Shown: positions 1-64,000 of the stretch, one piece after another
Layout of the letters: every line of letters begins with the position of its first letter
Position numbering within the stretch: the first letter of the stretch is position 1
Source of the DNA: Sinorhizobium sp. RAC02
GTDB lineage: Bacteria; Pseudomonadota; Alphaproteobacteria; Rhizobiales; Rhizobiaceae
Assembly: GCF_001713395.1 (NCBI RefSeq)
Contig: NZ_CP016451.1
Coordinates: forward strand, 1 to 64,000
Length of the DNA stretch: 64,000 bases
Direction of reading: 5' to 3'
The notes under the pieces: generated by a model
Database searches by the model: none
What the model saw: only the letters and a program-made list of their open reading frames with translations
Told to the model about the DNA's origin: nothing
Program-made: the position numbers and the translations under genes

Positions 1-395
1 TCCAGATCAGGAGACAGATCGCCATCGTAGCAAACCAGAACCTCATGCGATCCCGGCTGCGCCGTCACGACGGGGACCTGTTCGAGTGCCTGTCGCACGG
101 CCCGCTCCGCCGCGGCATGATCGCTGACGAGCACGTCGAAGCGGATCAGGATCGCGCCATAGGCGGGAACGGCTTCAAGAAAGCCATCGAAAGGTGCGGC
201 GACCAACGCCCTGTCGAGTTGCACGACCCTCGCATGAATGGCGTGGTCGATCCGCTCACCGAACTCGACGAGCAGGCTGTGCTCGGCAACGGGGCTGAAG
301 ACTGGGAAGGTGCGTTCGGCGCTCACGGCAGGCCACGCATTCGACAACGACCGCGTTGGCTTCTGCAATCCAATACCCTCATCGGGATCATCCAT
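1..395 (-). CDS. pxpB: 5-oxoprolinase subunit B (PxpB/KipI family), cut by window edge
   Basis: Reading the minus strand from the ATG at 395 gives an open frame that leaves the window. It contains HSLLVEFGERID, an AVPAYGAILIRFD-type segment and HEVLVCYDGD, all typical of the N-terminal half of PxpB/KipI (allophanate hydrolase subunit 1 family). In the known PxpABC complex, A, B and C together hydrolyse 5-oxoproline to glutamate using ATP. The start lies one base past the stop of pxpA, so the two are very likely co-translated. The subunit C gene would be expected just left of the window. The true substrate may be a related lactam. Family assignment is confident; only about 130 residues are visible. 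Confidence 0.85.
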   Translation of the reverse strand, partial: MDDPDEGIGLQKPTRSLSNAWPAVSAERTFPVFSPVAEHSLLVEFGERIDHAIHARVVQLDRALVAAPFDGFLEAVPAYGAILIRFDVLVSDHAAAERAVRQALEQVPVVTAQPGSHEVLVCYDGDLSPDL

Positions 396-396
396 T

Positions 397-1158
397 TCAG
401 GCTCTCAGGAAGGCGGCAACCGAGACGTCGGCGTCCCCAAGTTTCGCGCGGATCGTCTGCGCCATGGCGAGGGCTCCGGGCGTATCGCCGTGAACGCAAA
501 TCGACTGTGCGGCAAGCTGGATTGGCGGCCCCTCGATCACCGGCATGCGCCCGGTCTCAAGGAACCGGACAAGCCGCACCGCTGCCTCCTCGGCATCATG
601 CAGGACAGCGCCGGCCTGCGACCGCGGCACCAGCCTGCCGTTCGGCAGGTACGCCCTGTCGGCAAAAATCTCGGAAAACACTTCAACGCCTTGAGCCCTG
701 GCCGCCAGTTCAAGCTCGGTGCCCGAGATTGCCAGAACCGCCAGCTTCCCCGGCAACGCCGCGACTGCAACAACGATCGCATCGGCAACCGCCCGGTCAT
801 CGGCCGCAAGATTACCGAGCGCGCCGTGCGGCTTGACGTAGCGCACCGCGGCACCGGACATCGCGGCGATGCCCTGAAGGCTGCCCACCTGAGCAGCCAC
901 CATACGCCCGATCTCGACCGGTTTCATCGGGATGATCCGGCGCCCGAAGCCTTCGCGGTCGGCATAGCCGGGATGAGCACCGATGACGACGCCACGCTCA
1001 ATGGCCCGCTGCACGGTCATAAACATCGTCTCCGGGTCGCCGGCATGGCCGCCACAGGCAATGTTGGCCGAAGTGACGACATCGAGCATGGCCGCGTCGT
1101 CCCCCATCGCCCAGGGGCCAAAACCCTCGCCCAGATCGGAGTTAAGATCAATTTTCAT
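397..1158 (-). CDS. pxpA: 5-oxoprolinase subunit A (LamB/YcsF family)
   Basis: The protein begins MKIDLNSDLGEGFG and continues with ANIACGGHAGD, the hallmark start of the LamB/YcsF (PxpA) family. About 253 residues, the usual family length. An upstream in-frame extension to 1221 exists, but the family N-terminus clearly begins at 1158. PxpA acts with PxpB and PxpC in ATP-dependent opening of 5-oxoproline, and the pxpB start follows directly. It is near the end of a long leftward operon with VOC, SDR, FAD oxidase, aldehyde dehydrogenase and TPP enzymes, suggesting that a cyclic amide is one entry substrate or a by-product to be cleared. Confidence 0.88.
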   Translation of the reverse strand: MKIDLNSDLGEGFGPWAMGDDAAMLDVVTSANIACGGHAGDPETMFMTVQRAIERGVVIGAHPGYADREGFGRRIIPMKPVEIGRMVAAQVGSLQGIAAMSGAAVRYVKPHGALGNLAADDRAVADAIVVAVAALPGKLAVLAISGTELELAARAQGVEVFSEIFADRAYLPNGRLVPRSQAGAVLHDAEEAAVRLVRFLETGRMPVIEGPPIQLAAQSICVHGDTPGALAMAQTIRAKLGDADVSVAAFLRA

Positions 1159-1171
1159 CGTCACTCCCGGC

Positions 1172-1615
1172 TCATGTGCCCGGCTTGTTGGTGGAGCGCG
1201 TGAGGAGGACGACACCTCCATCCTCTGCCGTGTCGTAATAGGTGAACCCGGTCCGGTTTTCGCGTCGCCCGGACATTTTTACCGGAATGTTCGCGGCCTT
1301 CTCCGCCGCGTCGGCATCCGCCACCTCGAAGCCTAGATGGAACACGCCTTCACCCTTCGTCTCCAGGTGCTGGCGCTGCGGGCTCGGATCCTCGCTCGGC
1401 TGGCAGAGTTGCAGCTGGATGTTGGGCATATTGCAGATACGATACTGCATCTTGCCGAACGCCGTCGGGTTCGGAACGTTCAGTTCCTGGTATTCCGCCA
1501 GCGGCGGATAGGCGATCCAGGGGCTGATACCGATGGACTCGTAATAGGCCTGTGCCTTGTCGATGTCATGAACAACGAGGCAGATGTGATGAAGCTTCTC
1601 GAACACCGGGTTCAT
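1172..1615 (-). CDS. VOC (glyoxalase/dioxygenase-fold) family protein
   Basis: A 147-residue protein starting MNPVFEKLHHICLVVHDID, a typical first beta-alpha-beta unit of the vicinal oxygen chelate fold, with a second half around VFHLGFEVADADAAEK. The His in the first strand and the second-half His and Glu fit VOC metal ligands. The family covers glyoxalase I, methylmalonyl-CoA epimerase and extradiol dioxygenases; the sequence alone does not decide between them. It sits 13 nt upstream of pxpA and 3 nt downstream of the SDR gene, so it is part of the same transcript. As known background, a VOC protein also occurs in the Pseudomonas itaconate locus. Confidence 0.8.
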   Translation of the reverse strand: MNPVFEKLHHICLVVHDIDKAQAYYESIGISPWIAYPPLAEYQELNVPNPTAFGKMQYRICNMPNIQLQLCQPSEDPSPQRQHLETKGEGVFHLGFEVADADAAEKAANIPVKMSGRRENRTGFTYYDTAEDGGVVLLTRSTNKPGT

Positions 1616-1618
1616 GGA

Positions 1619-2395
1619 TCAATCCTCCTTCGCGGGCATGACATAGTTCAGCACCCGCCGGCCGCCGTCGGGATAGATCGTCTCGCCGGTGATGAACGAG
1701 GCGTCGTCGCTGGCAAGGAAGGCCACGACCGAGGCGATCTCATCCGGTTCGCCGTAGCGCCCCATCGGTGTGCGCATCATGATCGCCTTGTGGCCGGCGG
1801 TGTTGATGAAGTCGCCCGCAACCATCTCGCTCATGATCGTGCCGGGACCAACGCCCGCGACGCGGATGTCATGGGGCGCGAAGGCGACGGCGGCGGTTCC
1901 GGTGATCTGGTTCATGCCGCCTTTCGAGATGGCGTAAGGCGCGACATTGGGGTTGGCGAGGCCAGAATTGACTGACGACATGTTGATGATGACGCCGCCC
2001 CGGCCCTGCGCAATCATCTGGCGGCCGGCGGCCTGGGTGCCAAAGAACGCCCCCTTGAGGTTCACGTCCAGCACCTTGTCGTAGGTTTCCTCCGTGACAT
2101 CGAGGAACGGCACGATGGGGCAGATCCCGGCATTGTTCACCATGACGTCGATGTGGCCGAACCGTTCGACGGCTTTGGCGACCAGCGCCTCGACCTGATC
2201 CTTGCGGCTGACATCGGTGACGACGGACAAGAGCGTATCGGGGGAACCGATTTCGGACGCAGTCGCCTTGAGACGCTCTTCGTTCACGTCCGAGATGACG
2301 ACCTTGGCGCCCTCGGACAGGAAGCGCTCGGCCGTGGCACGGCCGATGCCCTGCGCAGCTCCAGTGATGACGACGACCTTTCCTTCAAACCGCAT
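1619..2395 (-). CDS. SDR family NAD(P)-dependent oxidoreductase
   Basis: A 258-residue classical short-chain dehydrogenase. It has the GAAQGIG nucleotide-binding motif near the N-terminus, an NNAG motif and the catalytic YAISK (Tyr-x-x-x-Lys) preceded by the MSS serine region. It should interconvert a hydroxyl and a keto group on a small substrate with NAD(P)H. It lies in the leftward operon between the FAD oxidoreductase (14 nt gap) and the VOC gene (3 nt gap). Substrate cannot be read from sequence; context suggests an intermediate of the same amino/keto-acid pathway. Confidence 0.85.
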   Translation of the reverse strand: MRFEGKVVVITGAAQGIGRATAERFLSEGAKVVISDVNEERLKATASEIGSPDTLLSVVTDVSRKDQVEALVAKAVERFGHIDVMVNNAGICPIVPFLDVTEETYDKVLDVNLKGAFFGTQAAGRQMIAQGRGGVIINMSSVNSGLANPNVAPYAISKGGMNQITGTAAVAFAPHDIRVAGVGPGTIMSEMVAGDFINTAGHKAIMMRTPMGRYGEPDEIASVVAFLASDDASFITGETIYPDGGRRVLNYVMPAKED

Positions 2396-2409
2396 GACAG
2401 TCTTCTCCT

Positions 2410-3585
2410 TCAGTAAATGATGCTCTCGGGCATTGGTTTGCCCTGGCGAATCCGGTGATAGCCCAACGGCGAGAGGTCGAGGCTGGTATAGGCGCCCTTG
2501 ACGATCAGCTCCGCGACCCCGCGACCCGCAGCGGGGGCGTGCATGACGCCGTGACCGGAGAACCCGGTCGAAAAGACCAGATTGCCGATCTCGTCGTGCT
2601 GGCCGATGATCCCGTTGTGATCGAGTGCGTTGATCTCGTAATGTCCGGCCCAGGATCGCTCCAGCCGCAATTGCTCCATCGCGGGAATGCGGGCGGCGAG
2701 CGCCGGCCAGAAGACCTCTTCCATCAGTTCGTGATGGGGCTCGAAGTCGTCGGTCGCGTCGGGGTCACGGTGGGCGGGAGGCTGGATGCCGCCGATAAAA
2801 CCTTCGCCTTCGGGGCGAACCCAGATGCCGGACGTGTCGAACAGCATGGGCAGGTTCGATGCCTTCAACGGCGCCTTGAAGGAAAAGACCGTGCGCTTTC
2901 GCGGCGTAACGGGCAGCGGCTGTGCAAGCGTCGCGGTCAGCGCGCCCGAGGCAGCACCTGCCGCCATGACGCACCAATCGCACGGCAAATGCGTGCCATC
3001 GTGCAGCCGCACCCCGCGCACGCGGGCACCGATCAGGTCGAAACCCCCGACCTCTGCGCGAACATAGCGCACGCCCAGTCCCTTGGCCGCATCGCGCACC
3101 AGCGACAAGAGCGACCAAGCGTCAAACCAGCCCTCGCCCGTGACGCCGAAAGTGCCGATGCCGATATCGTCGACGGACACGTATGGAAAACGGGCCGCAA
3201 TATCGTCTGGAGCCAAGGCAAGAATGTCCGCCCCCTCCGTGCGCTGCATGTCCACGGCGGCGCGGCGGGCGTCCACCGTTTCCGGCCCACCGAGGATGAG
3301 GTAGCCATTTTCGACATAGCCGATATCGGCCGCGGGACCGAAGGTCTCCTTGATCCGGCGGAAGAAATCCACGCCGAACAGGCTCATATGGATGTTGACC
3401 GGTGTACCGAACTGCGTGCGGATCGAGGCGGCCGACAGGGCGGTGGAACAGAACTGATAGGTCGGGTCTTTTTCGACGACCGTGATTTCGCCCGCAAAGC
3501 CCTCGCGGCGCAGGAACCACGCCGCGAAGCTGCCCATGATCGCGCCGCCGACGATGATCACCTTTGCCTTTGCGGTGTCGCTCAT
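2410..3585 (-). CDS. FAD-dependent amine/amino-acid oxidase-like protein (DAO family)
   Basis: About 391 residues. The N-terminus KVIIVGGAIMGS is a Rossmann-type dinucleotide-binding loop. A second conserved block near the C-terminus, GNLVFSTGFSGHGVMHAPA, is typical of DAO-family enzymes such as sarcosine oxidase, glycine oxidase and D-amino-acid dehydrogenase. The expected reaction is oxidation of a primary or secondary amine (or a hydroxy acid) to the imine/keto product with FAD. It lies 7 nt downstream of the aldehyde dehydrogenase gene. With the TPP decarboxylase and aldehyde dehydrogenase it suggests the chain amino acid, 2-oxo acid, aldehyde, acid. Confidence 0.82.
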   Translation of the reverse strand: MSDTAKAKVIIVGGAIMGSFAAWFLRREGFAGEITVVEKDPTYQFCSTALSAASIRTQFGTPVNIHMSLFGVDFFRRIKETFGPAADIGYVENGYLILGGPETVDARRAAVDMQRTEGADILALAPDDIAARFPYVSVDDIGIGTFGVTGEGWFDAWSLLSLVRDAAKGLGVRYVRAEVGGFDLIGARVRGVRLHDGTHLPCDWCVMAAGAASGALTATLAQPLPVTPRKRTVFSFKAPLKASNLPMLFDTSGIWVRPEGEGFIGGIQPPAHRDPDATDDFEPHHELMEEVFWPALAARIPAMEQLRLERSWAGHYEINALDHNGIIGQHDEIGNLVFSTGFSGHGVMHAPAAGRGVAELIVKGAYTSLDLSPLGYHRIRQGKPMPESIIY

Positions 3586-3592
3586 GGCTGCC

Positions 3593-5071
3593 TCACCGGA
3601 TCACGAAAGGGTTTGCGACCTGGCCAGCCGTGTCGATCCAGACCGTCTTGGTCTGCAGGTAGGCATCGATTGCCTCCTGCCCGCTTTCACGACCGACGCC
3701 ACTGCGCTTATACCCGCCGAAGGGCGCCATGTAGCTGACCGCGCGGTACGAGTTCACCCAGACGGTGCCCGCCTCCAGCACGGCGCTGCCGCGAAGGGCG
3801 CGCGCAACATCGCCGGTCCAAAGCCCGGCCGCCAGGCCGTAAGGGCTATCGTTGGCGATCGCGTAGGCCTCTTCCTCGTCATCGAAAGGGATGATCGACA
3901 GGACCGGACCGAAAACCTCTTCGCGCGCGATGCGCATCTGATTGTTCACGCCGCAAAAGATCGTCGGTTCGACGAACCAGCCGTCGCGCAACGCCTCGGC
4001 ATCCGGCACCTTGCCGCCCAGGACCGCTTGCGCGCCCTCGTTACGGGCAATGTCGAGATAGGACAGAATCTTCGCGCGCTGGGCCTGGGTCGTTATCGGA
4101 CCGACCTGCGTCGTCAGGTCGGCCGGATTTCCAAGCCGTGCCGTGCCGGCGAGCTTGACGACACCATCGACCACGCGATCATGCACCGACCGCTGCACCA
4201 AAAGGCGCGAGCCGGCAATGCAGGTCTGGCCGGACGCCGCAAAGATCCCCGAGACTGCGCCGTTCACCGCATTCTCGATATTTGCATCGGCGAAGACGAT
4301 GTTGGCGGATTTTCCGCCCAGTTCCAGCGTGACGGACTTCAACCCCTCGGCCGCCGCGCGATAGACCGCGATGCCGCCCGGCTCGCCGCCGGTAAACGCG
4401 ATCTTGGCGACATCCGGATGATTGACCAATGGCACGCCGACATCCACCGGCATGCCCGTGACGGTGTTGACGACACCGGGTGGAAAGCCCGCCTGTTCGA
4501 ACAGCTTCACGAACTCCAGCGCGGAGGCCGAGGTATGTTCGGACGGTTTGATCACCACGGTGTTGCCAGCGGCAAGAAGCGGCGCAAGCTTCCACGTCAG
4601 CAGCATCAGGGGCGAATTCCAGGGAACGATCGCCGCGATCACGCCAATCGGCTCGCGGCGGGTGAAGGCGAACATGCCCGCCTTGTCGATGGGCAGCACC
4701 GCACCCTCGATCTTGTCGGCAAGCCCGCCAAAATATCGATACCATTCGGGGATATAGCGCATCTGCGCGGCCATCTCCGCAAGAAGCTTGCCATTGTCGC
4801 GGGTTTCCAGTGCGGCAAGGCGGTCGGCATTTTCCGCAATCAGATCGGCGACCCGCACGAGCAGCTTGCCGCGCGCGCTGGCGGTCAGCCCGGCCCATTG
4901 CGGAGACCGGAAGGCAGCCTTGGCGGCGGCAACCGCGACTTGCACCTCGGCCGGGCCATCCAGCGGTATCAACGCCCACGGCTTGCCGGTGAATGGATCG
5001 AAGGATTCGAACGTGTCACGCACCGGCTGACGTCGGCCGCCAACCGTGTTCTCAAAGTGCTGTAGCGCCAT
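3593..5071 (-). CDS. NAD(P)-dependent aldehyde dehydrogenase
   Basis: About 492 residues, full length for the family. Catalytic elements are visible: TLELGGKSANIVF with the general-base Glu, and ASGQTCIAGSR with the nucleophilic Cys. The start MALQHF at 5071 is preceded by a GGAGGG ribosome-binding site; an in-frame start five codons earlier is less likely. It should oxidise an aldehyde to a carboxylate in the cytoplasm. The two genes upstream encode a split TPP decarboxylase, the natural source of such an aldehyde. Confidence 0.9.
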   Translation of the reverse strand: MALQHFENTVGGRRQPVRDTFESFDPFTGKPWALIPLDGPAEVQVAVAAAKAAFRSPQWAGLTASARGKLLVRVADLIAENADRLAALETRDNGKLLAEMAAQMRYIPEWYRYFGGLADKIEGAVLPIDKAGMFAFTRREPIGVIAAIVPWNSPLMLLTWKLAPLLAAGNTVVIKPSEHTSASALEFVKLFEQAGFPPGVVNTVTGMPVDVGVPLVNHPDVAKIAFTGGEPGGIAVYRAAAEGLKSVTLELGGKSANIVFADANIENAVNGAVSGIFAASGQTCIAGSRLLVQRSVHDRVVDGVVKLAGTARLGNPADLTTQVGPITTQAQRAKILSYLDIARNEGAQAVLGGKVPDAEALRDGWFVEPTIFCGVNNQMRIAREEVFGPVLSIIPFDDEEEAYAIANDSPYGLAAGLWTGDVARALRGSAVLEAGTVWVNSYRAVSYMAPFGGYKRSGVGRESGQEAIDAYLQTKTVWIDTAGQVANPFVIR

Positions 5072-5152
5072 GTGGCCCTCCCCCAACGGCGCATTCGCCG
5101 CTTGTTCCTTAAGTTGGCAAGGGTGCCGGCACCGGCCGCCCGCCCCAACGTC

Positions 5153-5740
5153 TCAGCAGGTTGCGAGCCCCAGATGGGCTCGGAAGCGGTTCTTGACAAA
5201 GACCGCATCGCGTGGCGGCAGCGAACGCGGTAGGTTCTCCGCCTTGATCTTCAACACGAAGAGCCGCGGGCCGATAGCAGGTTTGCGCAAACGGTCTGCC
5301 AAAGCGTCAACCTCGTCGAGGCTGCGCAATTCGGCCGTGTCCGAAAAACCGGCGGCGGCGGCAATCCTGTCGAGGGCGATCCCGCTGTCGGTATGGCTGG
5401 GCTGCATTCCTGTCTCGCCGAAATGCTGGTTGTCCAGCACGATGATATCGAGGTTCGCGGGCTTGGCCACGGCGATCGTCGCCAGCGCGCCGAACGCCAT
5501 CAGCATCTCGCCGTCACCGGTGATGACCATCACCCGCTTGTCGCGTTGCGCCTGCGCCAGCCCAAGGCCTGTCAGCGCCGCGCCACCCATGGCGCCCCAG
5601 AGATAAAAGTTGTTGTCCTCATCCCCGGCGGCATGCACGTCGTAGCTGGGCGATCCGAGACCGGTCACCACCAAAGCTCCGTCGCGCGCGGCCAGCAACT
5701 TGTTCACCGCCGTCCGGCGGTCCATCACAGCGTCATTCAT
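5153..5740 (-). CDS. TPP-dependent decarboxylase, C-terminal (TPP-binding) subunit
   Basis: About 195 residues with the TPP/Mg motif: GDGEMLMAFG, then LDIIVLDN about 26 residues later. Size and content match the small subunit of two-piece decarboxylases such as sulfopyruvate decarboxylase (ComE-like) or the C-terminal half of phosphonopyruvate decarboxylase. The ATG at 5740 is preceded by GGTGA five bases upstream; GTG codons at 5752 and 5749 are alternatives that would overlap the upstream stop. Its partner, the PYR-domain subunit, lies directly upstream. The pair should decarboxylate a 2-oxo acid to an aldehyde, which the next gene could oxidise. Confidence 0.85.
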   Translation of the reverse strand: MNDAVMDRRTAVNKLLAARDGALVVTGLGSPSYDVHAAGDEDNNFYLWGAMGGAALTGLGLAQAQRDKRVMVITGDGEMLMAFGALATIAVAKPANLDIIVLDNQHFGETGMQPSHTDSGIALDRIAAAAGFSDTAELRSLDEVDALADRLRKPAIGPRLFVLKIKAENLPRSLPPRDAVFVKNRFRAHLGLATC

Positions 5741-5745
5741 CTTGC

Positions 5746-6300
5746 TCACCACTTCTTCTTACCGAGCAGCCGCTGGCCGATCAAAACCGCAATCTGCTGG
5801 TCGGCGTCAAAGGCCATGCCAGCCGCCTGGGCCACGATCTCGACCAGATCCTCGCCCGTTTCCGCCCGCAGAACCGTGACGCCGATAGCCTTGAGGGAGG
5901 CTTCCGTTGCCTGACCCATAGGCACCTGCCACGGGTTGAATTCGGCCCACTCGCCACGCATCGTCACCAGCAGCAGCAGCGGTGTGCGGGTTTGCACGGG
6001 CAGGGACAGCATGTTGATACAGTTGCCGACACCGGACGACTGCATCAACACCACCGAACGTTCGCCCCCGAGCCAGGCTCCGGTTGCGATGGCTATGCCC
6101 TCTTCCTCGGTGGTCAGCACGTTGGTCGTGACATCCTTGTCCGCGCCGAACAGGCGGATCAGCGACGAATGCCCCGCGTCGGGCACATAGGACATCTGGT
6201 TGATGCCAGCGGCCTTCAACACGTCATACAGTTCGAGCGGCCAATCATCGGCCAGATCACGGGCTCTTTCACCCGTGGAAATCGCTTCAGCGACAGTCAT
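5746..6300 (-). CDS. TPP-dependent decarboxylase, N-terminal (PYR-domain) subunit
   Basis: About 184 residues, first gene of the leftward operon. It contains LTTEEEGIAIATGAWLGG, where the Glu that activates the thiamine ring is expected, and VVLMQSSGVGNCINMLS, both typical of the alpha subunit of sulfopyruvate/phosphonopyruvate decarboxylases. The start MTVAEAIS at 6300 was chosen because an upstream extension to 6486 has no family-like sequence and runs into the divergent LysR promoter. The partner subunit follows at once. Whether the substrate is sulfopyruvate or another 2-oxo dicarboxylate cannot be told from sequence. Confidence 0.83.
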   Translation of the reverse strand: MTVAEAISTGERARDLADDWPLELYDVLKAAGINQMSYVPDAGHSSLIRLFGADKDVTTNVLTTEEEGIAIATGAWLGGERSVVLMQSSGVGNCINMLSLPVQTRTPLLLLVTMRGEWAEFNPWQVPMGQATEASLKAIGVTVLRAETGEDLVEIVAQAAGMAFDADQQIAVLIGQRLLGKKKW

Positions 6301-6401
6301 TTGCAGGTCTCCCGGCGTGGCTGGTTTTTTCCGGTATAGCCTTGCCGAGAACGATGCACATCGACCCTTTTTTATTATCAGATATAGCGGTATTGTATAG
6401 C
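6301..6401. promoter_or_regulatory. Divergent promoter region between catabolic operon and LysR gene
   Basis: The 101-bp spacer separates the leftward TPP/ALDH operon from the LysR gene. It is far more AT-rich than its surroundings near 6368-6400. Two TATAG repeats at 6384 and 6396 lie 12 bp apart, just before the LysR ATG at 6402. LysR-type regulators usually bind such divergent spacers and control both directions; that role is inferred. Confidence 0.55.
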
Positions 6402-7385
6402 ATGGAACTCTCACAGCTAAGAACGTTAATCCACGTCTCCGAACTCGGCAGCCTGTCGAAAGCGGCCGACCGTCTGCACATTGCACAGCCGGCGCTCAGC
6501 CGGCAGATACGCCTCCTCGAGGAAGAGCTTGGCGTGCGGCTTTTCGATCGCCACGGACGCGGCATGATCGTCACCGACCAGGGGCGGGATGTCTTGCGCC
6601 ATGCCCTGCGTGTCATGGCCGAACTGGAGGAGATCCGGGCCTCGGTTGCCGATGAGGGCGCGGCATTGCGCGGGCATGTTTCCATCGGGATGCCACCGAC
6701 CGTGGCGGACATTTTGTCCGAACCGCTCGTTGCCGCCTTCCGCGCCAACCATCCGGACGCAACGTTGCGGATCGTCAGTGCCTATTCCGGCTATCTGCTG
6801 GACTGGATGCATCGCGGCGAGATCGACGCGGCTATTCTCTACGATCCGAAATCGGCCCGGACGTTGCGCGTGCAGCCCCTGCTCGAAGAGGTGCTGTTCC
6901 TGATCGGGCCGCCAGGAACGGGGCTTTCGCAGGACGTGGCGGTTGATTTCAGCGATCTCGAGAACGAGCGGCTGCTCTTGCCGAGCCACGGCCATGGCTT
7001 GCGCGTGATTTTGGACAAATGCGCGGACGACTGCGGCTTCGCCCTGCATGTGCCGGTGGAAGCGGACAGCTACTCGACGCTGAAATCGCTCGTGCGAAGC
7101 GGCCATGGGTCGACCATCCTGCCCTTGGCGCCGATCCACCAGGATCTCGCGGCAGGGCAGCTTTGCGCGGCACCCTTGCGAAACCCGGTCCCGTTGCGAC
7201 GGCTCATCCTGTCCTACCCGACCGATCGGCCGGTGGCCCGTCTGGCACGGTTTGCAGGACAGGTGATCGCGTCCAATGTGACGCGCATGGTCCAGCAGAG
7301 CATCTGGCCCGGCCGGTTACCGCCGGAAGGTGACGACGTGCAGACGAAACTCGCGAAGGTTTCGGCGCTATCCGCCCGTAAATAG
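6402..7385 (+). CDS. LysR-type transcriptional regulator of the catabolic region
   Basis: About 327 residues. The N-terminal winged HTH is clear: MELSQLRTLIHVSELGSLSK, then AADRLHIAQPALSRQIRLLE. A periplasmic-binding-like effector domain follows from about residue 90. The start at 6402 gives the standard LysR N-terminus; the longer in-frame start at 6342 is rejected. It is transcribed away from the TPP/ALDH operon and towards the acyl-CoA operon, so it is placed to control both. The ligand is probably a pathway intermediate. Confidence 0.92.
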   Translation: MELSQLRTLIHVSELGSLSKAADRLHIAQPALSRQIRLLEEELGVRLFDRHGRGMIVTDQGRDVLRHALRVMAELEEIRASVADEGAALRGHVSIGMPPTVADILSEPLVAAFRANHPDATLRIVSAYSGYLLDWMHRGEIDAAILYDPKSARTLRVQPLLEEVLFLIGPPGTGLSQDVAVDFSDLENERLLLPSHGHGLRVILDKCADDCGFALHVPVEADSYSTLKSLVRSGHGSTILPLAPIHQDLAAGQLCAAPLRNPVPLRRLILSYPTDRPVARLARFAGQVIASNVTRMVQQSIWPGRLPPEGDDVQTKLAKVSALSARK

Positions 7386-7519
7386 CGAGAGAAACCACGG
7401 GGCTGAAGGCGTAAACGTGGACCGATACAATTCGCTTATAGCTGATCTACATGACTTGTCGTTGTCGGCATGCCTCGCCTCTGGCAAGCATCGTGCACGA
7501 AGTTAGAGGAGTGAGCGCG

Positions 7520-8680
7520 ATGAGCGACGCCATCGAAACCTATCCGGAAATCCGCGAAGCCGTGGGCAAGCTCTGCGCAAAATTTCCCGGCGAGTACTGG
7601 CGCAAGCTGGACCGCGACATGGCCTATCCGCAGGACTTCGTCGATGCCCTGACGGAGGCTGGCTGGCTTTCAATCCTGATCCCTGAGGACCATGGCGGCG
7701 CGGGCCTCCCGCTTTCGGCGGCCGCCGCCGTTCTCGAGGAAATGCAACGTGCCGGCTGCAATGGCGGCGCCTGCCATGCCCAGATGTACACGATGGGCAC
7801 GCTTCTGCGCCACGGCTCCGCCGAACAGAAGCAAAAGTACCTGCCGAAAATCGCCAGCGGTGAGCAGCGCCTTCAGGCGTTCGGCGTCACCGAGCCGACC
7901 AGCGGCACCGATACCGGCGCGTTGAAGACCACCGCGCGCCTGGAGGGCAACCACTACGTCGTCAACGGGCAGAAAATCTGGACGAGCCGGGCGGAACATT
8001 CCGACTTGATGCTGCTGCTTGCCCGCACCACGCCGCTCAAGGAGGGCATGAAGAAGACGGATGGCCTCTCGGTGCTGCTGGTCGACATGCGCAAGGCCAA
8101 GGACCACGGACTGACCATCCGTCCGATTCGCACGATGATGAACCATGCGACGACCGAAGTGTTCTTCGACAATCTGCGTGTGCCCGCCGAAAACCTGATC
8201 GGCGAGGAAGGCAAGGGTTTTCGATACATCCTCTCGGGGATGAATGCCGAACGAATCCTGATCGCCGCGGAATGCGTGGGGGATGCAAAATGGTTCATCG
8301 AAAAGTCCGTGTCCTACGCAAAGGACCGCACGGTCTTCGGCCGCCCCATCGGGCAAAACCAGGGCATCCAGTTTCCCATCGCCAAGGCCTATGCCAACAT
8401 GCGCGCCGCCGAACTGATGGTGCGCGAAGCGCTCAGCCTTTATGAGGCGGGCAAGAATCCGGGCGCGGAGGCGAACATGGCCAAGATGCTGGCCGCCGAC
8501 GCCAGCTTCGAAGCCGCCAATGCCGCGGTTCAGACCCATGGCGGCTTCGGATTTGCCGAGGAATATGACGTGGAGCGCAAATTCCGCGAAACGCGCCTCT
8601 ACCAGGTCGCGCCGATTTCGACCAACCTGATCCTGTCCTATCTCGCCGAGCATGTGCTGGGCCTGCCACGCTCCTATTGA
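7520..8680 (+). CDS. Acyl-CoA dehydrogenase
   Basis: About 386 residues with family blocks FGVTEPTSGTDT (FAD/substrate loop), VVNGQKIWTSRAEHSD, RTVFGRPIGQNQGIQF and THGGFGFAEEYDVER. It should introduce a 2,3-double bond in an acyl-CoA, passing electrons to ETF. The start ATG at 7520 follows GAGGAG. Near the C-terminus the canonical YEGT catalytic-Glu site reads LYQVAPIST, so the usual base is absent there; some subfamilies use a Glu elsewhere. It heads the rightward operon and would supply an enoyl-CoA to the hydratase encoded downstream. Confidence 0.9.
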   Translation: MSDAIETYPEIREAVGKLCAKFPGEYWRKLDRDMAYPQDFVDALTEAGWLSILIPEDHGGAGLPLSAAAAVLEEMQRAGCNGGACHAQMYTMGTLLRHGSAEQKQKYLPKIASGEQRLQAFGVTEPTSGTDTGALKTTARLEGNHYVVNGQKIWTSRAEHSDLMLLLARTTPLKEGMKKTDGLSVLLVDMRKAKDHGLTIRPIRTMMNHATTEVFFDNLRVPAENLIGEEGKGFRYILSGMNAERILIAAECVGDAKWFIEKSVSYAKDRTVFGRPIGQNQGIQFPIAKAYANMRAAELMVREALSLYEAGKNPGAEANMAKMLAADASFEAANAAVQTHGGFGFAEEYDVERKFRETRLYQVAPISTNLILSYLAEHVLGLPRSY

Positions 8681-8688
8681 GGTTCACA

Positions 8689-9429
8689 ATGAACGTTCTG
8701 ATCGTCTACGCCCATCCGGAGCCCACATCCTTCAACGGCGCGATGCGGGACCTTGCGGTCGAGAGCCTGACCGCGCAGGGCAATTCGATCGAGGTTTCCG
8801 ACCTCTATGCCATGGGGTGGAACCCCGTCGCCGGACCGGGCGACATCGATGGTCCTCATTCGCTTGCCACGCGCTTCAGCCTCGCGCGCGAACAGACCGT
8901 TGCGATGGAGAACGGCACCATTGCCGCCGACATCGCTGCGGAACAGGCCAAGCTGACCCGTGCGGATCTGGTAATCTTACAGTTCCCGGTCTGGTGGTTC
9001 AGCATGCCGGCAATCCTGAAGGGCTGGGCAGACCGGGTGTTTGCGCGCGGCTTTGCCTATCTGCCGGGCCGCAAATACGATACCGGCATGTTCAAGGGAA
9101 AACGCGCACTCGTCGTCGCCACCACGGGCACTTCGGCCGATACCTACGCGCCGGACGGGATCGACGGCGATATCCTGACCGTGCTCTGGCCCATCCACAA
9201 CGGCCTGCTTCGTTATACCGGCTTCGACGTCCTGCCGCCCTACCTTGCCTACATGCCCGCCCGCGAGGACGACGAAACGCGCGCCAAACAGCTGGCAGAC
9301 TATCGCCAGCGGCTTGAAACCATCGCAGAGACCCCGCATCTATTCTTCCATCCGGCAGAGGATTACGGCGCAAACGAGCGGCTGAAGCCGGGCGTACTTG
9401 CCCGTTCCGGGCAGCAGCGAAATGTCTGA
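8689..9429 (+). CDS. NAD(P)H-dependent flavin oxidoreductase (NQO1/MdaB flavodoxin-like fold)
   Basis: About 246 residues beginning MNVLIVYAHPEPTSFNGA, the typical start of the flavodoxin_2/NAD(P)H quinone reductase family. QFPVWWFSMPAILKGWADRV and the following GFAY are also diagnostic. It should reduce quinones or flavin-type acceptors by two electrons. It lies 8 nt after the acyl-CoA dehydrogenase, and its last codons overlap the CoA-transferase start. Its role in the pathway is not clear from sequence; redox balancing or quinone detoxification is possible. Confidence 0.85.
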   Translation: MNVLIVYAHPEPTSFNGAMRDLAVESLTAQGNSIEVSDLYAMGWNPVAGPGDIDGPHSLATRFSLAREQTVAMENGTIAADIAAEQAKLTRADLVILQFPVWWFSMPAILKGWADRVFARGFAYLPGRKYDTGMFKGKRALVVATTGTSADTYAPDGIDGDILTVLWPIHNGLLRYTGFDVLPPYLAYMPAREDDETRAKQLADYRQRLETIAETPHLFFHPAEDYGANERLKPGVLARSGQQRNV

Positions 9430-10546
9430 CACGCCGCTCTCCGGACTTCTGGTCATCGCCATCGAACAGGCGGTGGCCGCCCCTTTGTGCACCGTTCGCC
9501 TGGCCGATGCCGGTGCGCGCGTCATAAAGATCGAGCGCGAGGGCGGCGAGACCGCCCGACACTACGACGCCACCGTGCATGGCACCTCGGCCTATTTCGC
9601 GTGGCTGAACCGTGGCAAGGAGAGCGCTGTGCTGGATCTGAAGGATCAAGCCGACCGTCGCCTCCTCTTCTCCATGCTTGAGCGTGCCGATGTTCTGGTC
9701 CAAAATTTGGTTCCCGGTGCGCTGGCCCGCATGGGCCTCACACCCGCGGTCATTGCCGAACGTTTCCCCAAGCTGATTGCTGTTTCCATCAACGGTTACG
9801 GGCAGGATACGGCCTACGCGCCGATGCGGGCCTATGATATGCTGGTGCAGGCCGAAAGCGGCATCTGCGCGGTGACCGGGACGCCGGACACGCCCTCGAA
9901 GATCGGCGTGTCCGCCGCAGATATCGCCACCGGTATGAACGCCCACGCGGCCGTGCTGGAAGCCTTGATCGACCGCAACACGAGTGGCCGCGGCCGGCAA
10001 ATCGAAATCGCCATGTTCGACAGCATGGCCGACTGGATGGCGGTGCCGCTCCTGCATTTCGAACATGCAGGACGGGAAACCGGCCGCTATGGCCTGTCTC
10101 ATGCCTCGATCTATCCCTATCGCCCCTTCGATTGCCGGGATGGCACCGTGATCATGGCAACGCAAACCAACGGCGAATGGGCAAGGCTCTGCGAGACCGT
10201 GATCGGTCGGCCAGAGCTGGCAGCACATCCCGATTTTGCGACGAACGCGCTGCGGGTGGCCAACCGCGCCGCACTCGACCGTGAACTCGAGCCCGCCTTC
10301 GCCCGCCTATCCGTCACGGACGCCATCGCACGTCTGGAAGCGGCGGGCGTGGCATGGGCGCGCTATAGCGAGGTGCAAGATCTTGCGTCGCATCCCGCGC
10401 TGCGCCGCGTGGAGGTCACCCTGGCTGATGGCCGGAAAGCCACCATGCCGCGGCCGGCCGGACGCGATGGCGGCTTCCACCCCGGCCCCGTCCCTGGCCT
10501 CGGCACGCAGACCGCGGCTGTCCGGTCCGAATTCCTGCCTGCCTAG
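9422..10546 (+). CDS. CaiB/BaiF family CoA-transferase (class III), itaconate CoA-transferase-like
   Basis: About 374 residues from the ATG at 9422, which overlaps the preceding stop by 8 nt. Family features: ADAGARVIKIEREGGETAR near the N-terminus, then RAYDMLVQAESGICAVTG with the catalytic Asp at about residue 139. Class III transferases move CoA between carboxylates through an aspartyl-CoA anhydride. Next to a MaoC-like hydratase and a CitE-like lyase this matches the known Ict-Ich-Ccl order of chemistry (itaconyl-CoA, citramalyl-CoA, acetyl-CoA plus pyruvate). Family is certain; the itaconate assignment is contextual. Confidence 0.88.
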   Translation: MSDTPLSGLLVIAIEQAVAAPLCTVRLADAGARVIKIEREGGETARHYDATVHGTSAYFAWLNRGKESAVLDLKDQADRRLLFSMLERADVLVQNLVPGALARMGLTPAVIAERFPKLIAVSINGYGQDTAYAPMRAYDMLVQAESGICAVTGTPDTPSKIGVSAADIATGMNAHAAVLEALIDRNTSGRGRQIEIAMFDSMADWMAVPLLHFEHAGRETGRYGLSHASIYPYRPFDCRDGTVIMATQTNGEWARLCETVIGRPELAAHPDFATNALRVANRAALDRELEPAFARLSVTDAIARLEAAGVAWARYSEVQDLASHPALRRVEVTLADGRKATMPRPAGRDGGFHPGPVPGLGTQTAAVRSEFLPA

Positions 10547-10578
10547 AGCGGGTTTTCGGGCAAAACAAAAGATAGGGC

Positions 10579-11427
10579 ATGCGAATGGAGAAAGCTGCAA
10601 CAGACCAATCCGACTTCAGCGCCTGGATCGGCCGCGTGGAGGAAGCGCCGGCCGAGGTGCTGACGCCGCGCCTTCTGGATCGGTTCCGGGCCTCGCTTGC
10701 CCCGCATCTAGCTGCAAACGGAGGCGTTCCGGCGGGAATCCACTGGTGCCTGTCCCCACCCGCCGTCGATGGTGCCGAACTCGGTCCCGATGGCCATCCG
10801 GCGAAGGGCGGCTTCCTGCCTCCCGTCCCCCTCCCACGACGCATGTGGGCGGGCGGCGATATCACGTTTCTCGACCCCTTGCGCGAGGGCGACGCGGTGA
10901 CCCGAACCTCGCGCATCGAGGATGTCCAAACTAAGACCGGACGAAGCGGGACGCTTTGCTTCGTCGCCGTCCAGCACGAATTCACCACCGCACGCGGCGT
11001 CGCCCTTCGCGAGCGGCAGGACATCGTCTATCGCGCCGCCGCCACCGCTCCGGCACCCGCCGCCGCCGCCGATGGCCGAACAGGCGCCGAGGCGGAATGG
11101 GCGGTGAAGGTCGATGCCGTGCTTCTGTTCCGGTATTCCGCGCTGACCTTCAATGGCCACCGCATCCATTATGACGAACCCTATGCACGCGAGGTCGAGT
11201 TCTATCCCGGGCTGGTGATTCACGGCCCGCTCCAGGCGACCCTCCTTTTGAACCTGGCGATTAGCCAGGGCGGCAGCCTGCCGCAGCGCTTCACGTTCCG
11301 CGGCATCAGCCCGGCCTGCGGCCCGCAGATCTTGCGTGCGCGTGCCTGGAAGACCGATGGCGGCTTTGACCTTGCCACCGAAACTGCATCTGGCGTGACC
11401 GCGATGAAGGCAACTGCGATATGGTGA
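10579..11427 (+). CDS. MaoC-like (hot-dog fold) enoyl-CoA hydratase, itaconyl/mesaconyl-CoA hydratase-like
   Basis: About 282 residues with two hot-dog halves. The N-terminal half (KGGFLPPVPLPRRMWAGGDI) resembles FAS1-type dehydratase domains. The C-terminal half has HRIHYDEPYAREVEFYPGLV followed by HGPLQATLL, the hydratase signature. This double hot-dog arrangement is known from mesaconyl-C4-CoA and itaconyl-CoA hydratases. Expected reaction: hydration of a branched dicarboxylic enoyl-CoA to citramalyl-CoA. Its 3' end overlaps the lyase start. An ATG two codons downstream (10585) is an equally possible start. Confidence 0.8.
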   Translation: MRMEKAATDQSDFSAWIGRVEEAPAEVLTPRLLDRFRASLAPHLAANGGVPAGIHWCLSPPAVDGAELGPDGHPAKGGFLPPVPLPRRMWAGGDITFLDPLREGDAVTRTSRIEDVQTKTGRSGTLCFVAVQHEFTTARGVALRERQDIVYRAAATAPAPAAAADGRTGAEAEWAVKVDAVLLFRYSALTFNGHRIHYDEPYAREVEFYPGLVIHGPLQATLLLNLAISQGGSLPQRFTFRGISPACGPQILRARAWKTDGGFDLATETASGVTAMKATAIW

Positions 11428-12236
11428 CGTTCCACCCCCTCATTGCGCCGCTGTTCGTTCCCGCAACGCGCCCCGACCGGTTTCGCAAGGCTGCCGATAG
11501 CGGCGCCGATGCCATCATCGTCGATCTGGAAGACGCAGTGCCGGCCGGCGAGAAAGAGCGCGCAAGGGATGCGCTTGCCAATGGCCCACTGAATGGCCTT
11601 GCGGTTCCAATATTTCTACGCATCAACAGCGGGACGACGCCATGGCATGATCGCGATCTTGCCGCCGCCGGCAGGCTCCCTATTGCCGGTATCATGCTGC
11701 CGAAAACCGAAAGGACCAGCGACCTCGCACTTGTTGCCCGAAGCCTTGGCCCGGATGTTCCGGTAATCGCCCTGGTCGAGACAGCACTTGGCGTTGCAAA
11801 CGTGCACCAGATCGCCAAAGCCCCCAACCTTGCTCAGATTGCCTTCGGGTCCGTGGATTTTGCCTTGGATATCGCAGCCGCGCACGAGCGCGACAGCCTC
11901 GCCTTCGCGCGCGGCCAGATCGTGCTGTACTCGCGCGTCTGCGGCCTTCCCGCACCGCTCGATGGCGTGACGGTCACCACCGGAGACCCATCCGCACTGG
12001 CCGCCGACAGCGCACACGCCGCAGCAATGGGCTTTGGTGGAAAGCTCGCCATTCATCCCGCCCAGATTGGGCCTATACAGAATGCATTCCGCCCTTCGCC
12101 GCAGGATGTGGACTGGGCCAACCGGGTCCTTGCCGCCGAACGCGCGGCTGGCGGGGTAGCGACGCAGCTCGACGGCGTCATGATCGATACGCCGATCAGC
12201 GAACGAGCGCGCCGACTACTTGCGAAAGCAAAATGA
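11421..12236 (+). CDS. CitE/HpcH-type CoA-ester lyase, citramalyl-CoA lyase-like
   Basis: About 271 residues. FVPATRPDRFRKAADSGADA followed by IIVDLEDAVP is the CitE/malyl-CoA lyase signature with the metal-binding Glu/Asp. IALVETALGV and IAFGSVDFALDI supply the other conserved Glu and Asp. It is a stand-alone TIM-barrel aldolase expected to split a 3-hydroxyacyl-CoA into acetyl-CoA and an oxo acid. It overlaps the hydratase gene by 7 nt, so the two are translationally coupled. Last gene of the operon; it converges on trbI. Confidence 0.87.
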   Translation: MVTFHPLIAPLFVPATRPDRFRKAADSGADAIIVDLEDAVPAGEKERARDALANGPLNGLAVPIFLRINSGTTPWHDRDLAAAGRLPIAGIMLPKTERTSDLALVARSLGPDVPVIALVETALGVANVHQIAKAPNLAQIAFGSVDFALDIAAAHERDSLAFARGQIVLYSRVCGLPAPLDGVTVTTGDPSALAADSAHAAAMGFGGKLAIHPAQIGPIQNAFRPSPQDVDWANRVLAAERAAGGVATQLDGVMIDTPISERARRLLAKAK

Positions 12237-12365
12237 AGCTCGAGAGGGTGTGAGAATCAACTGGAAAACGCGGCACGGATCAAATCGAAGGCCTTAGTGC
12301 TGAATATGGTCATCGCCCTCGATGTGGGTGGTAGCATTAAAAGGCATTGAACGGCAGACCAGTGT

Positions 12366-13688
12366 TTAGTCTCTGTAACTGCCCGGGAAAACTATGTCCT
12401 GATCGACAAGGACATTGAACTTGTAGCCGGGTCGGATTTCCAACGTCGGCTGAACGTCCATGTTACGCTGGATGGTCCGATCAGCCACCCGCCCGAACGT
12501 CTCTGCGAAATTCCGCCGCGTCGCATCCGAGGCCGTGTCCTGGGTCGCGAGCGTCGAACTTTCCGGAACGGCCATGTCGATCCCCGTTCCGATCAGGGCA
12601 ATCAGCACCGCCGAGCCGAACGTTTTCAGATAATGGTTGTTCACCTTGTCGCTGAAACCGCCATACCCTTGCGCGTCCGTCCCCGACATTCCACCGATTT
12701 GCAGTGTAGAGCCGTTCGGGAAAATGATGTCGGTCCACACGACCAGAACGCGTTTCTGACCAAAAGACACCTTGCTGTCATAGCGACCAAAAAGCTTCGT
12801 CCCTTGCGGGATCAGCAGACGATGGCCGGTGGCGCTGTCGAAGACGTTCTGGCTTACCTGGGCGGTGATCCGGCCGGGAAGATCTGAATTGACGCCCGTG
12901 ATCAGTGTTGCCGGAATGACCGAACCGCGCTTTAGCTCGAAGGGCGATTGTTGGGGCACGACACGGTTCGGCAAGTAGCCAAGCTCTTTCAGGTCGGCAT
13001 TGAAGAAATCCTCCTTGGCGCCTTGGGCATTGGGATCAACGTTTTGACCACCGAGCCCGGCGCGCAACGCGGCCGCATAGAGATCGGGACCACTTGCCGT
13101 GTTCGCTGAAGTCGTTGCGGCTCTTGCCGCCGTGTCTGCGGTCGCATCATGCGTTTCAGCACGCCCGTCCAATTTGCCGCGATCGATGGCAAGCGGCGCA
13201 TCATAGGCAGCATTGTTCGCCTGCAGGCGGGCCATCCGCTGGCGTTGCTGCTCACGTAAAACCTGCTCCTGTTGTTCTCGCTGGAGACGAGCCCGCCAGA
13301 CCGCTTCCGCTTCGAGGTCCTGACCGCGCTGCTGCACCTCGCGTTGGCCTGGCTGTGGTGTGAAGGGATTGCTAGCTTTTTGGTCGACTTGTTTCGTCTC
13401 GACCGGCGTCGGCTGGAAGGTGGTCTGCTGCTGCGGCTCGCCGATAATACCGTCGGTGACGCCGCGTTTGATCTGGTCGGCATAGGTTGAGGCCGGGTTG
13501 CCCGAACTGGTCTCCGGGCCGTTATCCTTGACGAAGTACAGCCCGCGCGAGGCGAGCCCGTAGAAAATGACGCCAAGGAACGCGACCGCCAGGACGACAA
13601 TGACGACGACCGGCAGGCGGTTGATCCGTTTGATGCCGGATTGCGCCTGGCTAATCTGCGCGCCGCCGAGATTGAGAGATTGCACCAC
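12366..13688 (-). CDS. trbI: Conjugal transfer protein TrbI (VirB10-like T4SS core)
   Basis: About 440 residues. A short cytoplasmic N-terminus is followed by one membrane segment (LPVVVIVVLAVAFLGVIFY), a Gln/Pro-rich periplasmic linker and a VirB10-type C-terminal beta-barrel domain (PQGTKLFGRYDSKVSFGQKR). It links inner and outer membranes in the mating channel. The GTG at 13688 is preferred because AAGGAGG lies just upstream; a GTG at 13703 overlapping the trbH stop (GTGA) is the alternative. It is the last gene of the traI-trb operon, as in Ti plasmids. Confidence 0.92.
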   Translation of the reverse strand: MVQSLNLGGAQISQAQSGIKRINRLPVVVIVVLAVAFLGVIFYGLASRGLYFVKDNGPETSSGNPASTYADQIKRGVTDGIIGEPQQQTTFQPTPVETKQVDQKASNPFTPQPGQREVQQRGQDLEAEAVWRARLQREQQEQVLREQQRQRMARLQANNAAYDAPLAIDRGKLDGRAETHDATADTAARAATTSANTASGPDLYAAALRAGLGGQNVDPNAQGAKEDFFNADLKELGYLPNRVVPQQSPFELKRGSVIPATLITGVNSDLPGRITAQVSQNVFDSATGHRLLIPQGTKLFGRYDSKVSFGQKRVLVVWTDIIFPNGSTLQIGGMSGTDAQGYGGFSDKVNNHYLKTFGSAVLIALIGTGIDMAVPESSTLATQDTASDATRRNFAETFGRVADRTIQRNMDVQPTLEIRPGYKFNVLVDQDIVFPGSYRD

Positions 13689-13699
13689 GACGTCCTCCT

Positions 13700-14176
13700 T
13701 CACCCGCGCCGCATGAGCGACAAGGCGCTCGCTGGCGTCGCGCCACTTGCCGTGACGGAATAAGCGCGGCCGAGCTCGACGCTGTTTGTCGATAGACGGG
13801 CCAGCACCTGACCATCGACAGTCAAGATCACATAGGCGAGCGGGATGACGGTTGCGCCGCTATCGGTCTTCTGGTCGGTGACGACAGCGTAACCCCATCC
13901 CTTGAGCGCCGCTTCCAGAGCCTGGCCGAACGGCGAAGTATCAGTCTTCAGCGCAACGGTCGCCTTCCCCGGCCTAATCTGTTCGGCAAGGCGGCTCACC
14001 ATATCGCCGGCGATTGCGCTGGCTGCGGGACCGGAGATTTCCGGCGGTGCGGTGCTGGAAACGAGCCCTTCTGTCCCTATCGACTGGCATCCGGAAAGAA
14101 GGGCGGCTAGGGCGCAGCCTACGGCAAAGTTGCGGAGGGGTTGCAAGGCGCGCGAATGGGAGAGAAGGATATTCAT
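13700..14176 (-). CDS. trbH: Conjugal transfer lipoprotein TrbH
   Basis: About 158 residues. The N-terminal signal ends in a lipobox (LAALLSGC), so it should be lipid-anchored at the outer membrane. The rest is a small periplasmic domain. Its ATG overlaps the trbG stop (TAATG) and its stop overlaps the possible trbI GTG. Assignment rests on operon position between trbG and trbI, size and lipoprotein signal, which match TrbH of Ti-type systems (VirB7-like role). Confidence 0.88.
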
Positions 14177-15039
14177 TATCTCCCTCCCTTTCTGATCGTG
14201 ATCTTCTCCTGTTTCCAGCCAACACCGGAAACGAGCACCGCGCGGTCGATATGGTAGTCGACGACCATCATGTCGCCCTTCATCCGGTAGTTGACGATCC
14301 GGTTCTGCCCGCCAGATGTGACGAAGAGCACCGGCGCATCTTGGCCGGAGATCGAACGTGGAAACTGGATGTAGGTTTTCTGGCCATCGGAATAGACCCG
14401 CGTCGGTCGCCAACCGGCCCTACCCGAAACAGAATAGGAGAAATTCAACTGTTCAGCAGGGACGCCTGCGCCCGGGATGGTGCTTGCTTCGAGCCGTGCA
14501 TTGATGTCAGCGAGCTTTGCCGAAACGTCCTCCGGATATTCGAAACCGACGCGCGCCATATACTGGGTGGAGTGAGACTTGAGCTGGATGTGATAGGTGC
14601 GACGCGACGTTGTCACCACCATAGAGGTCACGAGACCCGGCTCCGACGGTTTGACGATCAGGTGGATCGCCTGGCCGCCCGCAGCGCCCGAAGTCGCGGG
14701 CTCTACTTTCCAGCGCACGGTGTCGCCGACCAGCACGTCGCGGACCACCTCGCCGCCTTGTAATTCAATGTCGCAAACCTGCAGCGGAGAGCAGACGACG
14801 GAGGGCTGCACCTCGCCGTAGAGGAAGATCACCTTTCCGTCGGCACCCTTGGTCACCAAGCCGCGAGACCCTCGCCACTGGGTGGAGATACCCATGCCCT
14901 TTGCTTCGTTGGCCGTGACGCTATCGGCAGCATATGCATGCAGAGGAGCGACCACTGAAGACGCCAACATTGCCGAGGCGAGAGCGCCCGTCAGGGTGGC
15001 CCGTGTTCTTGTGCGCGGGATGATCATGTTCGGGGCCAT
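14176..15039 (-). CDS. trbG: Conjugal transfer protein TrbG (VirB9-like)
   Basis: About 287 residues with a signal peptide ([20 protein letters not shown]). The VirB9/CagX-type body includes [20 protein letters not shown] and ends with [17 protein letters not shown] and [12 protein letters not shown]. It forms the outer-membrane core complex with TrbI and TrbH. ATG 15039 with GAAAGG upstream is preferred over the TTG at 15048 that overlaps the trbF stop. Confidence 0.92.
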
Positions 15040-15044
15040 GCCTT

Positions 15045-15722
15045 TCAAAGCTGTGCGGTCCAGTCGAAGTCGCGGAGGTAAAGACCGATGGGGTTAACGC
15101 GAATGACGCCCTCGTCCTGCGGTGGGGTGAGTGTCACGGTGGCGATGCCGCGGAAACGGCGGACGGCGGTTTCCTTGCCGCGCCGGTCGCGCTCGAATTC
15201 GGTCCAGTCCAGCTGGTAGCTCTGGTTCGACAACGCGACGATATTGTTGACCTCGATGGCAACGGTCGAGTTCTTCGCTTTCTCGAACGGCGAGTTCGAG
15301 CGAAACCAGGCATTGACCTTCTCGGTCGCCGGGTCGGATGTCCTCAGCAGACCATAGGTCCGGTCAATATATTGCTTCTGCACGACGGCGTCCGGAGTCA
15401 CACTGCGAAAGTTCGAGACGAAGCTGCCAAGCGTAGCACGTACCACACGCGGATCGGCGTATTCGATCTGTTGCGGAAAGCCGGCATTGACTGATGTGCC
15501 GAGCTTGTCGACCTCGACGATATAGGGAACGAGCTTGACCTGGGTGCTTTGGTACAGTGCGTAGCCAAAGCCGATCACTGCCATGGTCATGCCGGCGATG
15601 CCGACGATGCGCCAGGCGGCGGCGGATCTGACGTACGAGCCATAGCGCTCGTTCCATTCGTTGCGGGCGGCGATATAGGGATTGGCAAGATCGGGATTAT
15701 CAAGCGGATTGTGTCCGGCCAT
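15045..15722 (-). CDS. trbF: Conjugal transfer protein TrbF (VirB8-like)
   Basis: About 225 residues: cytoplasmic tail, one transmembrane segment ([20 protein letters not shown]) and a periplasmic VirB8/NTF2-like domain ([20 protein letters not shown]). [18 protein letters not shown] is the typical Trb N-terminus. It is an inner-membrane assembly factor of the T4SS. It starts 17 nt after the trbL stop. Confidence 0.92.
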
Positions 15723-15739
15723 GGCTGATCGGCCTCCAG

Positions 15740-16930
15740 TTATTTGGTCTCGTTAAGGGGCAGCGGTGGAGGCGGCGATGCGGTCCGTCCCGATTGCTGG
15801 TCGAGTTTGGCATTGGCAAGCCCGAGCAGAGATCCGGCATAGGCGCCGGGTGACCCGACAGCCTTGTCCTTAGCGGCCGAACCGACGGCACCTGCCGCAC
15901 CACCGATGCCTGCCTCCATGCCGCGCATCGCGGCAGTGCCAAGGGATGCTCCCCCTGCCCTTGCCGCGCCTGCTGCCTGAAACCCTCTGCTGGCTGCTGC
16001 CGTCGCCAGAAAGCCTGCGCCCGCGGCAAAAGATGCGGCCTGTCCGCCGTGGCGGATGGCTTCCATGCCACTGGTTACGGAGGCACCCTGGACCACGCCC
16101 TGCAGGATTGGCGGCACATACATGGCGATGACGAAGACGACGACCGATATGCCGGCGATCGCGAGCGTCGTGATGAATTGCTCGGAGGTCGCCGTCGGCG
16201 CTTCAGCCAGGCCGAGCAGGATTTCGGAGCCGATCTTGGCGATCATGACCAGCGCCATCAGCTTCATGCCAACGGAGAACGCGTAGACCAGATATTTGAC
16301 AGCGAAGTCCTTGGTGTAGGACGTGCCGCCCAATCCGAGCATGATCATCCCAGCAAGCAGGCCGACATACATCTCGACCATGACCGAGACGAAGATGGCA
16401 GCAACGAGCGAGAAGCAGACGACGACCACGACCATGGCGAAGACGGCGGCAATCGCCAGCGCATTGTCTTCCCAGAGCCCGAACTTCGCCTGCTCGGACA
16501 TCTTGGTCGCGACGCGGATGCCGGCATCGAATATGTTGGCCGGGGAGGCCGACCCACCGCCGGCGCCGATCTGGTAAAGGCTATCGACCACGGCTTTTGC
16601 GAATGCCGGCCCCTGGTCGAGGATGAAGGCGAAGAGCCCGATGAACATGATGCGTTTCACGAGCTCGGCAAACCAGCTGTCGAGCGAGGCCGCGTTGATA
16701 GCCAACCAAACGGCGGCGATGCCAACCTCGATTCCGGCGAGGATCCAGAACAGCGAGCGCGCCGCATCCATGACCATCGTCTCCCAGCCTTTGGCGGCCG
16801 CAACGACGGAGTTCTCCAGCGTGGTCAGCACTTGACCCTGCTGCGCCAGAACCGGCGTGCTCGCGATGAGGGCGAGGCCGATCGTAACAAGGACAAGGTC
16901 GAGCTTCCGGAAACGGGGAACGATCACCAT
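15740..16930 (-). CDS. trbL: Conjugal transfer protein TrbL (VirB6-like, polytopic)
   Basis: About 396 residues. N-terminal signal-like segment, several hydrophobic helices (for example [20 protein letters not shown], then [20 protein letters not shown]) and a Gly/Ala-rich C-terminal tail ending [11 protein letters not shown]. This matches the TrbL/VirB6 inner-membrane channel component. ATG 16930 overlaps the trbK stop by 7 nt (ATGGTGA). Longer in-frame extensions to 17188 only read trbK in another frame. Confidence 0.92.
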
Positions 16931-17151
16931 CTCGGCTTCATCTCCTGGCCGCCGCGAATGTCGCGCTCGGCGTTGCCGCCAAAAAACTTCTCCCGGTGAG
17001 CCCGGCGGTCTGCGTCGGATGCAGCTTGCGGTAACGCTTCGCCCGCTCCGGACAGGTGTGCCGCAGGCGGCTGGACCATCCACCTGGCGATCCCGAAACC
17101 GGATGCGATGATCCCCACCACAACGAGGATGATGATGACTCGCGGGCTCAC
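16924..17151 (-). CDS. trbK: TrbK-like entry-exclusion protein, no lipobox Cys
   Basis: A 75-residue protein with one N-terminal membrane helix (VIIILVVVGIIASGFGIARW) and a short periplasmic tail. GTG start at 17151 overlaps the trbJ stop (GTGA). It sits at the trbK position of Ti-type operons. TrbK of RP4 is a lipoprotein, but this one has no cysteine and so is membrane-anchored. Its last ~20 residues (REKFF, DIRGGQ, PRW) closely repeat the C-terminus of TrbJ. Confidence 0.8.
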   Translation of the reverse strand: MSPRVIIILVVVGIIASGFGIARWMVQPPAAHLSGAGEALPQAASDADRRAHREKFFGGNAERDIRGGQEMKPRW

Positions 17152-17957
17152 CAGCGGGGCTCCATCGTCTGTCCGCCGCGGATATCATGCTCGCTTCCGC
17201 TGAAGAATTTTTCCCGGCGCGCCTGGGCGAGATCCTTTTGTGCCTGCTCCGACTGGAACCAGGTGCCCATCATCGTCATCTGTTGAGAAACGAGGCCGCG
17301 CAGCTTTTGCATCTGCGCGACCTGCTGTGCGGCGATTTGGTGTCCAACCTGCAACGCCTTCATCTGCCCGTCGGACGATTCCGACATCGATCGCAGCGAC
17401 GACATCGTGCTTTCCTCGCTGGAGAACTGGTCGGCCGTCAGATTTGCGGCCTTCAAGGTGCCCCCGATCGTATCGCGGTTGGTGTCGGACCAGTTCTGAT
17501 ATGTCGATGAGAAACTTGCTGCATCAGGCAGGTTGCTTTTCATCTCGGCAAAACTTTGGAAACGCTGCTTGAGCACGTCGTCAACATTGCCCATCGAGAA
17601 GGCAACGCCCTGACCCTGCTCCACGACGTTCTGCAGGGTCTTCAGGTCGCTTTCGACCTGACCCCAGATATGATTTGGCAATTGCGCGGTGTTCTGCAGC
17701 ATGTTGTTGTAGATGTTGATCTGGTTCTGGATCTGCTCGGCAAGCTGCGAGATCTGGGTGATCTGATTGTTGACCTGCTCAGTCGACTTGCCGACCAGGG
17801 AAATCAGTTCGGTATTGTTGGCGATCTGTGTCCATTCGGTTGCCTGGCCCGTCACGCCCCCGGCCTCAGCTGAGGCGGGAAGTACGGCGGGGAGAATAAC
17901 GGCAGCCATGGCCATGGCGTGCGCGATGTTATTCGGCAGAAAAAAGTGTCTCGGCAT
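17148..17957 (-). CDS. trbJ: Conjugal transfer protein TrbJ (VirB5-like)
   Basis: About 269 residues with a signal peptide (AMAMAAVILPAVLPASAEA) and a helical, Gln/Asn-rich periplasmic body (VNNQITQISQLAEQIQNQIN), typical of TrbJ/VirB5 minor pilus components. It begins 29 nt inside the 3' end of trbE and ends overlapping the trbK GTG. The C-terminus (REKFFSGSEHDIRGGQTMEP) is nearly repeated in TrbK. Confidence 0.92.
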   Translation of the reverse strand: MPRHFFLPNNIAHAMAMAAVILPAVLPASAEAGGVTGQATEWTQIANNTELISLVGKSTEQVNNQITQISQLAEQIQNQINIYNNMLQNTAQLPNHIWGQVESDLKTLQNVVEQGQGVAFSMGNVDDVLKQRFQSFAEMKSNLPDAASFSSTYQNWSDTNRDTIGGTLKAANLTADQFSSEESTMSSLRSMSESSDGQMKALQVGHQIAAQQVAQMQKLRGLVSQQMTMMGTWFQSEQAQKDLAQARREKFFSGSEHDIRGGQTMEPRW

Positions 17958-20397
17958 GGGCGATCCCCCTTTGCTGGAGCCAGTGGAGAGGCCATGCGGC
18001 CCCGTGTTCGGAATGAAGGGTTCGAATGCGTTTCAGGTCTTCCTTGCCGGTCGCCCCGACGAACGAGAGCGCGACCGGACCGAGCGCCATATTGAAGAGC
18101 CTTCGGCCCTCCGGTGAGACGACGTAATACTCGCGCTTTGGAATGGCGGTTGCGACGATCTCGATCTGCCGCTCGTTGAAGCCAATGCACTCGTAGAACT
18201 CCCGCGTGCCCGGTTCGCGTGCCGCGCCGTTCGGCAGGCAGATTTTTGTCGGGCAGCTCTCCTTCAGCACATCGATGATCCCGGACCGCTCCGCGTCGGA
18301 AATCGACTGGGTGGCGAGGACCACAGCGCAATTGGCCTTGCGCAGCACCTTCAACCATTCGCGGATCTTGTCCCGAAACACCGGATGGCCGAGCATCAAC
18401 CAGGCCTCGTCGAGTATGATCAGGCTGGGAGCGCCGGTCAGGCGTTTCTCGATGCGCCGAAACAGGTAGGTGAGAACGGGGACGAGATTGCGCTCGCCCA
18501 TGTTCATCAGCTCCTCGATCTCGAAGCACTGGAAGGCGCCGAGCGCCAGACCGTCCTCTTCGGCGTCGAGCAACTGGCCCATCGGACCATCGACGGTATA
18601 GTGATGCAGCGCGTCCTTGATCTCGCGCATCTGGACGCCTGAGACAAAGTCCGACAGCGAGCGGCCGCGGGATTCAGCCATCAACGCCAACTGCCGGGAG
18701 ATGGCGTTGCGATAGTCCGGGGTAATGGTCACACCTTGCAGCGCCACCAGCATCTCGATCCACTCGGAGGCCCAGGCGCGGTCACCATCGGTCGACAGTT
18801 CGGCGAGCGGGCAAAAGGCAAGCGCCTTCACCTCACCACCAGCCGATGGGCCGATATCGCCGCCGATCTGGTAGTGATCGCCGTTGAGACCGAGGGTCAG
18901 CGGCAGCATCGAGCCGCCCTTATCGAAGGCGAACACCTGGGCATCGGCATAACGCCGGAACTGCGCGGCAATCAGCGCCAGCAGCGTCGACTTTCCCGAC
19001 CCGGTCGGGCCGAAGATCAGCGTATGGCCGACATCGTCGACATGCAGGTTCAGCCGGAACGGAGTCGATCCGGACGCCACCTGCATCAGGGGTGGCGAGG
19101 CCGGTGGGTAGAATGGGCAAGGTGCTACCGGACTGCCCGACCAGACGGAGTTCAACGGGATAAGATCGGCGAGATTGCGGGTGTTGATCAGCGGCTCGCG
19201 GATATTGGCGTAGGAGACGCCTGGAAGACTGCCGAGGAACGCATCCGTGGCATTCAACGTCTCGATGCGTGCGCCAAACCCTTCGGCCTGGATCAGGCGG
19301 CGGATCGCCTCGCACTTTTCCTGGAGGCGACCTGAGTCTTCTTCGAAGATCACGATGACCGGCGTGTAATAGCCATATGCGACGAGCTGCGAGGAGGCTT
19401 CCGCGATGGCGTCCTCGGTTTCCGCCACCATCAGCATGGCGTCCTGGTCCACCGAGCGGCTTTGTGTCTGGAAAAGCTGGTCGAAGAATGGCCTCACCTT
19501 CTGCTGCCACATCTTGCGTGTCCGCTCGAGCCTTGCCCGTGCTTCCTCGGCGTCGAGGAAGACGAAGCGGGACGACCAGCGATAGGTGAGCGGCATCCGG
19601 TCAAGCGAATTGAGGATACCCGGCCAGCTCTCGGCTGGCAGGCCGTCGATCGCCACCACGCCGAGAAAGCGGTTCTCGACCATTGGGGTCAGGCCATGCT
19701 GCAACTCGGCCGTCACCAGCCAATCGAGATACATTAGGATGTCTGGTAGGCGTACAGGGTGGTTCTCTCCAGTGACGCAGAAACGAATGAACTGGAGGAG
19801 CTCGTCGTATCGCGCGACGCGGAACCCACCACGCTCCGGCGTTTCCCGCGTCATCATCCGCCGGATCGACACGACATTGGCGAGATACTGCTCGACCTCC
19901 CGGATCGAGGTCAGAAAACTCTCAAGCGCCTTGTCGGCATAGGAGGCGGAACGGCTGGCCGCATCGGAGTAGATATACCGCGTCAGGCCGGAGCGCCGCG
20001 GCTCCGGAGGCCGCCATGTGAGGATCAGAGCATGCCGGCTTTCGAAATGCCCCCTTTCCGTCTGAAAGTGCACTCGTCGCTCATCGTCAATGGCGCGTGT
20101 CACGGGATCGGGAAAGTGGGATTCACCCTCAGTCGGATAGTCGCCCGTTGGCACCCTGATGGCCTCGACCTGGATCATCCATCCAGAGCCTAGCCGCGAC
20201 AAGATGGCGTTGATCTGGCGCGACACCTCGTTGCGCTCGGCGTCGGTTGAGCTCTCGCTATCCGGCCCGGCGAAATACCAGCCCGCCATCAGCGAGCCGT
20301 CCTTCAACAGGATAACGCCATAATCGACGAGGCCGGCATAGGGCACGAGATCGGCGAATGACGGTCCGGAATGGCGGAATGATTTGAGGGCGACCAT
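17929..20397 (-). CDS. trbE: Conjugal transfer ATPase TrbE (VirB4-like)
   Basis: 822 residues, full length. N-terminal VirB4 domain; Walker A GPTGSGKST in the middle, then AQVFAFDKGGSM; Walker B LIILDEAWLMLGHP; and LATQSISDAERSG near the C-terminus. It energises assembly of the mating pore at the inner membrane. It starts 9 nt after trbD and overlaps trbJ by 29 nt. Confidence 0.95.
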   Translation of the reverse strand: MVALKSFRHSGPSFADLVPYAGLVDYGVILLKDGSLMAGWYFAGPDSESSTDAERNEVSRQINAILSRLGSGWMIQVEAIRVPTGDYPTEGESHFPDPVTRAIDDERRVHFQTERGHFESRHALILTWRPPEPRRSGLTRYIYSDAASRSASYADKALESFLTSIREVEQYLANVVSIRRMMTRETPERGGFRVARYDELLQFIRFCVTGENHPVRLPDILMYLDWLVTAELQHGLTPMVENRFLGVVAIDGLPAESWPGILNSLDRMPLTYRWSSRFVFLDAEEARARLERTRKMWQQKVRPFFDQLFQTQSRSVDQDAMLMVAETEDAIAEASSQLVAYGYYTPVIVIFEEDSGRLQEKCEAIRRLIQAEGFGARIETLNATDAFLGSLPGVSYANIREPLINTRNLADLIPLNSVWSGSPVAPCPFYPPASPPLMQVASGSTPFRLNLHVDDVGHTLIFGPTGSGKSTLLALIAAQFRRYADAQVFAFDKGGSMLPLTLGLNGDHYQIGGDIGPSAGGEVKALAFCPLAELSTDGDRAWASEWIEMLVALQGVTITPDYRNAISRQLALMAESRGRSLSDFVSGVQMREIKDALHHYTVDGPMGQLLDAEEDGLALGAFQCFEIEELMNMGERNLVPVLTYLFRRIEKRLTGAPSLIILDEAWLMLGHPVFRDKIREWLKVLRKANCAVVLATQSISDAERSGIIDVLKESCPTKICLPNGAAREPGTREFYECIGFNERQIEIVATAIPKREYYVVSPEGRRLFNMALGPVALSFVGATGKEDLKRIRTLHSEHGAAWPLHWLQQRGIAHAETLFSAE

Positions 20398-20406
20398 CTC
20401 AATCCC

Positions 20407-20706
20407 TCAGAACTTGCGCCACGGCGACGACGTCGCGCGGTAAGACGTCTTGTAGGAGATGTGGCGGAGATAGACCCGGCGCATCAGGGGATCGGATTTG
20501 GCCATCATCCGCAGCGCCGCGACCGCGACCAGCCAGATCGTGATGCCGAACAGAGCCGCATACCAGGTCAGGACAACGAAGATCAGGATGATGGCGGCCA
20601 GCGCCATCAGAAGCACGAGCTCGCGGTCAGCACCCATCAGCAGGTTGGGACGGGATAGCGCTCGATGTACACGCGAGCGCGCCAGAGAAGATCCGGCCTC
20701 AGCCAT
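20407..20706 (-). CDS. trbD: Conjugal transfer protein TrbD (VirB3-like)
   Basis: 99 residues with a central pair of hydrophobic segments ([20 protein letters not shown], then [20 protein letters not shown]) followed by a basic tail, the VirB3 layout. ATG 20706 overlaps the trbC stop by 8 nt; an upstream extension would only read trbC in another frame. Size equals Ti-type TrbD as I recall it. Confidence 0.9.
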
Positions 20707-21103
20707 GAGCCCCCTCCCCCGCTGTCGCCGGCGTCGCCTTCGGTCCGGGAGTTTCTTGCTCGGCCTGTGCGTGACCCTCGCCGATCGAGGCACCGGTCGC
20801 GCCAAAGAGAGCGACGATCTGGGTGGCCCCAAGTAGGACGCCGCCCACCAGCGCGACATAGCAAAGTCGCCTCGCAAAATCGTTCAGCTCGCCTCCGAAG
20901 ATCAGCATGGCGCCGGCAATGGCGACAGCGGCCAGCGCGATAAACCCGGCGACAGGTCCGGTGATCGACTGCTGGATCTGTTGCAGTGGCGATTCCCAGG
21001 GAAGACCGCCTCCACCCGAGGAAGCGAATGCGGACCCGGTTAAGCCGATAGAAATGGCGACAAGTGTCGCGCCGGTGAGAAGAATGGAGATTTTACGCGA
21101 CAT
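20699..21103 (-). CDS. trbC: Conjugal transfer prepilin TrbC (VirB2-like)
   Basis: 134 residues: signal peptide ([20 protein letters not shown]), then the mature pilin with two hydrophobic helices ([20 protein letters not shown], then [20 protein letters not shown]) and a Gly/Pro/Ala-rich tail. This is the VirB2/TrbC pilin pattern. The ATG at 21103 gives the expected length; an ATG at 21115 overlapping trbB is an alternative. Confidence 0.92.
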
Positions 21104-22064
21104 GGCTGTCCTCATCGATCTGGGCATAATGTTCGGTCTGGTAGCGGCCGTTTCGGTATCCTTCGATGTGGATGACCTCACGGACCCGCCTCCCCTTTCC
21201 GGTTCGTTCAATAGAGACGACGAGATCGACGGCCTCGCCGATCACCTCCTGCATCGGCTGCTGGCTGGCTTCTGCCGTCAGTTGCTCGAGCCGGCGCAAG
21301 GCTGACATTGCCGTGTTGGAATGGATCGTCGTGACGCCGCCGGGGTGGCCGGTGTTCCAGGCCTTGAGCAGCGTCAGTGCCGCTCCATCGCGGACCTCGC
21401 CGACAATGATGCGGTCGGGACGCAGGCGCATCGTGCTCTTGAGCAGCCGCGCCATGTCGATCGTATCGCTGGTATGTAGGGACACGGCATTCTCGGCCGC
21501 GCATTGGATTTCGGCGGTGTCCTCGAGGATCACCATTCGATCTTCCGGCGCCGCAGCCACGACCTCGGCGATAATGGCATTGGCGAGAGTGGTTTTCCCC
21601 GATCCCGTGCCCCCCGAAATGACGATGTTCATCCGCGCATCGATCGCGCTTCGAATGGCGGACGCCTGTGCTTCCGTCATCACCTTCGACTTCACATACT
21701 CTGTCAGTGGAATGAGACGCGAGGCACGACGGCGAATGGTGAATGCCGGTCCGGAGACCACCGGCGGCAACAGCCCCTCGAAGCGGTGTCCACCAATCGG
21801 AAGTTCGCCAGAGATGATCGGCCGCGCGTCGTCGGCCTCCGACTGCAGGGCATGCGCAACACTGCCGATGACAACTTCGGCTGCGGCGGTGCTCATAATG
21901 CCAGCCGGTGCCACGCCGTGCCCCAGCCGTTCGATGAACAGCCTGCCGTCAGGATTGAGCATGATCTCGACCACGGTAGTGTCATCGAGGGCGATGCACA
22001 GTTGGTCGCCGAGTGCGTCCTGCAGTTTGCGGACGAGGCGGGGATGAGAGCGGAGCTGGGTCAC
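21093..22064 (-). CDS. trbB: Conjugal transfer ATPase TrbB (VirB11-like)
   Basis: 323 residues from a GTG at 22064 that overlaps the traI stop as GTGA. Walker [17 protein letters not shown], Asp box [11 protein letters not shown], Walker [17 protein letters not shown] and the His box [13 protein letters not shown] are all present. It is the hexameric traffic ATPase of the T4SS. A longer in-frame reading to 22124 lies inside traI and is rejected because the family N-terminus begins [14 protein letters not shown]. Confidence 0.95.
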
Positions 22065-22696
22065 GCAGCGCTCCTGAGCAATGACCCATCGATCTGCGGG
22101 GTCGAATGATAACCCTGTGGGCATACCTGCTCAAAGCTGCCACGGTCGGCCCGAAGGCTCCCGGCGATAGCGATGGTGTTACCGATCTTGGACGGTTCGC
22201 CGAGGCGCTGCATCGGCCATCCCGCTCGCTTCAGGATGCGCTCGAAGCGGAGATCGGTGGCCGTGACGATCTCGCTGTAGCCGCTCGCCATCGACCATTC
22301 GATGATACCGGCGAACAAGGTGAGCGTCGCAAGATGCAGTTGGCTTGCCCCCCTCCGCGAGGCAGGTGAGGTATCGACGCAGAAGCGTGAACTCTCGACC
22401 ATCCCAGAGTGAGGGCGAAGCGAACCAGCATCGAGAAGCTGGGGGAAGGTCTGCTCCAGCATTGTTGGACCAGAAGCTGGAAGGAGACGAACGCAACCTG
22501 CGACCTTTCCACCCTCGGCAATTGCCAGAAGATAAGTCGGTCTGCAATCATCGTACTGGTCACGCTCTTCTCCCGCGGTGATGGAGACGTCCCAGGCGAG
22601 ACGTCCGCCAAATACCGTCGCGCGAAGACGGTGCATCTGTCTCAGGAAGTCGCGATGGCGCTCGTACTTCTCGGGCGCGACGGTCAATATCCGCAT
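22061..22696 (-). CDS. traI: Acyl-homoserine-lactone synthase TraI
   Basis: 211 residues of the LuxI family. The invariant residues fit: Arg25, Phe29, Trp35, Asp46 and Asp49 in the N-terminal third (LRATVFGGRLAWD, then ERDQYDD), and ESSRFCVD in the middle. It makes the signal that TraR senses; 3-oxo-C8-HSL in Ti plasmids, but the chain length here is inferred. First gene of the trb operon, translationally coupled to trbB. Two tra-box-like palindromes lie upstream, implying positive autoregulation. No traR is present in the window. Confidence 0.93.
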   Translation of the reverse strand: MRILTVAPEKYERHRDFLRQMHRLRATVFGGRLAWDVSITAGEERDQYDDCRPTYLLAIAEGGKVAGCVRLLPASGPTMLEQTFPQLLDAGSLRPHSGMVESSRFCVDTSPASRRGASQLHLATLTLFAGIIEWSMASGYSEIVTATDLRFERILKRAGWPMQRLGEPSKIGNTIAIAGSLRADRGSFEQVCPQGYHSTPQIDGSLLRSAA

Positions 22697-22755
22697 AATG
22701 ATCTCCGCTTGAACAAGGTCATGCGGACAGAAATCATCTCCTTCAGCGTGTGCCT

Positions 22756-22773
22756 ATGTGCAGATCTGCACCT
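22756..22773. promoter_or_regulatory. tra box (TraR-binding palindrome) upstream of traI
   Basis: ATGTGCAGATCTGCACCT is a near-perfect 18-bp dyad that matches the Ti-plasmid tra-box consensus except near the last bases. It lies about 60 bp upstream of the traI start. TraR with AHL is known to bind such boxes and activate traI-trb. Confidence 0.85.
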
Positions 22774-22844
22774 CAGGTGATTCTACCGAGTCGCTGATCC
22801 GGCCCTAGAATGTGAGCGTGTGGTGAGCTAGGCGGAGGAGGTTC

Positions 22845-22862
22845 ATGTGCAAATCTGCATTT
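22845..22862. promoter_or_regulatory. Second tra-box-like palindrome, on the repA side
   Basis: ATGTGCAAATCTGCATTT is an imperfect dyad related to the tra box. It lies 89 bp from the first box and about 200 bp upstream of repA. In Ti plasmids, boxes at this place let TraR raise repABC expression and copy number. The rest of 22697-23061 is AT-rich (especially 22960-22980) and probably holds the repA promoter; no other element is assigned. Confidence 0.75.
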
Positions 22863-23061
22863 CGCCTTAACGAGATCGACTTGCGCAAACAGATGTAAGT
22901 GACAGATTCAAATAAAGGAATCGGGATAAGCCGCTGATACGACGAAAACGCGTTAACTATTGATTAACTTTAAATATCTTGCAAACCATGCTGAAATCGG
23001 TTGTGCTATCCACGGCAAATAGGTGTGTTTACGAAAATTACCGTGTGTACGAGAGGAAGTC

Positions 23062-24258
23062 GTGGAAAATCCCGCTCAGCTTCAAAAGGCTATTCATAAA
23101 CTGATCGCGGCCCACGCGCGAGACCTCTCGGGTGCGCTGCACGAACATCGTGTAAAGTTGTATCCGCCAGAGGCGCGCAAAACTTTGCGTTCCTTCTCCT
23201 CGACGGAAGCTGCAAAGCTTATCGGTGTCAACGACGGATATCTTCGTCACCTCTCGATCGAAGGCAAAGGTCCTCAGCCTGAAATTGGCAACAACAATCG
23301 TCGCTCCTATACGGTCGAAACGATCCAGGCCCTGCGCGAATACCTTGATCTAACCGGGAAAAACGATCGCCGCTACTCACCCAAACGATCAGGCAAAGAG
23401 CATTTGCAGGTCATCACGGTTGTCAATTTCAAAGGTGGCAGCGGGAAGACGACAACAGCTGCACACTTGGCGCAATATCTCGCCCTGAACGGCTATCGTG
23501 TTCTTGCGATTGATCTTGATCCGCAGGCCAGTATGTCGGCACTGCACGGCTTCCAGCCGGAGTTCGACGTCAAGGACAATGAGACGCTTTACGGTGCGAT
23601 GCGCTATGACGCTGAACGTCGCCCGTTAAAAGACGTGATCAAGAAGACCTATTTCGCCAACCTTGATCTGGTGCCAGGCAACCTTGAGCTGATGGAGTTC
23701 GAGCACGATACAGCAAAGGTCTTGGGCTCGAACGATCGGAAAAACATCTTCTTCACGCGCATGGACGATGCGATTGCTTCAGTCGCGGACGACTATGATG
23801 TCGTCGTCGTCGACTGCCCTCCGCAGCTTGGCTTTCTAACCATTTCCGCTCTGTGTGCAGCGACCGCCGTCCTCGTCACGGTTCATCCGCAGATGCTAGA
23901 CGTCATGTCCATGTGCCAGTTTCTTTTGATGACATCGGAATTGCTGAGCGTCGTCGCCGATGCAGGCGGAAGCATGAATTACGACTGGATGCGGTACCTA
24001 GTCACTCGCTACGAGCCCGGTGATGGCCCTCAGAACCAGATGGTATCGTTTATGAGGACGATGTTCGGTGACCATGTCCTAAATCATCCAATGTTGAAAA
24101 GTACAGCTATCTCCGACGCCGGGATTACGAAGCAGACGCTCTATGAAGTCAGCCGTGACCAGTTTACGCGCGCGACCTACGACCGGGCGATGGAGTCGCT
24201 CGACAACGTGAATACTGAAATCGCACAGCTCATTCAAAGCGCATGGGGTCGCAAATGA
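23062..24258 (+). CDS. repA: Plasmid partitioning ATPase RepA (ParA family)
   Basis: About 398 residues. An N-terminal HTH-like region (FSSTEAAKLIGVNDGYLRHL) is followed by the deviant Walker A FKGGSGKTTTAAHL, IDLDPQASM and VVVDCPPQLG. Drives plasmid segregation with RepB and autorepresses repABC. GTG 23062 with AGAGGA upstream is preferred; a GTG at 23023 would add 13 residues without a good ribosome-binding site. First gene of a canonical repABC operon, divergent from traI. Confidence 0.95.
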   Translation: MENPAQLQKAIHKLIAAHARDLSGALHEHRVKLYPPEARKTLRSFSSTEAAKLIGVNDGYLRHLSIEGKGPQPEIGNNNRRSYTVETIQALREYLDLTGKNDRRYSPKRSGKEHLQVITVVNFKGGSGKTTTAAHLAQYLALNGYRVLAIDLDPQASMSALHGFQPEFDVKDNETLYGAMRYDAERRPLKDVIKKTYFANLDLVPGNLELMEFEHDTAKVLGSNDRKNIFFTRMDDAIASVADDYDVVVVDCPPQLGFLTISALCAATAVLVTVHPQMLDVMSMCQFLLMTSELLSVVADAGGSMNYDWMRYLVTRYEPGDGPQNQMVSFMRTMFGDHVLNHPMLKSTAISDAGITKQTLYEVSRDQFTRATYDRAMESLDNVNTEIAQLIQSAWGRK

Positions 24259-24289
24259 GGTCGCTTGTATCTCGCGTAAAAGCGCAAAA

Positions 24290-24305
24290 GTTGCCAGCCG
24301 GAAAC
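24290..24305. promoter_or_regulatory. parS-like centromere palindrome 1
   Basis: GTTGCCAGCCGGAAAC fits the repABC parS consensus GTTnnCnGCnGnnAAC at every fixed position. It lies in the repA-repB spacer. RepB is expected to bind it. Confidence 0.85.
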
Positions 24306-24360
24306 TTTCGGGAAACCGCTCATTCTAGGGCGTCAATCTTGACACCCGAGGGGGCTACAA

Positions 24361-25320
24361 ATGGCTAGAAAACACTTGCTGTCCGATCTCGGTGGACCAA
24401 AGTTGCCAGCCGGAAACTCCGAAGATATTGCCGCGCGGGATGCTGCTACTCCGCAATATTCCCCACGTGGTGCGATAGGTGCTGTCTCGCGCTCCATCGA
24501 GCTTTTGAAGTCTCAGTCGCTCACGGAACTCGATCCGGATCTCATTGACGCGCCGCTCGTCGCGGACCGGTTGGAAGAGTCTCCCGAGCAATTTGAAGAG
24601 TTCGCTCGAAATATCAAGGAGCACGGTCAGCAGGTCCCTATCCTCGTGCGCCCTCACCCGTCTGTTGAAGGCCGATACCAGATTGCCTACGGGCGCCGAC
24701 GCCTGAGGGCAGTGAAGGCTGCGGGCATCCAGGTGAAGGCTGCGGTTCGCACCTTGTCGGATGACGAGTTGGTTCTGGCCCAGGGGCAGGAGAACAGCGC
24801 TCGGCAGGATCTTTCATTTATCGAGCGCGCTCTATACGCCGCAGAGCTTGAGGCCGGTGGGTTTCAGCGGCCAGTCATCATGGCGGCTCTTGCTGTGGAT
24901 AAAAGCAATCTTTCCCGCTTGATCGGCGCTGCCAAACAACTTCCAGCAGATATTATCCGCTTGATCGGCGCCGCCCCTAAAACCGGTCGGGACCGTTGGT
25001 ACGAATTGTCGGGCCGCCTAAGCCAAGATGGCGCTCCCGAAACTGCTCGTACCTTACTCAATGATGATGCGGTGAAAAGCTTGAATTCTGACGAGCGTTT
25101 CGCTCGAGTATTTGAAGCTGTCACCCCTAAGAAGACAAAGGCAGTGAAGACTGAAGCGAAAGTTTGGAAAGCTGAGGACGGCACCAAGGCCGCTCATTAC
25201 AAGCAAGACAAGCGTACGCTGACTTTAATGATCGACAAAAAGGCCGCTCCGGATTTTGCGGAATACCTGATGTCGGCTCTCCCAGAGATCTACGCTTCTT
25301 TCAAGAGGTCGAAGCAGTAG
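24361..25320 (+). CDS. repB: Plasmid partitioning protein RepB (ParB family)
   Basis: 319 residues. ParB N-terminal nuclease-like fold (GQQVPILVRPHPSVEGRYQI, then AYGRRRLRAVKAAG), ENSARQDLSFIERALYAAEL, then a HTH (AALAVDKSNLSRLIG), with a C-terminal dimerisation region. It binds parS sites and works with RepA ATPase. The gene carries one parS copy inside its own first 20 codons. Confidence 0.95.
   Translation: MARKHLLSDLGGPKLPAGNSEDIAARDAATPQYSPRGAIGAVSRSIELLKSQSLTELDPDLIDAPLVADRLEESPEQFEEFARNIKEHGQQVPILVRPHPSVEGRYQIAYGRRRLRAVKAAGIQVKAAVRTLSDDELVLAQGQENSARQDLSFIERALYAAELEAGGFQRPVIMAALAVDKSNLSRLIGAAKQLPADIIRLIGAAPKTGRDRWYELSGRLSQDGAPETARTLLNDDAVKSLNSDERFARVFEAVTPKKTKAVKTEAKVWKAEDGTKAAHYKQDKRTLTLMIDKKAAPDFAEYLMSALPEIYASFKRSKQ
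24402..24417. promoter_or_regulatory. parS-like centromere palindrome 2, inside repB
   Basis: An identical copy of GTTGCCAGCCGGAAAC lies within repB codons 14-19, 112 bp downstream of copy 1. The coding sequence accommodates it (KLPAGN). Confidence 0.8.
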
Positions 25321-25356
25321 AGCGAATCGCAAACAGGAAAGGAACGATAGCGCAAA

Positions 25357-25389
25357 GAAAAAGCCCTCCGAAACGGTGTTCCAGAAGGC
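25357..25389 (-). terminator. Rho-independent terminator of the repC antisense RNA
   Basis: Reading the minus strand, 25389-25378 pairs with 25374-25363 over 12 positions (some G-U pairs) around a 3-nt loop, directly followed by TTTTT. This is a standard intrinsic terminator. Confidence 0.7.
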
Positions 25390-25406
25390 CTCTCTCAGTT
25401 TGGTCG
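25363..25406 (-). ncRNA. Counter-transcribed RNA (incA/ctRNA type) between repB and repC
   Basis: The 174-bp repB-repC spacer carries, on the minus strand, a TTGACT box at 25440-25435, a 17-bp gap and GATTCT as a weak -10, then a short transcript ending at a strong hairpin plus T-tract. The position and polarity are those of the known repABC antisense RNA that represses repC. The exact 5' end is estimated. Confidence 0.65.
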
Positions 25407-25494
25407 CTTAGAGAATCGCATTTCCCGGAATCCCAGTCAAGAGTCAACGCCGTCCAGGCGTAGCCTTTTCTTTGCCTTTTGAAAGGTGAAAGAA

Positions 25495-26709
25495 ATGCAG
25501 ACAGGAAGTGTGACGACGCCCTTTGGGCGGCGGCCGATGACGCTCGCCTTGGTGAAGCGGCAAGTGGCCACAAACGATATCAAAGCTGGGAAAACCGTTG
25601 AGAAATGGAAGGTCTTCCGTGATACCTCGGAAGCAAGAGAAGAACTCGGCCTGCAGTCGAACAGCCTAGCCGTGCTCGACGCTCTCCTGAGCTTCTATCC
25701 GGAAAACGAATTGCGCCAGGACGCGCAGCTCGTGGTTTTTCCTTCAAACGCGCAATTGATCCTTCGAGCCCACGGCATGGCAGGCGCCACGTTACGTCGT
25801 CATCTTGCGCTTTTGGTCGATGCGGGCCTTATTGTTCGCAAGGATAGTGCAAACGGCAAACGCTATGCGAGGAAGAACGGCGCCGGCGAGATCGAGAATG
25901 CGTTTGGGTTCGACCTGTCGCCGATCCTTGCCCGGTCTGAAGAGCTTGCCGTCATCGCGCAGAAAGTGGTCGCTGCTCGTTCCGCATTCCGCAAGGCGAA
26001 AGAAAACCTGACAATCTGCCGCCGGGATGTCCGCAAGCTTATCACTGCTGCGATAGAGGAGGGGGCGGACGGCGACTGGATGGCGATCGAGGCTATGTAC
26101 ATCGACCTCGTTGCCCGCATCCCACGCTCCCCGACCATCGCTGATGTCGCCAGTATCCTCGACGAACTCGAGCTTCTTCGCGAGGAAATCCTTAATCGCT
26201 TGGATACGCAGTCAAATTCAGAATTTAATAGCACCAATGCTGCTCATATTGAGCAGCACATACAGAATTCAAAACCCGAATCGTTCAATGAACTTGAACC
26301 TCGCTCTGAAAAAGAGCATGGCGAAAAGCCGAGCAAGAGCCGCGGGCCTAACAGTGAGGCGCTGAAAGCCTTTCCTTTAGGTGTTGTGCTGAAGGCGTGC
26401 CCGCAGATTATTGACTATGGACCGGCAGGGGCTGTGGGTAGTTGGCGCGATCTCATGTCGGCGGCAGTTGTGGTGAGGTCGATGCTGGGTGTGAGCCCTT
26501 CCGCCTACCAGGAGGCTTGCGAAACCATGGGACCTGAAAATGCAGCGGTTGCGATTGCCTGTATCCTGGAGAGGGCAGGGCACATCAATTCCGCTGGTGG
26601 CTATCTGCGTGACCTCACCAACCGGGCGGGGCGGGGCGAGTTTTCCCTTGGACCGATGGTCATGGCACTGCTGCGATTGAACGGTGAAGCCGGAAAGAGA
26701 TCGGCGTAA
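25495..26709 (+). CDS. repC: Plasmid replication initiator RepC
   Basis: About 404 residues. The start MQTGSVTTPFGRRPMTLA is the typical RepC N-terminus; the ATG at 25495 follows GAAAGGTGAAAGA. A winged-helix DNA-binding region lies around residues 80-130 (AHGMAGATLRRHLALLVDAG), then a variable linker with runs of Glu/Ser, then a conserved C-terminal domain ending GYLRDLTNRAGRGEFSLGPM. RepC is the essential initiator, and in this family the origin lies within repC. Expression is expected to be limited by the antisense RNA just upstream. Confidence 0.95.
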   Translation: MQTGSVTTPFGRRPMTLALVKRQVATNDIKAGKTVEKWKVFRDTSEAREELGLQSNSLAVLDALLSFYPENELRQDAQLVVFPSNAQLILRAHGMAGATLRRHLALLVDAGLIVRKDSANGKRYARKNGAGEIENAFGFDLSPILARSEELAVIAQKVVAARSAFRKAKENLTICRRDVRKLITAAIEEGADGDWMAIEAMYIDLVARIPRSPTIADVASILDELELLREEILNRLDTQSNSEFNSTNAAHIEQHIQNSKPESFNELEPRSEKEHGEKPSKSRGPNSEALKAFPLGVVLKACPQIIDYGPAGAVGSWRDLMSAAVVVRSMLGVSPSAYQEACETMGPENAAVAIACILERAGHINSAGGYLRDLTNRAGRGEFSLGPMVMALLRLNGEAGKRSA

Positions 26710-27258
26710 ATGACAGTAGAGAGAAAAGACGCTCCAAAACTGCTGAACGCCATACGCCGGAGAGGAGGTTTATCGAATTTGCCACTCACGCCGTTCTCCG
26801 AGCCGCGGCGAGGTTTCAGTTGTTCTACCGATCGGAGCGTGAAGTGATTGATAGTACGGTGATTTTTTTCCTCGCTGTTAGAGTTTCCGGCTGGCAACTT
26901 TCTTCCGGGACGTGGAAGTTGGATTCAATCCAGTGTCATTGATGGTATGACGAAACGGCTGGCGCATGATGCCGAAGCTAAAAATATAGCTGCGATTTGA
27001 GCTGCTGCTGTCCAAAACCGACTATAGGAGTTGGAAAGCGACCGCCAAATAGATTTGCGCCAGCATCTGCCGTTGTAACAGGTGCATAACTCCTCATTCT
27101 GCGACGTCGCAAAAAGTCGGAAAAACAAGTCACGCTTTAATCGGGAGTTTCGCGACAGAAGGCACCATTCCAATATAGGGTGCAACTATTCTCCATCCGA
27201 CTTGGACAATCGGCCCACCGAAGCGATACGAAGGCGGGGCACCAACCGAGAGAGTCCG
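26710..27258. other. Intergenic region downstream of repC
   Basis: No convincing gene. It contains parS copy 3 (26882-26897) and a 12-bp palindrome TGCGACGTCGCA at 27100-27111 followed by AAAAAGTCGG. A variant of that motif recurs near 30393, on the far side of the beta-lactamase block. Confidence 0.6.
26882..26897. promoter_or_regulatory. parS-like centromere palindrome 3
   Basis: GTTTCCGGCTGGCAAC is the exact reverse complement of the other two parS-like copies. It lies 173 bp after the repC stop, so parS copies bracket the repB-repC segment. Confidence 0.8.
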
Positions 27259-28059
27259 ATGAAGAAATTGCTTGCGGCCGTCTGTGCCCTCACGTTTTGC
27301 AGCGCAATGCCGTCATGGGCAGAGACGAACATAATCTGCACGCTCGTTGTCTCAGCGGGAACTGGAAAGCCGCTTCTTGAGGAGGGCGATTGCAACCGAC
27401 GGATGTCGCCTGCTTCAACATTCAAGATAGCGATCAGCCTGATGGGTTTCGACAGCGGCATTCTTGAAACGCCGGAAAGGCCGCTTCTGCCCTTTAAAGA
27501 AGGCTACATAGATGCCCGTCCCGAATGGAGGCACTCGCAAACCCCCAAAAGCTGGATGCGAGATTCCGTGATCTGGTATTCGCAGCAGACAAACCTTCAG
27601 CTCGGCATGAAGAAATATACGGCCTACGTGAAGGCATTCGAATACGGCAATCAAGACCTTTCCGGGGAGCCCGGCAAGAGCAATGGCCTGACCCATGCCT
27701 GGCTGAGCACCTCCCTGCAAATCTCTCCTAGGGAGCAGATCACATTCATTCGAAAACTGGTTCGGCATGAACTTCCGGTGAGCAACGCGGCCGTGTCGAA
27801 TACCAGCACAATCCTCGATCAAGGGATGAAGGGCGGCTGGCACGTCTTCGGCAAGACCGGCGCTGGCGGCATCAGAACGGCAGACGGGAAGCTGAAGACT
27901 CCCTTTGGCTGGTATGTCGGTTGGGCAAAGAGAGGAGACGAAACCGTTGTCTTTGCTCGATTGATCCAGGATACTGATCGTCAGCCTACGCCTCCGGGTC
28001 CCCGTGCTCGTGACGGGTTGATGTCGTCTGTGTTTTCAACAAGGGGCGTATTGGAATAG
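27259..28059 (+). CDS. Class D (OXA-type) beta-lactamase
   Basis: 266 residues with a signal peptide (LAAVCALTFCSAMPSWA), so exported to the periplasm. All class D motifs are present: STFK with the catalytic Ser53 and Lys56; Ser103-Val-Ile; YGN at 129-131; Trp148 in the THAWLSTSLQIS segment, equivalent to the Trp that protects the carbamylated Lys; and KTG at 199-201. It should hydrolyse penicillin-type beta-lactams; the spectrum cannot be predicted. Start MKKLLAAV at 27259; an upstream extension to 27082 is rejected. Next to repC, followed 37 bp later by a LysR gene in the same direction. Confidence 0.9.
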   Translation: MKKLLAAVCALTFCSAMPSWAETNIICTLVVSAGTGKPLLEEGDCNRRMSPASTFKIAISLMGFDSGILETPERPLLPFKEGYIDARPEWRHSQTPKSWMRDSVIWYSQQTNLQLGMKKYTAYVKAFEYGNQDLSGEPGKSNGLTHAWLSTSLQISPREQITFIRKLVRHELPVSNAAVSNTSTILDQGMKGGWHVFGKTGAGGIRTADGKLKTPFGWYVGWAKRGDETVVFARLIQDTDRQPTPPGPRARDGLMSSVFSTRGVLE

Positions 28060-28096
28060 GATAGTCTGCAAGGCTCGGAAACCGTGGGGCGGATAA

Positions 28097-28969
28097 ATGA
28101 ATATTGAGCTCCTTCACGATTTCCTATGCGTTTCTGACACGATGAACCTTACGGTGTCGGCCGAAGAACGACACACAACCCAATCTAACCTCAGCAAGCG
28201 AATCCGACAGCTAGAAACCTGGCTGGGACGCGACCTGATCGACCGACGCAGCCGTCCCCTTACTCTGACGAAGGCCGGCCACGACTTCATCCCGGTTGCG
28301 AGAAACATCATTTCACAGCTCGATGAGTACAGAGGCGCTCACATGCCTTGGAGTGTAGCCGAGGGAGCTGTCAGCATCGCCATGCCGCACAGCGCAACGA
28401 TCAGCGTGTTTCCCGGCTTCAAACAGCGGATCGTAAGGCAGATTCCAAGAGCTAGCTTCGCGCCACGATTGGCCAATCATGACACAGTGGCGACGATGCT
28501 TGCTCGTTCCGAGTGCGATCTCGCCGTGGTGGCATATCATCCCGCGACACCGCAGGCCGAGGAATTTGCCGTTTTCAGGTCCGTTGAAATTGCGCGGGAA
28601 CGACTGGTGATCGTTGCGCCTCCTCAGGTCCCCAGCACTGAGCCTCTTCCACTGCACGTCTCGCACCATCGAACCTACATCGGTCAGATTTGGCGAAATT
28701 CCCGTGTATCTGTTCCGGTCACCGAGGAAATCGAACACGGGATGGCGGCCGACATCAGGGCATATTGCTTGTCTGGTGACGGGCGCGGTGTGGTGCCGGA
28801 GACATTGGTCGAGGCCGATATAGCCTCTGGAAAACTGGCAATATGCTTTCCGGAAGCGGACCTATCATATTCCTTTTCATTGTATTGTGCTCCGAAGGCG
28901 AGCGCGCAAGCGAAGAGGATCTGGAACGCCGCTGCACACCTCACCAATCGCGAGCTATCTGCGCAATAG
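28097..28969 (+). CDS. LysR-type transcriptional regulator
   Basis: 290 residues. N-terminal winged HTH (NIELLHDFLCVSDTMNLTVS, then EERHTTQSNLSKRIRQLETW) and a LysR substrate-binding domain. Unlike typical LysR regulators of beta-lactamases it is not divergent from the bla gene but lies downstream in the same orientation, so it may be co-transcribed with it. Target and ligand unknown. Confidence 0.88.
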   Translation: MNIELLHDFLCVSDTMNLTVSAEERHTTQSNLSKRIRQLETWLGRDLIDRRSRPLTLTKAGHDFIPVARNIISQLDEYRGAHMPWSVAEGAVSIAMPHSATISVFPGFKQRIVRQIPRASFAPRLANHDTVATMLARSECDLAVVAYHPATPQAEEFAVFRSVEIARERLVIVAPPQVPSTEPLPLHVSHHRTYIGQIWRNSRVSVPVTEEIEHGMAADIRAYCLSGDGRGVVPETLVEADIASGKLAICFPEADLSYSFSLYCAPKASAQAKRIWNAAAHLTNRELSAQ

Positions 28970-29142
28970 TCCTGATTGTGCAGCCCGATCCTCCGACCTA
29001 AGTGTCAGAGGGGTGGATCATTTACAATTTTACGAAAAATTTAGGTTAATTGACAGTTTCCACGTTGGGCTGTTCCATCGCAACCGCAGATCGGTAAGTT
29101 TACTGGCATCAGCTTTGCCACCAAACTTCCGGAGCGTTGCAC

Positions 29143-30357
29143 ATGACTATGCTTGCCACCACGAACAATGCGCATGCAGGCAACTTTTCCTCGCTCTCGC
29201 ATACGAGAGTCGTGGCAACGGGCACTCGAATGGTTGGTCCCGATATCCTACGTTCGCTGGCGATCTTACTGGTGATACTTGTCCACCTTCCGCTGAACGC
29301 CACCCCAGGCCTGTTGGTGACTGTCCGGGAATATGGCTGGCTCGGTGTCGATATCTTCTTTGTGCTGAGCGGCTACCTGATCGGCACGCAACTGTTCAAG
29401 GAAGTGACACGCACGGGGGCAGTCGATTTCAAATCATTTTATCTCCGGCGTGCCTTCCGCATCTTCCCGGCCTTCTTCGTGGTCCTTGGCCTTTACGCCT
29501 TGGTTCCGGTTCTTCGCGACAATCCGGCGATGCAGCCTCTGTGGAAATTCGCGACCTTCACGGTGAATCTCGGGTTCGATCCGAGGGAGGGCAACGCGTT
29601 CTCTCAGGCATGGACGCTTGCCGTCGAAGAGCAATTTTATCTCGTTCTGCCTTTGCTGGTTCTTCTCCTGTATAAGCGCATTGGCACAGGATGGGTGCTT
29701 ACCCTCGCAGGGCTGCTGATGCTCGCCGGCGTCGTTTTGCGTTACGCGATCTGGGATACACAGGTTGGCTCCCTCGTCGCAGAAGGCCAGTTTCGCCCCG
29801 CCTTTGCGACATACCTCCGAGATGTCTACTACCCAACATATACCCGTCTCGACGGCCTGCTGTTCGGCGTGGTGCTTGCGGCTGCCCGTTTCTTCAAGCC
29901 AGAGCTTTGCAGGCAGTACCTACCGCCGAAGGTCACGATTCCCACAGGTCTGATCTTTGTGATCGCGGCGCTCATCTGCTTCGTTGATCGGGGACCGCTT
30001 GCAGGACAAGGCATATTTCCAGTGTTTCAGGCTCAGCTCGGCGCGGTCGCGGGCTTTCCGCTGATCTCAATCGGCATCGCACTGATGTTCTGTGCCATGC
30101 TCGATCTTGAACATGTGCTAAGCCGCTGGCCAGTGCCAGGTGCAGCCCTCGTAGCAACTCTGTCTTATAGTCTCTACCTAACGCACAAGTCCGTGTTTCA
30201 CGTCATGCGCCTGGTCGTTGGAGAGGAAAACCTGCAAGGCAGCTTTGGCTTTGTCGCCTATCTGATCGGAAGCTTCGCCGTCGCGGCCGTTCTCTGGTTT
30301 TGCGTGGAGCGGACGTTCCTACATCTTCGAGATAAAATGCTATCGAAAACCAAATGA
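29143..30357 (+). CDS. Acyltransferase-3 family membrane protein (OafA/YrhL-like)
   Basis: About 404 residues. It begins after GPDILRSLAILLVILVHLPL, the acyltransferase-3 signature with the conserved His, and has about ten hydrophobic segments. WLGVDIFFVLSGYLIGTQLF, FYLRRAFRIFPAFF and FSQAWTLAVEEQFYLVLPLL are diagnostic. It should O-acylate a surface polysaccharide or similar acceptor at the inner membrane. ATG 29143 with GGAG upstream is chosen over a TTG at 29137. Confidence 0.9.
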   Translation: MTMLATTNNAHAGNFSSLSHTRVVATGTRMVGPDILRSLAILLVILVHLPLNATPGLLVTVREYGWLGVDIFFVLSGYLIGTQLFKEVTRTGAVDFKSFYLRRAFRIFPAFFVVLGLYALVPVLRDNPAMQPLWKFATFTVNLGFDPREGNAFSQAWTLAVEEQFYLVLPLLVLLLYKRIGTGWVLTLAGLLMLAGVVLRYAIWDTQVGSLVAEGQFRPAFATYLRDVYYPTYTRLDGLLFGVVLAAARFFKPELCRQYLPPKVTIPTGLIFVIAALICFVDRGPLAGQGIFPVFQAQLGAVAGFPLISIGIALMFCAMLDLEHVLSRWPVPGAALVATLSYSLYLTHKSVFHVMRLVVGEENLQGSFGFVAYLIGSFAVAAVLWFCVERTFLHLRDKMLSKTK

Positions 30358-30629
30358 TGGTGCTTTGCCACGGTATCGCGAAATTCCTAGGTTTTGCTAC
30401 GTCGCAAAAATCGCCAGCTTCCGACCCCTTGCTCCCAGCCAGAGTGCTTGACGGGTTCGCCCGGAACTTTCCGTTGGTTCAACTCACAAAGGCTGCAGAC
30501 TTGGAGCCGGCTTAGCCCGTTGGTGTTCGCCGTTTCACACACGGGGTCCAACACCGTTGCCAGCCATATCGACACGCCGGAAAGCCGCCATTATTGGATG
30601 CTCACACTGTGATTGGAGAAGGAGACGCT

Positions 30630-31637
30630 ATGTTCATTCGACGAGTCGCAGTGCTGCTTGTCCTCGGTATTTTCGTTGCAGGTACGGCCCACGCCCAGAC
30701 TTGGGAGGACGTCGATCCGATTGCCGCCGGCTGGTCGGCGGAGCGGCTCGATGCGGCCCGTCTCCAATCGAAAACACTCAGGCCTACTGCGCTGATGATC
30801 GTCCAGGACGGGCGGGTGGTCGCCCGTTGGGGCGATACCTTGCGAAAAGTGAATATGGCGTCCGTTCGCAAGAGCCTGCTCAGCGCTCTTTACGGCAGTG
30901 CGGTTGCCGAGGGTCGGGTCAAGCTTTCAACCCACCTTTCCGAACTTGGCATTGACGACAATACTCCCAACCTTACGGCCGAGGAAAAAACCGCAACAGT
31001 GCGTGATCTGCTCATGTCGCGGTCGGGTATCTACCATCCTGCGGCCCACGAGACTGCTGATATCAAGCGCAAGCGTCCTACACGCGGAAGTCACCCACCC
31101 GGGTCGTTTTGGTTTTATAACAACTGGGACTTTAACGTTCTGGGGACGATCTACCGGCAGCAGACCGGCGAGGACCTCTTTGTGAGCTTCGAGAAGCGGA
31201 TCGCTAGACCGATCGGTATGGAGGATTTCTCGGTCAAGGACGGCCGATACGACCTCGAAAAACTGTCGCAGCATCCCGCCTATCCGGTTCGGCTCAGCGC
31301 CCGCGATGCCGCCCGTTTTGGCCAGCTTTTCCTGAACGATGGGAGGTGGGGCACCAAACAGATCATACCGGCGTCGTGGGTCAGGGAATCGACGACTGCC
31401 TATTCGTGGGCGAAGCGGATACGTCAGGGCTATGGCTACATGTGGTGGACGCTTCCAGAGGATACTTGGGGTCCGAATGCATTCTACGCTTCCGGCTACG
31501 GTGGGCAGATTATCGCCGTCGTGCCGTCAAAGCGGCTGGTGGTCGTGCAGACCGTAGATTTAAACCAGAACCCGAAGGGGGTTCGCACCAGCGCATTCAT
31601 CGACCTGCTAAAAGAGATCGCTCTCGCTTCACCGTGA
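30630..31637 (+). CDS. Exported serine hydrolase of the class C beta-lactamase-like family
   Basis: 335 residues with a signal peptide (FIRRVAVLLVLGIFVAGTAHA). SVRK at 78-81 gives the SxxK nucleophile and YNN at 163-165 the YxN motif; ASGYGGQI occupies the position of the third motif (KTG-like). This set is typical of EstB/6-aminohexanoate-dimer hydrolase/PBP4-like enzymes; amide or ester hydrolysis in the periplasm is likely, true beta-lactamase activity is not implied. ATG 30630 follows AAGGAG. No clear operon partner. Confidence 0.85.
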   Translation: MFIRRVAVLLVLGIFVAGTAHAQTWEDVDPIAAGWSAERLDAARLQSKTLRPTALMIVQDGRVVARWGDTLRKVNMASVRKSLLSALYGSAVAEGRVKLSTHLSELGIDDNTPNLTAEEKTATVRDLLMSRSGIYHPAAHETADIKRKRPTRGSHPPGSFWFYNNWDFNVLGTIYRQQTGEDLFVSFEKRIARPIGMEDFSVKDGRYDLEKLSQHPAYPVRLSARDAARFGQLFLNDGRWGTKQIIPASWVRESTTAYSWAKRIRQGYGYMWWTLPEDTWGPNAFYASGYGGQIIAVVPSKRLVVVQTVDLNQNPKGVRTSAFIDLLKEIALASP

Positions 31638-31967
31638 AGATGTGGTGCCACACACCTTATCAAATGTGCCAGCTGGTTCTGAGCGGTTCAATGGTCCCTC
31701 CGGCTCTAAGCGGACTGTCCGTTTCCCTCGCAATCGCGGACATGGCGTCGCATCATTCCTGATTTTTGCGTTCGGCACAGCAGCGGCCGTGGATGAAACT
31801 TGTTGATGACCCGTTCTCAAGCTATGTTGAGCGGACAGGCTTGGCCCGCGCCTCCTCCCTCCCATCGGGGAAGTATCGTTCATACGGGGTATTGAGATCA
31901 TCGAGCCATCTGTTCGAGCGCCGCATAAGGAGGGATTGCGTTTCCTGCTCGGAATGGAGGTTCCTTG
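31638..31967. other. Intergenic region, no gene recognised
   Basis: About 330 bp between the serine hydrolase and the DnaB-like gene. Short open frames exist on both strands but none shows family features. A GGAGG near the end serves the following gene. Confidence 0.5.
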
Positions 31968-32681
31968 ATGAAGCTATCTGCTCCGATTTATCAACTGAAG
32001 CGCCGCGCCAAATTGTTGGCCCGGAATGAAAAAATCCCTCTGCATTCGGCGTTGGACCGCATAGCACGCGACGAAGGCTTTGCGGGGTGGAGCCTGCTTT
32101 CCGCCCGAGTTGCAACATCTGCGACGGCAAGCGAAATGCTGTCCCGGCTTTCTGATGGCGATATGCTTCTGCTGGGAGCGCGGCCCGGTCATGGCAAGAC
32201 CCTTCTCGGGCTTCAGCTCCTGCTCGATGCTATCCGTGACGGCCGGCGAGGTGTCTTCTTCACCCTCGAATATACCGAGCAGGAAACCCATGCGCGTATC
32301 CGGTCGCTGGAAGGCGAATCGTCGGGCCTTGGGGGTGCTCTGGAAATCATGACCTCTGACGAGATTTGCGCCGACTATATCATGCGCCATCTCGCCGATG
32401 CCTCCCGGGGGACGGTCGCCGTTATCGATTACCTACAAATCCTCGATCAACGGAGAAATAAGCCCGAACTTTCGGAGCAAATAGCCACGCTTCAACAATT
32501 CGCTCGAAGGACGGGAATTATTCTCGCTTTTATCTCCCAGATTGACCGTTCATACGATCCGGAGGCGAAGCCTTTGCCGGATATGCAGGACATACGCTTG
32601 CCCAACAAAGTAGATGTGAGGCTTTTCTCAAAAGCGAGCTTCTTGCATGAGGGTGAGGTGCAGTTTCGGGCCATAGCCTGA
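31968..32681 (+). CDS. Small DnaB/RecA-like P-loop ATPase
   Basis: 237 residues. A short helical N-terminus is followed by a DnaB-C/RadA-like core: LLGARPGHGKTLLGLQLLL (Walker A GARPGHGKT), GRRGVFFTLEYTEQET, Walker B VAVIDYLQIL and IILAFISQIDR. It lacks the DnaB N-terminal domain, so a replicative helicase role is unlikely; stand-alone copies are common on mobile elements. ATG 31968 lies 7 nt after GGAGG. Confidence 0.8.
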   Translation: MKLSAPIYQLKRRAKLLARNEKIPLHSALDRIARDEGFAGWSLLSARVATSATASEMLSRLSDGDMLLLGARPGHGKTLLGLQLLLDAIRDGRRGVFFTLEYTEQETHARIRSLEGESSGLGGALEIMTSDEICADYIMRHLADASRGTVAVIDYLQILDQRRNKPELSEQIATLQQFARRTGIILAFISQIDRSYDPEAKPLPDMQDIRLPNKVDVRLFSKASFLHEGEVQFRAIA

Positions 32682-32811
32682 TTATGCTGGCTTACCGGGG
32701 CACAGTCCGCGTGTGCCGGTAGGCCGTCCCTTGTCGCGGTAATCCTAAGTTTCCCGGCGGCGCTTAACTCTTGACCGGGCGGAAGAAGCCAGTCCGCTTT
32801 GAGGTTGAATC

Positions 32812-33351
32812 CTAAAGCGCGAGTCGCAGAGGCTCCTGTCCCTCTGAAAACATGTCCCAATAGTCTCGACCGTCTCCGTCGGCATTCTCAAACAGACCTT
32901 CGACGAATTCCCTGAATGAAGAGGCCTGCAGACAAAGATAGTCGTTGTCGGGGGAGGGCCATGGCCCGCCGAAATTGCGGACCCAGCTATAGATGTGACC
33001 ATAATCGTCTTGCCGAAGCGACATCACCAGCTCGATCAAGCCAGGATCCCCGCCGACGACCAAGCATTGCTTAGGCAGCCTGTCGCCGAGTTCAGCGCGC
33101 CAAGTCACAACGCGGTCCCAGTCGTAGAAGGGATCAACGAAATGCTCGGTGGGGTTTGGTGCGTCGCCTGACTCACGGGCCGTATGTCTGAACATCAATG
33201 GATAGACCCTGCCACCATCATATCGGGTCATGAAGCTGCGATAGTCATTCGGCAGTTGCACACCATTGTCGCGCTCCCATATCTGAATGGCTTTGCTGAC
33301 ACCTTCGTTAGGCCATTCAGCATGAAGAGGCTTAACCCATCTTTCGATCAT
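32812..33351 (-). CDS. SMI1/KNR4 (SUKH) family protein
   Basis: 179 residues. Features of the SUKH fold: LPNDYRSFMTRYDGGRVYPL near the N-terminus (the LP-x-x-Y-x-x-F loop) and SSFREFVEGLFEN near the C-terminus. SUKH proteins often act as immunity proteins against polymorphic or contact-dependent toxins. No cognate toxin was found next to it, so it may be an orphan immunity gene. Confidence 0.8.
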   Translation of the reverse strand: MIERWVKPLHAEWPNEGVSKAIQIWERDNGVQLPNDYRSFMTRYDGGRVYPLMFRHTARESGDAPNPTEHFVDPFYDWDRVVTWRAELGDRLPKQCLVVGGDPGLIELVMSLRQDDYGHIYSWVRNFGGPWPSPDNDYLCLQASSFREFVEGLFENADGDGRDYWDMFSEGQEPLRLAL

Positions 33352-33497
33352 TGAATTCTGCCCTTCTATGAAAACTAGCCGCGCGATATTGGAGCTGATG
33401 GCTGAAGCTCATTTTCGCTGACGCACGTGGCGTTCGTTTTCGGTAATCGTATGAAATTGAGTCAATACCTGCAACGGGGCGGGCAGCCTTGCCAGAT

Positions 33498-33550
33498 TGT
33501 CGCAAAAATCAGTCGCAAAAGTTTGCCTTTTGCGTCTGACTTTTGCGACA
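33498..33550. repeat. 24-bp inverted repeat beside the tyrosine recombinase (possible core/resolution site)
   Basis: Arms 33498-33521 and 33527-33550 are inverted copies matching at 22 of 24 positions around a 5-bp centre (TTTGC). Each arm itself contains two TCGCAAAA-like units (some inverted or with one change). It lies 65 bp beyond the stop of the recombinase gene. Two inverted binding arms around a short centre is the usual layout of a tyrosine-recombinase core site. A bidirectional terminator is less likely, as no T-tract follows. Confidence 0.65.
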
Positions 33551-33614
33551 TAATTTCAGCAGCAAATTCAACGATGCTGGGGGCTGCCGCAAAACTTAGG
33601 GAAAGTGAGCGAAA

Positions 33615-34766
33615 CTACTGAACAAGCCTTGCGGCCCGTCCTGTCCGTCTGGTTGCGTTGTTGTAATAAGTGGAGGCCTGCTGGACCGATCTATGTCGCG
33701 ACTGCTCCATGGCTTCCGGCAGGGGAACTCCACGATTGGCGGCCTCCGTGAGATAGCCTGACCTCAACCCATGCGCCGAAAACTCCTCAGGCTCCAGCCC
33801 GGCCAGCGCCGCCCGCTGCTTGACGATCTGGTTGACTGCGCTCGGCTCCAGCGCCCGCTTCGAAACATTACCCCAACGATCGATCTTCCGAAAAACACTC
33901 CCGCTTTCAACCTTGCAAGCCGCAAGCCAGGCGTTGAGCGCATCCACGGGCCGGCCCGTCAGATAAACGACCTCATCGTGCTCGGAGCCGGATGTTTTGG
34001 TCCGACCCAGATGGATGGCAAGAGAGGGGAGGGGAGGGCCGTTTTCGACTGTGATCGGCGGCTCGACCGAGAGCTGCTCCCTGCGCAACCCGGCAATCTC
34101 GCTGCGACGCCGTCCGCCGGATGCGAACGCCACCATCAAAATTGCGCGGTCACGGATGTCGCGCAGGCTGTCGGTGCCACAGGTCGCGAGCAGCTTGGCA
34201 AGGACATCTCCCGTGACCGCCTTCGCGCTCTTGCGTTTTCGCGGCCGCGGCGTCGCGCGGGCAGCGAGGCGTATCGCGGATTTCAGCGAAGGGGCGGAGA
34301 AGACACCGGTCAGCCCGCGCCATTTTGTCAGCGTCGACCAACTGGCAAGCCGCCGGCGCACCGTATCGGGCGCATGCGGTCCGGAAGATCGAAGGAAGCG
34401 TTGCTCGCGCAGGCTTTGCTCGACATTTGCTGGCATGCCGTGTTGAGGATCGATGTCGCGCTGTTCGGGCTGCCAGAGATGGTGGGCGACGAATTTCAGC
34501 AGCAGCGCTTCCGGAGCCGGCCAGGGGAGGCAGGCACCGGTCGCGGCGAGAGACCAGGCCTGGAGATAGGCGAGGTCGGAGGTGAGCGCGCGCAGCGTGT
34601 TTACGCCCATGCCCTCATTGACCAGATGGCGCAGCGTTTCGACATCCTGGTCGGTCAGCAGTTCGGCCAGTTCGTCGCGCCGGTCGATCGGCAGGACGCT
34701 GGCGATGGTGTCGAGTTCGTCGGCCCGGTGATCGACGGCGGTCTTGGAAATGGACGGTTTGGCCAC
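33615..34766 (-). CDS. Tyrosine recombinase / phage-type integrase
   Basis: About 383 residues from a GTG at 34766 (MAKPSISK); a GTG at 34853 would add 29 residues but sits directly against GGAGG. N-terminal SAM-like core-binding domain (GMGVNTLRALTSDLAYLQAW) and C-terminal catalytic domain with the first Arg in ASGGRRRSEIAGLR, the HGLRSGYLT box, the second His in SRHRSVQQ and the nucleophilic Tyr in ASTYYN. This type is common beside DUF1612/RHE_PE00001 genes on rhizobial plasmids as I recall. The gene is divergent from that gene here. Confidence 0.9.
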   Translation of the reverse strand: MAKPSISKTAVDHRADELDTIASVLPIDRRDELAELLTDQDVETLRHLVNEGMGVNTLRALTSDLAYLQAWSLAATGACLPWPAPEALLLKFVAHHLWQPEQRDIDPQHGMPANVEQSLREQRFLRSSGPHAPDTVRRRLASWSTLTKWRGLTGVFSAPSLKSAIRLAARATPRPRKRKSAKAVTGDVLAKLLATCGTDSLRDIRDRAILMVAFASGGRRRSEIAGLRREQLSVEPPITVENGPPLPSLAIHLGRTKTSGSEHDEVVYLTGRPVDALNAWLAACKVESGSVFRKIDRWGNVSKRALEPSAVNQIVKQRAALAGLEPEEFSAHGLRSGYLTEAANRGVPLPEAMEQSRHRSVQQASTYYNNATRRTGRAARLVQ

Positions 34767-34857
34767 AGAGAAACTCCGGATCGGCGGTTTTTGGCGGCCG
34801 AGTGGCCGTGGATTTACCCGATTCTTTCTGATTTGAGACTCGAAATCAATCACCTCC

Positions 34858-34938
34858 GATAAGGGTTACTTATCGATGGTTAGACGCCCAACCGGCAACC
34901 ATACCATGTGAGGAACCATAATATTAATATAGAGTTCC
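34858..34938. promoter_or_regulatory. AT-rich operator-like region with nested palindromes
   Basis: In the spacer between the recombinase and the DUF1612-type gene: GATAAG-5 bp-CTTATC at 34858-34874; one inverted and two direct copies of AACCAT between 34876 and 34920; and a dyad of GGAAC and GTTCC around ATATTAATAT at 34912-34938. A divergent, probably autoregulated promoter region is inferred. Confidence 0.5.
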
Positions 34939-34965
34939 TATAGCAAATCATTTACCATAATTTCA

Positions 34966-36096
34966 ATGGCTTACGACCTCGCGAAAATCAGCATGACAGC
35001 CCTGATGCGACCGGCTTTCGATGCCGGCATCGCGCTCACGCGTCTCGACGAGCGCATCGCCCGCTCGCCGGTCGGCGAGGGTTGGATCGAGCGATCCCAC
35101 TTCTCTGATGCCTGCGCCTCGCTGTGGATCGACGGCGAGCTCGTCCATCTCGAAGACCTCGTCCTCCACGACGCCACCCGCGATATTCGCACCCCGACCC
35201 ATGAGCTGACAATCGCCCGCGACGTGCTGCGCACCCGCCGGCGCGTTGCCGCCCAGCTACCCGGCTGGGCGCTGTCGATGGACGGGGTTCGGACGCTGCG
35301 AAAGACCTCGGAGATCACGGCGGCTGACACGGACGAGGCGACGACTGCCGATGCCATCCGGCGCGCGGTCGCAAACGATCCGGAAGGGGAGGGGGACGTC
35401 GCCGACGACATCGAAAATCTCCCCGGCGTTGACTACGCTGCAATCGATGCCGTGCTGGCCCGATCGGAGGCGGCGATCGAGAACGCCAGACGGCCGAGCC
35501 ATGGCGGCGGTCAGGACAAAGATCCGATGATCTACGATCTCGATTGGGACGAGGATGCCAGGCTTGACGAGTGGCGCGGCGTGCTGCGCCAGGCCGAAAA
35601 CCTGCCGGCGGTGCTGCGGGCGATCACCGCCCTCGATGCCTGGAACGAGCTTTCCGTTCTTCAGCACGCGCCCTGGCTGGGCCGGCTGTTTTGCGCGTCG
35701 ATCCTGCGCCAGGCCGGTATCACCACCGGCGTACATCTCGCGGCGATCAACCTCGGCCTGAAAACCATTGCCGTCGATCGCCGCCGCAACCGCGACCGGG
35801 AGACGCGGCTGCTCGCCATCGCCCACGGGTTTTTGGCCGCCGCCGAGATCGGGCTCAGAGAACATGACCGGCTGGCAATGGCGCGAAAAATGATGGAGCG
35901 GAAGCTGGAGGGGCGGCGGACGTCTTCAAAACTGCCTGAACTGGTCGAGCTGGTGATGGCAAAACCCTTGGTGTCGGCCGGGATGGTGGCGAAGACGCTC
36001 GAGGTCACGCCGCAGGCGGCGCGGCGGATCGTTTTGGAACTCGGCCTGCGCGAGATGACGGGGAGGGGGAGGTTTCGCGCGTGGGGTGTTCTTTAG
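34966..36096 (+). CDS. RHE_PE00001/DUF1612-type DNA-binding protein
   Basis: 376 residues. N-terminal region has [17 protein letters not shown] and [20 protein letters not shown], resembling Fic/DOC-like N-terminal helices; a charged linker follows; the C-terminus [20 protein letters not shown] is a clear HTH. The family is widespread on rhizobial plasmids and commonly neighbours tyrosine recombinases. Function unknown; a plasmid-maintenance or regulatory role is plausible. Very GC-rich compared with its AT-rich promoter. Confidence 0.75.
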
Positions 36097-36104
36097 TTGA
36101 CGCA

Positions 36105-36330
36105 ATCGAGGAGCCTATCCAATCCGGCAGTGTCTGGGTCCAAGTCGCCTCGGCGAAGGTGTAACTCGACGCGCCGAGCACGCTGACAACAATTCAGCCT
36201 CCCGGACCTCGCCGATCTGGCGATCGACGATCGGCACCTTCTTCCCGGAATTCCACGAAGGCCTTGTCGCCGACGGCATGCTTCTGATGCATCATCGGCG
36301 ACAAGCGCTGCTCAAAGCCATGCGGCTGGA
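36105..36330 (-). pseudogene. Remnant of IS21-family transposase IstA
   Basis: On the minus strand, and only if frameshifts are allowed, one reads FEQRLSPMMHQKHAVGDKAF, then [19 protein letters not shown], then [19 protein letters not shown] and DWIGS. This is the conserved IstA core of IS21-family elements. At least two frame changes and missing ends show it is dead. It marks the left edge of the defence island. Confidence 0.8.
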
Positions 36331-36481
36331 TCAGCGGTTTTGCAGCTAGCTGCGGCTGGAGGTGACAGAGTGCGCAACGTAATGACGGAAAAACGTTTGA
36401 ACCACAGGTTTCGTCAGCGATAGTTGATGTCGTCATAGCTGAATTCTTCTATAGTTGCGGTGATTTGGGGGCGGGGTAAGT

Positions 36482-37768
36482 ATGCCAGGCAAGGTGCGTG
36501 TATTCATCAGCAGCACGATGGAGGATTTGGCCAATGAGCGTCAGTCTGTCGTCGAACAAGTCGCTGGTCTTGGCCTTGAGCCGGTCAACGCAGAGGGGCT
36601 GTTGCCGAATGGTTCGGGCAGCTGGGATCTGCTCTCCGACGAAATCGAGAACTCTCACATCTTTGTTCTATTGATGGGTGATCGGTATGGCTGGATACCT
36701 GATCGCGGGCCCGGCGCCGCAATGGACAAATCGGTAACGCACCTTGAAGCGGATCTTGCGAGAGCGTCGAGCCTCCCGATACTTCTGTTTGTAAAACGCC
36801 TCAAGTATGGCGCAGATTCAGCGAGCCCCGATGCCATAAGGCGCGATAAGTTCCGCAAGGAGGTTGGCGCGTGGGAAGACGGTCAGTTCCGTGCCGAATT
36901 CGACCTCGCCATAGACCTTGGGCACAAGGTCCGGGAGGCCCTCCAGGGTGTCTTCCAAGACACTTACTTGAAGCGCGCCGTCCGGAAGAAGGAGTTGTCC
37001 AACGCGCCCTCACCCCAGGCGATTGATCAGGTGCCTCCGGTGCCATTGGCCGTTCCCGGCACCTCTGCCGGATCAGTGCTGCTGGCCGGCGCCGGGTTTT
37101 CGATCTCGGCCGGCTACCCAACAGCAAGCTCGCTAGCCGAAATACTCGGCAACCGGCTTGGGCTCACCCTGAACGGTTCGGAGATGCTGGAGCGGCATTC
37201 GTTTGCGGAGATAGCGTCTTTCGCCGAAAGGAAGATGGGGCGTGGGGCCCTGGTAGGCGTTATTCGTGAATTGCTTGACACCCCCATCCCGGTCAAGCCC
37301 ACCCCTGCTCACATTCGGGCTGTCCAATCCTTTTCATCAATCTTCACGACGAACTACGATCTTCTGTTTGAGCGCGCATGTCAGCTTACGGGAAGGAAAT
37401 ACGCCGTCGCAACGCCTCATCGCCCCCTACCTGATCCGGCTGCCGTGACCATTTATAAGATCGATGGCTCGATCGACGACCCCGACACGCTTGTTCTCAC
37501 CCACCACGACGCCACACGCGCTGCAACGGCCAAGGCGTTTTGGGAAGCGGTCAGTGGTTTGTTGACCACACACGGCGTTGACGTAATAGGGCATTCAATC
37601 AGGGACGTCACAAGCCAACGGCTCCTGTCCGCACGAAACCTCTCCCTGCCAGGAACCTATGTATGCCCGTATCTCGACGAGCTCGACATGATCAGGCTCG
37701 CGACTTACGGCCTCAAGGGCGTCATCGAGACGGCGGAAAGTTTTCTGACCCCATCGAAGTCAACATGA
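36482..37768 (+). CDS. DUF4062-SIR2 fusion, putative NAD+-processing defence protein
   Basis: 428 residues. Residues 1 to ~110 are DUF4062-like (RVFISSTMEDLANERQSVVE, then HIFVLLMGDRYGW). After a linker comes a SIR2-type domain: LLAGAGFSISAGYPTASSLA (~198-218), IFTTNYDLLFE with Asn291, and VIGHSIRDVTSQRLL. The usual KxHG motif reads YKIDGSID, so Asp328 replaces the catalytic His. In known defence SIR2 proteins Asn and His are needed for NADase activity, so this one may be inactive, altered or a sensor. A run of Gs rather than AGGAGG precedes the ATG. Followed 166 bp later by the TIR-KAP gene in the same direction. Confidence 0.82.
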   Translation: MPGKVRVFISSTMEDLANERQSVVEQVAGLGLEPVNAEGLLPNGSGSWDLLSDEIENSHIFVLLMGDRYGWIPDRGPGAAMDKSVTHLEADLARASSLPILLFVKRLKYGADSASPDAIRRDKFRKEVGAWEDGQFRAEFDLAIDLGHKVREALQGVFQDTYLKRAVRKKELSNAPSPQAIDQVPPVPLAVPGTSAGSVLLAGAGFSISAGYPTASSLAEILGNRLGLTLNGSEMLERHSFAEIASFAERKMGRGALVGVIRELLDTPIPVKPTPAHIRAVQSFSSIFTTNYDLLFERACQLTGRKYAVATPHRPLPDPAAVTIYKIDGSIDDPDTLVLTHHDATRAATAKAFWEAVSGLLTTHGVDVIGHSIRDVTSQRLLSARNLSLPGTYVCPYLDELDMIRLATYGLKGVIETAESFLTPSKST

Positions 37769-37934
37769 CAATATGCAAATTTGCGGCCAGCTTTATGTGC
37801 GCAGGCGCAGTCAGAGAGCCGCAGTCGATGGCGTCTGGAATTGTTCGCCGTCTGCTTGCATGGAACAATAGAAATCGAAATGTGAGCAATCCCCAGGGGC
37901 TCGATGTAGGCCCGGGGTTGTCGCCGGGGGGCAC

Positions 37935-40900
37935 ATGGCAGAAAGCGCGAATGCCGATGATATCTTCCTTCTTTATAATGAGAAGGAAGAAGATATTGAT
38001 CCAATCGCTCAAACCCTAAAATCAGCCGGCCTTTCAGTATATTTCTATCGGCGGGATTTGCCCGTCGGAAGCGATATCCAGGCGGTTGAATCCGAGAAGC
38101 TTCGGTCGGCGCGAGCTGTGGTCGTGCTGCTTGGCAAGCACGGTTGGGGACCTACCCAGAGAGAGATTGCTTTCCAGGCAGAGAGCCTCCAGAAGATTAT
38201 CGTTCCGGTCTTGATCGATGAGCCGCCCGCCGATGCTCTGACCGACGTAGACGGCATGTTCCAGCGCAGGCGCCGCATAGACTTTCGTGAACGTGCGGTG
38301 ATCGGACATGTCGAGCTAGCCCTGGAGATACAAAATCTCCTTGATCCCGCCGGTGGGGCCAAATCGCCGCGCTATGACGACATCTTCAAGACCCTGTTCG
38401 ATGGTAGTGAGGCTGATCGCCTGGAATTGCTGAACTTGATCATCGCCCACGGCTTCAGAGACGCACAAACTCTCGCAGATAAGCTCGTCGACGCGATCGT
38501 CGGCGATTTTTCACCAACACGTCAAAATTCGTTCGAGGCATCGATCCGTGATCCCAACCGGCTTCCCGCTGCACGATCCTGGATGCTGAGCGTACTGCTA
38601 TGGCTTCGCGTTGAGGACGATAACCACACCAAAGTCATTCTCGATCATGTCGATTACGCGAAGGAGAATGACAGAGCGGTCAGATTTTGGACCTTGGCGG
38701 GGATCATCCAGACTGACCGATCCTGCCGCACCGCAGCCATAGAACAGGCCCTCGACGATCCCTCTCCTGAGGTGGCGGGGTTGGCCCGCGTTTCCAGGGA
38801 CCCATCGGATGATGCCGTGTTGAATGATCTCAGAGTGGCCCTCTCGTCAGAGAGGTTCGAGACTGTTTGGTGGGTCCTGCGGGTCCTGCGCATCTTCCCG
38901 GTTCCTTCCCTGGCAGCGGACGTGGTCAACCAGCTTGGCCGAACGGCTGACGGAAGGTCGTTGGCTTACGACGCACTCTTTGCGCTCTCGAGCGCGTCTA
39001 TCAGGAGTGCGGCGCGACCACACATCCTGGAGCACATAGGCTTGACGGCCCTCGCGCGCATCGTCGTTGTGGAATCAAGAAATTCCACACCCATATCACT
39101 CGATGCATTCGCGCGCGTACTTTCTGCGTTTGAGCGAAATGAGGCGACCCAGGCCCTTGAGACCGCCGCCGAGGACGCTGAAGATCGGCGGCTTGTGGGT
39201 CGGCTCATCGACAGGATCGAAGCGCATCAGGCTGTTGTGACTGAGACTGATCCGAGGCTGCCAGGTCATGCGCCAGACATTATCGACATTGGCAAGGATG
39301 ACATTGGTATCCGACGTGACGTCCAGACATTGACATCGGTCATGCTGTCGCGAGAGGTCGAACCTCCTCTAGCTATCGGCCTTTTCGGGGAATGGGGATC
39401 GGGAAAGAGCTTCTACATCAAGTCGCTCGAGGCAGAGGTCGCGGCAATTTCCAATCGCCCTGCGGGCGGTCCTTATTGCACCCGGGTGGTCCAGATCAAT
39501 TTCAACGCCTGGCACTATGTCGACACCAACCTATGGGCAAGCCTGGTAAGCCACATCCTTGAAAGCCTTGCGGCGTACCTGACGCCCTCGAAAAGTCCGG
39601 AAGAACAGCGCGCGGCCTTAGCCGGCGAACTTACCAGCGCCAAGGAAGAGGTGGCCATCGCGACCGAAGAGCAGAAGCTCGCATCTGATCTGCTGAAAAA
39701 CTCCACCGCGGAGCTGCGGAGAAAGGTCTTCGAAAGGGAGCATTCGGAGATTAAGTTGCGTGACCTGCGAGCTCAAGACTTTGCAGATCTGCTGAAGGGC
39801 GATGAAGACCTGTCTGCAGCTCTGCGCGGCGCTTTTGATATGGTCGGCGCACCCGCCCTGCTGGAAAGCGCATCGGAGTTGGACGGCGCTGTGAGGGACG
39901 TCTATTCCACGGTAGGAAAGACGAAAGCATTCTTTGTTTCCATCTTTACTGGCAGGAATGCGCTGATCATTCTCCTTGGAATGTTAGTCGTACTCGGCCT
40001 GCCGCCGCTAGTGTGGTCCCTTCGTGAGCATCTCGGCACCTATCTGGCAAATGCTACCGCTATCGTGGGAACGATTGCGGCCACCTTGGGATCTGCTGCA
40101 GCGGTACTGAAGAGCGCGGTGACCAAGTTCAAGGCTGGACTGGAGGCGGTCTCGGCCGCGAAGTCCAGGGTCGATGAAGGATTGGCTGCGAAACGGGCGG
40201 TCATATCTCACAAAGAAAAGCAGCTTCAGCAGCAGGTCGCCGATGCGGTGGCTCAGGAAGCTGCGGCCTCCGGACGGGTAGAAGCTGCTGCCACTCGTGT
40301 GCGGGAGATCGAGGAGAGGCTCACAGCCTTGAAAGATAGCCAGTCACTTGGCTATTTCATCACGGAACGGACCAAGTCCGACGACTACCGTCGCCATCTC
40401 GGTCTGATCGCCACCATTAGGAAAGACTTCGACGGGTTGGTGGAGCGAATTCAAAATGATGCCGACGGCGTTGACCGGATCGTTCTTTATATTGACGACG
40501 TTGACCGTTGCCCTCCCGAGATGGTGGTCGAGATTCTGCAGGCGGTCCACTTGCTGCTCGCCTACAAGCTGTTTGTCGTGATCGTGAGCGTTGACCCCCG
40601 GTGGCTCCTGAAATCGCTTGGCTCAAGCATTCCTCAGATGCAGTCAGAAAATGACGCTCAGGCTAACCAAGTGGCGACACCACAGGACTACCTCGAGAAA
40701 ATCTTCCAGATCCCATTCACGGTCCGTTCGATGGGGAAGCCTGGATTTGGAAGATTGATGGATCGCCTGCTGACACCAGCCACCGAAGATATAGAACTGA
40801 CTGGAGTGTCGAACGAGGGCGTGACGCCACGAAGAGGAGCCTCGCGGGACGAAACGGGGGCGAACGACAGTGACGGAAAGCAGCAGCCTTCGTCGGAGGG

Positions 40901-41429
40901 AAACATTGACCCGTCGCCGAATACAGCCTCGGCACCACCCGAGCCGAAACTGGTTGAGCTCGCTGTGCCGGCGCAGGCCCTCTCCATCACTTCGATTGAA
41001 ACAGAGTTTGCTCGTGGCCTATATATGCTCCTTGCCACCCCCCGAAGTGCCAAGCGCTTTGCGAACATATATCGTTTGTTGAAGGCCTCCTTGTCGGCCG
41101 AAGCGCTCCCAGCATTCGAGGGTCGATCAGCAGTTCCTGGCACCTTCCAGCTACCCATGCTGCTGCTGGCGCTTCTGGTAGGTAAACCCCAATTGGCGGC
41201 GAAGCTGTTCCCCATATTTCTGGCTGGCGCGAAATCAAATGACGACGACTGGTGGGAGGCTGGATGGAACGGTTTGGGGCGTCCAGAAGAGGAGATCCGA
41301 AGTCGTCTAGCCCCGATTGTCGAGATGGGTTATTTCCCCGGATCACCACAGCATGTGGTCCAATGGTTGCCGCAAGTCGCTCGGTACTCGTTCATAACAG
41401 CAAGCATATTCTTAAAGGAGACGAGCTAA
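37935..41429 (+). CDS. TIR domain-KAP family P-loop NTPase with membrane hairpin
   Basis: 1164 residues. Residues 1-~135 are TIR-like (DDIFLLYNEKEEDIDPIAQT, LPVGSDIQ, then GPTQREIAF with candidate catalytic Glu77). ~140-430 is a helical-repeat region. A KAP NTPase core follows: GLFGEWGSGKSFYIKSLE (Lys491), INFNAWHYVDTNLWASLV, then a coiled-coil/membrane insertion with two hydrophobic helices at ~675-730, and Walker B VLYIDDVDRCPPEMV (Asp854). KAP ATPases are membrane-associated STAND-like NTPases; TIR domains in defence cleave NAD+ or make signal nucleotides. The likely logic is that NTPase sensing triggers the TIR effector, with the upstream SIR2 protein as partner. Confidence 0.85.
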   Translation: MAESANADDIFLLYNEKEEDIDPIAQTLKSAGLSVYFYRRDLPVGSDIQAVESEKLRSARAVVVLLGKHGWGPTQREIAFQAESLQKIIVPVLIDEPPADALTDVDGMFQRRRRIDFRERAVIGHVELALEIQNLLDPAGGAKSPRYDDIFKTLFDGSEADRLELLNLIIAHGFRDAQTLADKLVDAIVGDFSPTRQNSFEASIRDPNRLPAARSWMLSVLLWLRVEDDNHTKVILDHVDYAKENDRAVRFWTLAGIIQTDRSCRTAAIEQALDDPSPEVAGLARVSRDPSDDAVLNDLRVALSSERFETVWWVLRVLRIFPVPSLAADVVNQLGRTADGRSLAYDALFALSSASIRSAARPHILEHIGLTALARIVVVESRNSTPISLDAFARVLSAFERNEATQALETAAEDAEDRRLVGRLIDRIEAHQAVVTETDPRLPGHAPDIIDIGKDDIGIRRDVQTLTSVMLSREVEPPLAIGLFGEWGSGKSFYIKSLEAEVAAISNRPAGGPYCTRVVQINFNAWHYVDTNLWASLVSHILESLAAYLTPSKSPEEQRAALAGELTSAKEEVAIATEEQKLASDLLKNSTAELRRKVFEREHSEIKLRDLRAQDFADLLKGDEDLSAALRGAFDMVGAPALLESASELDGAVRDVYSTVGKTKAFFVSIFTGRNALIILLGMLVVLGLPPLVWSLREHLGTYLANATAIVGTIAATLGSAAAVLKSAVTKFKAGLEAVSAAKSRVDEGLAAKRAVISHKEKQLQQQVADAVAQEAAASGRVEAAATRVREIEERLTALKDSQSLGYFITERTKSDDYRRHLGLIATIRKDFDGLVERIQNDADGVDRIVLYIDDVDRCPPEMVVEILQAVHLLLAYKLFVVIVSVDPRWLLKSLGSSIPQMQSENDAQANQVATPQDYLEKIFQIPFTVRSMGKPGFGRLMDRLLTPATEDIELTGVSNEGVTPRRGASRDETGANDSDGKQQPSSEGNIDPSPNTASAPPEPKLVELAVPAQALSITSIETEFARGLYMLLATPRSAKRFANIYRLLKASLSAEALPAFEGRSAVPGTFQLPMLLLALLVGKPQLAAKLFPIFLAGAKSNDDDWWEAGWNGLGRPEEEIRSRLAPIVEMGYFPGSPQHVVQWLPQVARYSFITASIFLKETS

Positions 41430-41511
41430 GCGCGAGCGGTAGGCCTGGGCATTCTCTGAGGCTGGCCAACCGTCTGCAAGGCTGGCGGGCCGGCAGCTGC
41501 AGCGATATCAT

Positions 41512-42987
41512 TCAGTTTCCGATCAGCCCCGCCTCGTCATCGCTAGATTGGGTGGGATCGACCGGCTGCGCCTTTGCTGGAGGCGTAAGTTCGTGCGAAA
41601 TACTCTCCCGCCTAAAACCAATCTCATACAAACGATGAAGATTGTCGTCATTGACGTCAGAAGACAGCTGCACAGTCAGCGCTTGAACCCCTGCATTAGC
41701 CTTCAGCAACGCTTCCAGCAACTCACGTTTCGTGTCTTCAGAAATCCCGATCAAAGAAAAACTTAAGCTGTTCTCCCGACCAGTCTCAGGCACTCGCACG
41801 TCTTGCCGCAGGTCTTCGCTTTGGTTTCGGGGTGGAGCCGATAAACGGTTTCGAAGTGCCGTGAGCAAATGGTCGAGGTTGGGTGCTCCGGTTTCTATGC
41901 GCCGACCAATCGGCTTCGCGCCGATTCGATCCAGCGTATCACGCACAAAGGACGGGGACTGTTCGTATTTAACATATGCGATCGACGCTTGAGCCCACTT
42001 GTCTGATCCTCTGTTGGTCAACCATTCAGGTTCCGGGTCCGAGAGTAGAGCGGCGTTAGCATTTGTGCGAAGCATGTCCATCGTCTGGGCGAACAACGGG
42101 CGACTCCATTTGGAATTAGGAGGGGCGCTCGATGCAATCGTAAGTGGATGAGATTGATCGACACCACGTTTTTTGGCTAACGGTTTGCGGGTCAAAACGC
42201 CAAATGGAAGCAGGAGGACGGTCTCAACGCCTTTTTGCGCGAACAGATCCGCAATTTCCTCGCTGATTTTCGTTCCGTAAGCGAGCGCCACCGTGACGTC
42301 TGCCCCGGAGACCGCGAGTTCCGCTGCGATCGAATGCAGCGCTTTCATTTCCCGATCGCTCGGCTGGCGCGAAGGCAGAAGCGCCAGCCATTTACGCCTC
42401 AGCAGATCTTGCCGACCCATCACGAACAGGGGGCTTGTAGCCTTCGATGCGTAGGGATGATCCTCAAGGATTTTGTAGCCCAACTGCTCAACACTACCTC
42501 GCTCGTCCGAGGAAGGTTGTGTCACAGTCTTGCCGGCTCTGTGGGATGCTGCCGGCTCGAAAACGAAGACATGAGCGTTCACTCCGTCAAGCTTTTGACG
42601 GATCATTTCGGATACGCGGTCCCAATCCAACCCTCCATGACCGCATCCCAAAGCAGGCAGGGCAACCGTTACCGGCCCGACGGTATCAAGGTAGGCACGG
42701 AGATCATCTAAACCAGCATCAATGTCTTCATATCGCGAAGGGTCGCGCCAATCGCGTTTCGTAGGGAAGTTTATGACCCAATCGCCGCTCAGGGATTTCC
42801 ATACGTGCATTTTTCCAGGTCGCACACGGCCAGCTTTGCAGTCATCTCGATACTCCTTGAACATTTCGGGATAGTGCTGCTTGAACGCCAAGGCGACACC
42901 GGCACCCATGACACCGACACAGTTGACCGTGTTCACGCGAATGTCGGCCTTTGTGTCGAATAGGTCGCCTTGTATAAAATCCAGCAT
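41512..42987 (-). CDS. DarG-like macrodomain antitoxin fused to a SLOG/DprA-like domain
   Basis: 491 residues from ATG 42987 (GGAAGAG upstream). Residues 1-~155 are a DarG/TARG1-type macrodomain: NTVNCVGVMGAGVALAFK, VINFPTKRDW with Lys77 at the position of the catalytic Lys of de-ADP-ribosylating macrodomains, and ALPALGCGHGGLDWDRV. Residues ~175-300 look like a Rossmann SLOG/DprA fold (RKWLALLPSRQPSDREMKAL, VTVALAYGTKISEEIADLFA, VLLLPFGVL). The C-terminal ~190 residues are unassigned. Expected to remove ADP-ribose that the DarT protein puts on DNA. Lies 20 nt downstream of darT, last gene of that pair. Confidence 0.83.
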   Translation of the reverse strand: MLDFIQGDLFDTKADIRVNTVNCVGVMGAGVALAFKQHYPEMFKEYRDDCKAGRVRPGKMHVWKSLSGDWVINFPTKRDWRDPSRYEDIDAGLDDLRAYLDTVGPVTVALPALGCGHGGLDWDRVSEMIRQKLDGVNAHVFVFEPAASHRAGKTVTQPSSDERGSVEQLGYKILEDHPYASKATSPLFVMGRQDLLRRKWLALLPSRQPSDREMKALHSIAAELAVSGADVTVALAYGTKISEEIADLFAQKGVETVLLLPFGVLTRKPLAKKRGVDQSHPLTIASSAPPNSKWSRPLFAQTMDMLRTNANAALLSDPEPEWLTNRGSDKWAQASIAYVKYEQSPSFVRDTLDRIGAKPIGRRIETGAPNLDHLLTALRNRLSAPPRNQSEDLRQDVRVPETGRENSLSFSLIGISEDTKRELLEALLKANAGVQALTVQLSSDVNDDNLHRLYEIGFRRESISHELTPPAKAQPVDPTQSSDDEAGLIGN

Positions 42988-43007
42988 CGCTCTTCCGTCA
43001 AACCTTC

Positions 43008-44333
43008 TTAAATTGCTGCCAAGCACCGTCGGTAAACCAGATCCGCTTTCGCCTGATCCCACCAGTGCTCCTGTAGCGACAGGACGTCCGCTTGACCAAG
43101 GACGAAGAGCATATTGAGCTCGTCTTTGTCATCAACGACATCGATGATTTGCCGTTCGTCTCGGTCGCGGCCTAAGACATCACCAACTAGATCATGATAG
43201 CACACCAATTTCATCAACGTCGCCGCCGAGTTTGGCTTTACGGTTCCAACATGTTTGGTTAGGATCTCGGCCATCATCGGCATGGCGCCGACGGGATGAT
43301 TGGGATCAACCTTCTGAAGGCCTCCATTGCTGGTCCACCGTGCCTTCGGACCTTTTCCGATATCGTGCAAATAAGCGGCAATCTCGGCGAGCTTCTTTTG
43401 CCTGTCTCCGAGGGCCGCATATCCCGGTAGACTGACAAGGCGCTCAACGACGTCCTTGGTATGCAAATCAACAGTCTGTTTGTGGATACCAGCATTGGCG
43501 GATGCTAAACCCACGAGTTCGGCGGTGTGCGGGACGCAACCGAAATTGGCACGAAGTCCAGCGAGCAGCGCGGTGAGGTTTTTGAAGTCTGCGGTCGCGA
43601 CGTGCTTCCCACCGTTCTGAATGACGTGATTCTTGTAATGGTTATAGTGCAGGAGTATCTCGCCCGGTCCTTTAACCAGGCTCGAGCCGTCTTTTAGTTC
43701 TAGGTTTTTGTAGTAATGTCTGCGGCTTCGATCCTCGAACTCGATGGCGGGAAATGCCGAATTGCCAACGATCTGCTGAACCCGCTTTTTCACGCTATCA
43801 TTCCAGACGACACAGCGCGAAGCGGCGGTAACTGGAACATAGCCGTGTACTAGAGCCTCAGCCATGCGCCGGTGGCGGTGCGCTTCATCCAGGCTCCCCC
43901 ACTTCGTATAATCAATCGCGGCCCAATCGAGCTGATCGAGTTGATCGCCTGATGCGTAGAATTGTGGAGGAATCGCGGTGTTCGCCGATGCGTTTGTAAA
44001 GACGGTGTCCGGCCGATCGACGATAGAGATCGGGAACTCGAAATAAAGAATGTCGTATTGATCAACGTTCTTCGCGTTCACCACGCCGAGGAGCATCGGG
44101 CTCAAAGCACCGAAATAGAACGGCACGTAGTCATGTACGCAACCTCCAGGTCCACAAGTGACATTCATCGTGGCGCGGCGCTCCTGGATCCCCGCAGAAG
44201 CGATAGATCGGTGTCGTCTGGGAAAGGCGTGATGATTGGTCGCCAAAAAACCGGTTTGAAGAAGGCCCGGTAGATTTTCGATATGAGAAAAATGATAGAT
44301 GAAGCGATGTGCGAACTGCACTGGAATTGGCAT
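43008..44333 (-). CDS. DarT-HD fusion, DNA ADP-ribosyltransferase toxin-like
   Basis: 441 residues. Residues 1-~200 are DarT/DUF4433: FIYHFSHIENLPGLLQTGFL (NAD+-binding), IQERR with Arg52/53, CVHDYVPFYFGALSPML, and RRMAEALVHGYVP with Glu159, aligning with the catalytic Glu of DarT. The C-terminal half has a complete HD metal-site pattern: His290 (VDLHTKDVV), His322-Asp323 (LHDIGKG), His345 (NHPVGAM) and His379-Asp380 (YHDLVG). DarT links ADP-ribose to bases in ssDNA; the HD domain would be a phosphohydrolase. Start at 44333 follows a GGGGGG tract; a further start at 44381 is less likely. Operon with the macro-SLOG gene. Confidence 0.85.
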   Translation of the reverse strand: MPIPVQFAHRFIYHFSHIENLPGLLQTGFLATNHHAFPRRHRSIASAGIQERRATMNVTCGPGGCVHDYVPFYFGALSPMLLGVVNAKNVDQYDILYFEFPISIVDRPDTVFTNASANTAIPPQFYASGDQLDQLDWAAIDYTKWGSLDEAHRHRRMAEALVHGYVPVTAASRCVVWNDSVKKRVQQIVGNSAFPAIEFEDRSRRHYYKNLELKDGSSLVKGPGEILLHYNHYKNHVIQNGGKHVATADFKNLTALLAGLRANFGCVPHTAELVGLASANAGIHKQTVDLHTKDVVERLVSLPGYAALGDRQKKLAEIAAYLHDIGKGPKARWTSNGGLQKVDPNHPVGAMPMMAEILTKHVGTVKPNSAATLMKLVCYHDLVGDVLGRDRDERQIIDVVDDKDELNMLFVLGQADVLSLQEHWWDQAKADLVYRRCLAAI

Positions 44334-44729
44334 AGGTCCCCCCACATTATCGGATCGAATTAGTAACGGTATGCAACCCATAGTTGATTCCGAATGTGGC
44401 TACTCTCTTAAGCGTTTTTCAGTGCTTATGGCGAACCCATATCGGAAATACCTCTGTATCATAACGTGCATATCAATGCGAACAATCGTGCGGGGGTTGT
44501 TTTGAGGTATATGCGTCGCCAAACCGTTGGAAGGGACGTAATCTCCGTATCTGGCAATCATTATCGCCTGTTAGTTCACTGCAAACTATCCACTGACCGT
44601 TTCAGCAGAAAGCGGTGATGATCATCCAAGTAGGCTTGCGTCAAAGGGTTGTTGTTGTTTCAAGATCAGCCGATAAAGTTGTTCCGGCCGACGGAAGATA
44701 TTGATGCATTGTTCAAGTGAGGGGGTATC
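44334..44729. other. Divergent promoter region between darT-like and sir2-herA operons
   Basis: A 396-bp AT-richer spacer. No gene was recognised. It must hold promoters for both directions. Confidence 0.55.
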
Positions 44730-46058
44730 GTGGCAGATTCCAATGGAGAAGAGCCTAAGAAATTGACATTTCAATTTCTTAGGGGGAGCGATGCTGACGC
44801 CGGTGAGCTCGAATGGCCAGCCGGCGCCGATGTCGTCAGGAAAGCGCTATCGGAATCGTTGCACGCAAAGAATGTCGCGTTCCTATTAGGCGCAGGGTGC
44901 TCATCATACTATTCCAAGGAGACTGACATCCTGGGGGACGAGGAGTGGCGGGAGGTCGGCATCCCAACCATGGCACCGCTCGCCAAGGAGTTCACAAAAG
45001 CACAAACCGTCGACGAAGCAGGGTTTCCGACCTCCGCTGAGCGGAAAGTTCTCACCGACGAGTTCGGGATCGATATTGGCGACAAAGAATATGCCCGCAA
45101 CCTTGAACGGTTGATGGAATTGCTGTTCAGCCTTCGGTTCTCGCTTTCCCGAAGCATGCTTGCGAAGGCAAAAGACAATCTGAAGGTCGTAAATTCGATC
45201 ATCCAGAAGGTTCAGGCTTTCCTTTGGCGAAATTGTACGAATGGGGCGTTCGCCAATGGCGACAGCACCGTCTTGGCGCTCTACGAGACGTTCTACAGAA
45301 AGCTGGTTCTGCGTGATCGCTCGCTGCCGCGCCCGTGGATTTTCACCACCAACTATGACCTTTTCAACGAGACGGCGATGGACCGGCTCGGTTTGCCTTA
45401 TGCCAACGGTTTCTCCGGTGTGGTCGAGCGCCGCTTCAATCCGGCGACCTTCCGCTATGCCCTTGCCGAGCAACTCGATGTGACCAACCGGAAATGGTCG
45501 GCTGTTGATGGCTTCGTCTATCTCTGCAAAATCCATGGGTCGATTAGCTGGACGGAAGACGATCACGGCTTGTTCCCGATCCGCGAAACGGCTGTCTCGA
45601 AAGGGCAGGGACCGGGCAAGGTGATGATCTATCCCACCCCCGCGAAGCAAAATTCTAGCCTCGGATCGCCCTATGCCGACCTGTTTCGTGAGTTCCAGTC
45701 GCGGATCGTGAGGGAGCAAAGCGTTCTCTTCACCATGGGGTATGCCTTCGGCGATGAGCACATCAACAACATCATCTACCAGGCGCTGACCATACCGACG
45801 TTCCGCCTAGTAAGTTTCGTCGATCCGACGCTTGAGGGAGAGGTGGCGAAACTCCGCGCCCTAAACGATCCCCGCATCTGGATCATCGGTGGCAGCGGCC
45901 CACAGGCCGACCGCAAGGCGCATTATTTCGATACAATCATCGATGAGTTCATGCCCCAACGGCCGAGCGAGCGCATTGACGATGCAATTCGGAAAGTGCT
46001 GGAGGCGATGTCCCCGAAGAAGACTGAGGCTCCGTCCACCGATGGAGACAGCGAATGA
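44730..46058 (+). CDS. SIR2-family NADase of a SIR2-HerA defence system
   Basis: 442 residues from a GTG preceded by GAGGGGG. SIR2 motifs are intact: FLLGAGCSSYYS, IFTTNYDLFNE (Asn208), CKIHGSISW (His269) and FTMGYAFGDEHINNIIYQ. Defence SIR2 proteins degrade NAD+ on infection and kill or arrest the cell. The stop overlaps the herA ATG by 4 nt (ATGA), so the two are co-translated. A perfect 12-bp inverted repeat lies in codons 9-18. Confidence 0.9.
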   Translation: MADSNGEEPKKLTFQFLRGSDADAGELEWPAGADVVRKALSESLHAKNVAFLLGAGCSSYYSKETDILGDEEWREVGIPTMAPLAKEFTKAQTVDEAGFPTSAERKVLTDEFGIDIGDKEYARNLERLMELLFSLRFSLSRSMLAKAKDNLKVVNSIIQKVQAFLWRNCTNGAFANGDSTVLALYETFYRKLVLRDRSLPRPWIFTTNYDLFNETAMDRLGLPYANGFSGVVERRFNPATFRYALAEQLDVTNRKWSAVDGFVYLCKIHGSISWTEDDHGLFPIRETAVSKGQGPGKVMIYPTPAKQNSSLGSPYADLFREFQSRIVREQSVLFTMGYAFGDEHINNIIYQALTIPTFRLVSFVDPTLEGEVAKLRALNDPRIWIIGGSGPQADRKAHYFDTIIDEFMPQRPSERIDDAIRKVLEAMSPKKTEAPSTDGDSE

Positions 46059-48073
46059 GCCGCGACGACCGCAAACGCGCCATCGGCAAGGTGGTCTCCG
46101 TCGCAGCGGACCGCTTCGTCGTCGAGATGCACGCCGGCACGGATAATTTCACCGTCGTCGGGTTCGATGACGTTCACTATGTCGCCCGTCTGGGCTCGTT
46201 CCTGATGATTCCAGTTCAGACGGAATATGTCGTAGTTGAGGTTGTCGGCCTGCGAGAGCGGGACCTCGCCAGCGCCGGCCGAGGCGAAGGGGAGTTGGAC
46301 AAGGCGGCGTCAGCGAAATATCTCGATGTCGTACCAGTGGGAATGCTGCCTCAGAATCGCGGCGATCCGTTCCGCTTCGGCGTATCCGTCTTTCCATCGC
46401 TCTACGCGGATGCGCTGTATGCTCTCGATGCGGAACTAGATCGTGTGTTCGAGACCGATAGGCCGAGCGAACCTGCGCCGGGCCTGAATGGCGCTGCACC
46501 AGTACCTGATGATGCGACGCGCTTTCGTGCCCTGTCGATCGGTCGATCGGTGGTGTTCGACGGCTACGACGTCAAAGTCCGGATCGACGATTTTTTCGGC
46601 GGACATACCGCTGTGCTTGGGAATACGGGGAGCGGCAAGTCATGCACCGTGGCCTCGGTGCTCCAGTCGTTGTTCGACAAGGCGGACGAGTTCCAAGCCC
46701 GAGGGGCGACCTTCGTGGTATTCGACGTGAACGGGGAATACGCCAATGCGCTGATGCCGCTCGCCAAAGAGAATGGCATTGGAGTCGCTCACGTTGTTCT
46801 GGATGGGACCGCGTCCGACGGAAAGTTCCGCCTTCCGCATTGGTTCCTAGAGCAATCCGAATGGGAGCTGCTGCTGCAAGCCAGCGAGCGGACCCAAATT
46901 CCGGTTCTTCGTACAGCTTTGGGTCTGACAGGGCTGTTTCGGAAGAGCACTCCGGAAGCGCTGGCGATCAAGGAGCACTTTATCGCCACCTGTGTCATTG
47001 AGTGCTTCCGGGGTGCTGATGGGGACTCGCCGGTCGCAAAGTTTCAGCGTGTCGTGTCGTTATTGCAGAAGTATCCGACGAAAGACTTGAACACTAACCT
47101 TCTGCAAAAATACGGGGCAAACTACCAGTACGGCAATTTCTCCGGCGGAAATCTGGCCCCATTTCTGGATGAGGTTCGCAAAAAGCTCCGGGAGGGTGTT
47201 GATCTACCATCCTACAATCGGTCGCCATTCACATTTGATGATCTTGAAGAGTGCCTGGATTTTGCGATCCTTTACGAAGAAGCGCATGGCAACAGGCAAA
47301 TTCGTGATTACTGCTCTCAGATGTTTACCCGATTCAAGTCGCTCCGCGATAGATCCGAATATGCCTTCATGCGCTATGACATCAAGCCGGGTGAAACCAT
47401 ACCGACCATGGAGGCTTTCCTTGAGCAGCTCCTTGGATTGTCAAAGAATGGCAAGCATTGGCAAAAACGCCATCAGATCATTATCGTCGATATGAATGCT
47501 GTTGAGGACGAGATAGTCGAACTGGTCTCCTCGGTACTCGCGCGCATGACATTCCGCTTGCTCAGGCAAGCCGAGCCAAGAAACCGCTTTCCCGTTCACC
47601 TCTTGCTTGAGGAGGCCCATCGTTACATCTCCGAGACACCCTCAAAATATGCGATTGACGCCAGCAAGATCTACGAGCGCATCGCCAAGGAGGGGCGAAA
47701 GTACGGGCTTTTCTTGTTGGTCGCATCGCAACGACCAAGCGAACTTTCGAAAACCGTTCTCTCGCAGTGCTCGAATTTTGTAGTCCATAGAATCCAGAAT
47801 CCGGATGACCTCTCCCAGATCCGGCAGATGACGCCTTTCATTTCGGAAGCGGTTCTGAAGCGTTTACCCTCTTTGCCGAAGCAGCACGCGCTCGTTTTCG
47901 GAACATCCGTGAACCTCCCGACCACTTTCAAGGTCCGAGCAGCGAAACCGCTTCCGAAAAGCGATGACGCGAAGATCAGGGAACTCTGGTTCCACGAAGA
48001 GGGACGTGCGGCTCAAATCCGGATCTCTGTGCCACCTGTCCAGAATGTCGGTCCAGGGGGCGTATTCGGCTGA
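46055..48073 (+). CDS. HerA-type hexameric ATPase of a SIR2-HerA defence system
   Basis: 672 residues. N-terminal HAS-barrel-like part (GKVVSVAADRFVVEMHAGTD), then a FtsK/HerA ATPase: FGGHTAVLGNTGSGKSCTV with Lys195, FVVFDVNGEYANALMPLA, IIIVDMNAVEDEIVEL as Walker B and LFLLVASQRPSELSKTVLSQ, then CSNFVVHRIQNPDDL. SIR2-HerA pairs are a described anti-phage type in which HerA assembles with SIR2 and controls its NADase. Starts inside the sir2 stop. Confidence 0.92.
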   Translation: MSRDDRKRAIGKVVSVAADRFVVEMHAGTDNFTVVGFDDVHYVARLGSFLMIPVQTEYVVVEVVGLRERDLASAGRGEGELDKAASAKYLDVVPVGMLPQNRGDPFRFGVSVFPSLYADALYALDAELDRVFETDRPSEPAPGLNGAAPVPDDATRFRALSIGRSVVFDGYDVKVRIDDFFGGHTAVLGNTGSGKSCTVASVLQSLFDKADEFQARGATFVVFDVNGEYANALMPLAKENGIGVAHVVLDGTASDGKFRLPHWFLEQSEWELLLQASERTQIPVLRTALGLTGLFRKSTPEALAIKEHFIATCVIECFRGADGDSPVAKFQRVVSLLQKYPTKDLNTNLLQKYGANYQYGNFSGGNLAPFLDEVRKKLREGVDLPSYNRSPFTFDDLEECLDFAILYEEAHGNRQIRDYCSQMFTRFKSLRDRSEYAFMRYDIKPGETIPTMEAFLEQLLGLSKNGKHWQKRHQIIIVDMNAVEDEIVELVSSVLARMTFRLLRQAEPRNRFPVHLLLEEAHRYISETPSKYAIDASKIYERIAKEGRKYGLFLLVASQRPSELSKTVLSQCSNFVVHRIQNPDDLSQIRQMTPFISEAVLKRLPSLPKQHALVFGTSVNLPTTFKVRAAKPLPKSDDAKIRELWFHEEGRAAQIRISVPPVQNVGPGGVFG

Positions 48074-48215
48074 TGATCGATGCTTCAAATCTGGAAGGGT
48101 TAGCGGCGGCGCTAGAGGCCAGTTCAGACTATCGGGTACTACGGCGCCTTCGACCGCGAGGGCCGGTGGAGGGATACGACGCTGCGGAGACGCGCTTGGG
48201 CTTGATGGTCGACGA

Positions 48216-50354
48216 TCAATTGCTGTCGCGACGAAAATCCAGTTTGAGCTTGTCTTGGTACACGCCAATGCGTTTTTTGGCTCGGTCGATCACGTCGCTG
48301 AAATGCAGTATTTCGAAATAGGTCTCGCCAAGCGACATACGCGTTACTGGATCCTTCAACTCGCTTGATTGAAACCAGCCCTTACCTGTCGGGAACGGCG
48401 TCCAGTTCCCGCTCAGACGCAGCGTGTTGACGCTGTCGCCGATAAGGTAGCCATAGAATTTCCTGAGTTTTCCGCCGGACTTTGCAGCAAGCAGCTGGGC
48501 ATATTCCGAAAGGTCACCGATATGCTCGTCGGTGGAAACACCAGGCGCCTTGAACTCGACGATAATAGCGGAACCCTCCTTGCTGAAAACCGCGATGTCG
48601 GGACGCTTGCCACCATTGTCATTCGTGCGTTTTGCAAGAACCTTTCGGAGTGCCTCGTCGATGTCGCTTTCGAACACGTTGGTGTCATCGTTCCACTTGA
48701 TGTTTGCGAGCGGCAAGTCCGAGGCGATATAGTCGTAATACTGGTACTCTTCGCTGAGCAGCCAGATATCGTGATCTGTCGTCTCGGTGCTGTCTTTGCG
48801 CATCGGGAAAAAGATGCTGTGGATGATCTGTTCGTCCTTACGTTTGACCCCATCGACGGGGGCTTGCATAGCAAGCCGCTGGCCGCAAGCGAGATCGAGA
48901 ATATCGACGATTGCGGCACGGCGTACAATGAGCTGCGACAGGTTTGCCATGTCGAAGTTCTTGAGCGACGACGTATATTTCCAGGAAAGCTCATGGATTT
49001 TTTGGCGGAACTCGTCGGAGTCCGGCTCGGATGCCATGATCTCCTCCTTGAGGCTGAAGATCGCAGCGGTCTCGTCGATGACGGCCTTCTGGTATTTGGT
49101 CAACACGCGTTCGGCGACCGACTGGGCGGATTCGCCATACACGATCCTCGTCTTTGTGTCCTGTAGCATCGCTTCGCTGATGCCGAACTGGTGGGTGGCT
49201 TCCTTGAGCACCTCCTCCTTCTTCCAGTCAGAAGGAGTGACCATCTCGTCGATGACCGGGTCGAGTGCCTCGTGAATGTCTGCATAGGACAGTTTTTCCG
49301 ACGAAAACATATCGCCGCTCGGAATCTCGTCGGGAATATTGTCGAAGTCGTCGCGCTGCTCGTTGACGCGGGCGTCCAGATAGTCGGCCTCGATCAGCAC
49401 AATGTGATGGAAACCGGCCACCGGATTGTTTTGCTCGGTGCGCGTCCGCAGGTAGTGACTCGTGATGTCCTTCACAGGCGTGGACTTGGCACAGAAGGCG
49501 ATGGCGTTGCGCGGAAGATCATACTGCTCAGCGTTGAGCTGGTAGTGGGAGAGCTGGAACGTTTGCCGTGTGTCGAGATGGTCCCCAGATGCAGGATCAC
49601 GTTCTTCGACATCAACAATCCGCTCGGCAGTGACTGCGGGCAGGTCGGCGAGCCGCAGCACTTCGATTTTCTCCTGGTCGTCCTTCCAGTGCCGTGTGGT
49701 GAATCGGATTTCGAAGTTGCCAAGCTGTTCACCGAGTCCGACTAGCCGCTGTAGGAAAGCGACGAGCATCTGCTTTTTCAGCGCCGGCGCCGAGAAGAGA
49801 GTGCTCAGGGCGTCGCCGTGGGATACGCGCGGGCGAACGGTCTCTTTGAATTGCTCAAGCCGGATCAGGGTCCCAATGTCGGCTTCAGCGCCCGGCGCAG
49901 ATTTGAAATCATCGGTCTCGATTTGCTTCTGCGGCTCGGAATACTGTAACTCACGCTTGAGGACCGTCTCACCGGCTCGGTAGCTACTTGTGATCCTCAT
50001 GGCTGCGAAATGATGGAAGAACTGGATGCGCCCGGCACCCTTGCACTTTCCGATGCCGGAGATGGAGAGATCGTCCTTGTAGGACGTATCTTTTGTAAGA
50101 AACGCCTTGAGTTGGTCGTCGCCGAGACCGCATCCATTGTCGCCGCATGATACGTTCATCAGTTCACGGTCGTCGAGCAAGTCTGCGCGCAAGAAATCGA
50201 CTCCGATCGCAATATTCATGTTCGGCGCGGATGGGTCGCTTGCTCGCCGGATTAGATACGCGTCGATCGCATTGGCGATAAGTTCTTCGAAGACCACGTA
50301 TTGATTCAAGCTGAGCTTGGTATTTTTGATGCTTCCCCTGATGTCGAGCGTCAT
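48216..50354 (-). CDS. GHKL (Hsp90/MutL-like) ATPase fused to PD-(D/E)XK-like nuclease
   Basis: 712 residues from ATG 50354. N-terminal GHKL ATPase: VVFEELIANAIDAYL (Asn28), CGDNGCGLGDDQ (Asp72) and SGIGKCKGAGRIQFFHHF (lid/G2). A long helical middle follows. The C-terminus has RPDIAVFSKEGSAIIVEFKA, with the Asp ... Glu-Phe-Lys602 pattern of PD-(D/E)XK nucleases. ATP-driven dimerisation that controls a nuclease, as in MutL-like or GHKL defence proteins, is the inferred mode. Convergent with herA (142 bp between stops). I do not recognise it as a named system. Confidence 0.78.
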   Translation of the reverse strand: MTLDIRGSIKNTKLSLNQYVVFEELIANAIDAYLIRRASDPSAPNMNIAIGVDFLRADLLDDRELMNVSCGDNGCGLGDDQLKAFLTKDTSYKDDLSISGIGKCKGAGRIQFFHHFAAMRITSSYRAGETVLKRELQYSEPQKQIETDDFKSAPGAEADIGTLIRLEQFKETVRPRVSHGDALSTLFSAPALKKQMLVAFLQRLVGLGEQLGNFEIRFTTRHWKDDQEKIEVLRLADLPAVTAERIVDVEERDPASGDHLDTRQTFQLSHYQLNAEQYDLPRNAIAFCAKSTPVKDITSHYLRTRTEQNNPVAGFHHIVLIEADYLDARVNEQRDDFDNIPDEIPSGDMFSSEKLSYADIHEALDPVIDEMVTPSDWKKEEVLKEATHQFGISEAMLQDTKTRIVYGESAQSVAERVLTKYQKAVIDETAAIFSLKEEIMASEPDSDEFRQKIHELSWKYTSSLKNFDMANLSQLIVRRAAIVDILDLACGQRLAMQAPVDGVKRKDEQIIHSIFFPMRKDSTETTDHDIWLLSEEYQYYDYIASDLPLANIKWNDDTNVFESDIDEALRKVLAKRTNDNGGKRPDIAVFSKEGSAIIVEFKAPGVSTDEHIGDLSEYAQLLAAKSGGKLRKFYGYLIGDSVNTLRLSGNWTPFPTGKGWFQSSELKDPVTRMSLGETYFEILHFSDVIDRAKKRIGVYQDKLKLDFRRDSN

Positions 50355-50874
50355 ATTTTCGCGATCCAAACCTTAAGCCAAACCCACCTGCTTCTGTCCG
50401 TCCGCGGGTTGCAAGTCAAGGGAGGGTACGAGGAAGCGTGCTGCAATTCATGGGCGAGCATACAGTTGACTACGCCTGCTACGCCAGTCGAAAGGATCCG
50501 TATTGTCGAATGCCGGTTCGACGGCGGCGCAGAGCCATCTGCTCGGTGGAAGCGGAGCACGTTCTATGCCTTTCGTTACCGTCGATGATATTCGCATCGT
50601 TGGCATAGATCTAACAAGAAGTGCGAGTTGGACATACATATCAATCGCAGTGCCACCCTTCCCAATGCGTGCCGATAGTTATCGAAATTTCAGTGCCTTA
50701 GACTATCCGATGGGCGGGTCAAGGGTTCGATTCCCTTCAAGGCGAAGATTTTGATCGGGGATCATACTCGGTGCCAACTGCGGACTACGCTTAACGACGG
50801 CTTTGCGCCTCCATTTCGGTGGTACGGTCTTCTTTTGAAATTTCTGCTAGCCGCCATCCGGGGAGTCAGAAAGA
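50355..50874. other. Intergenic region right of the defence island
   Basis: 520 bp without a recognised gene. Around 50719-50735 it holds a perfect tRNA T-arm-like hairpin (AAGGGTTCGATTCCCTT). No full tRNA cloverleaf could be built: no CCA and no matching 5' acceptor strand upstream. A decayed tRNA end or former attachment site is possible. Confidence 0.4.
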
Positions 50875-51459
50875 ATGACTGACTTGGGGTGGTTTGCGGT
50901 AAGTCTGCTTTTGAGCGATCATCAGCAGAAATCAGACGATGCATACCTGCGGAGAGCGAATGAACGTTTCAGCTCCTTATGCCGTGATCCGTCATGCCCT
51001 TGGGACGCCGTCTCGTTGAAGCATCCTCGTCGCCCATCAGAACGTCAGGCAGAGCAAATCCTGCATCGCTTTGACCTCAATCCTCCCGATGTCGATAGCT
51101 GTCTCTTGCGGCTCCACGCGGTTTTCTCCCGATACCGTCCTCAATGGGGTTGGTGCCCCCAATGTTTCACGCCCGAGGAAGAGGCACAAACGCGAAACGC
51201 GGGCGACCCGCGTCGCGCCGCGCTCGAAAGCTTCGGGCGGATCTACTTCGACCATGATTACTTTCCCATGGACGGCGCCATGCGGCTTGGGCTCTGGCGC
51301 TGGCCGAAAGAGGAACAGGATGCCCTGCGCGCCTTGTTCTGCCGCGTCGCGTTGAATTGGTTCGCTGGCGGCGATCCCGTGCCGTTTGAACGTGTGATGC
51401 GCAAGACGGGTAGGGACATGGATACCTATGTGTCCAATGTTTCGTCGAAGCGCTCCTGA
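50875..51459 (+). CDS. Hypothetical protein, first gene of a coupled pair
   Basis: 194 residues, not recognised. It has a Cys-rich patch (LCRDPSCPWD, then WGWCPQCFT) that could bind zinc, and several Trp/Phe-rich segments (MRLGLWRWPKEEQDALRALF). No signal peptide or membrane helix. Its TGA overlaps the ATG of the next gene (TGATG), so the two proteins are probably made together and may interact. Situated just right of the defence island. Confidence 0.65.
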   Translation: MTDLGWFAVSLLLSDHQQKSDDAYLRRANERFSSLCRDPSCPWDAVSLKHPRRPSERQAEQILHRFDLNPPDVDSCLLRLHAVFSRYRPQWGWCPQCFTPEEEAQTRNAGDPRRAALESFGRIYFDHDYFPMDGAMRLGLWRWPKEEQDALRALFCRVALNWFAGGDPVPFERVMRKTGRDMDTYVSNVSSKRS

Positions 51460-51836
51460 TGCTCAGGGTCGACCCATTTGATCTGTTTGCCTGGCTGGCA
51501 CGAGCGAACACAACACGAGCGCGGGACGTTCTGGTTGGCCTCGCGACCCGAGGGCATCTCGTGGATGAAGGTGTCTACTATGTTCTGGAGGATAGAACCT
51601 ACGAACCACTGCTGCGCAACGCCATTCGAGCTTTAGACCGGCTCTCGTTAAACGCTCTTCATCGGATCGCGACCGACGAGTGGCTGTTACGCCTGTGGGA
51701 ATGGGCTGAACGGGAAGATCGAGTGTTGGCCCGCGATATCGAGGACACCGAACCGTTGCGAACGACACGTGCCCTTCGCTTAGTGGCAACGGAACGCCAG
51801 AGGGATCGTGCAACCGTAAAAGCCGCGCTCGCCTGA
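51459..51836 (+). CDS. Hypothetical protein, second gene of a coupled pair
   Basis: 125 residues, acidic and helical (LVGLATRGHLVDEGVYYVLE, then RLSLNALHRIATDEWLLRLW). No family recognised, no membrane segment. Translation starts within the stop of the preceding gene. After it, 51837-52113 holds nothing I can support. Confidence 0.6.
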   Translation: MLRVDPFDLFAWLARANTTRARDVLVGLATRGHLVDEGVYYVLEDRTYEPLLRNAIRALDRLSLNALHRIATDEWLLRLWEWAEREDRVLARDIEDTEPLRTTRALRLVATERQRDRATVKAALA

Positions 51837-52113
51837 ACGGCCGCACTATCCAGCCGGTGCCGCTGCCTAGACATACGCGCACGACACTTTCGAAGCGCAT
51901 GATGGCTATCGCGCAGACCGATTGCCATCTGGACGGCCTGGCGGGCGCCAAGGTCATGACCGGGGTGGAAAGCTTCCATTCCGCTTTGCGTGATATTGGA
52001 TCGGAAGCGGTCGGTTCGGCGGCGGACGTGTGTCCGCGTAAAGCTGGGGAGGCTGCGAATGCGGCCTCTCTTTTCCACCTTCATGGCCGCCGCGACTGCC
52101 GCCGCGGACAATT

Positions 52114-52461
52114 TCAATGCATGGCTTTTCGGTCCGGGCGAAGCAGACTTGCGGCCTGGTCGGCGATGATCTTGAGCGACGGCCAGCCATCGAGGTTCCG
52201 CTCGCCGATGCGCTGCTGAATAGCCGTCAGCATCCAGGCGGCCGCGAGAATGTGGTCGGTGTGCTTGTACACATTAAAGTGCTCGAAACACGCCACGATG
52301 CGCGGGCGCGCAGATCCGGGCTCAAGCGGAATCCCGGCGATGGTTGCTTGGGCCTCGGCGTAAGCGTCAGCAAGACGACGGCGGCCACCGTCACCGGCTT
52401 GCTTGATGAGACCCACGGTGAACAGCAGGGTTTCCATCAGATCGGCGGTTTCATCGTGCAT
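52114..52461 (-). CDS. Hypothetical protein
   Basis: 115 residues, helical, mildly acidic N-terminus (MHDETADLMETLLFTVGLIK) and a basic C-terminal end. No motif recognised; the ribosome-binding site is weak. It lies 40 bp downstream of the ArsR gene on the same strand and might be its target or simply a neighbour. A real gene is likely from its length and composition but not certain. Confidence 0.5.
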   Translation of the reverse strand: MHDETADLMETLLFTVGLIKQAGDGGRRRLADAYAEAQATIAGIPLEPGSARPRIVACFEHFNVYKHTDHILAAAWMLTAIQQRIGERNLDGWPSLKIIADQAASLLRPDRKAMH

Positions 52462-52501
52462 CGATTTGGCTCATGCTGTGGGCCTTGAGGTTGGCGATGG
52501 A

Positions 52502-52786
52502 TCATTTGTCAGTATGCCAGAACACGTGGAAATCCGGCACGTTTGACGAGTAATACGTGCAACCATCTACGCGGCACTTTAATACAAGGCTGCACGCGCA
52601 AAGTTCTGTCAGGCTATACGACAGCGAACGGTCCGATATCCCAAGCGCCAGCGCAAGATCCCGAAAGCTTTTTTCGCCTTTCGTGAGCCGGAGGAGGATT
52701 TCAAGCCGGTGCGGGTGGGCGAGGGCGCGTAGCAGGTTCGCCCGCTCGTCGGCCCACTGGTGATCGGCTGGTGTCAGTGCGCGCAT
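52502..52786 (-). CDS. ArsR-family winged-helix transcriptional regulator
   Basis: 94 residues. ANLLRALAHPHRLEILLRLT, then FRDLALALGISDRSLSYSL is a standard ArsR winged HTH. One Cys pair lies near the wing (LCACSLVLKC), and CRVDGCTYYSSN follows. These could bind a metal or sense redox, but the classical ELCVCDL site is not present. Usually represses its own operon; the gene downstream is a hypothetical protein. Confidence 0.85.
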   Translation of the reverse strand: MRALTPADHQWADERANLLRALAHPHRLEILLRLTKGEKSFRDLALALGISDRSLSYSLTELCACSLVLKCRVDGCTYYSSNVPDFHVFWHTDK

Positions 52787-52855
52787 GACTCAGCCTAAAG
52801 GGTCGGACATATAACAACGAAGCAGTTCATGGCGAGGCGGGTTGGAAGGCCGGGC

Positions 52856-52888
52856 GGGAAACCGTAGAGTGGGGTCATACGGTTTCCC
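52856..52888. repeat. Perfect 11-bp inverted repeat
   Basis: GGGAAACCGTA at 52856-52866 is repeated inverted at 52878-52888 around an 11-nt loop. It lies 70 bp upstream of the ArsR start, so an operator or an RNA hairpin are both possible. Confidence 0.55.
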
Positions 52889-52920
52889 TGGGCCAGGTGT
52901 TATCGAGGCACCCGGACGTT

Positions 52921-52947
52921 CAAAAGAGAACCCCGCCGAAGCGGGTT
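52921..52947 (-). terminator. Candidate minus-strand intrinsic terminator
   Basis: Reading the minus strand: AACCCGC, a TTCG loop, GCGGGGTT (one bulged G), then TCTCTTTTG. The T-rich tail on this strand implies transcription coming from the right, where no annotated minus-strand gene lies closer than the I78 gene. Confidence 0.5.
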
Positions 52948-53692
52948 GGGAGCTAGGCCTTCCATGGGATGGACAGGTTAGCATCCGAAGGTTGAGAGTC
53001 AACGCTCATCCGGCAACGCGGCACTGTCAAAACAAAAAGGGCTTGGCTATTGTTATCAATGGAAGAGCCAGAGCCAAAATCCCGAAAATCGTCATCGTCA
53101 CCAGCCGCATTCTTTGATAGCGACGCGTGCTGTCACCCGTCCAGTCGTACTTCATCACTCCCCCAGGGGCCTACCCAACACATTTGGCTTGCCGGAAACC
53201 ATTCTGGAAAATCGGGACTTCAGCGGCAAGCCCTAAAATTTTATGGGTTGGCGAATAATCCGATGACTCCATCTGTGCACGATCACTGGCAAAACTGCAT
53301 CTGGAGGTGTGGGCGTGTTCCGGCGTGGCATTGACCCCACCATCGGCTTCGAAGAGTAACGCCCTGTTGGCTCTGCAGATGAACAAGCTTTCAACGTGTT
53401 GACGCGCTCTGCTGGAGTCGGCCTTCCGCGCGGGAACGGGTCAAACTTTCGCGCCTAATCACATTGTATCGCGTTCGCCCGGGAAGGTACGGTGATGAAG
53501 GTGTTTTTCCTCGAAACAAAGAGAGGGTTTCACTTGGAACAGCCTCCGGCATTGAATGAAAACGCCAAGTTGGGGCGGTCTCTGTAGGCTCCAGAACCAG
53601 TCACGTTCCCGTGAGGTGACATCAAGTGCTCGATCTTGTCGCCGACGACTCCCAATCCTATCTCCTCCCCACAACCGTGAAGGAGCCACGAG

Positions 53693-53860
53693 ATGAAGGA
53701 ACTTATAGCTGAGTTTCTGCGCGACGCAGCGGTCGAAATCATCCCTCCGGAGGAGGCCGACAAAAGGGAAGGCACCCGTATCTGTCTATGCTGCCAGCGT
53801 GCGTGTGCACGGATGGATGACGACGGCTGCGGGATCTGCGATGAATGCCTGGCTGGCTGA
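53693..53860 (+). CDS. Small Cys-rich (zinc-ribbon-like) protein, 55 aa
   Basis: MKELIAEFLRDAAVEIIPPE starts the protein, and the second half has six to seven cysteines in CLCCQRAC, GCGICDEC order, a likely small zinc-binding module. The ATG lies 8 nt after AAGGAG, a strong ribosome-binding site. Too short for most gene finders. Function unknown. Converges on the I78 inhibitor gene. Confidence 0.6.
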   Translation: MKELIAEFLRDAAVEIIPPEEADKREGTRICLCCQRACARMDDDGCGICDECLAG

Positions 53861-53884
53861 CGTCGCCGCCTTATATGTGCCTGA

Positions 53885-54184
53885 TTATCCGCAGGTGGCT
53901 CCGACAACGCGCCTGGAGGTAGGATCGGTCTCAACGGTCACTCGGTCTCGTCTATAATCATGTGTAACGGGCTGGCCCGGGGCGATATGGCGCACAATTG
54001 TCGCTCCCGTTCGATGTTTAGCATCTTCGTCGGTCGGCTTGGAGTTCCCAATGAGTGTTCGGGCCGCCGCGGCATCGCACTGACCGCTTGGCATCCCGGG
54101 CGTGGTTACCGAGGAGCACGTCACCAAACCTGCAGCTGTGCTCAGCAATACCAAACCAAGCAGAACAACACGTGAATGCGCCAC
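53885..54184 (-). CDS. I78-family peptidase inhibitor, lipoprotein
   Basis: 99 residues from a GTG at 54184 with AAGGAG 8 nt upstream. Signal LLGLVLLSTAAGLVTC gives a lipobox, so it should be lipid-anchored. The body CDAAAARTLIGNSKPT, then DYRRDRVTVETDPTSRRVV matches the I78 inhibitor family (DYRxDRxN/T-type loop). Probably protects the periplasm from serine proteases. The much longer in-frame extension to 54520 is rejected. Confidence 0.8.
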   Translation of the reverse strand: MAHSRVVLLGLVLLSTAAGLVTCSSVTTPGMPSGQCDAAAARTLIGNSKPTDEDAKHRTGATIVRHIAPGQPVTHDYRRDRVTVETDPTSRRVVGATCG

Positions 54185-54407
54185 AAACGTTCTCCTTCCG
54201 ACTGACAGATCCGGCAACCCTGTTGGCTGCGCCCAGTTTCCGTGGCCCGGGAAGCTATTCCAATACTTAGATTGTGCTCGATTTCGGGCTAAGGAAGCAA
54301 GACTGCTGTGGTTGCGGGCGCTTAGTTTAGCGGGGGGAAATGCCGTGGTCACCTTCATGAAAGCGTCACGTAAGAACATGACAACGACCGGTGTGACGAG
54401 GGGATAA

Positions 54408-55649
54408 ATGGAAGGAACTGTCGTGAACCCAGCAACCGAGACAACTGCCGCGATCAATGCTGGCGGACGACAAGGGACCGCAAGCGAAGTCTTCCTCGCC
54501 TTCCTGAAACTCGGGCTCACGTCTTTTGGAGGCCCGATCGCGCACCTGGGATATTTCCGCGACGAGCTTGTCGTCCGTCGGAATTGGATCGACGAGGCCG
54601 GATATGCTGATCTCGTTGCTCTGTGTCAGTTCTTGCCGGGTCCGGCCTCCAGCCAGGTAGGGTTTGCTCTAGGACTTCTACGGGCAGGACCTCTTGGTGC
54701 GCTGGCCGCGTGGATGGCCTTCACGCTTCCCTCTGCCTTTCTGCTGGTTGCCTTTGCCATGACGGCCAGTGCGTTCAATGGGCCTCTTGGCGCAGGCTTA
54801 CTCCATGGCCTCAAGATCGTCGCCGTCGCTGTCGTCGCACAGGCGTTCTGGGGTATGGCTCGTAGCCTGGCGCCGGACCGGCAACGAGCCGCCATCGCTC
54901 TGGCGGCGATGCTGACCGTGATCTTCGTTTCGAGCGCCATTGGGCAAGTCGCGGCGATTGGTCTTGGCGGCGTGCTCGGTCTGATGGTGTGCCGAAGCGG
55001 CAAAGCGGCGGGCGAAAGCGCGCTGTCGTTCAAAGTACCGCGGTGGATCGGCATAATCAGCCTCATTGCATTTTTTGCAATGCTTGTGCTTTTACCTCTT
55101 GCTGCGCCCTCGGGATTACCGGGCATCTCGCTGTTCGATGCTTTTTACCGTGCGGGCGCCCTTGTGTTCGGAGGTGGCCACGTGGTGCTGCCTTTGCTGC
55201 AGGCGGAAGTCGTCGATCCCGGCTGGGTTAGCAGCGATACCTTCCTGGCTGGCTATGGCATCACCCAGGCAATGCCGGGTCCGCTCTTCACATTTGCGGC
55301 CTATCTTGGCGCCGTTATGGGACCGGAGCCGAATGGCGCAGTCGGTGCTGCGATCGCGCTATTGGCGGTATTCCTTCCGGGTTTCTTGCTGCTGCTGGGG
55401 GCTCTCCCGTTCTGGGACGATTTCCGCCGGCGTCCGCTCGCGCAGGCGGCCATGCGCGGAGCGAATGCGGCTGTTGTCGGTATCCTGGCGGCCGCGCTCT
55501 ACAGCCCGGTCTGGACGAGTGCAATCATACGGCCCTATGACTTCGCGCTGGCCGCGGTTGGCTTCCTGTTGCTCACTGTCTGGAAGGCGCCCCCCTGGAT
55601 TGTTGTCATCACGATGGGCGTCGGCGGGGTAGGGCTGTTATTCGTCTAA
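54408..55649 (+). CDS. chrA: Chromate transporter ChrA
   Basis: 413 residues with about ten hydrophobic segments in two homologous halves. Each half has the CHR signature: LTSFGGPIAHLGYFRDELV in the first, and VFGGGHVVLPLLQAEVVD in the second, with CQFLPGPASSQVGFALGL and YGITQAMPGPLFTFAAYLGA. Family members export chromate and some act on sulfate. No chrB regulator is adjacent. A GTG at 54423 with AAGGA upstream is an alternative start. Confidence 0.92.
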   Translation: MEGTVVNPATETTAAINAGGRQGTASEVFLAFLKLGLTSFGGPIAHLGYFRDELVVRRNWIDEAGYADLVALCQFLPGPASSQVGFALGLLRAGPLGALAAWMAFTLPSAFLLVAFAMTASAFNGPLGAGLLHGLKIVAVAVVAQAFWGMARSLAPDRQRAAIALAAMLTVIFVSSAIGQVAAIGLGGVLGLMVCRSGKAAGESALSFKVPRWIGIISLIAFFAMLVLLPLAAPSGLPGISLFDAFYRAGALVFGGGHVVLPLLQAEVVDPGWVSSDTFLAGYGITQAMPGPLFTFAAYLGAVMGPEPNGAVGAAIALLAVFLPGFLLLLGALPFWDDFRRRPLAQAAMRGANAAVVGILAAALYSPVWTSAIIRPYDFALAAVGFLLLTVWKAPPWIVVITMGVGGVGLLFV

Positions 55650-55802
55650 GGGAAGGTCCGACCTGATCCTGCTGTGATGTGCTTGGAGGCCTCACCGTCT
55701 CGGTCGCCCGTTGCCGGCCAGCAAGGGATGCTCGATGGCCGTGCTGAGTGATGGCTGCACCTAGAGCCCTTGCCGAGGCCGACGGATTGGGCATCGGCAG
55801 CC

Positions 55803-56015
55803 TCACGAGGGCTTGAGAAGCGACTTGCGATAATCTGCGACAGGAAGGCCGCCGACGCCCCAGTCCTCCATCAAAACCTCGTCAATGACCACAAAGGTCG
55901 TGGCCGGGCTCTTGTTCAGAACACGCACAAGCAGATCGGTCACCCCGCTGATGAGTTCCGCTTTCTGCTCGGGCGTCGCACCTTCATTTGTTATCTTGAT
56001 GTTCACATAGGGCAT
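55803..56015 (-). CDS. 4-oxalocrotonate tautomerase family protein
   Basis: 70 residues beginning MPYVNIKITNEGATPEQKAE; after Met removal Pro1 is the catalytic base of this superfamily, followed by LISGVTDLLVRVLNKSP and TFVVIDEV. It tautomerises an enol/keto substrate. It is the last gene of a three-gene operon with SnoaL-like and GST genes, suggesting detoxification of a reactive aromatic or enone compound. Confidence 0.88.
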   Translation of the reverse strand: MPYVNIKITNEGATPEQKAELISGVTDLLVRVLNKSPATTFVVIDEVLMEDWGVGGLPVADYRKSLLKPS

Positions 56016-56030
56016 TTCGACGACCTCCCT

Positions 56031-56408
56031 TTATCGTTGCGGCTCAATGATGTTGAAGATCTTGGCGATGATCCGCCAAGTCCCATCGACGCGCACGAGC
56101 GTCAGGAAATCGACGAAGTCCCGGGTTCCAATCGTGCACCGCACCCGGGCGAGTGCAATGTTGTCGGTTCCAATGTCGATGGCTTCAATCTGATCGTGGC
56201 GGGCTTCGTTGCGCGAAGCGCCGGATTGCCTGGCTGCGACGATCGGAAAATACTCCGCCATCGTGCGATGAAGAAAGGGGGTCTCGTCAGGCGTCGCGTA
56301 GACGGCTGCCGGGTGAAAGACGCTTTGGAGCCGATCGACGTCGCAAAAATAGAGAGCGTCGAAATAGTTACCTAGTGTTTCGCGGATCTCTTCAAGGGGA
56401 GTGCTCAT
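56031..56408 (-). CDS. SnoaL/NTF2-like protein
   Basis: 125 residues with an NTF2-like fold pattern: NYFDALYFCDVDRLQSVFHP, then AAVYATPDE, and WRIIAKIFNIIEPQ at the end. Families of this fold include polyketide cyclases, isomerases and non-enzymatic binding proteins. ATG 56408 overlaps the GST stop (ATGA), so the pair is translationally coupled. Confidence 0.82.
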   Translation of the reverse strand: MSTPLEEIRETLGNYFDALYFCDVDRLQSVFHPAAVYATPDETPFLHRTMAEYFPIVAARQSGASRNEARHDQIEAIDIGTDNIALARVRCTIGTRDFVDFLTLVRVDGTWRIIAKIFNIIEPQR

Positions 56409-57034
56409 TGCGCGGCCTCCAGCTGAAGCAGGCCTTCGGCAATGAGTGCCGCGCGGACAACGGGACGCTGGGCGACGCGCGCGACATAGGCTGCAACCTT
56501 TGGCCATCGTGCGAGATCGAACCCGATAAAGCCGGTCCAGTTGAGGACGACGAACAGATAGGCATCCGCCACGGTAAAGGTTTGACCGAGAACGAACCGC
56601 CTTCCGTCTGACAACCCGCGCTCCACATCATCGATCCGGCGGGCAAGGTTGGTCTCCGCGCGGAACTGTTCCCCTTCCACGAAGGCCCGTCCGCTGAACC
56701 AGGGGCCGAACGCCTTGTGCAGTTCCGAGGACGTGAAGTTCAGCCACTCCTGCAGGCGGCTACGTTCGAGCGTCCCGGCGGACGGGGCAAGACCGGATTG
56801 CGGCCGCAGATCGGCCAGGTACTGAAGGATCGCCGGGTTTTCGGTCAGCACGATACCTGGTTCGATCTGCAGCGCCGGAACATAGCCCTTCGGGTTGATC
56901 GTGCAGTAGTCGGCCCCATTGATCGTCTTGCCCGCTTTCGTATCGACTTCGACACTTTCGAACGGCAGATCGAGTTCCATGAGCACGATGCGGATCGACA
57001 GCGAGCAGGCGCCCGGCTTGAAATAAAGTAGCAT
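56405..57034 (-). CDS. Glutathione S-transferase (beta-class-like)
   Basis: 209 residues. Thioredoxin-fold N-terminal domain MLLYFKPGACSLSIRIVLME with Cys10 at the beta-class position, INPKGYVPALQIEPG with the cis-Pro, LTENPAILQYLADL, and a helical C-terminal domain with FVLGQTFTVADAYLFVVLNW. It conjugates or reduces electrophiles with glutathione. First gene of the operon; divergent from the HxlR regulator. Confidence 0.92.
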   Translation of the reverse strand: MLLYFKPGACSLSIRIVLMELDLPFESVEVDTKAGKTINGADYCTINPKGYVPALQIEPGIVLTENPAILQYLADLRPQSGLAPSAGTLERSRLQEWLNFTSSELHKAFGPWFSGRAFVEGEQFRAETNLARRIDDVERGLSDGRRFVLGQTFTVADAYLFVVLNWTGFIGFDLARWPKVAAYVARVAQRPVVRAALIAEGLLQLEAAQ

Positions 57035-57152
57035 TGATAAACCTCGTTTAGGTGGTCGACGCCGCGAACCTACGGATAGGCGTTACCATTGCCAACTTGG
57101 TTTCTATCAGTTACTTCATATTCAAGTTTCCCTGCGGTAACTGGTGATTCAA

Positions 57153-57515
57153 ATGAGCCTCAAGATCCGGAAAAACAGAAGCGCTGCGCTACCCGAGCCG
57201 TGTGTGTTGACCGAGTGCATGGCGGTGATTGCCGGCGCTTGGGCGCCAAATGTGATTTGGCATCTGCGCGCCGGGCCACGCCGCTTCAGCGAACTTCGTC
57301 TTGATATACCGCCGGTATCCGCAAAGGTGCTTTCGCAGCGTCTGAAGGAACTGGAAGCGCGCGGCGTTATAAACCGCACCATTCAACCGACCACGCCTCC
57401 ATCTGTTGAGTATGAGTTGACGGCTCTCGGTGAAGAATTGGTGCCAGCCCTCAGCGCCATCGTCGAGGTGGGGCACAAACTAAAGATAGGGACAGCCGGG
57501 CTTGCAGTTCCGTAA
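57153..57515 (+). CDS. HxlR-family winged-helix regulator
   Basis: About 120 residues. ECMAVIAGAWAPNVIWHLRA, then GPRRFSELRLDIPPVSAKVL and LSQRLKELEARGVI is the HxlR HTH. HxlR proteins often sense quinones, aldehydes or other electrophiles and control neighbouring detoxification genes. It is divergent from the GST operon across 118 bp, so it probably controls it. ATG 57153 preferred; GTG 57144 also possible. The following 57516-57866 has no supported gene. Confidence 0.9.
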   Translation: MSLKIRKNRSAALPEPCVLTECMAVIAGAWAPNVIWHLRAGPRRFSELRLDIPPVSAKVLSQRLKELEARGVINRTIQPTTPPSVEYELTALGEELVPALSAIVEVGHKLKIGTAGLAVP

Positions 57516-57866
57516 GAGGCCGTGAACTGAGAGAACCACTGTCACCCGGTAAGCCAGGATGCTGCTTCCCTAGGGATGGCACACCGGCGTTAGAGGCTCA
57601 GCGCGTCCAAGGCGGCGGTCGAAACCTGGCGCACAAGCCCGCGCATGCCCCTGCGCGGCGAGGGCGTACGCGCGGATGTGATTTCACCATATTTACAAGG
57701 CATGGATCTTCGCAGTTTCCACAGGCCGGCCCGACTGGACGGAGATTACTCAGTCGCGGCGTCTGCATGGGGCTTTGGAAAGACCGTTCGGGCTGATTGA
57801 ACCTTCCCTCTAAAATTGGGGCGGATAATGACGGTCAGTGAAAGCGCGTTCGCCGCAGGCCGTCGG

Positions 57867-58211
57867 CTAATTATCGGGTATGTTCAAGTCCCCAGAGCCT
57901 TTCCAGTAGTGATCGATGATGTGCCTACAGTTCCTGACGACGCGTTCGCCGATTTCGGGATCGCCGCCTTCGAGGGTATCAGGATTGCCGCCGCTCAGGC
58001 GCACGAAGGTCACCTGCTGGACGGTGAAGGTGAAGTAGTCGGAGCTCGTAGGCTCGAATTCCAGCCCGGCTTCGCGAAACTTGTCGGCCACTTCGGCGGC
58101 CGCATCCTCTATGGCTTTGAACACCTTTTCGAGCATCGTGCGCTCGGCCGCTTCTCTGATCGCGAGGGATTGCCGCTGTTCCGGTGTTGGAACGGAGCAA
58201 GTCTTGGTCAT
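57867..58211 (-). CDS. Hypothetical protein
   Basis: 114 residues from an ATG preceded by GGAGACACGT. A long amphipathic helix (RTMLEKVFKAIEDAAAEVAD, then KFREAGLEFEP) is followed by a short beta-rich part (YFTFTVQQVTFVRLSG). No family recognised. It is divergent from the cupin gene. The opposite-strand frame that runs through it from 57816 is an antisense shadow joined in frame to the cupin. Confidence 0.55.
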   Translation of the reverse strand: MTKTCSVPTPEQRQSLAIREAAERTMLEKVFKAIEDAAAEVADKFREAGLEFEPTSSDYFTFTVQQVTFVRLSGGNPDTLEGGDPEIGERVVRNCRHIIDHYWKGSGDLNIPDN

Positions 58212-58286
58212 ACGTGTCTCCATATCGGTCGCTCTTGGCGGCTTCGGCGTTTGCCCTACCTTCAATCTAGAAAAAGGGAGGAAGCA

Positions 58287-58640
58287 ATGGTGGTTCAGAA
58301 ATTCAGCCTGTCCGACGTCGAACTGGTCAAGTCACCAGGACAGGATGCCGATATCTATGTCGGAAATCTGGTCGACGAACAGCATGGCGGCCCGGTCACC
58401 ATCGGATACGGACGCTACGCGCCCGGCCAGTCGCTCACCGAGACGATGGCCGTACACGACACGATGATCGTCCTTGAAGGTCGTCTGTCCGTTTCGACGG
58501 GCAATGGCACCGTGACGGCTGGACCGGGCGACATTGTCTATATGCCAAAGGGCGAATCCGTGACGATCACCACGGAAGGCGAGGGCGCGTTGACGGCCTA
58601 CGTGACCTATCCGCATTGGGCTGAGGCGCACGAAGGATGA
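58287..58640 (+). CDS. Small cupin-domain protein (EutQ-like)
   Basis: 117 residues from an ATG with GGGAGGAAG just upstream. Single cupin barrel: HDTMIVLEGRLSVSTGNGTV, then AGPGDIVYMPKGESVTITTE. The classic first cupin motif is degenerate (few His residues), as in EutQ-type proteins, so metal binding is uncertain. Its stop overlaps the next ATG (ATGA). Confidence 0.82.
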   Translation: MVVQKFSLSDVELVKSPGQDADIYVGNLVDEQHGGPVTIGYGRYAPGQSLTETMAVHDTMIVLEGRLSVSTGNGTVTAGPGDIVYMPKGESVTITTEGEGALTAYVTYPHWAEAHEG

Positions 58641-59131
58641 TAGAGATGACCGCCTCACCAAAAGGCTGGGCGACATTCGCCTGGCAGTCCGACTACGGCC
58701 AATTCTACCTTGTGGACCGAGAGGACGAGGCTTTCGAGCCCCCCACGGAGATCACGCCCGAGATGGAGGCGAGATGCCTTTTCGTGATGCCATCAGGTAT
58801 CACAATATATACGCAGTCCTGCCTGCAGCAGCATATCCGGATCGCTATCTACGACCACGAGCCGACGCACCCACTGACTGAGCCGATGAGCGACAAGCCT
58901 TGGACCCATACAGAGACGGTCGAGGTTCGATTTCCCTCGAAGAGCTTCGCGATCTCCAGCCCGTCGATGCCCGACCCTCTGCCGAACGGACCGATCTTCC
59001 TGGTCGACAGTGCCCTTTGCAGTCTGCGGATCAGCTGGATGGAGTTCGAAGGCGCCAGGGACGACAGCGTTCCGATCGAGCCAGATGTCATTGACATCGC
59101 GATTTGGCCGGGTCACCCGCCAGAAACCTGA
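58637..59131 (+). CDS. Hypothetical protein, coupled to the cupin gene
   Basis: 164 residues, beta-rich and acidic: DYGQFYLVDREDEAF near the N-terminus, then EARCLFVMPSGITIYTQSCL and WTHTETVEVRFPSKSFAISS. It may resemble ComJ/nuclease-inhibitor-like proteins, but I cannot confirm that. No membrane segment. Starts within the stop of the cupin gene. Confidence 0.6.
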   Translation: MIEMTASPKGWATFAWQSDYGQFYLVDREDEAFEPPTEITPEMEARCLFVMPSGITIYTQSCLQQHIRIAIYDHEPTHPLTEPMSDKPWTHTETVEVRFPSKSFAISSPSMPDPLPNGPIFLVDSALCSLRISWMEFEGARDDSVPIEPDVIDIAIWPGHPPET

Positions 59132-59179
59132 CGTCTCATGCAAAATTCCCTCAACAGCCTCATTTTCGCAAGGGCTACG

Positions 59180-59327
59180 CATGGCTCGGCGTGGCGGCTA
59201 TCGAAAAGCAAAGGTAGCCGTGGCCCGAAAGCTGGCCGTGATCCTTCACGCAATGAGAAATCCGGTGAACCCTTCCGTTGGTCATCGCAAGAGCCGAGCG
59301 AACTAGCATGATTAGAATGATGTTCAT
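59180..59327 (+). pseudogene. C-terminal remnant of an IS110-family transposase
   Basis: RGGYRKAKVAVARKLAVILH followed, after one frame change, by KSGEPFRWSSQEPSELA and a stop. This is the typical C-terminal end of IS110/IS116 transposases. The rest of the gene is missing. The remainder of 59132-59541 has no gene I can support. Confidence 0.65.
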
Positions 59328-59541
59328 GATAAGCTGAGATCAGCGAGATCGTCCGGTCAGGACGGTGGCGCAATCAAGCCCGATCCCGGAATGCGAATGC
59401 CGGCTCATGCAGGTAATCGCGAACACCACATTGGTCGACTGAGCCTATCCAACGCCACGATGACGCGACCAAGGTGTCGACCTCGAAGAGAACCATGAGC
59501 CTGACCTGTGACGACCTATGCGAGCCAGTTGACAACCGCGA

Positions 59542-61479
59542 TTAGACGACGCGATGGGACACGATCTTCGTTTCTCCGAGTTCCCTGAGTGCAAGCAGCC
59601 AGATGGCCACGTCGTAGAAGGCGTTTGGTTCAATCGCGATATCCGCATCGAACCAGACGTCGAGGCGGGCGGCGAGCGAGAGAAAGCCTGCAGTCTCGAT
59701 CCTCCTCTTCAACGGCTTGCCGATCGCCTCTCGACTGGAGCGCGCCCTGCCTCCGGCATGGATCGCGCCGGACAGCAAACGTTCAGTCTCATCCAAAATG
59801 TCAGACAGGCGGCTGACGGACGGGGGCGTTGCCGTAGCCGCGGCCTTGTCGAGGGAATCGAGGTCCGGAACGATGAAACGATCAGCCGAGAGCGACCAAG
59901 GTTCGCAGATCAAAAAGCCACCCTGCATCCGCACCGGCCCGGCGACCCGATGGATAGCGCCCCAGCGGCCATCGAGTGCCGCGGCAAGAGTTGCGGTTGC
60001 GGCCGGCGCACCAGAATCGAATTCCCGTTCGAGATAAAGCGTGCCGCCATCATCAGTAAGTTCGACGGCGCCCTCCCATGACTGGGTGCCGGCCGACCAG
60101 GTCTGGCCAAGCACCGCCTCGATCTTGAACACATGCACGTCGTCGACGCGTTTGCGCGGCCGCACCAGCGAGATCGGCCGCTCGGTGAAGTCCCCGGCGA
60201 TCGTCTCGACACGTCGTGCGGCAACCGGGGGCGGGAAGGAAAAATTGCCGTCGCGCGGCATCACCTGGGTCTTTCCGCCGGCGCCGCTGCCGAGCGCCAG
60301 AAGTCCGTCGGCCCGCCGGCGTGCGACGCTGGTGAGAATTTGTCCCCGTCCAACCGCCTGGACCGGCAGTCCTTGTCCGAACTGCCGGCGCAGCACCGAG
60401 GCATGGAACTCCGTTTCATTGGGTAAAGGAGAAAAAAGCTTTTCCATCAGCATGGTGGCGCCGGTATCGCTGTCGGCCAGAAGGACCGACGCGCGGATGT
60501 CCTGCCCCTCCTGGCGCAGCCGGGCGCCGAGCGAAACCAGGCGCGACTTTGCCATCGCGGTCTCGAACGGCTCGCCCATCCCGAGCGCCATGGCGGCATC
60601 GCTCGCCCTGGTACGGGCGATCAGTTCGACCGCAAGACGAAAGGCTGCATGCTCATCATGGCGCGCGCTACGTGCCTCATAGGCTTCGATCTGCTCGGTA
60701 AGCGCTTCGATGACGAGCAGCGCCTGGGAGGCGCCCAGAAGCTCCGCCTGCCTGCGGCTTCGTTCCAGCGGTTGCGCGTGCGCCGACATTCCGGCTGTTA
60801 CGCCGGCGTCGAGCAGATGCCGAAGGAGATCGACGCAGGCGGCAGTCAATGATGCCTTGTCGACAGTCTCGGTCATGCCGCCATTCCCGCCGATCGTTAC
60901 GTCGGAGGCACCATCCGCTGCGCGGAAAGCGCGGATGGCCAGGGCCGTGTGAACGCAGCCGCGTCCCTGGGCGCAGTCGCAGCGCGCATAGCCAAGATCG
61001 TTCGGCACGAGAAAGCGAACGCTCGCCATCGGCAGGCGCGCCGCCGGAACCTGCCCGTAGTCGAGCCTCACCGTATGGCGGGCCGAAAGCAGTCGGGTCA
61101 GTTCCGCCTTGGCGGAGGTGCCAAGCGCAGTCTCGAAGCTGTCGAGGTCGAGAGAGGCAGGGGTCCAGCTTTTCGTTTCTTCAGATACGGCATCCGTGCT
61201 TCCGGTCCCTGCCGCCCGATAGGTGATCGCCAACAGGATGCGATGGCGACAGACCCCGGACGAGGGGCAGGTGCAGCTTGCTTCGGCAAGTTCCTTGCCC
61301 GGCGGCAGACGCGTGAACGTCGCGTCGGCAAAGCGTGCCTCGATCGTCCCATCCTCAAGCTCCCTGATCTCCGGCCCGGCGCCAGCCGCCAGCTCCCGTT
61401 GCGCACGTTTGACGATGCCGGCATTGGAAAGCTGGGTCAGCCCGTCGTCGGTGAGGGCCAGAAGGTCGGACCTTGCCAT
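59542..61479 (-). CDS. SWIM zinc-finger domain protein
   Basis: 645 residues. The SWIM motif is near the N-terminus: ELAEASCTCPSSGVCRHRIL (CxC...CxH), with a second cluster YARCDCAQGRGCVHTALAIR. Such proteins often occur with MoxR/VWA genes. The start lies 1 nt after the VWA stop, so it is the downstream member of the same operon. Function unknown; a nucleic-acid or protein-binding adaptor is inferred. Confidence 0.85.
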   Translation of the reverse strand: MARSDLLALTDDGLTQLSNAGIVKRAQRELAAGAGPEIRELEDGTIEARFADATFTRLPPGKELAEASCTCPSSGVCRHRILLAITYRAAGTGSTDAVSEETKSWTPASLDLDSFETALGTSAKAELTRLLSARHTVRLDYGQVPAARLPMASVRFLVPNDLGYARCDCAQGRGCVHTALAIRAFRAADGASDVTIGGNGGMTETVDKASLTAACVDLLRHLLDAGVTAGMSAHAQPLERSRRQAELLGASQALLVIEALTEQIEAYEARSARHDEHAAFRLAVELIARTRASDAAMALGMGEPFETAMAKSRLVSLGARLRQEGQDIRASVLLADSDTGATMLMEKLFSPLPNETEFHASVLRRQFGQGLPVQAVGRGQILTSVARRRADGLLALGSGAGGKTQVMPRDGNFSFPPPVAARRVETIAGDFTERPISLVRPRKRVDDVHVFKIEAVLGQTWSAGTQSWEGAVELTDDGGTLYLEREFDSGAPAATATLAAALDGRWGAIHRVAGPVRMQGGFLICEPWSLSADRFIVPDLDSLDKAAATATPPSVSRLSDILDETERLLSGAIHAGGRARSSREAIGKPLKRRIETAGFLSLAARLDVWFDADIAIEPNAFYDVAIWLLALRELGETKIVSHRVV

Positions 61480-61480
61480 G

Positions 61481-62623
61481 CTACCGCCCGATCTTTGCAG
61501 CCAGCCAGCCGGCCAGCTCGCCCGGCGTCATCGCCCCCACCTCCGCACCGGCTGCCACGAGTTTGCGCGCCATATCGCGGTCATAGGCCGGCTCGGCGGT
61601 GGAATCGAGCGCGGCAAGGCCGAGCACCAGCGTTCGTTGGGCGGTCAGTTCCGTGACGCGCTGGATCAGCATCGCCGGGCTCGCACCCTCGTAGAAATCC
61701 GAAATCAGCACGACGATCGCCTGTTCCGGCTGGCTGATCAGCTCGGCGGCATAACCGACCGCTTTTTGAATATCGGTCCCCCCGCCAAGCTGAACCTTCA
61801 TGAGAAGTTCGCAGGGGTCGTCGACGTCATGGGTGAGATCGACGACATTGGTGTCGAAAGCGACCAGATGGGTCTTCACGCCCGGAAGCGCCCAGAGGCA
61901 TGCGGCCGTGACCGCGGAATGAATGACCGAATCCAGCATTGAACCGCTCTGATCGACCAGAAGGATGATCTGCCACTGTTTCATGTGTCGCTGGTTGCGG
62001 GCGAAGAAGTGCAGCTTCTCGACGGTCAGGCGCCGAGTTTGCGGATCGTAGTGCTTCAGATTGTCCTTTACCACCCGGCGGAAATCGAGATCGCTGGCGA
62101 TCTTGAAACGGCTGTGGCGCCGCCGGTCGACGACACCGGAAAAGGCCAGTGCCATTTCGCGCGACAGCCTCTCCATCAACTTTCGAACCACCTCCTGCAC
62201 CAGCTTGCGCGCCATCACCAGAATGTCCGGCGACATCAGATGCTTGGTGCGCAGTACCGCCTTCAGCAGCGTCTCGTTCGGCTCGGCGCGCGAAAGTACG
62301 TCGGGATTGGTGATGATGTCGTCGATCGCATACTGCTCGATCGCGTCACGTTCAATCCGTTCGATGGTTTCCTTGGGGAAGAGCCGATGGATGTCGTTGA
62401 TCCATTGCGGCGTCGTCAGGGCGGAATCGCCGCGCCCGCCCTGACGGCTGATATTGCGGGAACCGTCCTCGTCGTCGCGCCCGTAGAGCCAGTCAAGCGC
62501 CGCATCCATGGCGATGGCATCGGCCGATAGGGCGCATCCCGCCGACCGGCAGGCGCCGTCCGAAGCCTCGCCGAGGATGAGACGCCAGCGCGTCAGCGGA
62601 TCGAGACCGGTCACCTGGCTCAT
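61481..62623 (-). CDS. VWA domain protein of a MoxR/SWIM/DUF4132-type operon
   Basis: 380 residues. A helical N-terminal part is followed by a VWA domain with a full MIDAS: IILLVDQSGSMLDSVIHSAV (DxSxS), VQLGGGTDIQKAVGYAA (the Thr) and VVLISDFYEGAS (the Asp). ATG 62623 overlaps the DUF4132 stop (ATGA); an extension to 62866 is an overlap artefact. VWA proteins of this sort often work with AAA+ MoxR ATPases, which would be expected beyond the right edge. Confidence 0.88.
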   Translation of the reverse strand: MSQVTGLDPLTRWRLILGEASDGACRSAGCALSADAIAMDAALDWLYGRDDEDGSRNISRQGGRGDSALTTPQWINDIHRLFPKETIERIERDAIEQYAIDDIITNPDVLSRAEPNETLLKAVLRTKHLMSPDILVMARKLVQEVVRKLMERLSREMALAFSGVVDRRRHSRFKIASDLDFRRVVKDNLKHYDPQTRRLTVEKLHFFARNQRHMKQWQIILLVDQSGSMLDSVIHSAVTAACLWALPGVKTHLVAFDTNVVDLTHDVDDPCELLMKVQLGGGTDIQKAVGYAAELISQPEQAIVVLISDFYEGASPAMLIQRVTELTAQRTLVLGLAALDSTAEPAYDRDMARKLVAAGAEVGAMTPGELAGWLAAKIGR

Positions 62624-64000
62624 TTGACGGCGGTCTCGGCCAGAAGCGCCAGGCCGCGCAGCATTTCGCTGGCCGTCACCGGATCGAGCTGGCCGAATTT
62701 CGGCCCCTCGCTCTGATTGCGGCCATAGGGTGGTTCGAACGTCAGCTTGCCGAGCGTCTGCTGCTTGTCCTCCCAATCGCCGCCGCCGGTGAAAATGCCT
62801 TCCCCGAAGTAGAACATGGCGTCTTTGGTCGAGCCGTCGAGGAAGCGGACGGGCCGCTCCAGCCACCAGATGCAGCCGCCGTCCTGGGGAGAGCCGAGCG
62901 CCCAGCCCCGCGAGGCCATGCCGCGCAGGCGGGGCGTTTCCACCTTCAGGCCATCGAAGCGCCCGATCTCGTTGGTGTTTTTCTCCGCCTCCGTCAGTTC
63001 GTAAATCTCGCGGCCGAGCTGTGGGAAGGGCTGCGAGATTTCGTAGTCACCGAACAGCGCGCCCCAGGCATCGAGCCCCCCGGCCGGCAGATGCAGCGGA
63101 TGGATGAGGCCGATCACGCCGCTCGCCTCGGCGGAAAAGTCGAGGTCCAGCGTGTCGTCCTGTGCATCGGTGACCGAAAGATCATCCGACACCCGGAAAA
63201 TGGTGCTTGGGGCCGTGCGGGGATCGAGATCGGCATAGACGCCCCAGACGAGACGCTGGGTGAGATGGCGGATCAACGGATGGCTGGCGAAGAAGACCCA
63301 GAACACCTGCGGCGTCACCCGGCGCGAATGCGAGAGCATGTTCTCCAGCCGGCTGATCTGGATGCTGGCGACGGCGCGTGCGTCCTTCTTCAGGGCCGAC
63401 CAGCGCTTTGTCGCCTCGCCGGCCAGTTCCTGATCGTCGGACTTGTTCGGTTTCGGCAGATCCTTCAACCGCTTGCCGGTCTCGTCCTTGGCCCAGGGCT
63501 TCAGGAATTCGTCGAAGCCGACGCGGAATCGCCGTTCGCCGAACACCAGGTCCATTCCGCCGCGGTCATCGAGATCGAGATCCGGTGCTAGGCGGTCGGC
63601 CAGCTCTTCCGGGGTCAGTTCACGCGCCTCGGCCAGCTGCGCGATCTTTTCGCGCGCTTTTTCCTGAAGGCCCTTGAACTTCAGCTTTTCGGCAATACCG
63701 TTCAGGTTCATCAGCGCCACGTCCGTGCCGATGTCGGCCAGCACATCGAGACCGGTGACGGCGCGGGCATGGGCCGCTTCGCCCGGCCACTTGCGGATCA
63801 GGCGGGTGAGCTTGCGGGCGCATTCATCGTCGCCCAGCCAGCCGAGCCCGCGCAGCGCCCAGCCGTCCTTGGAGGGTGCGCCTTCCGCCAGCCATGCGGC
63901 GAACACGTCCCAGGCCAATGCGGCCAAGCTCTCGGCGGTGGTGGCTTCCTTGACGATGTCGATGCCGGCATAGATGCTCTCGGGTGTGCTGAATGACAGC
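62620..64000 (-). CDS. DUF4132/MolR-family protein, cut by window edge
   Basis: At least 459 residues; the frame stays open to the right edge, so the N-terminus is missing. HEAT-like helical region (GLGWLGDDECARKLTRLIRK) precedes a DUF4132-type domain: TKRWSALKKDARAVASIQIS, then RLENMLSHSRRVTPQVF and HPLIRHLTQRLVWGVY. Overlaps the VWA gene by 4 nt. Role unknown; MolR-type proteins occur with WGR/SWIM/VWA genes. Confidence 0.82.
   Translation of the reverse strand, partial: LSFSTPESIYAGIDIVKEATTAESLAALAWDVFAAWLAEGAPSKDGWALRGLGWLGDDECARKLTRLIRKWPGEAAHARAVTGLDVLADIGTDVALMNLNGIAEKLKFKGLQEKAREKIAQLAEARELTPEELADRLAPDLDLDDRGGMDLVFGERRFRVGFDEFLKPWAKDETGKRLKDLPKPNKSDDQELAGEATKRWSALKKDARAVASIQISRLENMLSHSRRVTPQVFWVFFASHPLIRHLTQRLVWGVYADLDPRTAPSTIFRVSDDLSVTDAQDDTLDLDFSAEASGVIGLIHPLHLPAGGLDAWGALFGDYEISQPFPQLGREIYELTEAEKNTNEIGRFDGLKVETPRLRGMASRGWALGSPQDGGCIWWLERPVRFLDGSTKDAMFYFGEGIFTGGGDWEDKQQTLGKLTFEPPYGRNQSEGPKFGQLDPVTASEMLRGLALLAETAVK

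Follow-up and report, generated by a model that had tools for sequence, protein, structure and literature searches.

Adjacent DUF4062-SIR2 and TIR-KAP NTPase genes in the defence-rich part of a rhizobial plasmid: one system or two candidates?

The two genes and their setting

We examined if ORF1 and ORF2, neighbouring genes on a rhizobial repABC plasmid in a part rich in defence genes, are the halves of one defence system or two candidates that stand side by side. The window (the whole stretch of DNA analysed) is 64,000 nucleotides long. ORF1 (36482..37768, + strand) encodes a DUF4062-SIR2 protein of 428 aa, and ORF2 (37935..41429, + strand) a TIR-helical-KAP NTPase of 1164 aa; both begin with ATG, and the preliminary description was right to call them adjacent and of the same direction. 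Its fold calls were also borne out, as Pfam gives DUF4062 plus SIR2_2 in ORF1 and TIR_2 plus KAP_NTPase in ORF2. The AlphaFold2 model had a mean pLDDT of 88.0 and a pTM of 0.86 for ORF1, and 74.8 and 0.45 for ORF2. The 166 bp between the genes, by their coordinates (37769..37934), showed neither a promoter-like nor a terminator-like site by simple scan. Homologue searches, in which about 8000 candidates were scored each, returned 98 protein matches for ORF1 and 1963 for ORF2, from which we take both to be real genes.

About 120 bp from position 36200 resemble rhizobial sequences, several of them annotated istA (79-88% identity among the 20 matches listed of 149 records), consistent with the IS21 remnant described earlier. 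The surrounding defence island was likewise confirmed: DarT/DarG adjoin ORF2, and a SIR2-HerA pair (44730-48073) lies about 7 kb downstream of ORF1, so that the TIR-KAP gene and DarTG stand between ORF1 and SIR2-HerA. Neither protein fits a named system of PADLOC-DB 2.0.0 or NCBIfam over its length, in agreement with the earlier view that the pairing has no name, and the data support the membership of both in defence-type families. Neither was matched in 50,697 phage records; among viral contigs, relatives of ORF2 were absent, and those of ORF1 comprised one full-length (L098) and two partial proteins. On these searches, an origin from phage was set aside. Literature searches found no account of a "TIR-KAP" protein and none joining KAP, P-loop, SIR2, TIR and antiphage, and among the papers listed the phrase "KAP ATPase" did not occur with phage or defence.

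Domains and residues of ORF1 and ORF2

The DUF4062 (TIR-like) domain of ORF1 covers residues 6-92 (36497..36757, + strand; Pfam E 9.4e-20), the Pfam match stopping just past Glu89 (codon 36746..36748, + strand), the putative NADase catalytic Glu. This residue is E in 95/95 non-gap rows of 98, and a Glu also occupies the position in 8/8 DUF4062 proteins of other architectures taken from the collected loci; the residue counts for the ORF1 family leave out P0098, a partial protein of other architecture. Glu89 is the fifth residue of alphaC as predicted by AlphaFold2 and comes 11 residues before the following strand. The structural match list for ORF1 was filled by its SIR2 domain, and the DUF4062 fold is assigned from sequence. 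According to a recent preprint (PMC13174449), DUF4062 is a TIR-like NADase domain, with a required Glu at E97 in KpSwz and at E1008 in human TEP1. The ORF1 family profile matched the KpSwz DUF4062 chain 10wc with an E of 6.7e-20 (6.4e-7 for the single ORF1 sequence). KpSwz, the one experimentally tested DUF4062 protein aligned, has Ala in the Glu89 column, and its own Glu aligns with His87, two positions before; the catalytic equivalence of the two glutamates is therefore tentative. E1008 of TEP1 would be the Glu that matches Glu89 under the chain numbering that we assumed.

The SIR2-like domain extends over residues 199-422 (37076..37747, + strand; Pfam SIR2_2 286-384, E 3.3e-15), and the AlphaFold2 model, structural matches and conservation together give residues 190-428 as a SIR2 fold with NAD-binding motifs. 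Asn291 of the TTNYD motif (codon 37352..37354, + strand) is N in 97/97 non-gap rows. The catalytic His of the HG motif, the hallmark of SIR2 NADases of the ThsA, DSR2 and KomC type, is not in ORF1: alignment to KomC places Asp328 (codon 37463..37465, + strand) at the position of KomC His146. Across 96 non-gap rows of the ORF1 family, position 328 is D in 58, V in 17, H in 8, S in 5, R in 3, A in 3 and E in 2. On a midpoint-rooted tree of 107 rows, which also leaves out P0046, P0048, P0092, P0095 and P0097 (short or not taken), His occurs at this position in 11/24 rows on one side and 0/83 on the other, and Asn291 is present in 107/107.

Because Glu89 is invariant, Asp328 stands where KomC has His146, and DUF4062 has been reported as an NADase domain, DUF4062 appears the likelier enzyme within ORF1. 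The SIR2 domain would then be a degenerate auxiliary, perhaps one that senses nucleotides, although with Asp328 an altered SIR2 chemistry might still operate. The loss of the catalytic His through most of the family, with the NAD-binding motifs kept, argues for an auxiliary part: the SIR2 domain probably senses or restrains the enzyme, by analogy with the winged-helix AUX domain of Swarozyc. Upon a trigger, the DUF4062 domains would assemble and NAD+ would be consumed, thereby aborting the infection. A more specific and rather doubtful proposal is that ORF1-type proteins make up a family of their own among immune NADases, one where a dead SIR2 NADase has come to regulate a live DUF4062 NADase. 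The SIR2 pocket, which has the glycine motifs and the Asn throughout the family but lacks the His, would bind NAD+, ADP-ribose or a similar nucleotide; a change in that ligand, caused by infection or by a phage able to rebuild NAD+, would then release the DUF4062 enzyme.

Within ORF2, the TIR domain spans residues 10-119 (37962..38291, + strand; Pfam TIR_2, E 3.8e-11), with Gln75 and Glu77 at the start of its alphaC helix. It is followed by a solenoid-like region (residues 147-436; 38373..39242, + strand), predicted to be almost all helical and mostly with high pLDDT; the homologue P0175 has Pfam PF13646 (HEAT_2). The KAP NTPase region (39312..41423, + strand; Pfam KAP_NTPase residues 470-1047, E 1.2e-26) bears a coiled-coil/TM insertion, as drawn from the Pfam match and the helices of the model. 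A TM insertion between Walker A and Walker B is a hallmark of KAP NTPases. ORF2 carries Walker A (FGEWGSGKS, 39384..39410, + strand) and Walker B (VLYIDDVDR, 40482..40508, + strand), and between them a hydropathy scan gave two TM-like segments (residues ~665-697 and 707-725; 39927..40109, + strand), which supports the proposed membrane link. The motifs are intact as described, Lys491 being K, and Asp854 and Asp855 both D, in 121/121 rows of the ORF2 family. Foldseek gave no match for ORF2 at E <=0.001; the 50 entries listed comprise TIR domains together with helical or composite proteins of low score.

Counts for the ORF2 family rest on 120 listed of 1963 matches. Glu77 is present in 16/119 rows, a distribution that needs 8 changes on a quick tree, and position 75 holds H or Q in 118/119; the catalytic Glu that marks TIR NADases is thus not conserved family-wide, although ORF2 itself has Glu77. 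Three residues had been chosen earlier for mutation, and of these Lys491 and Asn291 are conserved whereas Glu77 is not, so that the choice was partly off; with the SIR2 catalytic His missing as well, Glu89 of DUF4062 becomes the residue of interest. With Walker motifs invariant and a TIR catalytic Glu that the family does not conserve, signalling by ATP-driven assembly seems likelier for ORF2 than NADase chemistry, and the protein may be a second candidate in its own right, a KAP ATPase switch linked to the membrane and bearing an N-terminal TIR.

Co-occurrence and rival explanations

The preliminary description had proposed ORF1 and ORF2 as a candidate two-gene system resembling sensor/effector logic, and had named co-occurrence of their homologues as a check. 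That check went against it. Within the stretches examined, none of the 14 further loci that share the ORF1 architecture had a TIR-KAP gene, and a profile search found TIR-KAP in 0/12 genomes or plasmid records bearing ORF1-type genes; as a control, the profile does recover ORF2 in its own genome and TIR-KAP in genome G1038. In the reverse test, G1038 has a full-length TIR-KAP and no full-length DUF4062-SIR2 (0/1), its SIR2 domain being of other architecture and on another contig than TIR-KAP. Genome searches with the TIR-KAP profile gave 1/297, 3/385, 2/398, 1/7 and 1/247, the first three of these totals including the genome of the window itself and the last two being G1038 each time; the remaining matches (G297, G636, G720) start at profile position 399 or later, and so correspond to the KAP part and not to TIR. 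The two-gene system was therefore rejected as the best reading, by loci, by genomes and records, and by the reverse test.

ORF1 and ORF2 each occurred in 1/297 Rhizobiaceae genomes, their own, where the large genome searches scored at most two candidates per genome for the TIR-KAP profile and at most five for the ORF1 profile. The rarity of both genes makes their meeting look less casual, but the window was chosen because both are present. The adjacency probably persists, through some divergence, in one near relative, since P0001 (an ORF1 homologue, 94%) and P0100 (an ORF2 homologue, 90%) have the same longest contig of 398254 bp, the sole value in common when 98 ORF1 matches were compared with 120 listed ORF2 matches. 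Two loci lacking a full ORF1-type gene also matched the TIR-KAP profile: in L085, a distant analogue, the match is a KAP NTPase whose gene has overlapping SIR2 and nucleoside-deoxyribosyltransferase genes after it; L067 has a TIR-like stretch (E 8.6e-6, TIR-KAP profile) and a DUF4062 protein of other architecture.

The neighbourhoods of ORF1-type genes differ between loci, and 1/10 neighbours scanned had a PADLOC match. SIR2 and HerA genes share the locus in 4/14 ORF1-type loci (L008, L083, L086 and the window counted in), and the other 10/14 lack the pair. In L083 and L086 it comes immediately after the ORF1-type gene, in the same orientation; these two pairs are near copies (95-96% identity), and the SIR2 and HerA of the window are 25-28% identical to them. 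L084, a locus of the sister clade, contains a SIR2 gene and no recognisable HerA. L084/L094 was considered as one more locus of this kind, the fifth, its HerA having been interrupted by IS21. This was rejected, since the 72-aa fragment beside the SIR2 gene has no HerA similarity and that SIR2 gene gave no match to any other SIR2 protein compared.

From architecture, residue conservation, the lack of co-occurrence where searched and genomic context, our best explanation is that two independent single-gene defence candidates came to stand together as defence genes accumulated in a cargo region of the plasmid, ORF1 with a DUF4062 NADase that would use the putative catalytic Glu89; taken whole, with the mechanisms proposed above, we consider it somewhat more probable than not. 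Of the alternatives, all unlikely, the least so is that neither gene is for phage defence and that both serve plasmid competition or host stress. Protection by ORF1 or ORF2 is indeed a prediction, and ORF1-type neighbours include many non-defence genes; the window locus, however, adjoins DarTG and SIR2-HerA, and DUF4062, SIR2, TIR and KAP folds are all found in tested defence proteins. Ranked after it is a two-gene system recently assembled in this rhizobial lineage, with the KAP-TIR protein as a membrane sensor of infection that switches on the DUF4062-SIR2 NADase. The common strand and the 166 bp of separation, the 398254-bp longest contig shared by very close homologues of both in another assembly and the L085 analogue fit such a system, but homologues do not co-occur elsewhere in the loci and genomes searched, and the 166-bp gap is long for tight coupling; moreover, a shorter TIR-KAP of 91% identity (P0102) belongs to Ensifer sp. 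ENS09 and no ORF1 match was named Ensifer, a weak point as few matches are named.

Lower again we place a SIR2 domain of ORF1 that is the true NADase, with Asp328 standing for His and DUF4062 as the sensor, the order implied in the preliminary description; position 328 is variable whereas Glu89 is invariant, and DUF4062 is itself a reported NADase domain (PMC13174449). The least probable is that ORF1 is an accessory of SIR2-HerA systems, its real partner being the pair 7 kb downstream. The 4/14 loci with such a pair, and its direct 3' position in L083 and L086, speak for this; the near identity of those two loci, the divergence of the window pair and its separation from ORF1 by TIR-KAP and DarTG, the 10/14 loci without the pair and the SIR2 of L084 without recognisable HerA speak against it. 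If the preferred reading of two independent candidates is true, the question of which NAD-related fold of ORF1 does chemistry becomes separate from that of what a post-enzymatic SIR2 does, the newly reported DUF4062 NADases gain another architecture (DUF4062-SIR2), and a nucleotide-sensing control domain is predicted that is testable in one protein; the case would also caution against taking genes that adjoin in a defence island for a system on that ground.

Comparison with known systems

Thoeris consists of ThsA (SIR2-SLOG) plus a separate ThsB TIR. Membership was rejected for the genes described here, as ORF1 has only DUF4062 and SIR2, the TIR is fused to KAP, and the homologues do not co-occur. 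The SIR2 NADases Thoeris ThsA, DSR2 and KomC have the catalytic His where ORF1 has Asp, and ORF1 has neither the SLOG domain of ThsA nor the large C-terminal part of DSR2. In SIR2-HerA the proteins are encoded by separate genes, whereas ORF1 fuses its SIR2 to DUF4062; SIR2-HerA shares the island with ORF1 and is found close to ORF1-type genes at 3 further loci.

With the KAP ATPases QatA, PifA and PDC-S20 (PADLOC), ORF2 has the KAP NTPase core in common; unlike them, it has an N-terminal TIR and a helical region. ORF2 scored 65 bits against QatA in PADLOC and 83.6 bits in NCBIfam, where the cutoff is 600; by this score, and with ORF1 and DarTG as the flanking genes, QatABCD membership was rejected. 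The TIR NADases (SARM1, AbTir, SPARTA TIR-APAZ) differ from the ORF2 family in that the catalytic Glu is not conserved in the latter.

The Swarozyc (Swz, KpSwz) preprint (PMC13174449) describes NAD+ hydrolysis that is triggered by the phage portal, which the AUX domain binds; in its main text, SIR2 appears only in the discussion and references, never as a fused domain. The C-terminal part of ORF1 is SIR2-like where Swz has the winged-helix AUX domain. ORF1 resembles Swz in being a single gene with an N-terminal DUF4062 and a Glu at the start of alphaC, although the KpSwz Glu aligns two residues away from Glu89.

Association of ORF1 with ORF2

The preliminary description took the adjacent genes ORF1 (36482-37768, plus strand; DUF4062 and SIR2, 428 aa) and ORF2 (37935-41429, plus strand; TIR, helical region and KAP NTPase, "TIR-KAP", 1164 aa) for a two-gene defence system. 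It saw the domains and motifs that it named correctly, and its view that neither gene corresponds to a named system was right; the two-gene claim failed on the co-occurrence that it had itself proposed as a test. A TIR-KAP gene was present at 0 of 14 other loci with the ORF1 architecture (L003-L011, L014, L083, L084, L086, L098), within the locus stretch examined, and a TIR-KAP profile at E 1e-20 found none in the 12 genomes or records of those loci (L086 and L098 left out; two being single plasmid records). The identical profile recovered the gene in the window's own genome and in Hymenobacter sp. M29, where the ORFs downstream of it run on the opposite strand and, upstream, a mechanical ORF of 183 aa shares its strand; ORF1 matches in M29 covered only the SIR2 domain, in another architecture and on a different contig. 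Among 297 sampled Rhizobiaceae genomes, one had ORF1 and one had ORF2, in both cases the window's own genome. The pair is probably present in one near relative, because very close homologues of both genes share a longest contig of 398254 bp, the only such value common to all 98 ORF1 matches and the 120 listed ORF2 matches; beyond that probable relative it was seen nowhere else among the loci and genomes examined.

The neighbours of ORF1-type genes varied by locus: a TPR protein in two Kosakonia, adenosine deaminase in Vibrio, SMC-like and nuclease-STAND proteins in R. ruizarguesonis, and in Pseudomonas a kinase resembling PD-T4-6 beside one gene and a weak SIR2-STAND protein beside another. 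Such variety, together with a PADLOC match for one of ten neighbours scanned at 1e-8, fits a mobile single gene. SIR2-HerA was near the ORF1-type gene in three rhizobial loci. The ORF1-type gene stands directly 5' of SIR2 and HerA on an R. etli plasmid (L083:8001-12755, followed by a small gene annotated KTSC) and on the own genome's 4.15-Mb contig (L086:4290-9112), where the ORF1-type copy is 43% identical to ORF1; SIR2 and HerA of these two loci are 95-96% identical. In Mesorhizobium sp. LSHC420B00 the gene is split over two frames (L008:9932-11310), probably through disruption or sequencing error.

Two further loci carry a KAP gene or a TIR-like stretch. On a Rhizobium plasmid (L085:4663-10411) a KAP NTPase without TIR match precedes overlapping SIR2 and nucleoside 2-deoxyribosyltransferase genes, possibly a three-gene KAP system; this SIR2 has a weak AAA match. 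A Bacteroidales contig (L067:2799-3932 and 7408-8217) holds a TIR-like stretch (E 8.6e-6 against the TIR-KAP profile) and a DUF4062 protein of other architecture, a few kb apart.

Plasmid setting

The contig that begins with the window measures 258,555 bp in a 6.63-Mb genome of three contigs. The left half of the window contains trb conjugation genes and repABC, for which an Agrobacterium rubi plasmid was the best-ranked record (88.6% over 90%); the plasmid also carries a class D beta-lactamase gene at 27082-28059 (NF000270, 308.7 bits; cutoff 280). An integrase and RHE_PE00001/DUF1612 gene (33615-36096) form a module that recurs across many plasmids of rhizobia: of the 414 records matched by a 19-kb query, the 15 listed all had this module as the matched stretch. 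An IS21 istA remnant occupies about 120 bp from 36200. G+C declines to the right of the module, from roughly 0.64 to 0.57 or less, and the defence-like genes there are ORF1, ORF2, DarT/DarG (41512-44381, minus strand), SIR2 and HerA (44730-48073; PADLOC models 732 and 1019 bits) and a GHKL/nuclease-like gene. The C-terminal parts of DarT and DarG gave weak HD and DprA-like matches, respectively, both below cutoff. A 717-aa protein (48216-50369, minus strand) had a weak N-terminal Hsp90-type ATPase match and weak C-terminal VRR_NUC and HSDR_N nuclease-like matches, none above cutoff, and no match in the PADLOC scan.

Module neighbourhoods were inspected in six records (L106-L111) drawn from the 15. 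Defence-like genes lay within about 12 kb in four: DUF4062 in L106, SIR2 in L107, five TIR-annotated genes in L110 and a Mov34/MPN gene in L111; none was obvious over that distance in L108 and L109. Two loci found via their defence genes, L094 (DUF4062-SIR2 with the RHE_PE00001 gene) and L095 (KAP with both module genes), are consistent with this pattern. The module may be a cargo hotspot on rhizobial plasmids.

The two domains of ORF1

The architecture within ORF1 is a better finding than the two-gene claim: ORF1 is a candidate DUF4062 NADase with a SIR2 domain that lost the catalytic His in most of its family. The His column was fixed by the HG motif, where solved chains of the SIR2 NADase KomC and KomC(H146N) differ, and Asp328 of ORF1 stands in it. 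The 96 non-gap family rows carry mainly D (58), V (17) and H (8) at 328, then S (5), R (3), A (3) and E (2). In a quick tree of 107 rows (the window, 92 database proteins >380 aa and 14 loci), His occurred at 328 in 11 of 24 rows on one side of a midpoint root, used for drawing only, and in none of the 83 on the other side; Asn291 was N in all 107. With its binding motifs retained and the His gone from most family members, the pocket is consistent with a function in binding or regulation; a bold reading is putative sensing of NAD+ or ADP-ribose.

A May 2026 preprint (PMC13174449) describes DUF4062 as a TIR-like NADase. In KpSwz, a Swarozyc protein with a winged-helix auxiliary domain, phage portal protein triggers NAD+ depletion and aborted infection, and Glu97 is required; human TEP1 is an NADase requiring E1008, and three other purified human DUF4062 proteins gave no hydrolysis (PMC13174449). 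Glu89 of ORF1 is E in all 95 non-gap rows of its family (98 rows in all), and all 8 DUF4062 proteins with other architectures from the compared loci share it. The ORF1 model places it fifth in the predicted alphaC helix and 11 residues ahead of the next strand, the same position that Glu77 of the ORF2 TIR domain takes in its own model. The Glu89 column is Ala in KpSwz, whose only nearby Glu, taken as Glu97, aligns with ORF1 His87. Since Glu89 is conserved and placed in alphaC, while KpSwz aligns less simply, it is the likely though not proven catalytic residue. TEP1 chain 11gz contains the motif SVTEME, and we infer that E1008 is its second Glu and matches Glu89, provided that this 220-residue chain, like the construct in the paper, stops at residue 1113.
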